From a virus, in IMG/VR virus record IMGVR_UViG_3300049432_000213, positions 1 to 37,402 of that record: a stretch of DNA of 37,402 bases. One strand, 5' to 3'. Every line of letters starts with the position of its first letter. The first letter of the stretch is position 1. Made by a program: the position numbers and the translations under genes. Below are positions 1 through 37,402 of the stretch, in pieces. The notes under the pieces are model-generated. The model had not been told where the DNA came from. It saw only the letters and a list, made by a program, of their open reading frames with translations, and searched no databases.

Positions 1-324
1 TCAGGGACGCTGGCGCTGGCAGATCGGCTCGACCACCCGCTGCGTGGGCGTCATGCCGGCCGAATGCTGGATCATCGGGTCGGCGCGCTCGGCATATTTC
101 ACCCACGCGCACATCTGCGCGAGCGCGAGGTCGAGGGCTGCTGGCAAGGACTCCGGCCGGCGGCCCATGGCGGCAGGCGGCGCCGTCTCCTGGACCTGCT
201 GTACCGTCAGCGCCTTCTCGATCTTGGTCACGATGACGGGGCGCGGCTCGATCCGAACGATCGGGGTGCGCTGGGCGCAGGCGGCAAGGATCACAAACGC
301 GGTGGCGAGGGCGAGCGTCTTCAC
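1..324 (-). CDS. Rz1-like outer-membrane spanin lipoprotein
   Basis: 107 residues from a GTG start. The N-terminus is a hydrophobic signal ending in the lipobox LAAC (ATAFVILAAC), so the mature protein should be a lipoprotein with Cys at about residue 16. A Pro-rich stretch follows, then a helix-prone C-terminus. It is the last gene of the lysis cassette and its GTGA start overlaps the stop of the upstream inner-membrane spanin candidate by 4 bases, the usual Rz/Rz1 pairing. The expected role is to link to the inner spanin across the periplasm and fuse the membranes in the last step of lysis. The assignment rests on lipobox, size and position, since spanins diverge too fast for sequence recognition. 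The stop codon is at the window edge. Confidence 0.72.
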   Translation of the reverse strand: MKTLALATAFVILAACAQRTPIVRIEPRPVIVTKIEKALTVQQVQETAPPAAMGRRPESLPAALDLALAQMCAWVKYAERADPMIQHSAGMTPTQRVVEPICQRQRP

Positions 325-842
325 GGCCAAATCTCCCGAACGGTGTCTGAGGGTACGCACACGGCGGCGCCCGGCCGCGTGGCGGCGGCGGACGCCCTGA
401 GCCGGTCGATCAGGGCCTGGCCCTGCAAAGTCTGTGTCTGGAGCGCGCGGAACCGGGCCTCGAAATCCCGCTGGCGGGCCGCGTCGTTGTTGGCGGCCGC
501 GAGCGCAGTCGAATTGCACAGCGCCAGTGAGGCGTCGAGCGAGCGGACGGAATTGCCCAGCGCGGTGATCTGAGCCGGGACGTTGCGCTCGTCCAACGTC
601 GGGCTGCCCGCCGCCGTCCGGGTGGCGGCGACGACCGATGCTTTGAAGACGCGCTCCGCGGCGAGGTCCGATGTCCTGCCGGCGAGCGTCGAGCGGGTGA
701 TGAACAGGGCCACGACCAGCCCGATCAGCAACACGCCGAGAAGGAGGGAGAAGAAGCCGAGCCGCTCCGATTCGTTGGGCGGCGACTCTTTCCTGCCGAG
801 CAGGCTGAACAGGAACGCGCCGATCGTCACGAAGAATGTCAT
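321..842 (-). CDS. Rz-like inner-membrane spanin candidate
   Basis: 173 residues. A short N-terminal hydrophobic stretch (TFFVTIGAFLFSLL) is followed by a clear membrane helix near residues 30-50 (LGFFSLLLGVLLIGLVVALF). The rest is a long Ala/Arg/Gln/Leu-rich segment suited to coiled coil. The open frame extends further upstream, but the ATG at 842 is chosen because it overlaps the stop of the preceding 56-residue gene as ATGA. The stop likewise overlaps the next GTG start. Membrane anchor plus periplasmic coiled coil, directly before a lipoprotein gene, is the standard inner-spanin layout. Function is inferred from topology and context. Confidence 0.65.
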   Translation of the reverse strand: MTFFVTIGAFLFSLLGRKESPPNESERLGFFSLLLGVLLIGLVVALFITRSTLAGRTSDLAAERVFKASVVAATRTAAGSPTLDERNVPAQITALGNSVRSLDASLALCNSTALAAANNDAARQRDFEARFRALQTQTLQGQALIDRLRASAAATRPGAAVCVPSDTVREIWP

Positions 843-1009
843 GGCCTGTGCCTCTCCTTGCCCTTGTGGGCGTCCGCGCGCTCGATCCTTGTCCCGTCCG
901 GATAGGACCCCCAAGGCCGGCACTGTCCGCAGTCGGGCGCGCCGCAGGCCTGATGCGGCAATATGACGCCGCCCCAGCCGGTGTAGGTGTGGAAGCCGGC
1001 GAGGGTCAT
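839..1009 (-). CDS. Small Cys-containing protein in lysis cassette
   Basis: 56 residues starting MTLAGFHTYTGWGG. It contains three closely spaced cysteines (ACGAPDCGQC), which could bind a metal or form disulfides, and a charged Lys/Arg/His-rich C-terminus. There is no membrane segment. ATGA overlaps at both ends (with the holin-like gene and the spanin) show it is translated within the lysis operon. I do not recognise the family. Its position between holin and spanins suggests a lysis accessory or an uncharacterised conserved phage protein. Confidence 0.6.
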   Translation of the reverse strand: MTLAGFHTYTGWGGVILPHQACGAPDCGQCRPWGSYPDGTRIERADAHKGKERHRP

Positions 1010-1278
1010 GCCACTCCCATCCTCTTTTCGACCGTGCGAATGCCATAAAGCGCGCCGACGAAGGCCAGCGTGATGATCCGCGTTCCGTCGCTCATCGGAC
1101 GGGAGAGCAGGTCGCACAGACCAAGCGCCCAGGCCGCGCCGAATACGCCAACCCAATCGAGCGAAGGGCGGGCGAGGCGGCCATAAAGCTGATAGGCCCA
1201 ATGCGTACGGATGGGGCTGTCCGGCATCGGGATTGACGCCGGGATTGGGCGGGCGGCATCATCAGTGACTTTGGTCAC
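1006..1278 (-). CDS. Holin-like small membrane protein
   Basis: 90 residues from GTG. The GTGA start overlaps the amidase stop. Two hydrophobic segments can be seen, about residues 42-58 (WVGVFGAAWALGLCDLL) and 68-82 (RIITLAFVGALYGI), with a basic C-terminus (RTVEKRM). A small protein with two membrane helices immediately after an endolysin is most simply a holin, which forms inner-membrane lesions to release or activate the amidase. The same frame stays open upstream through part of the amidase; that upstream part is partly amidase N-terminus and partly out-of-frame sequence, so one 266-residue protein is not credible. Confidence 0.65.
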   Translation of the reverse strand: MTKVTDDAARPIPASIPMPDSPIRTHWAYQLYGRLARPSLDWVGVFGAAWALGLCDLLSRPMSDGTRIITLAFVGALYGIRTVEKRMGVA

Positions 1279-1806
1279 CGCATATACCCCTTCACCCGCT
1301 CCCGGAACTTGACCATGTCGAAAGTCGGATCGATCTTCCGACGCGGCGCCCACTCCTTGTGGCCGATGCACCATTCGGGGCCGGCCTTGATGTGCTTGAG
1401 GATGGCGGCGCAGCCCTTGGCGTAGGCAACGAGCTGGGCTTCGGGCCATGGATCTGAAGCGATGCCCTGATTCTCCGCTTCGATCCCGATCAGCGACGCA
1501 TTGCCGGCGGTGAGGCCCTTCCACGATCCGGCCCCGGCATGGTTGCACCTGAGCGCGGAAACCACCGTGAACGTGCAGTCGCGGGCAAGGTGGAAGCTGA
1601 GACAGCGGGCCGGGGAGATCGGGGCGGCCGCGCACGATCAGCGGAAGGCTGGGCGCGTTGCCGGTTTTCGGGCCCGCCGTATGGTGGCAGATGATGCCCT
1701 TGATCGCCCCCATCGGGCCGCGGCCGCGCGATTGCCAGCCGGGATGCTCGACGACCCTCAGGCCGGCCTCGCGTAGAACCTGAGGGAGCCAGGTGAGGGG
1801 GGTCAT
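1275..1806 (-). pseudogene. N-acetylmuramoyl-L-alanine amidase endolysin, frameshifted
   Basis: Amidase_2 family endolysin split over two frames. The first part (from ATG 1806) carries GIICHHTAG with zinc-ligand-type histidines near residues 41-42 and runs to PGPLSQ. The second part, in the +1 frame, reads FHLARDCTFTVVSALRCNHAG, then SLIGIEAEN, and the C-terminal motif IGHKEWAPRRKIDP with His and Asp in ligand positions. The two join smoothly if one base, for example C at about 1596, is dropped. Both halves are well conserved in type, so the break is recent or a sequence error. If real, the phage lacks a complete endolysin. The start overlaps the end of a possible short ORF as ATGA. Confidence 0.8.
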
Positions 1807-1913
1807 CGTCTATTTCGCCTCATCTGCTGCGGCACGTCGCCAAGCGGGCCGGCGAAGACTTGAAGGGTTCCGGGATCGATGATCCTCCTGGGCTCCCCGC
1901 CTTCGCCGGCCAA
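1803..1913 (-). CDS. Possible 36-residue ORF before the amidase
   Basis: The 162-base gap between the tail gene ending at 1969 and the amidase contains an open frame ending GPLGDVPQQMRRNRR. Its TGA overlaps the amidase ATG as ATGA, the junction style used throughout this operon. The only usable start is a TTG at 1913 with GAAGG eight bases upstream. No family is recognisable. It may be a translational coupling leader or simply chance, because the same DNA also holds inverted repeats. Confidence 0.25.
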   Translation of the reverse strand: MAGEGGEPRRIIDPGTLQVFAGPLGDVPQQMRRNRR

Positions 1914-1939
1914 CTGAGCGGCCTTCGTTGCACGAAGGC
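1847..1939. repeat. Nested inverted repeats before the lysis cassette
   Basis: An 11-base perfect inverted repeat, GGCCGGCGAAG at 1847-1857 and CTTCGCCGGCC at 1901-1911, encloses a smaller palindrome around GGATCGATGATCC. Next to it is a hairpin GCCTTCG-TTGCA-CGAAGGC at 1921-1939. The region lies between the tail and lysis genes. It could be a terminator/attenuator, an RNA processing site or a REP-like chromosomal repeat. Confidence 0.55.
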
Positions 1940-1968
1940 GGGCGCTCGCCGTGCTTCCGCCAGCGGAC

Positions 1969-2724
1969 TCACACCCATTCCCGCATCGACAGGGACCATC
2001 GGCTCAGGTCCGGGTTCTGGCGCTCGTATGCCTCGATCCGATCGAAGAGGCCGTAGTGGATGCGCTCGTTCAGGCCCGCGCTTGTGGCGGGATCCTCGAC
2101 CACCAGGATCACTCTCGTCTCGCCGGCGTCGAGGGCCAAATCGTAGAGGGCATCGACCTCGGCATCGGTGAGATCGCCAAACGTCCAGCGATAGCCGGCC
2201 TTGCGCGCGCCCTCGCCGATCCCAAAGCCTCCGCCCAGCAGCTCCTCTTTGGTGCCGGTGTCGATGATCGAGCGTCCGCTCCCCCACTCCCGATTGTGGG
2301 TGGGTTGGAACGACAGCCCGACCGCGACGATGCCAATCATGTAGGTGGCGCCGTCCGGCGGATTGACCGTAATGCGGATGTAGCGGTTGGCGACGGGCGC
2401 CGCGAGGCGAAGGAGTCCGTGGCGCCGCTTCGGGACTGCCACGGATGAGACGGCCTGAAGGCCCGTCAACGCAAGGTGGCTCGTGGTCGTATAGCTGCCG
2501 GCGCCCCCCGTGACTGTCCAGGTGGCGTTGATGACGTCGAAATAGCCGACATAGATCGTGTCGATCGATTTCGATGAGCCAAGGTCGACGTCGATAACGA
2601 TCGCCGCGCCTCCGCCGGACCAGACCTCCTTCGGGTCGGGGGTTAGGAGATTGGAACCGCCAACGCCGTGGCTCACCGTAAGGGCGCTGGGCGCAAGCGG
2701 CCGGAGGATCGTCATGTTGCTCAT
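1969..2724 (-). CDS. Distal tail protein with discoidin-like N-terminal domain
   Basis: 251 residues. Residues about 40-130 look like a discoidin/F5-8C-type beta fold (VDLGSSKSIDTIYVGYFDV, then RYIRITVNP), a type that often binds carbohydrate. The C-terminal part (YRWTFGDLTDAEVDALYDL, LNERIHYGLFDRIEAYERQN, SLSMREWV) resembles tail-tip proteins. ATGA overlap with the upstream 120-residue gene. It is the last structural gene before lysis, a common place for receptor-binding or adsorption proteins. Host-surface binding is inferred from fold resemblance and position. Confidence 0.55.
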   Translation of the reverse strand: MSNMTILRPLAPSALTVSHGVGGSNLLTPDPKEVWSGGGAAIVIDVDLGSSKSIDTIYVGYFDVINATWTVTGGAGSYTTTSHLALTGLQAVSSVAVPKRRHGLLRLAAPVANRYIRITVNPPDGATYMIGIVAVGLSFQPTHNREWGSGRSIIDTGTKEELLGGGFGIGEGARKAGYRWTFGDLTDAEVDALYDLALDAGETRVILVVEDPATSAGLNERIHYGLFDRIEAYERQNPDLSRWSLSMREWV

Positions 2725-3083
2725 GCCAGCCTCCTCAACACCGTCAGCTGCGTCCGCCGGACACTCTCGGCCTCCTCCACGCCAATCACGAACACGGCCA
2801 GGCCTCCTTCATATCCGAGACGGTCGGCGACGATCGTGACCGGCAATCCCAGCAGGTCCGAGCGCAGACCGGGCACATCATGCGTCTCGACCGCCATAGG
2901 TCCCTCCCAGAAGGCCTGCTGGCGCGCCGCTTCGGTCGCTGCCGCCGCCGACGTGGCGAGCGGGCTTATGATCTCCGCCTCCACGGCCGTCGCGCCCCAT
3001 GCCGCGGCGACGCCGGCGTCGGTCGCGGCTTCGAAGAGGGCGCCCTTCTTGAGCCACTCGATCGTTGCCGTATCGATGCTCAT
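2721..3083 (-). CDS. Hypothetical tail-region protein (120 aa)
   Basis: 120 residues starting MSIDTATIEWLKKGALFEAA. Alpha-helical, Ala-rich first half, then a beta-type second half (LPVTIVADRLGYEGGLAVFVIGVEE). No signal peptide or membrane helix and no family recognised. Four-base overlaps on both sides place it in the tail-fibre transcription unit. A role as a fibre/tip connector or fibre chaperone is possible but not shown. Confidence 0.6.
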   Translation of the reverse strand: MSIDTATIEWLKKGALFEAATDAGVAAAWGATAVEAEIISPLATSAAAATEAARQQAFWEGPMAVETHDVPGLRSDLLGLPVTIVADRLGYEGGLAVFVIGVEEAESVRRTQLTVLRRLA

Positions 3084-3433
3084 TCGGCGGCCGGTTTGGG
3101 CAGCGAGAGCCTCAGCTCGGCCAGATCGTCAGCGTGCGCCGCAGCGTCTGCCTCCGCCGCTTCGGCGCGGGCGATGGCGGCCTTGCCCGCAGCCACAGCC
3201 TGCACGGCCGCAGCGATCGCCTGGTCGGCCGCTTCGATCAATCGCGCATTCTCGGCGCCGATGATCGGCCCGATCTCCGCTTGGGTGACCGGACGAGCGG
3301 GCAGCTCGCGCTCGCTGATAAGCTCGCCGCCGTCGACGACGCGTTCCAGGTCGATGACATGGGCTCCGCGATAGCCGTCCGGGCCGAAGCGGATCAGGAT
3401 CTCGTGGAGGTGAGAGGTTCGCTCAATCGTCAT
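3080..3433 (-). CDS. Hypothetical tail-region protein with helical C-terminus
   Basis: 117 residues. The N-terminal half (HEILIRFGPDGYRGAHVIDL) looks globular. From about residue 55 onwards the sequence is almost all Ala/Glu/Ile/Asp helix, likely coiled coil, in the style of small proteins encoded next to tail fibres. It starts 12 bases after the fibre-like gene and overlaps the next gene by 4. A fibre assembly or trimerisation role is conceivable from this layout only. Confidence 0.6.
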   Translation of the reverse strand: MTIERTSHLHEILIRFGPDGYRGAHVIDLERVVDGGELISERELPARPVTQAEIGPIIGAENARLIEAADQAIAAAVQAVAAGKAAIARAEAAEADAAAHADDLAELRLSLPKPAAE

Positions 3434-3445
3434 GGGATACCCTTC

Positions 3446-4105
3446 CTAGGCAACGACGGCGCGATCGCTGTGACGCCGCCAATTTGTTCCGTCCGAAAAG
3501 GCGGTGGTCGCGCCGCCGGCCTCGTTCGAGACGTAGATGATGGCCCCGGCCCCATGCCCCGATGCGCTCGGCAAGGTGCCGACCGTATAGGACGAGGACC
3601 GGACGCTCCCCGCCACCGCGACGCCGTTCGCCGAAATCGTTATCCGGTCGGCCAGGCCATTCTGCTGGAAGAAGCGCAACGTGCCCCCGGAGGCGTAAAG
3701 AAGCCATGCATCGGTCGCGCCGGTTGAACGGTCGTTGAGCTGGGCGGCGCCCGAGGCCCCGGAGGCGATTACGGAGGTCGCAAACGTCTGCAGCGCGCTC
3801 CAGACATTGGCCGCGTTGAGGAAGCCCAGCGCGTTGCCGGAGGTGCCTGTGCTGGCGAGCGCCGCCGAGCCCAGTCCGAGGTTCGTCCGGGCGCCCGCCG
3901 CCGTGCTTGCGCCGGTCCCGCCCTCGCTCACGGCCAGATCCACGCTGAGCAGCACCGCGGCGTTCGCGTGGAAGTACCCGTCGCTCCCTTTGTAGACAAA
4001 AGCGGCCGCCTGGAATGCGAAGCCGCCGCCGGCATCGGTCTCGCCGATCAGCCACTCGGTCGCCGCCAGATATCCGACGTTGGCATAGGTTAGTTTCCAG
4101 CTCAT
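3446..4105 (-). CDS. Tail fibre-like protein
   Basis: 219 residues. It holds the fibre hallmark LAVSEGGTGASTAAGARTNL at about residues 57-76, a motif shared by many Mu, P2 and lambdoid fibre proteins. It is rich in Gly, Ala, Ser and Thr with repetitive beta-type segments (TDAWLLYASGGTLRFFQQNG), and has a C-terminal region around HGAGAIIYVSNEAGGATTAFSDGTNW also typical of fibres. Probably trimeric and involved in host recognition at the tail tip. Starts by ATGA overlap with the upstream gene. Confidence 0.75.
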   Translation of the reverse strand: MSWKLTYANVGYLAATEWLIGETDAGGGFAFQAAAFVYKGSDGYFHANAAVLLSVDLAVSEGGTGASTAAGARTNLGLGSAALASTGTSGNALGFLNAANVWSALQTFATSVIASGASGAAQLNDRSTGATDAWLLYASGGTLRFFQQNGLADRITISANGVAVAGSVRSSSYTVGTLPSASGHGAGAIIYVSNEAGGATTAFSDGTNWRRHSDRAVVA

Positions 4106-4419
4106 TTTCCCACACCTTCCCCTGAGCGCCGCTCGAGACGCTCGGCCACTCGTTCACAGATCAGGTCGAGAACTCCCGGCGGTAGGCGCTCCAGCCATGC
4201 CTCGGCCACCAAGCGTTGACGTTCGGCGGCTTCAGCGCAAAGGGCTGGGCACCGCCCCCAGCGGCGCGCCCGCTCGTCGAACCGTTCGCGCGCCAGGTCG
4301 CCGAAGCGCGAGACTTTGATGGCGCGCCACCCCTCGGGAAGACCGGGCGCAGCGCCGCGCCCCGTCATCACCTGCTCGCGCGCCCCATCCGGACTTAGGA
4401 GCAGCCACCGGCCCATCAC
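4102..4419 (-). CDS. Hypothetical small protein between tail-tip and fibre genes
   Basis: 105 residues starting MMGRWLLLSPDGAREQ. Strongly basic and helical with many Arg/Glu pairs (DLARERFDERARRWGR, VAERLERRSGEG). Contains two Cys but no metal motif. ATGA overlaps on both sides. Position suggests a tail-tip or fibre accessory protein; no family recognised. Confidence 0.6.
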   Translation of the reverse strand: MMGRWLLLSPDGAREQVMTGRGAAPGLPEGWRAIKVSRFGDLARERFDERARRWGRCPALCAEAAERQRLVAEAWLERLPPGVLDLICERVAERLERRSGEGVGK

Positions 4420-6566
4420 ACGCCTACCTGGACGGAACAGGTGGTCCCGTCGAAGATGATGGATCCGCCGCTGGCCGGAAGTGCAGCCCAGAGCTCGACG
4501 TCATAATCGCCGTTAGTGGGTGCCGCGGTCTGGTTGCACGTCACCGAGGAGGGGTAGAGGTCTCCACCAATCCCAGGATCCCTGGTCGAAACACCGCCGG
4601 TGACGGCCGCGCCCATGTCGGTCGGCGAGGCCATGTTCGTGCCCGCGGTGGCGTAACGCCATTTGACCTTGGCCGCCTGACCGCCGCCGACACCGAAATA
4701 TTGATAGCCGAGCGCGGACGCATAAGCGCGAATCGTCTCGCCCGTCCCTTTGGTGATCGTGATCCTGTCGCCGATCCTGACATAGGTGGGATCGACGTTT
4801 TCGATCAAATCCAACGGCCCGAACGAACCGCTCTTGTTGCCGGTACCGCCGCCCGAACCGGAGCCGCCGCTGGGCGGCTCGGCACGATCGACGCGTACAG
4901 GGATCCGCTGCACCGGCTGCGCGACACCGCCGACCGTGACCGTCAGATCAATCCAGCCGGTGGCGGCGGCGGTGATCGTAATCTGGCCCTTGCTTGAGCT
5001 GGCCGCCACGTTGTCGACCGTCGCCGTGACGTTCGTATTGGAGATCGAGTAGCTGGTGCCGGCGTCCGTGCGGATGTCGACGCCGCCCCGCGTCACCGCG
5101 GGCGTCAGCACGCGGGGGTAGGACGTGGTGGGGATTACGCCGAGCCAGTCGGCCGCGAACGCCTGGTCGACCGGTCGGACGATCACCACCTGGTTGTCGG
5201 CGGTGTTGTCGGGACCGGCCCCGGCCTCGGTCCAGGCCAGCTCGACGGCAGCTCCATCGAGGATTACCGCGCCGCCCACGAGCTGAAGGAAACCGGAACC
5301 GGCGACCCGCACGTAGAGTCGGAAATTATCGTCGCTGTCCTGCCAGTGCGCGCCTGGTGCGCTGTCGAGCGCCGCCGGCGGGGACTCCTGGACGAACGAC
5401 GCCCCCGCTTCGAGCAGGATCGTGGCGAGCTCGCCTTCGGAATGAACGCGGCTCGCCCTCTTATAGCCGACGCGCCGTGTCTTGACCGGCGGCAGTGTCC
5501 GCAGCCGTTCGACCCTCTCCGATCGCAAGGTCGCGACCGGAGCTGCGAACGTCATTTCCCGAAGGGTCACCGTGCCCGCGGGATCGAGCGGCCAAAGCAG
5601 CGAGATGGGGAGTAGGAGACGATCGAGAGTGCTGGCGATCGTGTCGTTTTCATCGACGGAAATGCCGCATGCGTCCGGCCGCAAGACAGCGGCGGGCGCG
5701 ACATTGGTGATCGCCGGACCAGAGACCGCTGCAAGGATAGCCTGCGCGATCGCCGGGCCGGTTTCAACATAGCCCGCGCCGACCTCCCCGTGGACGTCGG
5801 CCGTGAGAAGGACGGGTCTCGTCCACCATTTCGCGCAGCAGATCGAGGGCGCGACGACGCCGGTGCCCACGGCCGGGGTGGAGGTTCGCAGGGCTTCGAG
5901 CGTGGACGAGATCGAGCCCTGCCACGCGACGACCGCATGAGCGGGCGCTTCCTCGCGGCCGATGTCGCGCACCAGATCAATCGACTGCCACGGGAACGCC
6001 GGATCGCCGAACTCAAAGACGTTGTTGGCCTTGTCGAGGATCCGGCCCTCGATGTTGAATGCCTGCCCCCAGCTCCGCCGCTTTATCCGCCCCTTGGTCT
6101 CCGCGCTGCCCTCGACCCCGCCCGTACCGAGAAAACGGGCGGTAACGATGCGCTTGGCGAGGTCGGCCCCGAAATCGGCGACCGTCAGGACGAGCTTCTG
6201 CCCCTGGACCTGGGCATCCGCCACCTTTCCCGTCAGCCGGGCCGTGAAGACCCCGTCCTCCTCCATCCCCTCGGAGACGGAGATCGGAGCGTCACGCCAG
6301 AAAAACGCGGCCAGCTCGGACAACGCGGCTTTGCCCGCGGGCGCCCATGTGATCGCGCCGGTGGTCGGCACCGTCTTGCCGGTGAAGCCCGTCTCGTCGA
6401 CGTCGAATGAGGCCTTCAGCCGCGGCAGCGCGGCCAGGCCCGCGCGATAGGATTGGCCGCCGTAGCGATACCCCTTCAAATTGCCGCCGCCGGCCATGCG
6501 CACCGTCGTGGCGGCGCCCGTTCCGGCGTTGCGCGGCTCTGCGGTGATGAGCGCGACCGGGGTCAT
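4416..6566 (-). CDS. Tail-tip/baseplate hub protein
   Basis: 716 residues, directly after the tape measure gene with a 4-base overlap, the usual place for the distal tail or hub protein. The N-terminal ~380 residues form a mixed hub-like region (WQGSISSTLEALRTSTPAVG, VDENDTIASTLDRLL). The middle has a Big-like Ig fold (about 470-560: YSISNTNVTATVDNVAASSS, WIDLTVTVGGV). A Gly/Ser linker (GGSGSGGGTGNKSG) follows, then a C-terminal beta-rich domain with two Cys. Presumably it closes the tail tube and carries the host-contact surface. Assigned by position and architecture, not by a strong motif. Confidence 0.65.
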   Translation of the reverse strand: MTPVALITAEPRNAGTGAATTVRMAGGGNLKGYRYGGQSYRAGLAALPRLKASFDVDETGFTGKTVPTTGAITWAPAGKAALSELAAFFWRDAPISVSEGMEEDGVFTARLTGKVADAQVQGQKLVLTVADFGADLAKRIVTARFLGTGGVEGSAETKGRIKRRSWGQAFNIEGRILDKANNVFEFGDPAFPWQSIDLVRDIGREEAPAHAVVAWQGSISSTLEALRTSTPAVGTGVVAPSICCAKWWTRPVLLTADVHGEVGAGYVETGPAIAQAILAAVSGPAITNVAPAAVLRPDACGISVDENDTIASTLDRLLLPISLLWPLDPAGTVTLREMTFAAPVATLRSERVERLRTLPPVKTRRVGYKRASRVHSEGELATILLEAGASFVQESPPAALDSAPGAHWQDSDDNFRLYVRVAGSGFLQLVGGAVILDGAAVELAWTEAGAGPDNTADNQVVIVRPVDQAFAADWLGVIPTTSYPRVLTPAVTRGGVDIRTDAGTSYSISNTNVTATVDNVAASSSKGQITITAAATGWIDLTVTVGGVAQPVQRIPVRVDRAEPPSGGSGSGGGTGNKSGSFGPLDLIENVDPTYVRIGDRITITKGTGETIRAYASALGYQYFGVGGGQAAKVKWRYATAGTNMASPTDMGAAVTGGVSTRDPGIGGDLYPSSVTCNQTAAPTNGDYDVELWAALPASGGSIIFDGTTCSVQVGV

Positions 6567-9500
6567 GAGAGCTGCGTCGTCCGGACCACGTCGATCGTCG
6601 ACACGTCGTATCTGCTGTCCAGTATTACGGCGGTGAGGTTCTCGATCGAGCCGCCGATGCCGCGCAGGACGGCGGTCTGCTCGGAGAGGTGGTCATTCGC
6701 CTCGTTCAGCTGGGTGTTGGTCTCCTTCGCCGCGTCCATCGCCGCCTTCACGCGCTGGTTTTCGAGGTCGATGACCCGCTCGGCGCCAGACCGGACCTGT
6801 TCGAGACCGGCGGCATATTCCGCGCCCGCGGTGCCGAAGCCTTCGTGCAGCAGCGCGATTAGGCTGCGGCTTAAGTCCGCCTGGCGACCGGCCGCTCCTT
6901 CGACCCCCGCCTCGGCTTCCGCCTGGGCGGAAGCGAGCTGCTTGCGCAGCCGGGCAACCTGGTCATTGATCGACCCTTCGAAGAGATCGCCGAAATCGAG
7001 GTCATCGAGCAGCTGCCGGAGCGCACCGGTCCGGCTTTCCAACACCTGCTGCTCGAGCTTCAGTCGATCGGCCGCGTTGATCTTTTCGATCTCGAGGACG
7101 TCAAAGCCGTATTTGGCGGCGATGCGGACCCGCTCGGCCGCCTGGCGCTCAAAGTCCTTGAACTGCTTCTCGATCGCGCCGATCGGGCCCCTTAGGAGCG
7201 TCTCGATCTCGTCCACCTTCAGCGCCTCGCGCAACGCCTTGTCGAGGTCGTTCGAGGAGCGCAGCGCCTTCTGCACCGCCTCCGAGAGCCCGACGACGGC
7301 GCCATCCTTGATGGCGTCCATGATCGCGTACATGATCGCGGCATTCTCATCGTCGCCGAAGTCGACCGCGCCCTTCTTGGTCTTGGTGCGGCCCTGACCG
7401 GTCGGATCAACGCGAAACTTGCCGTCGCGGACGCCGATCGAGACGGCGAACGCGCCGATCTGACCGCCGAGCTGCTCGGCGATCTGCTGCAGCCCGTTTT
7501 GGATGCCGCCGGCCAGCCCGGACGATTGCGATCGGAAATCCGCATTGTTGCCGCGCGTCGAGACCGCGCCGTCCACGCTGGTGATCGTCGCGGATCCGCG
7601 CTGGGAGCCCCCGAAAAGGCCGGGAAGCACGCCGCCGAGCAGCCCGCCCAGGATGGAGCCGAGCGGGCCGCCGCCGATGCCCAGCATGCTGCCGATGCCC
7701 CCGAGGAATTTACCGCCAAGGAGGTTACCGACCGCGCCGCCGAGCTGGCTCCCGGTGCCGCTGGTGCGGATGCCCAGGCTGCCGAGAGCCCCGCCGGCCA
7801 TGGCGCCCATCGCGGCGCCCTCGAGGCCGCGAGAGACGCCTTTGCCGATCAGCCCCGCCAATTGCTCGCCGAGGAGCCCAGTCAGCAGCCCGGTCACCAT
7901 CTTCTCGAAGAATGCGCGCGGGTTGGTGATCAGGGGGCTCCGGATGGCTTGGACTATTTGCTCCTGGTCGCCGCCGAGCCCTTCGGTGGTGTTGAACCAG
8001 CCGCGCGCGATGGCGTCCATTCCAGTAGAGCTGAGAACGTTGGGAATATTCGCCGGCGCCGCCTGCCCGTTCCACACCGCCAAGTTCTGAGCCGCGCCAG
8101 ACAGCGGAGCGGTCGCAGCACCAGCCGCTCCACGAAGCGCGCCGGTGAATTCGCCGAGGGCGCCGGTCGCATCGCCCAGGGCGCCGGTCGTGCTCGCGAC
8201 AGCCGCGGTCGCCGTGTCCGTCGTGGTCGCCAGTTGCTCATTGGCCTGCCGGACCCGGTTGCGCCCGGTGATCTCATCCTCGAGCTGGCGGAACGCCGGG
8301 CCAAAGGTCATTTCGACGAACCGCTCAGCGGTCAGGCGGTTGAATGACTGCCTCAATTGGCCCGGCAAGTCGATCAGTGCCCCGGCGTCGCCGCCCAGGA
8401 CGGCCTCGGCGATCGCGGTGATCCCCTTGCGGGTCTCGCCCAGCGTGTTGAGGTAGAGCTGCTGGCGTTCCTGTAGAAGCTGGACGGCCCGCTGCTGTTC
8501 GCGCAACGCGGAGACGTTGGCGAGGATCGCCTCGCGCTGTTGGGCGTTGAGCGGCCCCTGCTGTTGCTCGAGGCGAAGGATCTGGGTGAGGGCTTCGGCT
8601 TCATCGCTCCGACCGCGCGCCTGGAGTGCGCCAATCCGAAGGCTCTCCTCTTGGGCCGCGATGAAGTCGTTGTAGGGCTTGTTGATGCCGGCTTCGATGA
8701 TCGGACGCGCCGCACGCGCCTGGGCCAGGAGGGCCAGGTAATTGGGCGGTTTGCGCTGCTCGATATCGGTCATCAGATCGTTGAGGTCGGCTAGCCCTCG
8801 CCGCACTGCCTCGACCTGGGGCGGTGTGTCGGTGAAGCGCTGGGAGAGGGCGGTGATCCGGTCTGCCGTATCCTCGCCGAATTCGGTCTGGTCGGCGCCA
8901 CGGCGCTGCCGGCGGCCCCCTCCGCCAGACGAACGCTGGCGGAACCTCTCGCCTAGCCGCCCGGTCCTGATCGCTTCCAGCGCTTCGTTCGCGATGCGGA
9001 GGCCTTCCTCGCCCTGCTCCCTCTCGTTGAGGACACCGGCCAGGGACATCCCCGAGATCGGCAGCCGGCTCGTGTCCGCCAGGCCGAGTTGGCGAATGGC
9101 TTCGCTGCGCGAAATCGGCGCTCCCGTGCGCCGCCCTGGGATCAGGCCGGCATTGATCGCGATATTCCGCAGGTTCTGAAGCTGAGACATTGACTCTGGG
9201 GCGATCGCCCGCGCCGCCAATAATTGTCCGGGCGAAAGTCCATCTAGGTAGCCGCCGACGCGCTGTCCGAGCGCCATCGGGAATGCCGTGCGATTGATCT
9301 GTTGCTGTGATTGAACTCGAAGGTTCAAGGCCGTCATGATCGCATTGGCCCGCAGCGCCTCGGTATTGCTCCTGATCTTGCCGGTCGAGAGGTCGAATAT
9401 CTGGCCCAGGACGCTCTGCGCCTGGCCCAGCGCGTCGACCGCTGAGATTGCCTGACGGCTGGCTGCGGCGTGCTCGTCGGTTGCATCGGCCGCGGACCCG

Positions 9501-10363
9501 CTCCGGCTCGCGAACAGCCCGAGCACCGCGACGCCGGCCAGGAGCGCCGATCCCCACGGACCCGCGAAGAAGCGCGCCGCCGCAGCGCCTGCGATCGCCA
9601 GCCTGCTCTTCGCCGCCGCGTTCTGGTTAGTAGCTACCTCATCGGCCTTCATAGCGCCGGCGTTGACCGCAGCTGCGGCCGTCAAGCCACTCATCGCGGG
9701 GACCGCGGCCCTGTCCGCGACGGCGAGCTGGAAGGTCTTGCCTTCCAGGCTGGCAGTGGCGCGGTCGGCACGGCCGAGCGCGACCGAGTTGGCGATCGCG
9801 GCGCGCCCCTGCTTTGCCAGGCCGTCCGCGCTGTTGCCGCTCGCCTCGAACATCTGTTGGAGCGCGCTGGCGAGCTGGCCGCCCTGCTGGGCGAGAATGA
9901 CGAAGGGGTTGATGCCGAGAGCGGCCTGCTGGCTCACATCCTGGATCTGGAAGCCGATTTGGGTATAGGCGGCGCGCTGGGCGCCGAGGTTCTGCACGTT
10001 CCGGGTGCCCGCGGCCACTGACTCGGCCGAGGCTCGCGCGGCGATCGCGACGGCCCTGGAATAGGTCTCAGCGCCGATCTTGCCCGCGATGTAGGCCCGC
10101 TCCGCCGACTTGACCGCGCGATCGAGCGCGCCGGTTGCGGCCACGGCCGGGTGGGTGGCCCGGACGACCTCGCCGATCGCGGCGGCGTTGACCCGCATCT
10201 GCGCCGCTTGGTCCCTGGTGAACCCAGACAGACGCGAGACCGGGCCTCCGGCCTTGCCGGAGCTCCCCGCCAAGCGGTCGATCGCGGCCGTGCCCTGGCC
10301 GGCACCAGCCACCAAGTCGCTGGCGTCGGCGGTCAGCCTGGCGGAGACGACGAAATCGGTCAT
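6563..10363 (-). CDS. Tail length tape measure protein
   Basis: 1266 residues, the longest gene in the window. It begins MTDFVVSARLTADASDLVAG, typical of siphophage tape measures, followed by long Ala/Gln/Arg helices. A Gly/Leu-rich hydrophobic region lies around residues 800-920 (LGGKFLGGIGSMLGIGGG), and coiled coil returns near the C-terminus. It acts as the ruler for tail length and is expected to pass into the host membrane on injection. By the usual rule of about 1.5 angstrom per residue, the tail would be near 190 nm. It follows the frameshifted chaperone genes by 25 bases, the conserved order chaperone-tape measure-tip. Confidence 0.92.
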   Translation of the reverse strand: MTDFVVSARLTADASDLVAGAGQGTAAIDRLAGSSGKAGGPVSRLSGFTRDQAAQMRVNAAAIGEVVRATHPAVAATGALDRAVKSAERAYIAGKIGAETYSRAVAIAARASAESVAAGTRNVQNLGAQRAAYTQIGFQIQDVSQQAALGINPFVILAQQGGQLASALQQMFEASGNSADGLAKQGRAAIANSVALGRADRATASLEGKTFQLAVADRAAVPAMSGLTAAAAVNAGAMKADEVATNQNAAAKSRLAIAGAAAARFFAGPWGSALLAGVAVLGLFASRSGSAADATDEHAAASRQAISAVDALGQAQSVLGQIFDLSTGKIRSNTEALRANAIMTALNLRVQSQQQINRTAFPMALGQRVGGYLDGLSPGQLLAARAIAPESMSQLQNLRNIAINAGLIPGRRTGAPISRSEAIRQLGLADTSRLPISGMSLAGVLNEREQGEEGLRIANEALEAIRTGRLGERFRQRSSGGGGRRQRRGADQTEFGEDTADRITALSQRFTDTPPQVEAVRRGLADLNDLMTDIEQRKPPNYLALLAQARAARPIIEAGINKPYNDFIAAQEESLRIGALQARGRSDEAEALTQILRLEQQQGPLNAQQREAILANVSALREQQRAVQLLQERQQLYLNTLGETRKGITAIAEAVLGGDAGALIDLPGQLRQSFNRLTAERFVEMTFGPAFRQLEDEITGRNRVRQANEQLATTTDTATAAVASTTGALGDATGALGEFTGALRGAAGAATAPLSGAAQNLAVWNGQAAPANIPNVLSSTGMDAIARGWFNTTEGLGGDQEQIVQAIRSPLITNPRAFFEKMVTGLLTGLLGEQLAGLIGKGVSRGLEGAAMGAMAGGALGSLGIRTSGTGSQLGGAVGNLLGGKFLGGIGSMLGIGGGPLGSILGGLLGGVLPGLFGGSQRGSATITSVDGAVSTRGNNADFRSQSSGLAGGIQNGLQQIAEQLGGQIGAFAVSIGVRDGKFRVDPTGQGRTKTKKGAVDFGDDENAAIMYAIMDAIKDGAVVGLSEAVQKALRSSNDLDKALREALKVDEIETLLRGPIGAIEKQFKDFERQAAERVRIAAKYGFDVLEIEKINAADRLKLEQQVLESRTGALRQLLDDLDFGDLFEGSINDQVARLRKQLASAQAEAEAGVEGAAGRQADLSRSLIALLHEGFGTAGAEYAAGLEQVRSGAERVIDLENQRVKAAMDAAKETNTQLNEANDHLSEQTAVLRGIGGSIENLTAVILDSRYDVSTIDVVRTTQLS

Positions 10364-10388
10364 GACGGCCGCGCCCGGCCGGCTACGA

Positions 10389-11116
10389 TCACTTTTTTGA
10401 CCACTGAGCGATCGCGCCGCCTTCCAGGCTGCGGATGTCCGCGAGGATCTCGGGCGTCAGGGTGACGCTGGTCGCGGCCGCAACCGTAGGCAGCGCCGAA
10501 TAGTCCAGCCCGGTTCGGAACGCCCCCGCCATGCCGGCACCTACCCATCGCCACTGCGTCTCCATGCCGAAAAAGAGGCTCACCGCGGCCACCATGTCGG
10601 GCCAGATTTCGATCCGCTCGTCTTTCGCCGCCGCGAGCCGCGCCAGCAGCTCCGGCGGCACGATCGCGCCGACCGCCCTCAGCTGCTCTTCTGGGGTTGC
10701 TTGGGCGCCGCCTCCGCGCCCGCCGGCCCAGCGGCGGGCGAGGCTTCGGAGTTTTTTTCCCGAACCTCCGCCTGGCCATTCCAGGCCTTGATGTACGACA
10801 TCACCCAACCGAGCAGGAAACCCGGCGCCTGGATCATGATGTTGAGGTTCTTAGGCGTGAACGCAAAGGGCTTGCCATCCTCGCCGACGATCTCCTTCCA
10901 GTCCGTCGAGACCGACCGCACGAAGTCGACCGGGTGGCTCACGCCGCCGCCTGGCGCGCCGCCGTGCAGCGCGACCCGGACGAATTCGTCGAACCGATCG
11001 AGGTCGACGAGCTCGACCTTCATCCGGATCGTGTTGGTGACAGGCTCGCCGCTCTCGTCGAGCGAAGACCATTCGATCGCGCACCAGGCCGACCGGATTT
11101 TGGTGACAACATACAT
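10389..11116 (-). CDS. Tail assembly chaperone fusion made by -1 frameshift (gpG-T type)
   Basis: A second frame, open down to 10389, overlaps the upstream chaperone gene in the -1 frame and has no convincing start of its own. A ribosome slipping at A_AAA_AAC (10757-10751) would pass from ..VREKN to LRSLARRWAGG and give about 242 residues. The extension ends in a region with WRWVGAGMAGAFRTGLDY and LTPEILADIRSLEGGAIAQW, resembling DUF1799-type tail proteins. In lambda and many other siphophages the minor fusion and the major short form together load the tape measure for tube assembly. The layout and heptamer are seen directly; expression ratio is unknown. Confidence 0.85.
10679..11116 (-). CDS. 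Tail assembly chaperone, short form (gpG type)
   Basis: 145 residues read in the zero frame. Starts MYVVTKIRSAWCAIEW, lies 10 bases after the tail tube gene and just before the tape measure, exactly the chaperone position. Central region VDFVRSVSTDWKEIVGEDGK, then an Ala/Pro-rich tail (EASPAAGPAGAEAAP) after the slippery site at codons 121-122. The short product ends 23 codons past the slip site. It is expected to coat the tape measure during tail assembly and to be absent from the virion. Confidence 0.8.
   Translation of the reverse strand: MYVVTKIRSAWCAIEWSSLDESGEPVTNTIRMKVELVDLDRFDEFVRVALHGGAPGGGVSHPVDFVRSVSTDWKEIVGEDGKPFAFTPKNLNIMIQAPGFLLGWVMSYIKAWNGQAEVREKNSEASPAAGPAGAEAAPKQPQKSS
10751..10757 (-). 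promoter_or_regulatory. Slippery heptamer A_AAA_AAC for -1 frameshift
   Basis: On the minus strand the coding reads CGG GAA AAA AAC TCC in frame. The last A of GAA plus AAA AAC gives the canonical X_XXY_YYZ heptamer within an A7 run. After slipping, the next codon is CTC and the second frame is open for 120 codons. Confidence 0.88.
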
Positions 11117-11126
11117 CGGAAAAATC

Positions 11127-12068
11127 CTATTTGGAGGTGATCGTGAAGTCGTCGTTGCCCGCGGAGCTCGGCAGGAACCGCATGGGAATGGTGGCCATCA
11201 AGAAGCCCTGCTCCTCGGGGGTGCTGATCAACCCGATCAGGGCGCGCGCCGCGTCGACCTGAACGATGTTTCCGGCCACGGTGCCGTGGACGAGCTGAAG
11301 CGCCTGCGTCGTGCGGCTGAGCATCTTGGTGTAGTAATTCTTGGTGCCGATGTCGGGGAATTCGACCAGCGCCTCCGCCGTCACCTCGCGGTTGCGGAAC
11401 GCGACCCTGTCGGCCGGCCCGGTGAGCGAGCGCGGCTCCGTCTTCGCGCCGAGCGTGATGACCAGGCGCCGCAGCGGCGGCGAATAGGCGTCGAGCGAAA
11501 AGGTCGTGTTGGCGGTGTTGACCAGCAACGGCTCGGCGAACCCGGTCAGCGTCGGCGCGCCGGGCACCACCTCGGACACGATCCCCGCGGGCGGAAAGCC
11601 CACCATCGAATAGGCGAAGAACGGGATTTCGTCGTCTTCGAACGTCATCGTGAAGCTGCCGCGAGCGCCGAGCGCAGCGACCTTGAGGTTGTCATAGAAC
11701 GGCCATGCGGTCGCCGAAGGGACCCCGGCAGAAATTGGCGTCTGCACCACCGACGCACCGCCGGCCACGCCCGCGTCGAAGCCGCAAACCCTATTGAGCG
11801 GCATCCAGGCCGGCACCGTGGTCGCGGAAACGCCGCTGCCGGCGATCTCGACCTCGAAGCTGAACGGCTTGCGGATCTGCTTGTAGTAGCTCGGGCGGGC
11901 TCCAAAATACTGGCCGTCCAGCTCGCGTACGCCCTCATCGCCTTCGAGCTGCGAGGCGTCGAGCTTCCGGGTGAGGATCGCGTTCGTGCCCACGACAGGC
12001 GCGCTGTCGACGCCCTCCGTCGTCTCGATCTTGAAGAGGAGGAGCTTCTTTTCGCTGCTCTTGGTCAT
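11127..12068 (-). CDS. Major tail tube protein
   Basis: 313 residues. Order and style match the siphophage tail tube family: KKLLLFKIETTEGVDSAPVV at the start, KPFSFEVEIAGSG, an Ig/beta-rich centre (GARGSFTMTFEDDEIPFFAY), and LVITLGAKTEPRSLTG near residue 210. It should polymerise into the tail tube around the tape measure. No sheath gene is next to it, which supports a non-contractile tail. ATGA overlap with the upstream gene; the chaperone pair follows. Confidence 0.85.
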   Translation of the reverse strand: MTKSSEKKLLLFKIETTEGVDSAPVVGTNAILTRKLDASQLEGDEGVRELDGQYFGARPSYYKQIRKPFSFEVEIAGSGVSATTVPAWMPLNRVCGFDAGVAGGASVVQTPISAGVPSATAWPFYDNLKVAALGARGSFTMTFEDDEIPFFAYSMVGFPPAGIVSEVVPGAPTLTGFAEPLLVNTANTTFSLDAYSPPLRRLVITLGAKTEPRSLTGPADRVAFRNREVTAEALVEFPDIGTKNYYTKMLSRTTQALQLVHGTVAGNIVQVDAARALIGLISTPEEQGFLMATIPMRFLPSSAGNDDFTITSK

Positions 12069-12460
12069 TGGTCGGCTGTCCCTTCATTCTGCGCGGCCTG
12101 GGCGGCCTGGGCGGCCTTGGCCTCCCGCGCGGCTTCGATCGCCGCGATCATCGCCGTCTTGCCGCTGCTGGCGCGTGGCGGCGGAAGCCCCTCGCGCCGC
12201 GCTGTTTCGGTGAGCTCGGCCTTCGTTTGCTCGCCGAGCGGCTTCACGACGCCGGCCTCCGCCTGGAGCCGTTCGGCCGTTTCGGCGATGCGCTCGGGCT
12301 CCAGCAGCGAGCCGGGATCCTCGTTCAGGCCGGCGGCGACCAGCGCTTCGGCGCGAAGCCGATGGTTGAGCGGGAGGCCGTGGGCGTCGAGATAGACGCC
12401 GTCCGGACGCGGCTCGGGCGGCGCCCATGCTTCCGCGGATGGTTGATTTTTGTCGCTCAT
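12065..12460 (-). CDS. Hypothetical protein with SAP/HeH-like C-terminus
   Basis: 131 residues. The N-terminal half is Pro-rich (AWAPPEPRPDGVYLDAHGLP). The C-terminal half (LGEQTKAELTETARREGLPP, then SSGKTAMIAAIEAARE) resembles short helix-extended-helix motifs found in several phage head and tail proteins; the 117-residue protein at 14379 ends in a similar motif. The tail is Ala/Gln-rich. Its start overlaps the upstream stop as TAATG. Location between tail terminator and tube suggests a neck or tail completion role, but this is not established. Confidence 0.65.
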   Translation of the reverse strand: MSDKNQPSAEAWAPPEPRPDGVYLDAHGLPLNHRLRAEALVAAGLNEDPGSLLEPERIAETAERLQAEAGVVKPLGEQTKAELTETARREGLPPPRASSGKTAMIAAIEAAREAKAAQAAQAAQNEGTADQ

Positions 12461-12873
12461 TAGCTCACCTTCCTGATCAGACGTCCGGTCCTAAAGCTCA
12501 CCATCCAGCTCAGCGTGCTTCCGCTGACGGACAGCATCCGAGCCCCCACATAATCGCAGCCGAGAGCCCCCTCCGGGTGGGTCCAGCCGAGCAGCGCGGC
12601 GATGACCTCGTCCTGCAGGCCGGCGAGCTGGTCGGACGCCCGATCCTGGTTGGCCGCGGCGCCCTCGATCATGATGACGACGCCGAAGCGAAACTCAGTC
12701 TTCTGGCTGTGCGCTCCTCCGTCCAGGCGGTTCGGCCCGGCAGTCTCGCCATCCGGCACCACGTAGAACGCCGGCAGGATCGGCGTGGTCTTAAGGGCCA
12801 TGAGCTCAAGCACGCCGTGGACACGCTTGAGGCCTTGCTCCTTCAGCCGCTCGACGATCGGGGCGATCTTCAT
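12460..12873 (-). CDS. Tail terminator-like protein
   Basis: 137 residues starting MKIAPIVERLKEQGLKRVHG. The pattern (helical start, PAFYVVPDGETAGPN, FRFGVVIMIEGAA, QDEVIAALLGWTHPEG, LSWMVSFRTGRLIRK) matches siphophage tail terminator or Gp37/DUF1834-like proteins. These cap the tail tube and join it to the head. The frame is open far upstream, but ATG 12873 overlaps the previous stop as ATGA and the upstream part is an Arg-rich shadow of the neighbouring gene. Position between the morphogenesis protein and tail tube fits. Confidence 0.7.
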   Translation of the reverse strand: MKIAPIVERLKEQGLKRVHGVLELMALKTTPILPAFYVVPDGETAGPNRLDGGAHSQKTEFRFGVVIMIEGAAANQDRASDQLAGLQDEVIAALLGWTHPEGALGCDYVGARMLSVSGSTLSWMVSFRTGRLIRKVS

Positions 12874-13382
12874 GCCGGCGCTCCACCCGGCTGCAGCGCG
12901 CCGCGGATATGGTCGGTCAGGATCTCCGCCATCGCGCCTTGGTCGACCTCGTCGAAGCCGACATAGGGGCGGGCCGGGATGAAAACGGACGACACGACAC
13001 GGCCGCCGAAGCTCAGGGCCTTCTTGGCTTTGGCGCGAATGGTGCCGCCGAATTGATGGATGGCCGCGTAGACGGCGGCGCCGAACGAGCGCTCCGGGCC
13101 GACTTCCGCGAAATCCGGGCCATAGGCCGAATGGATCGAGCTCTTGAGGTCGCCGGTCAGGGTGAGTGTCTGCCCGCCCTCCTCGATCGCCCGTTGGCTG
13201 GGCTTCCACGATATTCCATCCGGACCCGACTCGGTCTCGAAGCGCCGCTTGGTCACGGCCTCGACGTGCACCGCGATCTCCTTCATCGCGGGCGTCAGGT
13301 CGCTCGCGCTCGCCGCAGCCTCCCGGAGCGCAGCCGTCAGATTCTCGCGGATCTCGACGCCGATCAGGATGCCCTGGGCCAC
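12870..13382 (-). CDS. Phage virion morphogenesis protein (Mu gpG type)
   Basis: 170 residues from GTG. It contains typical features of the virion morphogenesis family: KEIAVHVEAVTKRRFETESG, DGISWKPSQRA, LTLTGDLKSSIHSAYG, VYAAIHQFGGTIRAK, PARPYVGFDEVDQ. The family acts in tail completion and head-tail joining. It follows the gp36-like gene by one base and overlaps the terminator by 4, matching the Mu-like order. Confidence 0.88.
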   Translation of the reverse strand: MAQGILIGVEIRENLTAALREAAASASDLTPAMKEIAVHVEAVTKRRFETESGPDGISWKPSQRAIEEGGQTLTLTGDLKSSIHSAYGPDFAEVGPERSFGAAVYAAIHQFGGTIRAKAKKALSFGGRVVSSVFIPARPYVGFDEVDQGAMAEILTDHIRGALQPGGAPA

Positions 13383-13383
13383 G

Positions 13384-14103
13384 TCAATAATCGCTCAGGC
13401 CATCGGGATATTGGCGAGTGCCGGCCGAGACGGCGATCGGCGCCGAGCTGGGCGCTTCGGCGGGCGCCTCGAGCGCGGGCAAGGGCAGCTGGCCGGCGCC
13501 GATCCGCTCGAGCAGCTTAAGGGCCGCTTTGGCGGCGTCCGATACCCCTTCCGGAGCGCCGCGCGGGTAGAGCCTGGCGCGCGCCATGTCGGCGATCGCC
13601 GTCTTCACGACGGCCGGCGCCTCGACCAGGGGAACGGCATAGCGGTTGGCGATATAGGCGTCGGCGACCGCCTGCACGGCGGCCAGGGCGTTGACCAGGA
13701 GATCCCGATCGATGCGGCCGTCGCCGGCCAGGTCGGTCATCCTGACCACTTCCTCGAGGCCGAAATTTGCGACGAATTCGGCTATGGAGAGATAGCCGTC
13801 GCCGCCGTCCGGCATCGTCCAGGCCGCGTCGATCACCGCCGCCTCGAGCTCGGCCTCGCGGATCTCGCCGGCGGCGTCCTCGACCCGCGCGGTGACCAAG
13901 TAACGCTCGCCGTCCGTCCCGCCGATCAGGCTCACGAACAGCATGCCGGCGGCGAGCTCGCCTGCGACGGTCAGGTTGGCGCTGCCCGGGACCAGGTTGC
14001 GCTTCACGGACGCCACCGACACGATCGCAGCGATCGCGGCGTCCCCGTCGAATGCGACGTGCCGTTTCAGCTGCTCTGCAGGCTGTTTGATGTGCGTTTG
14101 CAT
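13384..14103 (-). CDS. DUF1320 (Mu gp36-like) head-tail connector with extra N-terminal domain
   Basis: 239 residues. Residues from about 103 match DUF1320/gp36 (YLSIAEFVANFGLEEVVRMT, IANRYAVPLVEAPAVVKTAI, DMARARLYP). This is normally the whole protein, about 130-150 residues. Here it is preceded by ~95 residues of beta-type sequence (NLTVAGELAAGMLFVSLIGG, TDGERYLVTARVEDAAGEI) resembling the small phage fibre-tail adaptor domain usually encoded separately. There is a Pro/Ala-rich tail after residue 205. Probably a neck or head-completion protein. The fusion is read directly from one open frame. Confidence 0.8.
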   Translation of the reverse strand: MQTHIKQPAEQLKRHVAFDGDAAIAAIVSVASVKRNLVPGSANLTVAGELAAGMLFVSLIGGTDGERYLVTARVEDAAGEIREAELEAAVIDAAWTMPDGGDGYLSIAEFVANFGLEEVVRMTDLAGDGRIDRDLLVNALAAVQAVADAYIANRYAVPLVEAPAVVKTAIADMARARLYPRGAPEGVSDAAKAALKLLERIGAGQLPLPALEAPAEAPSSAPIAVSAGTRQYPDGLSDY

Positions 14104-14109
14104 GGCGCG

Positions 14110-14376
14110 CTACCTGCGGCGACGGGCGCGGCGATGACGACGACGCACGCGGCGGCTCAGGTGGAGACGGTTCGGCCGGAGGCGCCGCCTGGGGGGCCGG
14201 TTCTTGGAGCGGCGATTGCGCGGATCCGGCTCGCCCCAATCAAAGAGCTGAACGCGCCGTCGCGCCTCGCACGCGGTATATTGGTAGGTATGAGTCGGGC
14301 CCGCCGCGATCGCCGGCATGCTGAACATGCAGGCGGCGGCTAGCGCCACCCCGGCACGCCCCCCCAACAGCCCCAC
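14110..14376 (-). CDS. Small exported Arg-rich protein in head operon
   Basis: 88 residues from GTG with AGAAGG about 10 bases upstream. An apparent signal peptide (GVALAAACMFSMPAIAA, cleavage after AIAA) is followed by HTYQYTACEARRRVQLFDWG and an extremely Arg-rich end. It lies 2 bases after the previous gene and 6 bases before the next, so it is in the operon. A secreted protein among capsid genes is odd. It could be a membrane-acting or superinfection factor, or the Arg-rich end could be read-through of non-coding sequence. No family recognised. Confidence 0.45.
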   Translation of the reverse strand: MGLLGGRAGVALAAACMFSMPAIAAGPTHTYQYTACEARRRVQLFDWGEPDPRNRRSKNRPPRRRLRPNRLHLSRRVRRRHRRARRRR

Positions 14377-14378
14377 GG

Positions 14379-14732
14379 TCAGCCGGCCTTCTTGGCGCGA
14401 CCGGCCTCGATCGCTGCTCGGATCTTGGCGAGATCCTTCACATTTGGATTGAGCCTGATTTTCTCGGCGGCGGCCGTGGCGCGCAGCTCGGCGTCATCCT
14501 GCTCCGCAAGCGGCTTCGGCTCGGTCACGGCGCCGGGCGGAGGCGGAGGTGGCGGAGGCGGAGGCGGAGGCGGAGGTGGCGGAGGCGGCGGCGGTGCTGC
14601 CTGGCGCGTGGCGCGAGCGACTGCCCCGAGGCCTACAAGGCGCTCGCCATCTGCGGCGTCCAGCTCGATCGTCCCTGAGGTGTGGCGCTTCCCGCCCTTC
14701 CGGACGGGCGAGAGGATGTCGTAAAGGGCCAT
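14379..14732 (-). CDS. Small head protein with long poly-proline linker
   Basis: 117 residues from ATG 14732, chosen for its GGAG Shine-Dalgarno 9 bases upstream; a longer open frame enters the capsid gene and spacer. Layout: N-terminal MALYDILSPVRKGGKRHTSG, an uninterrupted run of about 20 prolines (residues ~47-66, from repeated GGAGGCGGAGGTGGC-type DNA), then a C-terminal HeH-like motif (DDAELRATAAAEKIRLN, KDLAKIRAAIEAGRAKK). Directly downstream of the major capsid gene and its hairpins. Possibly a head accessory or connector; poly-Pro may act as a rigid spacer and slow translation. Confidence 0.7.
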   Translation of the reverse strand: MALYDILSPVRKGGKRHTSGTIELDAADGERLVGLGAVARATRQAAPPPPPPPPPPPPPPPPPPPPGAVTEPKPLAEQDDAELRATAAAEKIRLNPNVKDLAKIRAAIEAGRAKKAG

Positions 14733-14757
14733 GACTTGTCTCTCCAGTAGCTGTGAA

Positions 14758-14829
14758 CGGTTCCGGGAGGGGCCGTGCGATCGGGCCGCTTTCGGAACCG
14801 GCGGGGCGGGCTGAGCCCCGCTCCCGCCG
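14758..14829 (-). promoter_or_regulatory. Double hairpin downstream of the major capsid gene
   Basis: First hairpin: CGGTTCCG at 14758-14765 pairs with CGGAACCG at 14793-14800, continued by two G-T pairs, two normal pairs, a G-G mismatch and GGCC/GGCC. Second hairpin: GCGGGGC at 14801-14807 with GCCCCGC at 14815-14821. The same two-hairpin plan lies upstream of the capsid gene at 15802-15871. No U-run follows, so RNA stability or processing is as likely as termination. Confidence 0.7.
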
Positions 14830-14847
14830 GCTATTGGATCGAAAGGC

Positions 14848-15777
14848 TCAGACGACGTCCTGGAACAGGAAGCCGGCATCGGGACCGACGACTTCCGGCG
14901 ACCATTCGTCGAACACGTCGTTCATCCAGCTGCGCACGCCGCGCTCGAAATAGGCGGGCTGGACGAACGGGTGGTTGGCGAGGCGGTAGGTGTAGCCGAA
15001 GGCCGGGATGTTGATGTTGGCCTGGCCCTTCGGCGGAACGTAGGCGAGGATCGCGTCATCGCCCCAGACGTCGGAGCTCGCTCCATCGTCGTCGTCGAAG
15101 ATCGCGTCGCCGACCAGCACCTCGGCGACGTCGAAATATTGGGCAAGCATGGCATCGGAGATCGCGGACGAGGTCGTGTGCTTGAAATTGTCCCTGATCT
15201 TGGGGTGGACGCGAAGCCGCGAGGCGACCTTCGCGCCCAATTCGAGCACAGTCGGGCGGCGGCCGCAGCGGCCGCGGATGACCTCCTTGGCGTCGTTGAC
15301 CTGGGCGAGCGGATCGGAATCGTCGTCCGACCACAAGTCGTCGCCCGCCGGCGCGTCCTTGTTGCTCGCGGCATAGGTGGCGGCGTTGCGCGCCGCGGCG
15401 GCCTGCTGGATCTCGCGCTCGAGCGCGATGACGGCAAGGACCGTGTCGACGCTCATGGTCAGCAGGTCGATGCCGGGCACCTCCATCGCCTCGTCCATAT
15501 GCTCGACGGGCGTCTTGCCGGCGAGCGCATATTGCGAGAGCTGAACCGGTTTTCCCTCATAGCCGAAGCTGACCTGGGCGATGCCGCCGCCGGGTGCGCG
15601 CCGGATCTTGTAGCGCCGGAAGGCCTCGCGGCCGAACTCGATCCGCTTCGCGGCGCGCGTCGGCATGGGAGCGATCGGCAGGAGCCGGTCGCCGATCAGG
15701 CCGGGCTGGCTGTAACCGCGGCTATGGTTGGTGAGGATTGGGTCAATGACCCGCGCCTGAGACGTGCTCATGTTCAT
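14848..15777 (-). CDS. Major capsid protein
   Basis: 309 residues. It closely matches in style a widespread phage major capsid family: DPILTNHSRGYSQPGLIGDR, KRIEFGREAFRRYKIRRAPG, VSFGYEGKPVQLSQYALAGK, VPGIDLLTMSVDTVLAVIAL, VNDAKEVIRGRCGRRPTVLE, VHPKIRDNFKHTTSS, VWGDDAILAYVPPKG. It forms the icosahedral shell, probably with the HK97 fold. It sits between decoration protein and head accessory genes, and uniquely in this operon is flanked on both sides by large spacer hairpins. A second ATG two codons in (15771) could also serve as start; AAGGG precedes the first. Confidence 0.92.
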   Translation of the reverse strand: MNMSTSQARVIDPILTNHSRGYSQPGLIGDRLLPIAPMPTRAAKRIEFGREAFRRYKIRRAPGGGIAQVSFGYEGKPVQLSQYALAGKTPVEHMDEAMEVPGIDLLTMSVDTVLAVIALEREIQQAAAARNAATYAASNKDAPAGDDLWSDDDSDPLAQVNDAKEVIRGRCGRRPTVLELGAKVASRLRVHPKIRDNFKHTTSSAISDAMLAQYFDVAEVLVGDAIFDDDDGASSDVWGDDAILAYVPPKGQANINIPAFGYTYRLANHPFVQPAYFERGVRSWMNDVFDEWSPEVVGPDAGFLFQDVV

Positions 15778-15801
15778 CGTCGTCTTGCCCTTTGCTCTTG
15801 T

Positions 15802-15871
15802 CGGTTCCGGAAGGGGCCGCGGTTACGGCCGCTTCCGGAACCGGCGGGGGACAGGCTGGGCCAGCCCCCGC
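15802..15871 (-). promoter_or_regulatory. Double hairpin upstream of the major capsid gene
   Basis: CGGTTCCGGAAG at 15802-15813 pairs perfectly with CTTCCGGAACCG at 15832-15843. Inside it, GGCCG pairs with CGGCC after a G-G mismatch. A second hairpin follows: GCGGGGG at 15844-15850 with CCCCCGC at 15865-15871. It lies between the decoration and capsid genes and is the counterpart of 14758-14829. Confidence 0.75.
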
Positions 15872-15883
15872 GCGGCGCCGGCC

Positions 15884-16231
15884 TTACAGCGCCAGCAACA
15901 CCTCGATCTCCACACCGGCGGCGCTGGCCGCCTGCAGCGCGTAGCCGGCGATCTCGCCGACGCCGCCATGAGCGATCGCCTTGCCGGCCGCGTCGGTCTT
16001 GACCGGCGTCAGGCCCTTGGCGCCCAGCGCGATCGCCGCGCCTGCCTCGACCTTGGTGGTGCCGAGGACGTCGACCGGGAACGCCTCCCCGATCGCGGCG
16101 GCGTTGACCGAGACGCCCATCGGCTTGGCGCCGGCAACGTCGCACTGCGAGCCGTCGAAATCGACGAAGCGGGCGCGGGCGACCGCCACGGTGGCGACGC
16201 TGGTGAGGGTGAGGATCGGCTGTTTCTGCAT
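15884..16231 (-). CDS. Capsid decoration protein (DUF2190-like)
   Basis: 115 residues starting MQKQPILTLTSVATVAVARA, with AAGGA about 10 bases upstream. The Gly/Ala/Val beta-rich pattern (GVSVNAAAIGEAFPVDVLGT, VEAGAAIALGAKGLTPV, GEIAGYALQAASAAGVEIEV) matches small head decoration/stabilisation proteins of the DUF2190 type, normally about 110 residues. It should bind the outer capsid surface. Position between protease/scaffold and capsid gene is the conserved one. Confidence 0.85.
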   Translation of the reverse strand: MQKQPILTLTSVATVAVARARFVDFDGSQCDVAGAKPMGVSVNAAAIGEAFPVDVLGTTKVEAGAAIALGAKGLTPVKTDAAGKAIAHGGVGEIAGYALQAASAAGVEIEVLLAL

Positions 16232-16253
16232 CTTCGTCTTCCTTCGTGGCTGG

Positions 16254-16322
16254 GCCGGCTTGTCGGAGCGGTCCGCCAGGCGGGCAGCTCGGAGAAGCCG
16301 GCGGGGCCTGGCGCCCCGCCGG
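16254..16322 (-). promoter_or_regulatory. Double hairpin after the protease/scaffold gene
   Basis: GCCGGCTT at 16254-16261 pairs with AAGCCGGC at 16295-16302. It partly overlaps a very strong hairpin: CCGGCGGGGC at 16298-16307 with GCCCCGCCGG at 16313-16322, ten pairs and a five-base loop. Shared bases mean the two could switch. It resembles the two capsid-flanking elements in sequence (CTTGTCGG, CCGGCGGGG) and placement. Confidence 0.7.
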
Positions 16323-16333
16323 AACTCGGTTCG

Positions 16334-16840
16334 TCAGCCTCCCGCCTGCTTGACCGCGTCGAGGTAGCTGAGCTCCTTATTGGCGGCCTGAAGCTCGAGC
16401 GCCTTATGGTGGGTGGCCAGCTTCTCCGGGTCTGTCTCGTAGCCCGCGGGCGCGGCGAAGCTGGCCGCGCCGCCCTGCTCCTCTTCGGTCGCCGCAGCCG
16501 CCTCGCCGAAGTTGATGACGGGATGGGCGCCGTCGAACAGCTTCTTGAAGGCCGCGATCGGCGTCATTTCGCCCATGGCCTCGCCGAAGCTGACGGTCGC
16601 GGTGACCTCGAGCTCGTCCATGACGCCGACGACGAGCTCTTTGCCGGCCGGGGCGAGCTTGCCGGCGGCGACGAGCTGCTCAGCGAACGCCAGATTGGAG
16701 GCGTGAAGCGCCTGCCGCACGGTCGCGCTCGCGGTCTGTTCGCGCGTGGCAACGTCGGTCTCACGCGTGGCGAGGTCCGCCTCGCGGCGGGCGAGCTCGG
16801 CTTCGCGCTCGGCGAAGTCGACAGTGGTTGCGTCGGACAT
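16334..16840 (-). CDS. Nested scaffold protein from internal start (Mu Z / lambda Nu3 type)
   Basis: An in-frame ATG at codon 156 of the protease gene is preceded by GGAG seven bases upstream, a better ribosome site than that of the full gene. It would give 168 residues starting MSDATTVDFAERE, covering exactly the coiled-coil scaffold half and none of the protease half. Mu, lambda and many phages make scaffold this way. Seen in sequence: start, site and domain border. Inferred: that it is used. Confidence 0.72.
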   Translation of the reverse strand: MSDATTVDFAEREAELARREADLATRETDVATREQTASATVRQALHASNLAFAEQLVAAGKLAPAGKELVVGVMDELEVTATVSFGEAMGEMTPIAAFKKLFDGAHPVINFGEAAAATEEEQGGAASFAAPAGYETDPEKLATHHKALELQAANKELSYLDAVKQAGG

Positions 16841-17305
16841 AGGTTTCTCCAGGGCTTGGGTTTCGATGGTGACGAGCCCCCGCTCTTCTTCGGCAAAATG
16901 GACGAGGCCGAGACCTTTCACGGACGGCGCCGCGGCGCCGAGAAAGCCGACATGCTTCAGATAATAGCTGCCGGGCTTCGGGTTGCCCGGATGGGTGGGC
17001 GGGTAGAAGCTCGCCGAGACCTTCGGATAGCGGCGGGCGCGGACGGCCTCCGCGAATGCGGGCTCCAGCGTGTCCGGATCCGCATCGGCGACAAGATGCC
17101 CGTCCTCAACCGCGAGGCTGTGCACCCAGCCGAACGCGGGCGCATCCAGCTTGGGGTGCCCGACGACCAATGGCGCGGGGTCGCTCGCCGCATCGTAGGC
17201 GAGCGCCGATCCTTCGAGATCGGCCTGGCTGAACTCCACGCTCTGTCCGTCGACAGCGGTAAAGCGACCAGGCTTGAAAATGCGAATGCGGGACGGCGTT
17301 GGCAT
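16334..17305 (-). CDS. Prohead protease-scaffold (Mu gpI type)
   Basis: 323 residues. The first ~150 residues match Mu I-like phage proteases: SRIRIFKPGRFTAVDG, PLVVGHPKLDAPAFGWVHSL, YPKVSASFYPP, SYYLKHVGFLGAAAPSVKGL. The rest is a helical scaffold part (FAEREAELARREADLATRET; then KLAPAGKELVVGV). The protein should guide capsid assembly and then cut scaffold and itself. It is the first gene of the leftward structural operon. No Shine-Dalgarno stands out before ATG 17305, and the late promoter, presumably within 17306-17422, was not identified. An internal start makes the scaffold alone. Confidence 0.88.
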   Translation of the reverse strand: MPTPSRIRIFKPGRFTAVDGQSVEFSQADLEGSALAYDAASDPAPLVVGHPKLDAPAFGWVHSLAVEDGHLVADADPDTLEPAFAEAVRARRYPKVSASFYPPTHPGNPKPGSYYLKHVGFLGAAAPSVKGLGLVHFAEEERGLVTIETQALEKPMSDATTVDFAEREAELARREADLATRETDVATREQTASATVRQALHASNLAFAEQLVAAGKLAPAGKELVVGVMDELEVTATVSFGEAMGEMTPIAAFKKLFDGAHPVINFGEAAAATEEEQGGAASFAAPAGYETDPEKLATHHKALELQAANKELSYLDAVKQAGG

Positions 17306-17422
17306 GCCGCTTGGATAGGGGGAGCAGCTGAGACGCCCGTGCTTCCGCTTACGGACGCAGGGTGCGGCTAGGGCCGGCGCAGCATTGTGACGCGGGGAGC
17401 CGGCGGGCGCAAGCCGGGTTCG

Positions 17423-17590
17423 TTACGGCGCCTCATCGGCTTCGATCTCGGTGAAGACATCGAGGAACAGATTGCCGGTGTGCGGGTCCCGGCTGGCTAG
17501 CTTCGCCCGCTCGGCGGCGGCGGCGGCGGCGCGGCGCGTAGGATGCCAGCGTCCCTTTCGCGTCGGCGTCGTCCAGCGATAGCGCGGCAT
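17423..17590 (-). CDS. Small basic protein (55 aa)
   Basis: 55 residues: a basic N-terminus MPRYRWTTPTRKGRWHPTRR, an Ala run and the acidic end NLFLDVFTEIEADEAP. There is no Shine-Dalgarno; its ATG overlaps the stop of a 19-codon ORF as TGATG, so translation is probably coupled. It is read toward the protease gene, 117 bases before it. The sequence looks coding (balanced C-terminus), but the family is unknown. It may be the first gene of the late leftward transcript or a small regulator. Confidence 0.5.
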   Translation of the reverse strand: MPRYRWTTPTRKGRWHPTRRAAAAAAERAKLASRDPHTGNLFLDVFTEIEADEAP

Positions 17591-17649
17591 CAATGCACGA
17601 AGCCCGCGCGCTTGCCTTCTTGTTCGGCTTCTGTTCCCCTGCCGGCCAT
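17590..17649 (-). CDS. Possible 19-residue leader ORF
   Basis: ATG 17649 to TGA 17590, product MAGRGTEAEQEGKRAGFVH. Its stop overlaps the start of the 55-residue gene as TGATG, suggesting a coupling leader. Only a distant AGGGG precedes it. It could be chance. Confidence 0.25.
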   Translation of the reverse strand: MAGRGTEAEQEGKRAGFVH

Positions 17650-17682
17650 GTCGCGAATCGCTGACCCCTGTTGAAGGCGGTG

Positions 17683-18051
17683 ATGTTCACCCGCGAGCAG
17701 CTGCTGTGCAAGGCCCTCCTCGCCCTGGAGGATGTCTGCGTGACTTGCGCGAGGGACCCGGCGCCCAAATCGTTGATGCTTCGCTTCATCCTGGCGTGGC
17801 TCTACCAGGAGAGTGGCGCTCATCCGTCCAACAGGTGGATCTTCGATAGCTTCTGGCAGGCGGTGACCAGGCCGCGCGCGACAGCTGACCATGATCGGTT
17901 CGTCGATGACTATTGCCGGACCACGAGCGCGCGGTCCGCGCTCAGCGGGATTTGCCGGGAAGTGGGGTACGTCGCCGACGTGGATTTCACCCAAATGATG
18001 GCCGATGCGCGCCGCGCTGCAATTCCGGGGGTCGGGGTAGACCTAAAATAG
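17683..18051 (+). CDS. Hypothetical protein (122 aa) in the accessory region
   Basis: 122 residues from ATG 17683 with GAAGG eight bases upstream. Helical and well balanced in composition: FTREQLLCKALLALEDVC, KSLMLRFILAWLYQESGAHP, RWIFDSFWQAVTRPR, SGICREVGYVADVDFTQMM. No membrane segment or signal peptide; family not recognised. It stands alone on the plus strand, convergent with the secreted protein gene and divergent from the 55-residue gene. It may be an accessory gene expressed independently of the phage operons. A minus-strand open frame over the same DNA is shadow. Confidence 0.65.
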   Translation: MFTREQLLCKALLALEDVCVTCARDPAPKSLMLRFILAWLYQESGAHPSNRWIFDSFWQAVTRPRATADHDRFVDDYCRTTSARSALSGICREVGYVADVDFTQMMADARRAAIPGVGVDLK

Positions 18052-18112
18052 GGCCAGGAGGCTCTGTGCAGCCTGCCCACGCGTGGAGGAAGGCTGCGCC
18101 GGGGGAAAGTCG

Positions 18113-18157
18113 CCCCCCCCCGGGCCCGAACGCGCGCTGGTGGCCGCTTTTTCGGCC
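18113..18157. terminator. C9 tract and hairpin between convergent genes
   Basis: Nine C at 18113-18121 run into CGGGCCCG. The hairpin GGCCG-CTTTTT-CGGCC at 18142-18157 abuts the stop of the minus-strand gene. It has T in the loop but no U-tail in either direction, so it is a weak terminator candidate. The 103-base gap holds nothing else visible. Confidence 0.35.
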
Positions 18158-18721
18158 CTAGCGCCCGGCGTCGGATCGCCCTCGGTCGTAGGCTTCGCAG
18201 TCCAGCTGCAGCCGGCCGCGCTGCTCATCGCTCAGCTGGATGGCCCGGGCGACGCGATCGAGCCAGTCGGGAGAGCCCCGCTCGCGCTGTTCGCGCGCCT
18301 GCCCGCAAATGGTGCTGATCGCTGCGGAATAGGTGCTGGGTGCGTCCGCCGGCACCGGATCAGGCCTCGCCGACCGGCTGTTGCAGGCCGCGTTCACGAC
18401 CCGCATGGCATGTCCCGGCGGCGCGAAGGGCCGCGCTGCCAGCCGGTGGTTCATCAGCTCGCGCCAGCGACGATCATAGATGGCGACGTTGCGGACGCGG
18501 AGCTGCCGAGCCGAACAGTCGACCTCGATCCGGCTGACATAGAAGACGTCCTCGCCGCCGGCCGCGCCGTCGATGCGGAACAGAATTGACCGGTAGCGGC
18601 CGTTGTCCAGGACGCTGTTGGTGTCGAGCCATGCCTGGCCGCCCTCGATCTGATAATGCTCCCAAGAAGGCGCCGGCCCGGCAGGCGCGACGAGCAGGGA
18701 GGCCAAGGCCAGCAACATCAT
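18158..18721 (-). CDS. Secreted protein downstream of repressor, possible lysogenic conversion gene
   Basis: 187 residues. The N-terminal signal peptide (MMLLALASLLVAPAGPA) predicts export. The mature part contains AWLDTNSVLDNGRYRSILFR, VFYVSRIEVDCSARQLRVRN and several Cys, resembling surface-adhesin-E-like or similar periplasmic domains in which a Tyr/Trp strand and a conserved Cys recur. It starts 24 bases after the repressor stop on the same strand, so it is probably expressed in the lysogen. Roles such as superinfection exclusion or altered host surface are inference from this expression context. Confidence 0.65.
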   Translation of the reverse strand: MMLLALASLLVAPAGPAPSWEHYQIEGGQAWLDTNSVLDNGRYRSILFRIDGAAGGEDVFYVSRIEVDCSARQLRVRNVAIYDRRWRELMNHRLAARPFAPPGHAMRVVNAACNSRSARPDPVPADAPSTYSAAISTICGQAREQRERGSPDWLDRVARAIQLSDEQRGRLQLDCEAYDRGRSDAGR

Positions 18722-18745
18722 CCTTTGTTCATCCTTCCGGCCTGC

Positions 18746-19456
18746 CTAAATCTTACGGACGATGCCGGCGACGCGGCCCACGACCTGGACTTCGCCATCG
18801 ACCGCATGGATCGGCGAGACGGCCGAATTATCGCTGTTGAGCTGCAAGTCGCCACCCGGCCCCTGCCGCAGCCGCTTGATCATCCCCCAACCGCCATAGC
18901 TCATCGCCCAGATCCGGTCCTGCTGGCGCGGCGTCCGATCGGCCAGGTCGATAATGACCAGGTCGCCGTCCAAGATGGTCGGCATCATAGAGTCACCTTG
19001 GCCGCGGGCGACGATCAGTTCGGTTGGGGGCGAGGCAGTGAGGTTGCGCAGCCAGGAGCGGCTGAACGGCACTTGGCGCACAACCGGCCAGTCTTCGATC
19101 ACCGAGCCCCCGCCCATGGAATAGCTGACCTCGACCTCCGGCAGCAGGACCGCGTCCAACTCCTCGGCCAATTCCAAGCGGCGCGCAGCGTCGGCCGGGT
19201 CAATCTCTGCGGGTTCGTCGCTGGGTACATGGCTTGGATCCAGCGCGAGATCCGCGCGCCAGCCTGGGAACGTCGGAAAGGCGGTGCGGAGCTTGTCGAT
19301 CGTCGGCTGGCTGATCCTCGTGGTAGCCTTACCATTGAACGCCCGGAGGATCGTCGAGGGTGTGAGCTTGGCGCGCTGAGCTACCGCGCTCGGGGCCAGC
19401 TTCGCCCAGGCGCAAAGATTGCGGATCAGCAGGCGGTCGTTCTCAAGCCCCGTCAT
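18746..19456 (-). CDS. Phage repressor, HTH plus S24 peptidase-like domain
   Basis: 236 residues from ATG 19456; the frame is open upstream but that part crosses the control region and the Ner-like gene. The N-terminal HTH is at about residues 15-55 (AVAQRAKLTPSTILRAFNGK). The C-terminal LexA/CI fold has Ser156 in GQGDSMMPT and Lys194 in GMIKRL, the catalytic dyad of S24 proteins. No Ala-Gly or Cys-Gly cleavage pair is visible in the linker (about 70-150). It should hold lysogeny by binding the palindromes upstream of its own start and the early operon. Confidence 0.9.
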   Translation of the reverse strand: MTGLENDRLLIRNLCAWAKLAPSAVAQRAKLTPSTILRAFNGKATTRISQPTIDKLRTAFPTFPGWRADLALDPSHVPSDEPAEIDPADAARRLELAEELDAVLLPEVEVSYSMGGGSVIEDWPVVRQVPFSRSWLRNLTASPPTELIVARGQGDSMMPTILDGDLVIIDLADRTPRQQDRIWAMSYGGWGMIKRLRQGPGGDLQLNSDNSAVSPIHAVDGEVQVVGRVAGIVRKI

Positions 19457-19549
19457 CCAGGCTTGGCTAGCAGAGCCCGGACTCTGGCGCTGTTTGCAAG
19501 ATTGCAAATTATCGTTTGCATCGGTTAGCAATAATGCTAACCCAGCGGC
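19457..19549. promoter_or_regulatory. Divergent early/repressor control region with two palindromic operators
   Basis: Between the repressor and the Ner/Cro-like gene lie two perfect inverted repeats: TTTGCAA-GA-TTGCAAA at 19493-19508 and GGTTAGCA-ATAA-TGCTAACC at 19523-19542. An extra half-site-like TTTGCA lies at 19515-19520. The local DNA is AT-rich against a GC-rich background. TTGCAA (19502-19507) could be a rightward -35, and GATAAT on the minus strand near 19508-19513 a leftward -10. Two different palindromes suggest separate sites for repressor and Ner/Cro-like protein. Confidence 0.8.
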
Positions 19550-19771
19550 ATGGATCGCACCCGCCCCAACCGGAAGATCAGGCCCACGGACCTCGCGAAG
19601 CTCCTCGGCTGCAGCCTGCCCTACGCCAGCCAGCTCATCGCCGGAAAGCGGCCGCGCAAGGTCGCCACTGCCCTCCGGATCGAAGAGAAAACTGGTCATA
19701 AATTCGGCCCCATCGCGAACGCGACCGATGAAGAGGTCAGCCTGCTGCGCAAGTTCGGAGAGGTCGCATGA
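19550..19771 (+). CDS. Ner/Cro-like DNA-binding protein
   Basis: 73 residues. A helix-turn-helix spans about residues 13-35 (TDLAKLLGCSLPYASQLIAG), with a basic stretch KRPRK. First gene of the rightward operon, divergent from the repressor, the place of ner in Mu and cro in lambdoid phages. It probably turns down repressor and early transcription by binding one of the adjacent palindromes. The start ATG lies seven bases after the second palindrome, so binding there would block initiation directly. Confidence 0.8.
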   Translation: MDRTRPNRKIRPTDLAKLLGCSLPYASQLIAGKRPRKVATALRIEEKTGHKFGPIANATDEEVSLLRKFGEVA

Positions 19772-19875
19772 ACAGGCGGCCTCCGATTGAAGAGCAGGGA
19801 ATCTATTCGGCCCCGCAACATTGCGAAAGCCCAGATCGTCCGCTGCGGACTCGCTTCGGGACATTTGCCCGATGA
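19768..19875 (+). CDS. Small ORF (35 aa) between Ner-like and transposase genes
   Basis: MNRRPPIEEQGIYSAPQHC then a basic end. Its ATG overlaps the Ner-like stop (ATGA) and its TGA overlaps the transposase ATG, filling the gap exactly. That double coupling supports translation. No family is recognised. It may serve mainly to couple transposase translation to the regulator, or encode a small regulator of transposition. Confidence 0.55.
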   Translation: MNRRPPIEEQGIYSAPQHCESPDRPLRTRFGTFAR

Positions 19876-21674
19876 TGCCACCGGGGGGTCATCTTAGCGC
19901 GGCCGAGATCGCGGCGCTTCAGCTGCCGGGGCTGCCCGGCTCCAAGAAGGGCGTGTTGAACCGCGCCGAGGCCGAGCGGTGGAGCTGGATCGAGCGGAAG
20001 GGCCGCGGCGGAGGGCGGCTCTACGCCATCGCCGATTTGCCGGAGCAGGCCCGCGCCGTGCTGGAGCAACGGACGGCGAAGCTGATCCCCGCCAATCTCC
20101 GCCCGGTCGGCCGACCCCAAGGGTCGGACTTCTTCACGAGGAACCCCGAAATCGCCGACGCCGTAGAGGCGCTGATCGCCGAGCAGTCGCGGTCGGCCAT
20201 GCGGGTGTTGGAGCTGCTATCGCGCAGATTCCACGTCCTGCCCTCCCGCCGCTCCCTCAGCCGCTTCATCGCCAAGCTGGAAACCGAGAAGGCCGCGCTA
20301 TTGGCATCAACGCGCAACCCGGACCTCTTCAACAGTCGCTACCGGATATCGCTCGGCCGCGCCGATGGTTCGGTCACCCATGCCAACCAAGTCTGGGAGC
20401 TGGACACCACGCCCGTGGACGTTCAGCTGAAGGGCGGCCGCAAGGCGATCCTCGGAGTGATCGACCGCTACTCCCGCCGCGCCCGCTTCCTCGTAGCGGA
20501 CAGCGAGAGTGGGCAATCCGTCCGCCGTCTCCTTATCGACACGATTCGGGCTTGGGGCGTGATGCCCGAGACCGTCATGACCGACAACGGCTCGGGCTAC
20601 ATCAATGGCTCGATCATCTCCGCCCTCGAAACCCTCGGCATCGAGCATTTCCGCTGCCCGCCCGGCAGCCCTTGGAAGAAGCCCTTCATCGAGCGGCTCT
20701 TCGGCACATTCACCCGCGAGCGCGCCGAGCTGCTTGACGGCTATTCCGGTCACAACGTGGCCGAGGCCCAGGCACTACGGTCCCGCGAGAAGAAGCGGAC
20801 GGGCAAGGCGGTGATCCTGCCGAGCATGGAGGCGGACGAGCTGCAGGCGGTCCTCGATGCGTGGTTGGACGGCGTTTACCACCGCCGCGAGCATAGCGGG
20901 ATCCGCGCCGCGCCGCTCGATCGCTGGCGCCAGTCATGCGGCCTCTCGACGAAAGCGCCCTCAGAGGACGTCCTCCGCATCGCCCTGTCCAAGCTGATCG
21001 GCTCGGCGAAGGTCGGCAAGCGCGGCGTCCAGTGGAAGCATGGCCGCTACTGGTCGCCGCCGCTCGCGCCGTGGATAGGCCGGATGGTCACCATCCGGCG
21101 CGATGAGGACGAGCTGGGCGCGATCTTCGTCTTCGACGAGAATGGCTCCTTCATCGACACGGCGATCAATCACGAGCGCGCCGGCATCTCCGAGGAGCAG
21201 TTCGCGCGCGCCGCTCGCCGGCACCAGGACGAGCACATGAACCAGGCGCGGGCGGAGCTGCGCCAAAAGCAACGCGCCTTCCGCTTCGAGGATGCGCGCG
21301 ACCAACTGCTCCGCGACGATGCCCTTGCCGCCGGCAAGCTCGCCATCCTCCCCGGTCGAACGGAAGCGCGCTCCACGCCCCAGCTCGACAGCATCGCCAC
21401 GGCCCCGGCCCCGGCGGTCCCCGACCAAGCCCGCCTTGATGACGCCATGCGCCGGACAGCGCCGAGGCGCGCCGCTGAACCGTCTACCGCGGAGAAGGTC
21501 GCCTGGGCCGATCGCATTCTCCGCGCCGAGCTGGCCGGCGAGGACGTCGATCCCGCCGAGCTGGCCCGGGCGCGGCTATTCGCTTCGACCACCGCCTACC
21601 GCGCCCAGAAGGCGCTCATGGCGCCCTTCCAGCCCTCAACCCCCACCCACGCCGCAAGGAGGCACTCCGCATGA
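19872..21674 (+). CDS. Mu A-like DDE transposase
   Basis: 600 residues from ATG 19872, chosen by its 4-base overlap; a TTG further upstream is less likely. The N-terminal Mu-type winged HTH (about 8-60: LSAAEIAALQLPGLPGSKKG, WSWIERKGRGGGRLYAI) should bind phage ends. The catalytic core has D178 (WELDTTPVD), D238 (MTDNGSGY) and E274 (KKPFIERLFG), with 35 residues between the last two. A Mu-type C-terminal barrel domain follows (WKHGRYWSPPLAPWIGRMVT), then an Ala/Arg-rich end that would contact the ATPase. It performs integration and replicative transposition. Confidence 0.95.
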   Translation: MMPPGGHLSAAEIAALQLPGLPGSKKGVLNRAEAERWSWIERKGRGGGRLYAIADLPEQARAVLEQRTAKLIPANLRPVGRPQGSDFFTRNPEIADAVEALIAEQSRSAMRVLELLSRRFHVLPSRRSLSRFIAKLETEKAALLASTRNPDLFNSRYRISLGRADGSVTHANQVWELDTTPVDVQLKGGRKAILGVIDRYSRRARFLVADSESGQSVRRLLIDTIRAWGVMPETVMTDNGSGYINGSIISALETLGIEHFRCPPGSPWKKPFIERLFGTFTRERAELLDGYSGHNVAEAQALRSREKKRTGKAVILPSMEADELQAVLDAWLDGVYHRREHSGIRAAPLDRWRQSCGLSTKAPSEDVLRIALSKLIGSAKVGKRGVQWKHGRYWSPPLAPWIGRMVTIRRDEDELGAIFVFDENGSFIDTAINHERAGISEEQFARAARRHQDEHMNQARAELRQKQRAFRFEDARDQLLRDDALAAGKLAILPGRTEARSTPQLDSIATAPAPAVPDQARLDDAMRRTAPRRAAEPSTAEKVAWADRILRAELAGEDVDPAELARARLFASTTAYRAQKALMAPFQPSTPTHAARRHSA

Positions 21675-22441
21675 CCGATCTTTCCCTTCAGCCGAGGCTG
21701 GCGCTGGGCGACCGCCTCACCGCTGGCTTCGCCCAGCTCACCAATATGGCGCTGGGCCTGCAGACCTTCCTCGACTGCGCGGAAGCCGGTGCCGGCATGC
21801 CGCGGATCGGCGTCCTCTACGGCCATTCGGGTTACGGCAAGAGCGTCGCCATGGCCTTCACCGCCCAGCGTACTGGCGCGGCCTATCTCGAAGCCAAGTC
21901 GATCTGGACGCAGCGGTCCCTGCTCGAAGCGATCGCCGAGGAGCTGGGGATCACCATGCTTCAGCGCAGCGCGCCCCGGATCCTGCAGCAAGTTATCGAC
22001 CAGCTGAACATGGATCCCCGCGGGCTGATCGTCGACGAGATGGATTACCTAGTTGGCAAGCAGCACGTCGAGATCCTGCGCGACATCCACGACGCCACGA
22101 CCGTCCCGATCCTGCTGGTCGGCGAGGAAGCGTTGCCTCAGAAGCTGAAGAGCTGGGAGCGCTTCCACAACCGCATTCTCGTCACCACGCCAGCGCAGCC
22201 GGCATCGCTGGACGACGCGCTGAAGCTCCGCGCCCATTATTGCCCGCGGGTCGAGATCGCCGACGACCTGGTCGAACAGATCGTCACCGCCTGCCGGGGC
22301 GTCACCCGGCGCATCGTGGTCAATCTGAAGAACGCCGAGCGGCTCGCGATGGAGAGCGGCGCTGCCGAGATCGACGCGGCTTGGTGGGGCGGTCGCCCGT
22401 TCCAAACCGGCGACGTCATGGCGCGCAGGCTGGCCGCGTGA
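21671..22441 (+). CDS. MuB-like AAA+ ATPase, transposition target selector
   Basis: 256 residues. Walker A GHSGYGKS at 51-58 and Walker B GLIVDEMD at 118-125; LLVGEEALPQKLKSWERFHN follows like sensor/arginine regions of this ExeA/MuB family. It lacks the long N-terminal HTH extension of Mu B (312 residues). Overlaps the transposase gene by 4 bases. Expected to bind target DNA with ATP, deliver it to the transposase and give target immunity. Confidence 0.92.
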   Translation: MTDLSLQPRLALGDRLTAGFAQLTNMALGLQTFLDCAEAGAGMPRIGVLYGHSGYGKSVAMAFTAQRTGAAYLEAKSIWTQRSLLEAIAEELGITMLQRSAPRILQQVIDQLNMDPRGLIVDEMDYLVGKQHVEILRDIHDATTVPILLVGEEALPQKLKSWERFHNRILVTTPAQPASLDDALKLRAHYCPRVEIADDLVEQIVTACRGVTRRIVVNLKNAERLAMESGAAEIDAAWWGGRPFQTGDVMARRLAA

Positions 22442-22716
22442 TGGGCCAGAAGCTCACCGCCCTCGCCGATAGCCGCGGCGTCATCACCTTCCAGCACGAG
22501 CGGAAGGCTCCGGACGGCCTGATCTCCTTCGCCCGCGGATGGTCTAAGCCGCTGAGGGAGAATGTCGAGGTCAACGCGCGCCATGCCTATGACGGCAAGA
22601 CGCTGCTCGTTCCGGGCATCCCCGAGGCTGAACACGACGACGACGCGCTCGACGCGCTGGAACGCTTCGGTCTGCTGATCAAGATGCGGCTCGACGGGCT
22701 GCAGGGATGGCCGTGA
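22441..22716 (+). CDS. Hypothetical early protein (91 aa)
   Basis: MGQKLTALADSRGVITFQHE to the end RLDGLQGWP. Mixed alpha/beta, acidic patch EAEHDDDALDALERFG. The start overlaps the MuB stop as TGATG and the end overlaps the next gene. No motif recognised. Small proteins right after MuB are common in B3-like phages and mostly uncharacterised. Confidence 0.6.
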   Translation: MGQKLTALADSRGVITFQHERKAPDGLISFARGWSKPLRENVEVNARHAYDGKTLLVPGIPEAEHDDDALDALERFGLLIKMRLDGLQGWP

Positions 22717-23540
22717 TGGCCGCTCCGAACCCTCAGGTTGGCCCTAAGCTCTGGGACGCCCTGCGCAAAGCGCGGGCGCCGGCCTCGATCAAGGAGCTGC
22801 AGCGCTCGACGCCGGGCCGGCATCACCACCTGCAGGCGCGCCTTCGGGCCTGGGCAGACCTCGGCCTGGTCGAGGAGACGCCCGGCCAGCCGGGGCGCTT
22901 CGCTATCGCGCAGGGCGTGACCCAGCCTCGCCGCGAGGGTGCGTTGGGCGTGTTGGTCTGGCGGGCCATGAGGCGCCTCGACAGGCCGGTTAGCCTGCAG
23001 GAGCTGATCGCCGCGACGGGAGCCGGGGACCGCTCGATCTACTGCCGCCTGTTCCGCTGGATCCGCGACGGCCTGGTCGTGAGGATCGAGCCCCAGCCGA
23101 TGCTCTTCACCCTGACGGCGCAAGCCCAGGACGTCGAGGCACCGCCCGAGATCATCGTCCGCAAGCCGCAAAAGCGGCCGAGCGCCCGCGCCCGCATTTG
23201 GGCAGCGATGCGCGTCCTAAAGCGGTTCGACGTCCCGGTCCTGATCATGACCGCGGAGGCAAACCAGCGCGCCTGCGCCGAGATGATCGGCTTCCTCTGC
23301 CGCGCCGGCTACGCGAAGCCGATCGCCCACCAGGTCAACGTCCAGCGCCGCGAGGGCTCCCACGCAATCATCCGCGACTATTCGACCTACGTCCTGCTCC
23401 GGAACACCGGCCCTCAGTGCCCGCGGGACTATCGTCCCAAGTCCGGAGGCCGGTTCCTCTTCGACCCGAACAACGGCCAGCAAATCGCACTGGTTTCGCG
23501 GCAACCCAAGCGCGCGCGGGAGGTCAACCATGGCCACTAA
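22707..23540 (+). CDS. Putative DNA-binding protein with repeated winged-helix units
   Basis: 277 residues. At least two helix-turn-helix/winged-helix-like units can be seen: about 12-70 (KLWDALRKARAPASIKELQR ... GLVEETPGQPGRFAI) and 80-135 (VLVWRAMRRLDRPVSLQELI ... GLVVRIEPQPMLFTL). A third lies near 155-215 (RIWAAMRVLKRFDVPVLIMT, FLCRAGYAKPIAHQV). Repeats of this kind suggest a transcription or replication regulator of the early operon. Overlaps both neighbours by about 10 bases. A second in-frame ATG (22716) is an alternative start. Confidence 0.7.
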   Translation: MAVMAAPNPQVGPKLWDALRKARAPASIKELQRSTPGRHHHLQARLRAWADLGLVEETPGQPGRFAIAQGVTQPRREGALGVLVWRAMRRLDRPVSLQELIAATGAGDRSIYCRLFRWIRDGLVVRIEPQPMLFTLTAQAQDVEAPPEIIVRKPQKRPSARARIWAAMRVLKRFDVPVLIMTAEANQRACAEMIGFLCRAGYAKPIAHQVNVQRREGSHAIIRDYSTYVLLRNTGPQCPRDYRPKSGGRFLFDPNNGQQIALVSRQPKRAREVNHGH

Positions 23541-23925
23541 TCTCGCTGCCTCAACTAACGTCGCCCGCGCCGTCATGGCTTGGGGAGCCGACATGCCGGC
23601 GTGGGTCCGGCTGCTCGCTTCCGCCTGCGACGCCACCAATCAACGCAAGGTCGGCGACCGGATCGGTCGATCCAGCGGCTACGTCAGCCGCGTCCTCAGC
23701 CGGAACTATGCCGGCAGCTACGAGGAGGCCGAGACGCTCGTCCGCGCCGCCTACGGCAACGAGGACGTGGTCTGCCCGATCTGGGGATCGATCCCGCTCG
23801 CCAGCTGCGTCCGCGCCCGCCGTCGCGAAGGTCCACCGCGCAACCACGCGCACCACCTTCACGTCGAGCACTGCCCCACCTGTCCGAACAACGGCGACCG
23901 GCGCGATGCCGGCCAGGAGAACTGA
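23530..23925 (+). CDS. Small HTH protein with Cys/His-rich C-terminus
   Basis: 131 residues. An HTH-like segment lies at about 36-60 (NQRKVGDRIGRSSGYVSRVL). The C-terminal part has Cys/His pairs (VCPIWGSIPLASC, HAHHLHVEHCPTCPNNG) that could bind zinc. Overlaps the previous gene by 11 bases. Likely a DNA-binding regulator; target unknown. Confidence 0.7.
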   Translation: MATNLAASTNVARAVMAWGADMPAWVRLLASACDATNQRKVGDRIGRSSGYVSRVLSRNYAGSYEEAETLVRAAYGNEDVVCPIWGSIPLASCVRARRREGPPRNHAHHLHVEHCPTCPNNGDRRDAGQEN

Positions 23926-23927
23926 CC

Positions 23928-24269
23928 ATGCTCGTAGATCCTGTCGTTAACGAGCGGCTCTGGCTGCAGATGCCGGGGGAAGTGGCCAGCGCTCACCGCG
24001 TCGTCCTCGCCGGCCAGCCCTGCATGGCCGAGGTCCGCGGGCAGCGGACCCGCGCCGTCGCTGTCCGCAAGATCGCCGCAGCGCATGAAGGGGCGATCCT
24101 GGTCCCGCTTGCCGAGCTGCTCAACGCCGCGCCGCTCAGCGCCGCCGATCGCGCCGAATATGACCGGCTCGATCGCCAGCTCGCCGGCACCCACGGCGAG
24201 CGCCGCGCCCTGCGCGCTTTCTTCGGCCTGCTGCACCGCTCCGTAACCTACGGGGAGGCCTCGGCATGA
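23928..24269 (+). CDS. Hypothetical early protein (113 aa)
   Basis: Starts MLVDPVVNERLWLQMPGEVA, two bases after the preceding stop. Helical C-terminus (AEYDRLDRQLAGTHGERRAL). The longer open frame upstream is shadow of the HTH gene. No family recognised; part of the overlapping early operon. Confidence 0.6.
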   Translation: MLVDPVVNERLWLQMPGEVASAHRVVLAGQPCMAEVRGQRTRAVAVRKIAAAHEGAILVPLAELLNAAPLSAADRAEYDRLDRQLAGTHGERRALRAFFGLLHRSVTYGEASA

Positions 24270-24406
24270 AGCGCCAGATTTTCCCGCCGATCGTCGACGC
24301 GGCCCGCCGCGAGCTGCGCCTTGTTCCGGAGTGGCTGGTCGTCTCGCTGCTCAACACCTTCGTGATCGGCTTCGGTTTCGTGATGATCATGGCGGTTCTG
24401 CCATGA
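24266..24406 (+). CDS. Small single-pass membrane protein (46 aa)
   Basis: MKRQIFPPIVDAARRELRLV, then one hydrophobic helix (WLVVSLLNTFVIGFGFVMIM). ATGA overlaps with both neighbours show that it is translated in the early operon. A charged, presumably cytoplasmic N-terminus and a membrane C-terminus fit small phage membrane effectors such as exclusion or inhibitor peptides. Function is unknown. Confidence 0.6.
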   Translation: MKRQIFPPIVDAARRELRLVPEWLVVSLLNTFVIGFGFVMIMAVLP

Positions 24407-24684
24407 CCGCCGGATCCCTTGGAGCGGGTAGCGCGGTGACCACGGCAGCTGCCATCGCGATCGCCGCCGCGAGCCAAGCCGCCGAGGCCACGGGCGAGCT
24501 GCTCGAATTCGCGCGGCATGGTCCACTGCACGCCAACTTCAACTTCACAGACGAGCCGATCGAGAAGCTCGCCGGCGCCTGCAAGATGGCCTTAGAGATC
24601 GAGCTGGCCAGCAGAAGCCTCGAGGAAGCCGAGAACCAGCTGCTCGGCGCGCTGATCCGCTTCCTCGAAGGATGGGCGGGATGA
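24403..24684 (+). CDS. Hypothetical helical early protein (93 aa)
   Basis: The Ala-rich N-terminus (TTAAAIAIAAASQAAEATGE) is followed by NFNFTDEPIEKLAGACKMAL and an amphipathic Glu/Leu helix. ATGA overlaps at both ends. No motif recognised. Confidence 0.55.
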   Translation: MTAGSLGAGSAVTTAAAIAIAAASQAAEATGELLEFARHGPLHANFNFTDEPIEKLAGACKMALEIELASRSLEEAENQLLGALIRFLEGWAG

Positions 24685-24914
24685 GCGGGGTCGTCGTCCC
24701 CTTCGTCCGGCGCCTGCGCCCCGATCTCTCCGGCCAGGTCCGGCAGCGCGGCTACGCGCCGATCTACCATCACGACCAGGTCAACCACTGCCCGGGCTGC
24801 ACTCGCACCCAATGGCATGTCGGCCGCGTCAGCGCGGAATGCGCCTTCTGCGGCACCGCCCTCTTCTTCGTCGAACCGGCCCCCACCAACACCAATCTCG
24901 AAAAGGACGTTTGA
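24681..24914 (+). CDS. Zinc-ribbon-like small protein (77 aa)
   Basis: Start at ATG 24681 (ATGA overlap) rather than 24672. Two Cys pairs, CPGC and CAFC, 16 residues apart (NHCPGCTRTQWHVG ... ECAFCGTALFFVE), form a clear zinc-ribbon pattern. Such small early proteins often bind nucleic acid or RNA polymerase. The specific role is unknown. The next gene starts by TGATG overlap. Confidence 0.65.
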   Translation: MSGVVVPFVRRLRPDLSGQVRQRGYAPIYHHDQVNHCPGCTRTQWHVGRVSAECAFCGTALFFVEPAPTNTNLEKDV

Positions 24915-25546
24915 TGCCTCCCACCCGCCGCAAAGCCCCGCGCCAGCTGGCGCCCCAGACGATCGAGGAGGCGACCACGCTGCTCGGCCGCTATTCGGAG
25001 ATCCTCACTTCGGTGGAGACGCTCCGCGCCGACGCCGACGCCGCGATCGCCCAGATCGAGGCGGTCCGTGACACCCTTGTCGCGCCGATCGAGGAGGAGG
25101 CCAAGTCGATCTTCTTGCAGTTGCGCGCCTGGTGGGGCGTCGCCGGCGGCGAGCTGACCGAAGGCAAGCGCAAGAGCCACGAGCTGGCCGGCTGCGTCCT
25201 GGGCGAGCGAACCACGCCGCCGAGCCTAGCGATCGGCAAGATGAAGACGGCCGAGGCGGTCGCGGCACTCTACCGCCGCGCCGTCGAGCTGCGCGACGAG
25301 GCGGAGCAGCGCGCCGAAGCAGCGGCCGAGGCCGATCGGATCCGCAAGCTCGTCCGCACGAAGATGGAGCTGGATAAGCCAGCCATCCTGAGGGAGCTGG
25401 CATCGAACGATCTGGGGCCGACCATCGTCGCGCTGGGCTTCTCCTCCCGGCAAAAGGAGGAGTTCTTCATCGACCGCGCGGCCCCCAAGCCTGCGGCCGT
25501 CGAGGAAGTCGCTGACCCAGCCGGTCAGCTGGAGAAGGCGGCATGA
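24914..25546 (+). CDS. Gam-like host-nuclease inhibitor
   Basis: 210 residues. The long N-terminal coiled-coil (TLLGRYSEILTSVETLRADA, IAQIEAVRDTLVAPIEEEAK) followed by LRAWWGVAGGELTEGKRKS and GERTTPPSLAIGK matches Mu Gam. Gam is a Ku-like dimer that coats double-stranded DNA ends and blocks exonucleases. It is longer than Mu Gam (about 174) because of a helical C-terminus rich in Glu/Ala. The early-operon position between B and GemA is as in Mu. Confidence 0.8.
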   Translation: MPPTRRKAPRQLAPQTIEEATTLLGRYSEILTSVETLRADADAAIAQIEAVRDTLVAPIEEEAKSIFLQLRAWWGVAGGELTEGKRKSHELAGCVLGERTTPPSLAIGKMKTAEAVAALYRRAVELRDEAEQRAEAAAEADRIRKLVRTKMELDKPAILRELASNDLGPTIVALGFSSRQKEEFFIDRAAPKPAAVEEVADPAGQLEKAA

Positions 25547-25791
25547 GGGATCCAGACCTCCTGCTCAGGATCGCCGATCGCATCCAGCAGCTGTTGCAGG
25601 GCGATGAGACGCCGGCGGCGGTCGTCAACTTGCTCACCGGGTCCTACGGCGCCCGATGCCGCTTCGCCAATGGCACTCACGAGCTGAAAGTCGCAGGTGT
25701 CACCATCACCAACACGGCCGGCGGGTATAATCTGCTCTCCGCCTGGTGCGGCAAGGCGCGCCGTATCGCCGCGGAGCTGGCGGGGCAATGA
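25543..25791 (+). CDS. Hypothetical early protein (82 aa)
   Basis: MRDPDLLLRIADRIQQLLQG, then VNLLTGSYGARCRFANGTHE and TITNTAGGYNLLSAWCGKAR. Mixed alpha/beta with two Cys. ATGA overlaps on both sides. No family recognised. Confidence 0.6.
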   Translation: MRDPDLLLRIADRIQQLLQGDETPAAVVNLLTGSYGARCRFANGTHELKVAGVTITNTAGGYNLLSAWCGKARRIAAELAGQ

Positions 25792-25938
25792 GCCGCCAAT
25801 TTACCCCCCCCCGCTCACGGGGCTGGAGAGGATCGCGATCGCTGCGATTGCCCGGTCTGCCGGCGCCTCGATCGGCTCGAGCAGGATGGCGCGTGGCAGC
25901 GCCGACTGCTGCCAAAGGAGCGTGGCGATGAGCGATGA
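25788..25938 (+). pseudogene. Small Cys-motif protein thrown out of frame by a C9 tract
   Basis: ATG 25788 overlaps the preceding stop (ATGA). After MSRQFTPP the DNA has nine C (25804-25812). In the present frame the product is a 47-residue Arg/Gly-rich nonsense-like peptide ending 25931. With eight C the frame would read AHGAGEDRDRCDCPVCRRLD, then RLEQDGAWQRRLLPKERGDE, a 49-residue protein with a CDCPVC metal-type motif, ending 25938. The latter looks far more like real protein. Either an off state, a decayed gene, or a homopolymer miscount. Confidence 0.6.
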
Positions 25939-26200
25939 ACGCAAGTTCTGCGCGGATCTCGCCGGCATCAATGCCGAGGTCATCCGACCCACCGCGCTCG
26001 CTGTCGCTGGCGTAGGCGTCGCCACTTTTGCGACCATCGATCAGGCGAGCGGCGAGCCCCTTTTCGGGATCGCCATTCGGCATGCGGACGGCGAGCTGCT
26101 GACGGCCATTCTGGACGAAGTAAAGGTCCACCGCCTGGCCGAGATGATGGCCGATTTTGTCGAGGCCCTGCCGGCGTTCCAGTCGGAGGCCCGTCACTGA
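25928..26200 (+). CDS. Hypothetical early protein (90 aa)
   Basis: MSDERKFCADLAGINAEVIR, then ALAVAGVGVATFATIDQASG and FGIAIRHADGELLTAILDEV. Compact alpha/beta. It overlaps the end of the C9-tract gene and its TGA overlaps the next ATG. No family recognised. Confidence 0.6.
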   Translation: MSDERKFCADLAGINAEVIRPTALAVAGVGVATFATIDQASGEPLFGIAIRHADGELLTAILDEVKVHRLAEMMADFVEALPAFQSEARH

Positions 26201-26382
26201 TGCTGCGGGTCCACATCATCGTCGTAGAGAGCCGCGAGCCCGTCCACATCCAGGCCGTTCGGCCGGCTGGCGCCACCGTGCGCGGCCATGTGGAAGTGCT
26301 TACCCTAACCGAGGTTCGGGCGATGGCGCCCGAGGATCTTCACGCCTGCGTCGACAGGGTTGCGTCAATGGTGACGGCATGA
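26200..26382 (+). CDS. Hypothetical early protein (60 aa)
   Basis: MLRVHIIVVESREPVHIQAV ... HVEVLTLTEVRAMAPEDLHA. Beta-rich start and helical end. TGATG overlap upstream, ATGA overlap downstream. No family recognised. Confidence 0.55.
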   Translation: MLRVHIIVVESREPVHIQAVRPAGATVRGHVEVLTLTEVRAMAPEDLHACVDRVASMVTA

Positions 26383-26645
26383 GCCGGCTCCGTCTCGCGG
26401 TCCTAGACTTCGTGCGCGAAGAGATCGCCGCGACGGGCTGCGCGCCGTCCTACCGGGAAATCCAGCGCCGCTTCGGTCGGCGTAGCCCGAGTAGCGCCCA
26501 TGCCGCGGTGTCCAGCCTGGTCGAGGATGGCCTGCTCATTCGTGTTCCGGGCCGCGACCGCGGGCTTCGCCTTCCTGGTGCGGATCTCCGCGCCGTGCCG
26601 ACCGAGAGCCTGCGTGCCGAGCTCGCGCGGCGAGAGGCGGAATGA
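26379..26645 (+). CDS. LexA-type winged-helix DNA-binding protein without protease domain
   Basis: 88 residues. The sequence VLDFVREEIAATGCAPSYRE, IQRRFGRRSPSSAHAAVSSL, VEDGLLIRVPGRDRGLRLPG matches the LexA N-terminal DNA-binding domain over its whole length, including the recognition helix and wing. The S24 domain is absent, as the gene ends soon after. It may bind SOS-box-like or phage operators without RecA-stimulated cleavage. ATGA overlaps on both sides. Confidence 0.75.
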   Translation: MSRLRLAVLDFVREEIAATGCAPSYREIQRRFGRRSPSSAHAAVSSLVEDGLLIRVPGRDRGLRLPGADLRAVPTESLRAELARREAE

Positions 26646-26866
26646 CGAGCGCGTCCGCCCGCCAGAGCGCACTTGAGCGCATGCGCCGCCACCGGGAGGA
26701 AATGCAGCTCGCGGTCGCCGAGGGCCTGTCGCTCGAAGCGGCGCGCGAACGGCTTGCCACCCTTCGAGCGCATGCCTCACGTCTCTACGTCGATCCGGCG
26801 CCGGAGTTGGTCCCGCCGGCCGGGCCTCAGGCGGAGCCTGTCCTCCAGTGGTGGCAGCGCGACTGA
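26642..26866 (+). CDS. Hypothetical helical early protein (74 aa)
   Basis: SALERMRRHREEMQLAVAEG, LSLEAARERLATLRAHASRL, then a Pro-rich end PELVPPAGPQAEPVLQWWQR. The first half could be a small HTH-like helical bundle. Overlaps LexA-like gene by 4 bases and GemA by TGATG. Confidence 0.6.
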   Translation: MTSASARQSALERMRRHREEMQLAVAEGLSLEAARERLATLRAHASRLYVDPAPELVPPAGPQAEPVLQWWQRD

Positions 26867-27579
26867 TGGCCAAGGCATTCGGCCTCGTCGCCGGCAAGGC
26901 GCTCCGCACCGCGGCCGGCAAGGCAGACAGCCGCACGAAGCTGAACGGCGCCGTGCGCGCGGCCTGTCGGCGCCTGCGGATTTGCGACGAGGACCGCAAG
27001 GCCATCCAGCTCGAGGTCACCGGCAAGGCATCGCTGGCGGACATGTCGCTGCCAGAGATCGGGCTGGTGCTCGATCGCCTTAACCAGGATTATCGCGGTC
27101 CGATGGGGCACCGCGCCCATGTCGGCAAAATCCGCGCGCTCTGGTGGACGCTCTACTGGCTCGGCGCGGTCGACGAACCGAACGACCCGGCGGTCGACAC
27201 GTTCGTCGAGCGGCAGACCGGCAAGGCCCGCATCCAGTTTCTGGGTCACCAGGAGGCGTTCCGGGTTATCGAGGCGCTGAAGGCGATGGCGGGCCGTAAT
27301 GGCGTGGTCTGGCCCTCCCAGGCGCGCCTGGCGAGCCTCGTGCCCACCAACCCCGGCTTGACCCTTGCCTGCCTCGAACGCCACGCCGTCCTCGAGGCGA
27401 TCGCGCTCAAGCTGCGCCAGGCCGGCCGGCTCCAGGCCGGCTACGAGACCTATTGCCAGCGCGCGCTCGGGCTGGGGCTCAATCATTGGTGCTGGGACGC
27501 GCGCCAGCTCGACGGCGCCATCCGCCTGCTCGGTAAGCTACTGCGCCGCGCCCTGGACAAGAGAGGCGCGGAGGAATGA
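26866..27579 (+). CDS. GemA-like regulatory protein (Mu gp16, DUF1018)
   Basis: 237 residues from ATG 26866 (TGATG overlap). The family core appears at about 80-150: GHRAHVGKIRALWWTLYWLG, DPAVDTFVERQTGKARIQFL. It is followed by AFRVIEALKAMAGRNGVVWP. Preceded by LQLEVTGK-type sequence (IQLEVTGKASLADMSLPEIG). In Mu, GemA changes host DNA supercoiling-related gene expression. It directly precedes the Mor-like activator, as gemA precedes mor in Mu. Confidence 0.87.
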   Translation: MAKAFGLVAGKALRTAAGKADSRTKLNGAVRAACRRLRICDEDRKAIQLEVTGKASLADMSLPEIGLVLDRLNQDYRGPMGHRAHVGKIRALWWTLYWLGAVDEPNDPAVDTFVERQTGKARIQFLGHQEAFRVIEALKAMAGRNGVVWPSQARLASLVPTNPGLTLACLERHAVLEAIALKLRQAGRLQAGYETYCQRALGLGLNHWCWDARQLDGAIRLLGKLLRRALDKRGAEE

Positions 27580-28100
27580 CCCGCGCTGACCATGATTTCG
27601 CCGGCTATGCCGAGCTGCCGATCCCGGAGGACGCGAGGCCCGGCCCTGGCTGGACGGATCGGATGCTGGAAATGGCCGAGCATATCGGCGCCTACCGCAC
27701 GCTCCAGCTGATCGACCGCTTCGGCGGCATGCGGATCTACATCCCCAAGGATCCGGAGCGCGGCAAGGCCTATGGCAGGCGCGGCTCGATCGTCGATGTC
27801 GTGGGGATCGGCGTCGCCGCCAAGCTGAGCGCCGTCTACGGCTCCGAGTATTTCCACTTCCCTACCGCCAAGGCGGCCGTCAATCGTGCGAAGCGCGCAC
27901 CCATCCTCGCGGCGGTGCGCGACGGGACGATGACAGGCGCCGCGGCCGCGCGTATGCTCGGCACGGCGCGGCCCTATTTGTCCCACCTCGTCAACGAAAC
28001 CGACGAGGGCAAAGGCGGCGGCGCGATCGTCAGGCGCGCCGACCCCGAACGCCGCGACCCCTCCCAAATGGATATGTTCGGCGACGACGAGGGGCCCTGA
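27576..28100 (+). CDS. Mor-like middle/late transcription activator
   Basis: 174 residues. It has the Mor/C layout: helical dimerisation part (WTDRMLEMAEHIGAYRTLQL), the beta strand GGMRIYIPKDPERG, and a C-terminal helix-turn-helix (AVRDGTMTGAAAARMLGTAR, PYLSHLVNE). An extra acidic tail ends in DMFGDDEGP. Last gene of the early operon. In Mu, Mor binds a dyad just upstream of the middle promoter; here a perfect palindrome lies 51 bases after this gene, before the packaging operon. Confidence 0.82.
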   Translation: MTRADHDFAGYAELPIPEDARPGPGWTDRMLEMAEHIGAYRTLQLIDRFGGMRIYIPKDPERGKAYGRRGSIVDVVGIGVAAKLSAVYGSEYFHFPTAKAAVNRAKRAPILAAVRDGTMTGAAAARMLGTARPYLSHLVNETDEGKGGGAIVRRADPERRDPSQMDMFGDDEGP

Positions 28101-28150
28101 CGGGGTCCGCTGGCGGAAGCCCGGTCACCGCCGGGGAAACCGCCATGAAG

Positions 28151-28168
28151 ATGCTGTTGCAACAGCAT
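28151..28168. promoter_or_regulatory. Perfect 18-bp palindrome between activator and packaging operon
   Basis: ATGCTGTTGCAACAGCAT, followed by TTTT-CG. It lies 16 bases before the GTG of the next gene. It can fold as a 7-bp stem with TGCA loop followed by four T (a terminator of the early operon), or act as a dyad operator for the Mor-like protein at a middle/late promoter. Confidence 0.65.
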
Positions 28169-28184
28169 TTTCGCGAGGGCTTTC

Positions 28185-28586
28185 GTGTCCTGGATTAACA
28201 TCATGCAGGCCATCTGGCCGATCGCGGTTAGCATCCTGCCGCTGATCGTCGGCGCCGGCTTCCTCTGGCTGAAAACGCAATTCCCGACCAAATCGGAGCT
28301 GGCGGCCCTCGAAGGCGAGTTGGTGAAGAAGCTGGATGGCCACCTGGGCCGCTTCGAACGCGGCTCCGCGAAGTTCGCCGAGCATGACCGCCGCCTCGCC
28401 TTGGTAGAGGAGGATTGCGAGAGCGCCCCCAGCAAGAATGACCTCAACCAGGGGATCACCGTGCTGGCCGGGCGCATGTCCGGCATGGAGAGCGGCCTCA
28501 AGGGCGTCGAGCGGCAGCTCAACACCCAGCACGACTACCTCCGGACCCTGATCGACCAAGGGCTCCATCAGGGCAAATCGCAATGA
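28185..28586 (+). CDS. DUF2730-like membrane protein
   Basis: 133 residues from GTG with GAGGG seven bases upstream. One N-terminal membrane helix (IWPIAVSILPLIVGAGFLWL) then a long coiled-coil cytoplasmic or periplasmic part (LAALEGELVKKLDGHLGRFE, EHDRRLALVEEDCES). This matches DUF2730 proteins found in Mu-like phages just before the small terminase region. Role unknown. First gene of the rightward packaging operon. Confidence 0.78.
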   Translation: MSWINIMQAIWPIAVSILPLIVGAGFLWLKTQFPTKSELAALEGELVKKLDGHLGRFERGSAKFAEHDRRLALVEEDCESAPSKNDLNQGITVLAGRMSGMESGLKGVERQLNTQHDYLRTLIDQGLHQGKSQ

Positions 28587-28873
28587 TCGCCCCCGTCATC
28601 CTTCCGATCGTGCGCCGCGCGATCCTCGACCTGATGAACGACGTCGGCGGGGAGCATAATGAGGACGTTCTAACCCAACTCCTCGCGTCGCTGGGTCACC
28701 GCGTGGCGCGCCGTGACGTCGCCGAGCAGCTCGGCTGGCTGGACGTCACTGGCCTGGTCCGGTCCGAGAGTCTGGGCCCGTATGTCGTGGCGCGGATCCT
28801 CGCCGATGGCCGCGACGTCGCGGAAGGCCGGCTCACCGTCGAGGGCGTGTCCAAGTTCAAGACCGGGGATTGA
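28583..28873 (+). CDS. VpaChn25_0724-type phage protein, winged-helix-like
   Basis: 96 residues: RRAILDLMNDVGGEHNEDVL, LASLGHRVARRDVAEQLGWL, LVRSESLGPYVVARILADGR, EGVSKFKTGD. Size, sequence style and location between DUF2730 and DUF3486 match the small ArsR-like proteins known from Mu-like phages as the VpaChn25_0724 family. It may bind DNA at the packaging step. ATGA overlap upstream. Confidence 0.75.
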   Translation: MIAPVILPIVRRAILDLMNDVGGEHNEDVLTQLLASLGHRVARRDVAEQLGWLDVTGLVRSESLGPYVVARILADGRDVAEGRLTVEGVSKFKTGD

Positions 28874-28876
28874 GCC

Positions 28877-29416
28877 ATGGGAGGCAAATCCTCGATCAAG
28901 GGCCTTCCGGAGCCCGTCCGCTTCGAGGTCGACGCGGCAATCAAGCGCGGCGCGACGATCGATGAGATCGTGTGGATGCTCAAGGGGCTCGGCGCCGACG
29001 TCTCGCGTTCGGCGGTCGGCCGTTACTCGAGGCAATATGCTGATCTCGCCGCGCGCCAGCGCGACATGTCGTCGATCGCCACCGCCTTTGCCGGCGAGTT
29101 CGGCGAGGCCGACGATATGCAGGGGCGCTTGCTGATCCAGCTGGCGACCACGATCGCCACCCGCATGGTGCTTCCGGTCGCCGCCGGCGACGACATCGAG
29201 CTGGCCACCAAGAGCCTCATGGAGCTGGGCCGCGCGGTGAAGGATATCACCTCCGCCGCGAAGATTGACGTCGATCGGGAGGCGAAAATCAGGTCCGAGG
29301 AGGCCGCCCGCGCCCGTTCCAAGGCCGCCACCGATGCGGAGGCCGCGGGCAAGGCGGCGGGCGCCACTCCCGAGACCATCGACCGCATCAAGCGCAGCAT
29401 ATTGGGGATCAGCTGA
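28877..29416 (+). CDS. Small terminase-like protein (DUF3486, Mu gp27)
   Basis: 179 residues. Begins MGGKSSIKGLPEPVRFEVDA with the family's IDEIVWMLKGLGADVSRSAV and YSRQYADLAARQRD, an N-terminal HTH followed by long helices (DIELATKSLMELGRAVKDIT). The Ala/Lys/Arg-rich C-terminus ends in RIKRSILGIS. DUF3486 proteins occupy the small-terminase position upstream of the Mu-type large terminase and should recognise the packaging site. Confidence 0.87.
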   Translation: MGGKSSIKGLPEPVRFEVDAAIKRGATIDEIVWMLKGLGADVSRSAVGRYSRQYADLAARQRDMSSIATAFAGEFGEADDMQGRLLIQLATTIATRMVLPVAAGDDIELATKSLMELGRAVKDITSAAKIDVDREAKIRSEEAARARSKAATDAEAAGKAAGATPETIDRIKRSILGIS

Positions 29417-30297
29417 TGAACGAGCTTTCCGCGCGCCAACGAGCCCTCCTGGGCTTCCTCGCGGCCTATTATGGCGAGGGGTTCACCCCTGATGTGCGGA
29501 GCACGTTGCCGGAGGCGGTGCTGCCCGATCTCGATGCACTGATCGAGTGCGGCCTCGTCGAGGTCCGCTTCATCCCGCGGCCGCCGTCGATCACGGCCTT
29601 AGAGCCGCCGCCGAAACCGCCACCTGCGCCGGTCGCCCCCCGGGGCCGCAAAACCCCTCTCCCCAGGGCAGGAAAGTCAAGCGATTCTGAGGGCGCGTCA
29701 AGCAGGGCGTGTGCATCGGTGAGGCGGCCATCACCCGCCCGGCGCAACCTTGGCGGCGGCTGGACGGAGGAGCGCAAGGCAGCCTTCATCGCCGCACTCC
29801 GGCCCGGCGAGGGCATTGGGGCGGCCAACGTGGCGGTCGGGCTCAAGGTCGACAGCACCGCGCCATATTCGGTGAAGCGCGCGGATCCCGCATTCGCCGC
29901 GAGGTGGGACGAGGCCCGGCGCCGGCCCACGGCACCCGCGTCGCAGGCGACCGCAGAAGCGCAGCCCGCCGCAAAAACGCCGCCGCGCGATGTTCCGGCA
30001 CCTGCGCCGCCGTCGCGGGCGGCAGCGGCGGTCGCCCCCCCCCGGCTCTCGGACGCCGCGATCGCCTCGGCCGCGCTGGCGAATCAGGAGGAGAAGGAGC
30101 GCATCGCCGCCATGCGGCCGCCCCTGACGGCGGCGATGGCGCAGACCGAGCTGCAGCGCAGGGGCCGCACCGTCTACCGCGCTTCCGTCACCGGCGGCCC
30201 CAAGGGCTGTTGGGTCGTCTCAGGGCTGGGCAAGGAGGTCACCGAGGCGCAGCTGATTGCCGAGGCTCAGCGCGTGCTGGGGCACGTTAAGGCATGA
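29416..30297 (+). CDS. Hypothetical protein with Pro/Ala-rich linkers before TerL
   Basis: 293 residues. The N-terminal ~55 residues (ARQRALLGFLAAYYGEGFTP, DALIECGLVEVRFIPRPP) look like a winged-helix unit. Pro/Arg-rich linkers follow on both sides of a small segment (TEERKAAFIAALRPGEGIGA, VDSTAPYSVKRADPAFAARW). A compact C-terminal domain is beta-rich (YRASVTGGPKGCWVVSGLGK). A C9 tract at 30035-30043 is in frame here. TGATG overlap with DUF3486. Possibly DNA-binding and packaging-related; not a family I recognise. Confidence 0.65.
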   Translation: MNELSARQRALLGFLAAYYGEGFTPDVRSTLPEAVLPDLDALIECGLVEVRFIPRPPSITALEPPPKPPPAPVAPRGRKTPLPRAGKSSDSEGASSRACASVRRPSPARRNLGGGWTEERKAAFIAALRPGEGIGAANVAVGLKVDSTAPYSVKRADPAFAARWDEARRRPTAPASQATAEAQPAAKTPPRDVPAPAPPSRAAAAVAPPRLSDAAIASAALANQEEKERIAAMRPPLTAAMAQTELQRRGRTVYRASVTGGPKGCWVVSGLGKEVTEAQLIAEAQRVLGHVKA

Positions 30298-30717
30298 GCG
30301 AGCCGATCATCATCGTCACCGGTCATTGCGCGCCAAGCCGCTTTGCCCCCCCCCGGTTCGATCGCCAATATGGCGCTCGGCCTCGCGGACCACGCGCGCA
30401 CTCTCGGCCTGGTGGTGGTCCGCATGCTCTCTAGCCGCGTTCGCCGGTCCGCCTCGAAGCACCTGCAGCTGCGCGACGGCAAGGCGCGCGACTGGTTCAT
30501 CAGGATCTCGGACCACCGGTCGCCCGCGGGCACCGGCTATAATCGGCCGCATTTCGACTTGGTCAGCTTCGACGGCCAGTCGGGCTTCGACCAGGCGATC
30601 GACTTTCTGGATGGCATCGCAATGGGCGTTCGGTCCTGGTCGCCTTCCGAGCGAGACCGCCAGCGCCGCGGCCATCACGTCCGCGGCCAGAAACACAAGC
30701 CGGGAGGGTGCAAATGA
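30294..30717 (+). pseudogene. Small packaging-operon gene frameshifted at a C9 tract
   Basis: ATG 30294 overlaps the previous stop as ATGA. It reads MSEPIIIVTGHCAPSRFAPP and then meets nine C (30346-30354), after which the open frame with protein-like sequence (GSIANMALGLADHARTLGLV, HLQLRDGKARDWFIRISDHR, NRPHFDLVSFDGQSGFDQAI) lies one base off. With eight C it is one 140-residue protein ending in an ATGA overlap with TerL. Translation could also begin internally at TTG 30343 or ATG 30370. Family unknown. Confidence 0.65.
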
Positions 30718-32297
30718 GCCTGCCCGCCGGCGCACTCGGCGCGCTGCCCGACCTCACACCGGTCGAGGAGCTGCCGAACGTCCTACTTCCCTATCAGGCC
30801 GAGGGCATCGAACTCAGCCACGCGAACGACCTTTTCGTAGAGGAAAAGTCGCGCCGAACCGGCTTCACCTATGCCTTTGCTGCGGACGCGGTGCTCACCG
30901 CATCGCCGGCCAAGCGCCCACAGAATTTCTACTACATCTCTTACAATCTGGACATGACCCGTGAATTCATTGGCTATAGCGCCGGCTTCACGAAGGACTT
31001 CAATCAGGCCGCCGCGCAGTCCGACGAGTTTCTGTTCGACGACGGGTCGGAGAAGGGGATCAAGGCCCTTCGGATTGATTACCCATCAGGAAAATCGATC
31101 GTTGCGCTGTCGTCCCGCCCGCGCTCGCTACGCGGCATGCAAGGCGTCGTCCTGATCGATGAGGCCGCCTATCACGACGATCTGGAGGCCATGCTGAAGG
31201 CGGCGCTCGCGCTGATCATGTGGGGCGGCCGTGTCATCATCATCTCCACGCACAACGGGGCCGACAACAAGTTCAATGAGCTGATCGAGGAGATCCGTGC
31301 TGGCAAGCGCAAGGGCGTCGTCCACCGCACGACGCTGGACGACGCGATCCGCGACGGCCTGTTCAAGCGCATCTGCCTGGTCACGGGCAAATTGTGGTCG
31401 CCGGAAGCGGAAGCCGCGTGGGTGGCTGATCTGCGCGCCACCTATGGCGAGGCCGGCGAGGAAGAGCTGGACTGCGTGCCGGCCAAAGGTTCCGGCACCT
31501 ATATGACCCGCGTTGCGATCGAGGCAGTCATGTCGGCCGAGCTACCGGTTGTCCGGCTCACGCTGCCCAACGGCTTCGAACTGCAGGACAAGGATATCTG
31601 CACCGGCTTCATGGCCGAATGGCTGGGCGAGCACCTCGGGCCGCTACTCGCACGCTTCGATCGGACACGCCGTAGCTATTTCGGGCAGGATTTCGCGCGA
31701 AGCCAGGATCTTTCGATCATCGCTCCCGGTCAGGAGACCGCCAATCTTCTGCTCCAAGTGCCGTTCATACTGGAAATGCGCAACGTGCCATTCCGTGAGC
31801 AGAAACAGACCCTGGATTATATCGCCCGCGGCCTGCCCATGTTCGCGGCCGCCCACATGGACGCGCGCGGCAACGGGCAGCAGCTGGCCGAAGACATGCG
31901 CAGGGATTGGGGGGCCGACCGGATCGAGTCCGTCATGGCGGTGCAGAGCACCTATCTCGAGCGAATGCCGCGTCTGAAGGCAAGGATCGAGGACCGGACG
32001 ATCATCATTCCCCGCAACGAGGGCGTGCTCGACGATCTCAAGCTCATAAAGCTCGTGAAAGGCGTGCCGATGATCGTCGACCGCGCGGACGACCGCGCCG
32101 ATGGCTCGAAGAACAAGCGGCACGGAGACGCCGCGATCGCGCTGATGAACCTCGTCGCCGCCGTGCTCGGGGCGAAGGGCCCGATCGATTTCCATTCGAC
32201 TGGATCGCGCGCGGCGCCGGCCGGCGACTTCATCACCACCAGCCACGGGTTCGGCACGATCGCCCGCGGCGACAACGCCGGAGGCTTCCATGTCTAA
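30714..32297 (+). CDS. Large terminase subunit (Mu gp28 type)
   Basis: 527 residues from ATG 30714. ATPase half: an adenine/Walker-A-like loop VEEKSRRTGFTY at 42-53 (the usual Lys of RTGKT is Phe here), Walker B VVLIDE at 145-150, coupling motif IIISTHNG at 175-182. Nuclease half: Asp326 in YFGQDFARSQDLS, and a late acidic segment KNKRHGDAAIALMN. It cuts and pumps DNA into proheads, headful style in Mu-like phages. The altered Walker A Lys is unusual and should be checked against relatives. Confidence 0.9.
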   Translation: MSLPAGALGALPDLTPVEELPNVLLPYQAEGIELSHANDLFVEEKSRRTGFTYAFAADAVLTASPAKRPQNFYYISYNLDMTREFIGYSAGFTKDFNQAAAQSDEFLFDDGSEKGIKALRIDYPSGKSIVALSSRPRSLRGMQGVVLIDEAAYHDDLEAMLKAALALIMWGGRVIIISTHNGADNKFNELIEEIRAGKRKGVVHRTTLDDAIRDGLFKRICLVTGKLWSPEAEAAWVADLRATYGEAGEEELDCVPAKGSGTYMTRVAIEAVMSAELPVVRLTLPNGFELQDKDICTGFMAEWLGEHLGPLLARFDRTRRSYFGQDFARSQDLSIIAPGQETANLLLQVPFILEMRNVPFREQKQTLDYIARGLPMFAAAHMDARGNGQQLAEDMRRDWGADRIESVMAVQSTYLERMPRLKARIEDRTIIIPRNEGVLDDLKLIKLVKGVPMIVDRADDRADGSKNKRHGDAAIALMNLVAAVLGAKGPIDFHSTGSRAAPAGDFITTSHGFGTIARGDNAGGFHV

Positions 32298-33849
32298 GCC
32301 GCCACAGCGCCGCGCCCGCGGCCGCGGCATCATCAAGGCCGAGGGTGCGCAGTCCCTGGAAGGCGTGGTCGTCAACCAGGAGATCGCCACGACGCATGAC
32401 GGCCGCGACATCACCCGGCCTTGGGTCCACGAGCTCGAGGAGTTTCGCGACGTCCGTCTGCAGGGGGCGCTGGATTGGGGCGTCTATGACCGCATCCTGC
32501 TCGACGATCAGGTCAAGTCCTGCTTCGAGCAGCGCCGCAGCGCGGTCGTCTCGCGAGAGTGGAACGTCCTTTCGGGCGATGACTCCGATCCGCGGGCGAA
32601 CGCCGCTGCCGAGGCGCTCGAGGCCAACCTGAAGGAGGTCGGCTTCGACAACGTCACCGACAAAATGCTCTATGCCACCTTCCACGGCATTTCGGTCGCC
32701 GAGCTAGGCTGGGGGGCGTGGCGGGGGATGATCGGGTGGGTCCGGAATGGACGCGCTCGACCGATCCACGTCCGCCACGCCCGGCGCTTCCGCTACGACA
32801 GCGAAGGCCGGCTGCGACTGATCACACGCGGCAACATGATGGGCGAGGTTCTGCCCGAGCGCAAGTTCTGGGTCGTAAGGACCGGCGCGAGCAACGATGA
32901 CGAGCCCTACGGCCGCGGCCTTGCCGAATGGCTCTATTGGCCGACACTGTTCAAGCGCAACGGCATCCGGTTCTGGAATATCTTCCTCGACAAGTTCAGC
33001 GTCCCGCCGGTGAAGGGCGTCTATCCGCGCGGCACGTCCGAGCCCGAAATCCAGAAGCTGCTCGCCGCGATGATGGCGCTCGCCAACGACAGCGGCATCG
33101 CGGTTCCCGAAGGCGTGGTGCTGGACTTCATGCAGGTCGCGACCAACGGCATCGACTTCGAGAAGATGCCGGCCTTCATGGACGCGGCGATCGCCAAGAT
33201 CATCCTCAGCCAGACGATGACGACGGAAGACGGCTCCTCGCGCGCTCAGGGGCAGGTCCATGCCGGCGTGAAGCAGGAGCTGATCATCGCCGACGCCGAT
33301 CTCCTCACCGACAGCTTTACCGAAGGCCCCGCGCGCTGGTTCACCGATATCAATTTCGGGACCGACGTCGCCGCGCCGATCGTGACGCGCCAGGTCGAGG
33401 AGGAGGAAGACACCAAGACGGCCGCCGAAACGGACGCAGCGCTCGACGCCATCGGTTATCGGCGCACCGAGGAGAGCTTCCAAGACGTTTACGGCGACGG
33501 CTACGAGCGCAAGCCCGAGCCGCTCCCTGTCGATCCGGAAGCGGAGCCCGCCGCGACCTCCGGCGATCGCCCCAGGCTGCGCGCCGTTAGCTTTTCCGAG
33601 GGCGGCGCCGGCGACATCGTCGACCAAGCTGTCGGCGAGATCATGGCCGACGAGGGCTGGCGGCAGGTCGCGGACGAGCTGGGCGTCAATGAGCTCATTG
33701 CCGAGCTCACCGCCGCATCGAGGCCGGAAGCCGTCGCGGCGATCCTCGCCCGCGAGGCCGAGATGGGCGACATGGGCCCGCTCATCGACCGCCTCGAGCG
33801 CGCCGGCTTCGCGGTGCGGATGGCCGGCGCAGCGGGAGCCGATCGGTGA
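32290..33849 (+). CDS. Portal protein (DUF935, Mu gp29)
   Basis: 519 residues. Typical DUF935 landmarks: LDWGVYDRILLDDQVKSCFE, RRSAVVSREWNVL, KMLYATFHGISVAELGWGAW, FWNIFLDKFSVPPVKGVYPR, DAAIAKIILSQTMTTEDGSS, FTDINFGTDVAAPIV. A helical C-terminus follows. Forms the dodecameric DNA gate at one capsid vertex. Overlaps TerL by 8 bases. Confidence 0.93.
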   Translation: MSKPPQRRARGRGIIKAEGAQSLEGVVVNQEIATTHDGRDITRPWVHELEEFRDVRLQGALDWGVYDRILLDDQVKSCFEQRRSAVVSREWNVLSGDDSDPRANAAAEALEANLKEVGFDNVTDKMLYATFHGISVAELGWGAWRGMIGWVRNGRARPIHVRHARRFRYDSEGRLRLITRGNMMGEVLPERKFWVVRTGASNDDEPYGRGLAEWLYWPTLFKRNGIRFWNIFLDKFSVPPVKGVYPRGTSEPEIQKLLAAMMALANDSGIAVPEGVVLDFMQVATNGIDFEKMPAFMDAAIAKIILSQTMTTEDGSSRAQGQVHAGVKQELIIADADLLTDSFTEGPARWFTDINFGTDVAAPIVTRQVEEEEDTKTAAETDAALDAIGYRRTEESFQDVYGDGYERKPEPLPVDPEAEPAATSGDRPRLRAVSFSEGGAGDIVDQAVGEIMADEGWRQVADELGVNELIAELTAASRPEAVAAILAREAEMGDMGPLIDRLERAGFAVRMAGAAGADR

Positions 33850-34160
33850 GCGGCGCCTTTGCCTTCGGCGACGATCTCCTTCCCGGATTGGCAAAGCTCG
33901 TCGAAGAATGCGGTGAGGTGCTTCAGGTCGCCGGCAAATTCATGATGACGCACGGTAGCCGCGCTCATTGGTCTGGCGACCTGCGGCGCATGCTATTAGA
34001 GGAGGTCGCCGACGTCGAAGCCGCGATCGTCTTCTTCACTCGACACAATCTAGATGACCAGGAACGGCGGGATATGTCGCGCCGAGTGAGCGCGAAGGTC
34101 GCCAAATTCGAGGGGTGGCACGCTGATATGGGCGCCGACCCCCCTCCGGACTTACGCTGA
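33846..34160 (+). CDS. MazG-like nucleotide pyrophosphohydrolase
   Basis: 104 residues. All-alpha MazG fold signature: KLVEECGEVLQVAGKFMMTH (EExxE-like metal site at about 18-23) and MLLEEVADVEAAIVFFTRHN (ExxD site, about 50-60). Such enzymes hydrolyse (d)NTPs or alarmone-type nucleotides and are common in phages, where they may adjust nucleotide pools or (p)ppGpp signalling. Placement between portal and gpF is unusual. ATGA overlap with the portal gene, and 5 bases before gpF. Confidence 0.78.
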   Translation: MSGAFAFGDDLLPGLAKLVEECGEVLQVAGKFMMTHGSRAHWSGDLRRMLLEEVADVEAAIVFFTRHNLDDQERRDMSRRVSAKVAKFEGWHADMGADPPPDLR

Positions 34161-34165
34161 TCGCG

Positions 34166-35455
34166 ATGGCTGAGATTGACATCCGCCCTCTGATCGGCCT
34201 GCCGCCCGACGACACTCGCCGGGCTTTCGACGCGCGGGGCGAGCTGCGCACGACGGTCAAGTGGCACGAAATGTGGCAGGGCGAGCATGCGCGCGCCTTC
34301 ACCGTCGCCAAGGTCGCGCGGCTCGATCTGCTCGACACGATCCGCAACTCGTTGGCGGACGTCTTAGCGAACGGCGGGACGTTCGAGCAGTGGAAGGCCA
34401 ACATCATCCCCGATCTGCAGCGGGCCGGTTGGTGGGGCCGCGTCGAGGACCGCGAGCTCACTGGCACCAGCGCCCCCGTCTTCGTCGGACCTCGCCGGCT
34501 CGAGACAATATTCCGGACCAATCTCCGCGTCAGCCGCGCCGCCGGTCAGTGGGCGCGCATCCAGGACCGCAAGGACGTCGCGCCCCACCTCCGCTACTCA
34601 GCTGTCATGGACGGGCGCACCCGACCGCTTCATCGCCTCTGGCACGGCACGATCCTGCCGGTCGACCATGCGTGGTGGGACACCCATTTCCCGCCATGCG
34701 GATGGAATTGCCGCTGCGTCGTGGTCCAGCTCAGCGAGCGCGATCTCCGCGCCAATGGTTGGGAAGTCAGCAAGACGCCGCCGAAAGAGGGCGCGCCCCG
34801 CGCCTTCTGGCGCGCCGGGTCCGAACGCCCGGAGAGCGTGCCCGCCGGCATCGATCCGGGGTGGGCTTACAATCCGGGCAAGGCCAGCATGCGCGGGATG
34901 GCGGAGACCGCGGCGGCGAGCCTCGCTCGCACTGCTGAGGCGGACCTCGCCGGCGCGCGCGCCGCGCTGCGCGAGCTGGTCGACTCGCCGAGCTTCCCCC
35001 ACGCCCTGGACGAGGCCGGCGCCGCTTTTCCGGTGATGCTCCTCGACGATGAATTGCGCGGCGCCTTGGGCGCCCAGAGCCGCGTAGGCATGCTTTCCGC
35101 CGAGACGTTCGCCAAACAGCGCCGCAGTCACCCGGATATCGGCGTGGCCGAGTATCGCCGGCTCCCTGAAATAGGCGCGGCACCAGACCTTGTCTTCCGC
35201 CAGGACGACCAGCGGCTCGTGCTGATGCGTTCGGCGGATGGCCGCTGGATGAAGGCGGTCGTCAAGGTCACCGCCGATCGAGGCGAACTCTTCGTCACCA
35301 GCCTGCAATGGGCAAGGGCGCGCGAGATCCAGCGCCTTCGCCGCCGTCACGCTCTCGTCTTCGGCCAATGGGTCGGCGCGATCGCCGCCCTCATTGCTGC
35401 GCAAGTCGAGGAGGATCTGGCCGAAGGCCCCGAAGAGGAGGGCGCTGAGATATGA
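34166..35455 (+). CDS. Mu gpF-like minor head protein fused to a candidate nuclease domain
   Basis: 429 residues. The N-terminal ~250 match phage Mu gpF/head morphogenesis proteins: KWHEMWQGEHARAFTVAKVA, RLETIFRTNLRVSRAAGQWA, YSAVMDGRTRPLHRLWHGTI, and the Cys motif CGWNCRC at 178-184. After an Ala-rich linker, residues about 290-390 look like a phage BECR-fold RNase (PBECR) domain: LSAETFAKQRRSHPDIGVAE, YRRLPEIGAAPDLVFRQDD, WMKAVVKVTADRGELFVTSL. Such domains occur fused to gpF in other phages and are thought to be injected effectors. The fusion is seen; the domain label is an inference from residue pattern. Confidence 0.85.
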   Translation: MAEIDIRPLIGLPPDDTRRAFDARGELRTTVKWHEMWQGEHARAFTVAKVARLDLLDTIRNSLADVLANGGTFEQWKANIIPDLQRAGWWGRVEDRELTGTSAPVFVGPRRLETIFRTNLRVSRAAGQWARIQDRKDVAPHLRYSAVMDGRTRPLHRLWHGTILPVDHAWWDTHFPPCGWNCRCVVVQLSERDLRANGWEVSKTPPKEGAPRAFWRAGSERPESVPAGIDPGWAYNPGKASMRGMAETAAASLARTAEADLAGARAALRELVDSPSFPHALDEAGAAFPVMLLDDELRGALGAQSRVGMLSAETFAKQRRSHPDIGVAEYRRLPEIGAAPDLVFRQDDQRLVLMRSADGRWMKAVVKVTADRGELFVTSLQWARAREIQRLRRRHALVFGQWVGAIAALIAAQVEEDLAEGPEEEGAEI

Positions 35456-35655
35456 GCCACCCCTGTCGTATTCCTGACTGCGTACGGCCCGCCAAGGACG
35501 GTCAGTTGATGTGCCTGCCCCACTGGCGGCGCGTACCGCGCGCGCTCAACCGGGCGATCTTCGACACCTATGCCAACGGCCCGCGCGATGCCTATCGCGC
35601 CAACGTCGACGAGGCGGTCCGCGTGATCCAAGCGAAGGAGGCTGAGGAGCAATGA
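35452..35655 (+). CDS. Small zinc-binding-type protein (67 aa)
   Basis: MSHPCRIPDCVRPAKDGQLM then CLPHWRRVPRALNRAIFDTY. The C-x4-C ... C-x2-H arrangement near the start looks like a compact zinc finger seen in many small phage proteins encoded beside head genes. C-terminal Ala/Glu helix. ATGA overlap with gpF. Function unknown. Confidence 0.65.
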   Translation: MSHPCRIPDCVRPAKDGQLMCLPHWRRVPRALNRAIFDTYANGPRDAYRANVDEAVRVIQAKEAEEQ

Positions 35656-35859
35656 TCCTGCTCGGCCCCGACGACGAGGAAGACCAGGGCGTCAACGATC
35701 TGGCTCTGGAGAGGCGACGCGCGGCGAGGACTGCCGATCCCTCGCGATGCGCTCCGGGCGAAGCCCGTGCTACGGCAGGCAGGTTCACCGTGTCGCGCGC
35801 GTCGGTTGATGTATATACCCGCTCTAAGCGGATGCTTCAACCTGACGCGGAGGATCAGA
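35652..35859 (+). other. Spacer with possible coupled ORF and small hairpins
   Basis: An ATG at 35652 overlaps the preceding stop (ATGA) and begins MILLGPDDEEDQGVNDLALE, a plausible protein start. The frame then turns Arg-rich and stays open, without stop, through the Com-like gene (to 36494), so no end can be fixed. Hairpins CGGGC-GAA-GCCCG (35755-35767) and CCGCT-CTA-AGCGG (35819-35831) flank an AT-rich stretch TTGATGTATATACC at 35806 that could be a promoter for the next gene. Confidence 0.35.
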
Positions 35860-36105
35860 ATGACAGTTCCCCAGCACCTAACAGCCGCTTCGCGGGGCGT
35901 GGCGAGGACGGTGAGCACCGAACTCGAAAAGGGCGAGATGGTCGAGATCAAATGCTCGCTGTGGAGCGACTTCCAGCGCGTGGCTTCCGTGCAGGCGTCC
36001 GGCTCGGAATGGGTGCAGGTCATCCTACACGCAATGCCCGACATGAGGTATGCAATCCCGGTCTCCTCAATAGACGGGTTCCGGTTTCGTCGCCCCGACG
36101 AATAG
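35860..36105 (+). CDS. Hypothetical small protein (81 aa)
   Basis: MTVPQHLTAASRGVARTVST, ELEKGEMVEIKCSLWSDFQR, WVQVILHAMPDMRYAIPVSS, ending FRFRRPDE. Start fixed by a strong GGAGG six bases upstream. Compact beta-rich fold likely. It is preceded by its own spacer and candidate promoter and followed by hairpins, suggesting an independently expressed accessory gene. No family recognised. Confidence 0.65.
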   Translation: MTVPQHLTAASRGVARTVSTELEKGEMVEIKCSLWSDFQRVASVQASGSEWVQVILHAMPDMRYAIPVSSIDGFRFRRPDE

Positions 36106-36132
36106 GCGTCGCCCGCGCGGAGTACGGACAAT

Positions 36133-36175
36133 CGCCTTCCGCCGCGAGGCGGGAGCTGGGGCGTTGGCGCGCCCC
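36133..36175. terminator. Hairpins after the 81-residue gene
   Basis: Inverted repeats CCGCC-GCGA-GGCGG near 36139-36153 and GGGGCG-TTGGCG-CGCCCC at 36158-36175 lie 30-70 bases past the stop. There is no clear T-run, so termination is only suggested. Confidence 0.4.
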
Positions 36176-36256
36176 GAGCCGGCGGCATCGACCCGCCATG
36201 AGCCAGCTGTACCAGGCTGGAATCACCCCGCCCCCCGCGCACGGAGGGCGAGGCAA

Positions 36257-36269
36257 TAGGAACTTCCTA
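36257..36269. promoter_or_regulatory. Palindrome TAGGAACTTCCTA just before the Com-like gene
   Basis: Perfect 6-1-6 inverted repeat, three bases before ATG 36273. It contains the only Shine-Dalgarno-like AGGAA, so folding of the RNA or protein binding could hide the ribosome site. Confidence 0.55.
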
Positions 36270-36272
36270 CTC

Positions 36273-36494
36273 ATGGAGTCGAGTCCACCCGCCGCCGTCA
36301 GGTGTGCGAGCTGCCGCGCCCTGCTGTTCAAGGCCGGCCGCGACGCCATTTCCGGCGTCATCGAGATCAAATGCCGCCGATGCGGCACCATCAATTCTAT
36401 GAGGCCACCGAGCCCTTCAGAGACCGCCAGCAGAGCGGCGCTAGGGAGTTTACCGTGTGGACCTACCTGCCCAATTCGAGCGCGAACCGGATGA
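36273..36494 (+). CDS. com: Com-like zinc-finger translational regulator
   Basis: 73 residues. VRCASCRALLFKAGRDAISG followed by VIEIKCRRCGTINSMRPPSP closely follows the Mu Com pattern (two C-x2-C pairs around a LLFKA...IEIKC core). In Mu, Com binds mom mRNA and exposes its ribosome site. Here the gene ends 38 bases inside the methyltransferase gene, the same overlapping arrangement as com-mom. The target is probably the methyltransferase GTG start. Function is by family resemblance and context. Confidence 0.82.
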   Translation: MESSPPAAVRCASCRALLFKAGRDAISGVIEIKCRRCGTINSMRPPSPSETASRAALGSLPCGPTCPIRARTG

Positions 36495-37402
36495 TTTCCG
36501 AGGCGTCTCACTATGCGCCGGCTATGGCGGTCTCGATCTCGGCCTTCACATCGCCGAGCCCCGATATCGGACTGTTTGTTTCGTCGAGCGGGAAAGTCAC
36601 GCGGCGGCCGCTCTCGTGGCCCGGATGGAGGACACGGCCCTGGGCGAGGCGGCTGTCTGGGACGACCTTAGATCCTTCGACGGCCGAGCGTGGCGCGGCC
36701 GAGTTCATCTCGTCACTGCCGGTTATCCCTGCCAGCCCTTCAGCGTCGCGGGGAAGAGAGGCGGAGCGGCAGACCCGCGGCACCTCTGGCCGGACGTTGC
36801 GCGCATCGTCGACGAGGTCGCGCCGGAGTGGGTCTTCTGCGAGAACGTGGAGGGGCACCTGTCGCTGGGCTTTGCCGACGTCGTCGCTGACCTTCGACGC
36901 TTGGGCTACTCGACAAAGGCGGGACTGTTCACGGCGCGAGAGGCAGGTGCTCGCCACCGCCGGCGCCGGCTGTTCTTCCTGGCCCACGCCGACGGCATCC
37001 GACGCAGGTTATTTCCCGGACCTGGTCGTCAGCGCAGGGACGCTAAAGACGGTCTCGCCAATCGACATCGCGGAGGGGAGCGGGGGCCAGTTTGCGCTGA
37101 ACGAGGCAGCCCGATCATGGACGATGCTGTGGTTGACGCTGGAGGCGATCGGCTGGAGCTATTCCGCGACGGCCTGCCCCTCTTCGCTCCCGGTCCGGGT
37201 GAGCTTCAAGCATGGACGCGGCTCCTTTCTGAGCGGCCTGACACCCAACCCGCAGTTCTACGAAATGGTGATGGGATGGCCGATCGGATGGACCGCACCA
37301 GGGGCGCCGGTAACGGGGTTTGCAGCTTGGCTGCTGCGCTCGCGTGGGCTGTTCTCAAGTCTGCTTTCGGGCGTGATGGCGGGGGAGGAGGGGGAGCCCT
37401 GA
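36457..37402 (+). pseudogene. DNA cytosine-5 methyltransferase, collapsed by an apparent internal deletion
   Basis: Starts GTG 36457, within the Com-like gene, after GGGAG. The first ~180 residues carry m5C motifs: SLCAGYGGLDLGLHIAEPRY (I), TAGYPCQPFSVAGKRGG with catalytic Cys (IV), PEWVFCENVEGHLSLGF (VI), GARHRRRRLFFLAHADG (VIII). Beyond about 36990 this frame turns into nonsense. A different frame then gives SSWPTPTASDAGYF, LNEAARSWTMLW, LTPNPQFYEMVMGWPIGWT and ends TGA 37400-37402, a C-terminal region typical of phage cytosine methyltransferases. Intact enzyme unlikely. The intended role would be anti-restriction marking of phage DNA. Confidence 0.8.

Follow-up and report, generated by a model that had tools for sequence, protein, structure and literature searches.

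The late head operon of a Mu-like transposable phage carries a repeated double hairpin beside its cement (decoration) and major capsid genes, and 14 copies of this element, found in seven Mu-like phages with two to three copies per phage around capsid genes, keep their pairing through two-sided sequence changes. The element stands before the cement gene, before the capsid gene and, in the phage studied here, also after the capsid gene. We give about an even chance to the reading that it acts as an intercistronic boundary element in the RNA, to the benefit of the cement and capsid messages. Only for a few model phages is it understood how a single polycistronic late mRNA gives rise to hundreds of capsid proteins and few of their neighbours. 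This question of capsid stoichiometry becomes testable with a repeated, covarying element tied to exactly the two high-copy genes, and with a post-capsid hairpin that recurs across unrelated capsid types, GTA-like loci included.

Double hairpins of the late head operon

The window, that is, the whole stretch of DNA analysed (IMG/VR record IMGVR_UViG_3300049432_000213, 37,402 nt), is a Mu-like transposable phage. One side of its genome encodes a repressor, MuA-like transposase, MuB-like protein, Gam, GemA, terminase, Mu-type portal and MuF, and the other side the head protease, cement, major capsid and gp36-like proteins along with more late genes. The minus strand (1-19864) carries the genes for head protease, capsid and tail, and the plus strand (19821-37402) those from the transposase to portal and MuF. 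This divergent layout is common to G001, G003 and G005 (inverted in the last); in G002, portal, MuF and protease are together on one strand. Among named phages, the capsid proteins closest to that of the window are those of YPCBV-1, RcapMu, RcWaterboi and RR1-B, at 42-45% identity. With the single capsid protein as a query, no close relatives were found in the searched genome contigs, and no cultured host emerged from them. An open reading frame at 35652-36494 (plus strand), the real start of which is probably further downstream, matches Com-like zinc-finger translational regulators in its C-terminal part.

The genes around the elements encode the head maturation protease (16334-17305; PHROG 976, E = 1.1e-81), lying upstream, the cement protein (15884-16231; Pfam Phage_cement_2, E = 1.9e-10), the major capsid protein (14848-15777; PHROG 1005 major head protein, E = 2.7e-85; Pfam Phage_cap_E) and, downstream of the capsid gene, a product with no function assigned (14379-14732, from the list of open reading frames), relatives of which occupy the same place in other phages. 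All four genes lie on the minus strand, so the printed sequence has to be reverse-complemented to give the mRNA. Within the last gene, a GGCGGA/GGTGGC repeat (14536-14598) gives rise to a run of about 20 prolines in the product.

In the mRNA, the order is stop codon, some 9-23 nt, hairpin A, hairpin B without any linker, a Shine-Dalgarno sequence directly after B, and a start codon 13-31 nt behind the end of B. The element occupies the ribosome-free gap and leaves the ribosome footprints of both neighbours open. Hairpin A is GC-rich and has about 7 bp or more in 14/14 copies, whereas hairpin B follows the plan CRGUUCC-nn-AAGCGG-C-CG-loop-CG-A-CCGCUU-nn-GGAACYG, with internal mismatches.

The first-pass annotation had proposed two-hairpin elements at 15802-15871 and 14758-14829 and a third, related one at 16254-16322, and folding of the mRNA strand against 200 dinucleotide shuffles bears out all three; the double hairpins are real and far above chance. 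The pre-capsid element (15802-15871; -55.3 kcal/mol, z = -7.4) consists of hairpin A (15844-15871, minus strand), a GCGGGGG...CCCCCGC stem behind the cement stop codon, and hairpin B (15802-15843, minus strand), in which 12 bp, a C-C mismatch and 6 bp are formed by arms that are 94% complementary. The post-capsid element (14758-14829; -46.8 kcal/mol, z = -4.2) has hairpin A at 14800-14828 and hairpin B at 14759-14800, and the pre-cement element (16254-16322; -42.4 kcal/mol, z = -2.6) has hairpin A at 16298-16322 and, at 16255-16301, the most diverged hairpin B, with one extra pair (all minus strand). The covariance model R1, described below, matches them on the minus strand at 15788-15866 (68 bits; this copy is a member of the training set), 14739-14822 (55.8 bits) and 16241-16320 (47.5 bits), respectively. 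In a genome-wide z-score scan of four full-length phage records (80-nt windows, coarse grid), the best-folding segment of each record was located at a capsid-gene flank.

Some details of the first reading had to be revised, because its pairing changes belong to the plus strand. The mismatch shared by the first two copies does sit at the same place in both, but as mRNA it reads C-C, the G-G being that of the plus strand. Likewise, the changes from A-T to G-T and from G-C to G-T, thought to preserve pairing, are both A-C mismatches in the mRNA of the 14758-14829 copy, where they weaken hairpin B and the predicted fold opens. RNA covariation between the two window copies alone was accordingly rejected, and structural conservation needed other evidence.

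Covariation among related phages

The covariation check on homologous spacers that the first-pass annotation called for was run on the 14 copies, and the signal across the seven phages is real. Five phages with capsid proteins 68-79% identical to that of the window (L003, L004, L005, L015 and G001) have the same element before the cement gene, and all except L003, which has lost it, also keep the pre-capsid copy. In the protease-cement spacer of L003, hairpin A is present as an exact tandem duplicate (a unit of about 28 nt) ahead of hairpin B, which from the sequence is a recent duplication. R1 was built from 12 copies; when 850 kb of phage genomes and related loci were searched, it recovered the twelve training copies, with no further strong matches in that set. 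In L270, an outsider to the training set (51% capsid identity across the portion available), R1 found two copies located exactly before the cement and capsid genes (E = 6e-6 and 4.5e-8). The L270 cement gene (about 2548-2900), as called here, has a reading frame without a clean spacer before the capsid gene, possibly owing to a frameshift or an assembly error, and both hairpin elements are intact.

The 14 copies were aligned with MAFFT without use of structure. Two-sided changes occur in 8 of the 18 pairs of hairpin B, a number reached in 0/500 shuffles, and the covariation score is 0.183 compared to 0.094 in shuffles (again 0/500), counts that do not amount to a strict probability because copies within a phage are paralogous and the phages are related. 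Pairing holds in 87% of cells and drops to 27-52% once the 3' partners are slid by 1-3 columns. The compensatory changes are therefore above chance, as expected of a cis-acting structured RNA, and the held-out L270 copies agree. The comparison covers few phages with paralogous copies in each, all from sequence. Of the earlier proposal of an RNA device, what stands is a conserved structured element that marks capsid genes, on the strength of covariation, the held-out copies and the absence of the element elsewhere; the pairing evidence originally offered for it came from the wrong strand.

A rival reading is an inverted repeat acting at the DNA level, either as a protein-binding dyad or as a boundary for recombination or gene exchange, and without an RNA role. 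Both strands of the window elements fold about equally well, a G-T pair is retained at each of the two positions that differ between the window copies when the plus strand is read, and the exact tandem duplication of hairpin A in L003 would also be consistent with such a repeat. Strand assignment from the balance of G-U and A-C was attempted and abandoned: the counts are 12 versus 5, or 12 versus 14 with the recurrent C-A mismatch included, and do not reveal the selected strand. Because of this, an RNA role rests on orientation, on position relative to stop codon and Shine-Dalgarno sequence and on the paired changes. The orientation relative to the genes is constant, the site is always between the stop codon and the Shine-Dalgarno sequence, and a recombination linker needs no two-sided compensatory changes; a purely DNA-level role thus appears very unlikely.

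No Rfam family scored above its gathering threshold in the whole window, and with E-values up to 10 the region 14000-17000 gave only unrelated sub-threshold matches. With at most 18 pairs plus mismatches, hairpin B is to be compared with the nearly uninterrupted duplex of roughly 20 bp or more expected of an RNase III site, although it abuts hairpin A and stacking is possible. GC-rich hairpins are also a feature of REP/BIME-like elements, which lie between operon genes and could block 3' exonucleases. REPs, however, are dispersed in host genomes, whereas the double element occurs in just two or three spacers within a single phage operon. In agreement with this, R1 revealed no dispersed copies in 298 genomes of the order of G008 (a contig titled Sphingomonadales; E <= 0.01), a search with strict filters in an order that may or may not include the phage's own host, and a host repeat of this type was rejected. 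The search gave two matches, one behind a capsid gene (L163) and one in a long palindrome (L164). The latter (L164:1501-1612) is a long, near-perfect palindromic intergenic repeat (CTCCCGCTTGCGGGAGGGG) on a chromosome of that order and is unrelated to the double-hairpin element.

Post-capsid hairpins and the question of termination

The double element is not essential, because three phages with capsid proteins 75% identical (L013, L014 and L016) have no pre-capsid copy, and the pre-cement and pre-capsid spacers in the wider family are mostly unstructured and 10-14 nt long. A single strong post-capsid hairpin is the simpler theme behind it, and spans Mu-like, HK97-type and GTA-like loci. Across 111 non-redundant loci, the mean z is -1.18 after the capsid stop and about +0.2 after the protease and cement stops. 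Strong hairpins follow the capsid gene in 55/131 Mu-like loci, the cement gene in 14/124 and the protease gene in 13/121 (a redundant set). In the order of G008, they were found behind the HK97-type capsid genes of 22/30 GTA-like loci (the best-scoring loci, usually one per genome, the GTA assignment being inferred) and of 17/27 prophage-like loci, compared to 3.5% of control segments inside HK97-type capsid genes. In loci L165-L220, the strong hairpin behind HK97-type capsid genes looks like a general feature and is often terminator-like.

The post-capsid hairpin of RcapMu occupies the position of the window's post-capsid copy and has a similar plan (a CGGUUUC-AG-GAGCGGGCGG stem, z = -4.5), and relatives of RcapMu in Rhodobacter genomes give weak R1 matches at the same spot. 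RcapMu, however, has a single hairpin and lacks hairpin A, its pre-cement and pre-capsid spacers are 10-12 nt long, and the likeness is one of position and plan, with any homology putative.

These simpler hairpins raise the possibility that the elements are leaky terminators, with RNA polymerase pausing or being released at A, behind the capsid (and cement) gene, and B being a remnant or reusing the U-tract, so that transcripts with the capsid gene would outnumber those with the genes behind it. U-rich tails are frequent on post-capsid hairpins of relatives (11/55 Mu-like, 8/22 GTA-like and 10/17 HK97-type prophage-like), about a third of which are terminator-like. Right behind an HK97-type capsid gene, L163 (1501-1572) has a U-tailed A hairpin followed by a B-like hairpin; the U-tract of the first is the 5' arm of the second, which ends in the Shine-Dalgarno region of the next gene. 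The likeness of L163 to the double element (39 bits) may be due to convergence. Known phages also place terminators at this position. The only phage terminator of T7, the late T-phi, is right after capsid gene 10, and RNase III sites (R3.8-R18.5) lie between genes (PMC5592923). Putative terminators, by prediction, stand behind the capsid gene of JG068 and LIMEzero (PMC3765740), and the P22-like phage L has intra-operon terminators of no known role, according to the authors (PMC8022706). An RNA-seq report on the B3-like phage Fc02 mentions a terminator limiting the structural cluster (PMC9936078). Against this, hairpin A has the GC-rich stem of an intrinsic (Rho-independent) terminator in all 14 copies but is followed in the double elements by GGUUCC or similar and not by a U-run, and the window copies likewise have no U-run behind hairpin B. 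Moreover, terminators placed before cement and capsid would lower the capsid message, not raise it. Leaky termination is therefore a possible but rather unlikely explanation. The earlier observation that U-tails are absent was correct for both hairpins, and its corollary, that simple termination is less likely, is valid for the double hairpins but not for those post-capsid hairpins of relatives that are U-tailed.

In the window as in T7 with its T-phi, a structured RNA marks the edge of the capsid gene within a polycistronic late mRNA, and the T7 structure favours the capsid message (PMC5592923). Yet T-phi is a single terminator for T7 RNA polymerase found only behind the gene, whereas the double element lacks the U-tract and has copies also before cement and before capsid. 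In JG068, LIMEzero and phage L, as in the window, the head module closes with a hairpin (PMC8022706, PMC3765740), but theirs are single predicted terminators and not a repeated, covarying double hairpin. Our literature searches on capsid hairpins of Mu-like phages found nothing. Given the terminators behind capsid genes in T7, JG068 and LIMEzero, we take the post-capsid hairpin to be the general device, serving in partial termination or as a 3' stability barrier. The double hairpin would be the elaboration of one clade, in which the U-tract is gone, a second hairpin guards the 5' side and extra copies stand before cement and capsid. An origin of hairpin A from a decayed or leaky terminator is plausible, because post-capsid hairpins of relatives are often U-tailed. 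The double element is a new version of a familiar theme and no new kind of device.

Proposed role at the cement and capsid genes

The preferred reading, suggested by the sequence, is a processing site or stability cap that would raise capsid mRNA. Hairpin A would cap the upstream 3' end as an exonuclease stop or trimming endpoint, perhaps as a decayed leaky terminator, and hairpin B would cap or insulate the downstream 5' end with the ribosome site kept open, protecting the message behind it once cleavage or decay has set in. In this model, the segments for cement and capsid would outlive the rest of the polycistronic mRNA and be decoupled from their neighbours, segment-wise stability being the most likely net effect; longer-lived segments would fit the high copy number of both proteins. 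We infer that the element forms in vivo, stabilises the cement and capsid messages and raises their expression, whereas its sequence, fold, covariation, position and restriction to these spacers are shown by the sequence comparison.

Com of Mu is an RNA-binding translation activator, and the Com-like zinc-finger domain encoded by the window phage is consistent with an operator, at which a host or phage RNA-binding protein would set cement and capsid translation jointly through feedback or late activation. Hairpin B keeps sequence beyond the needs of pairing (GUUCC, AAGCGGC and the recurrent C-A mismatch) and adjoins the Shine-Dalgarno sequence at two or three genes. The hairpin loops are not conserved, however, the Shine-Dalgarno sequence is not sequestered, and the likeness among copies may reflect recent common descent. 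Because G005 has a Com-like gene but not the element, the zinc finger was rejected as a specific partner, and we regard an operator as quite unlikely.

The least expected feature of the element is an alternative pairing of only three base pairs. Upstream, the CRG triplet between the hairpins can pair with a CYG and so extend A, as 12 of 13 copies allow; control offsets allow it in 1-4 of 13. Downstream, its alternative partner is the CYG closing B, available in all tested copies but one. Conceivably, though with distinctly low probability, the element is a small two-state RNA in which A and B compete through the shared CRG and which coordinates cement and capsid synthesis; if so, the structure before one gene could be altered by a ribosome, nuclease or protein acting at the gene ahead of it. 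In the single copy with a changed CRG triplet, both pairings are lost.
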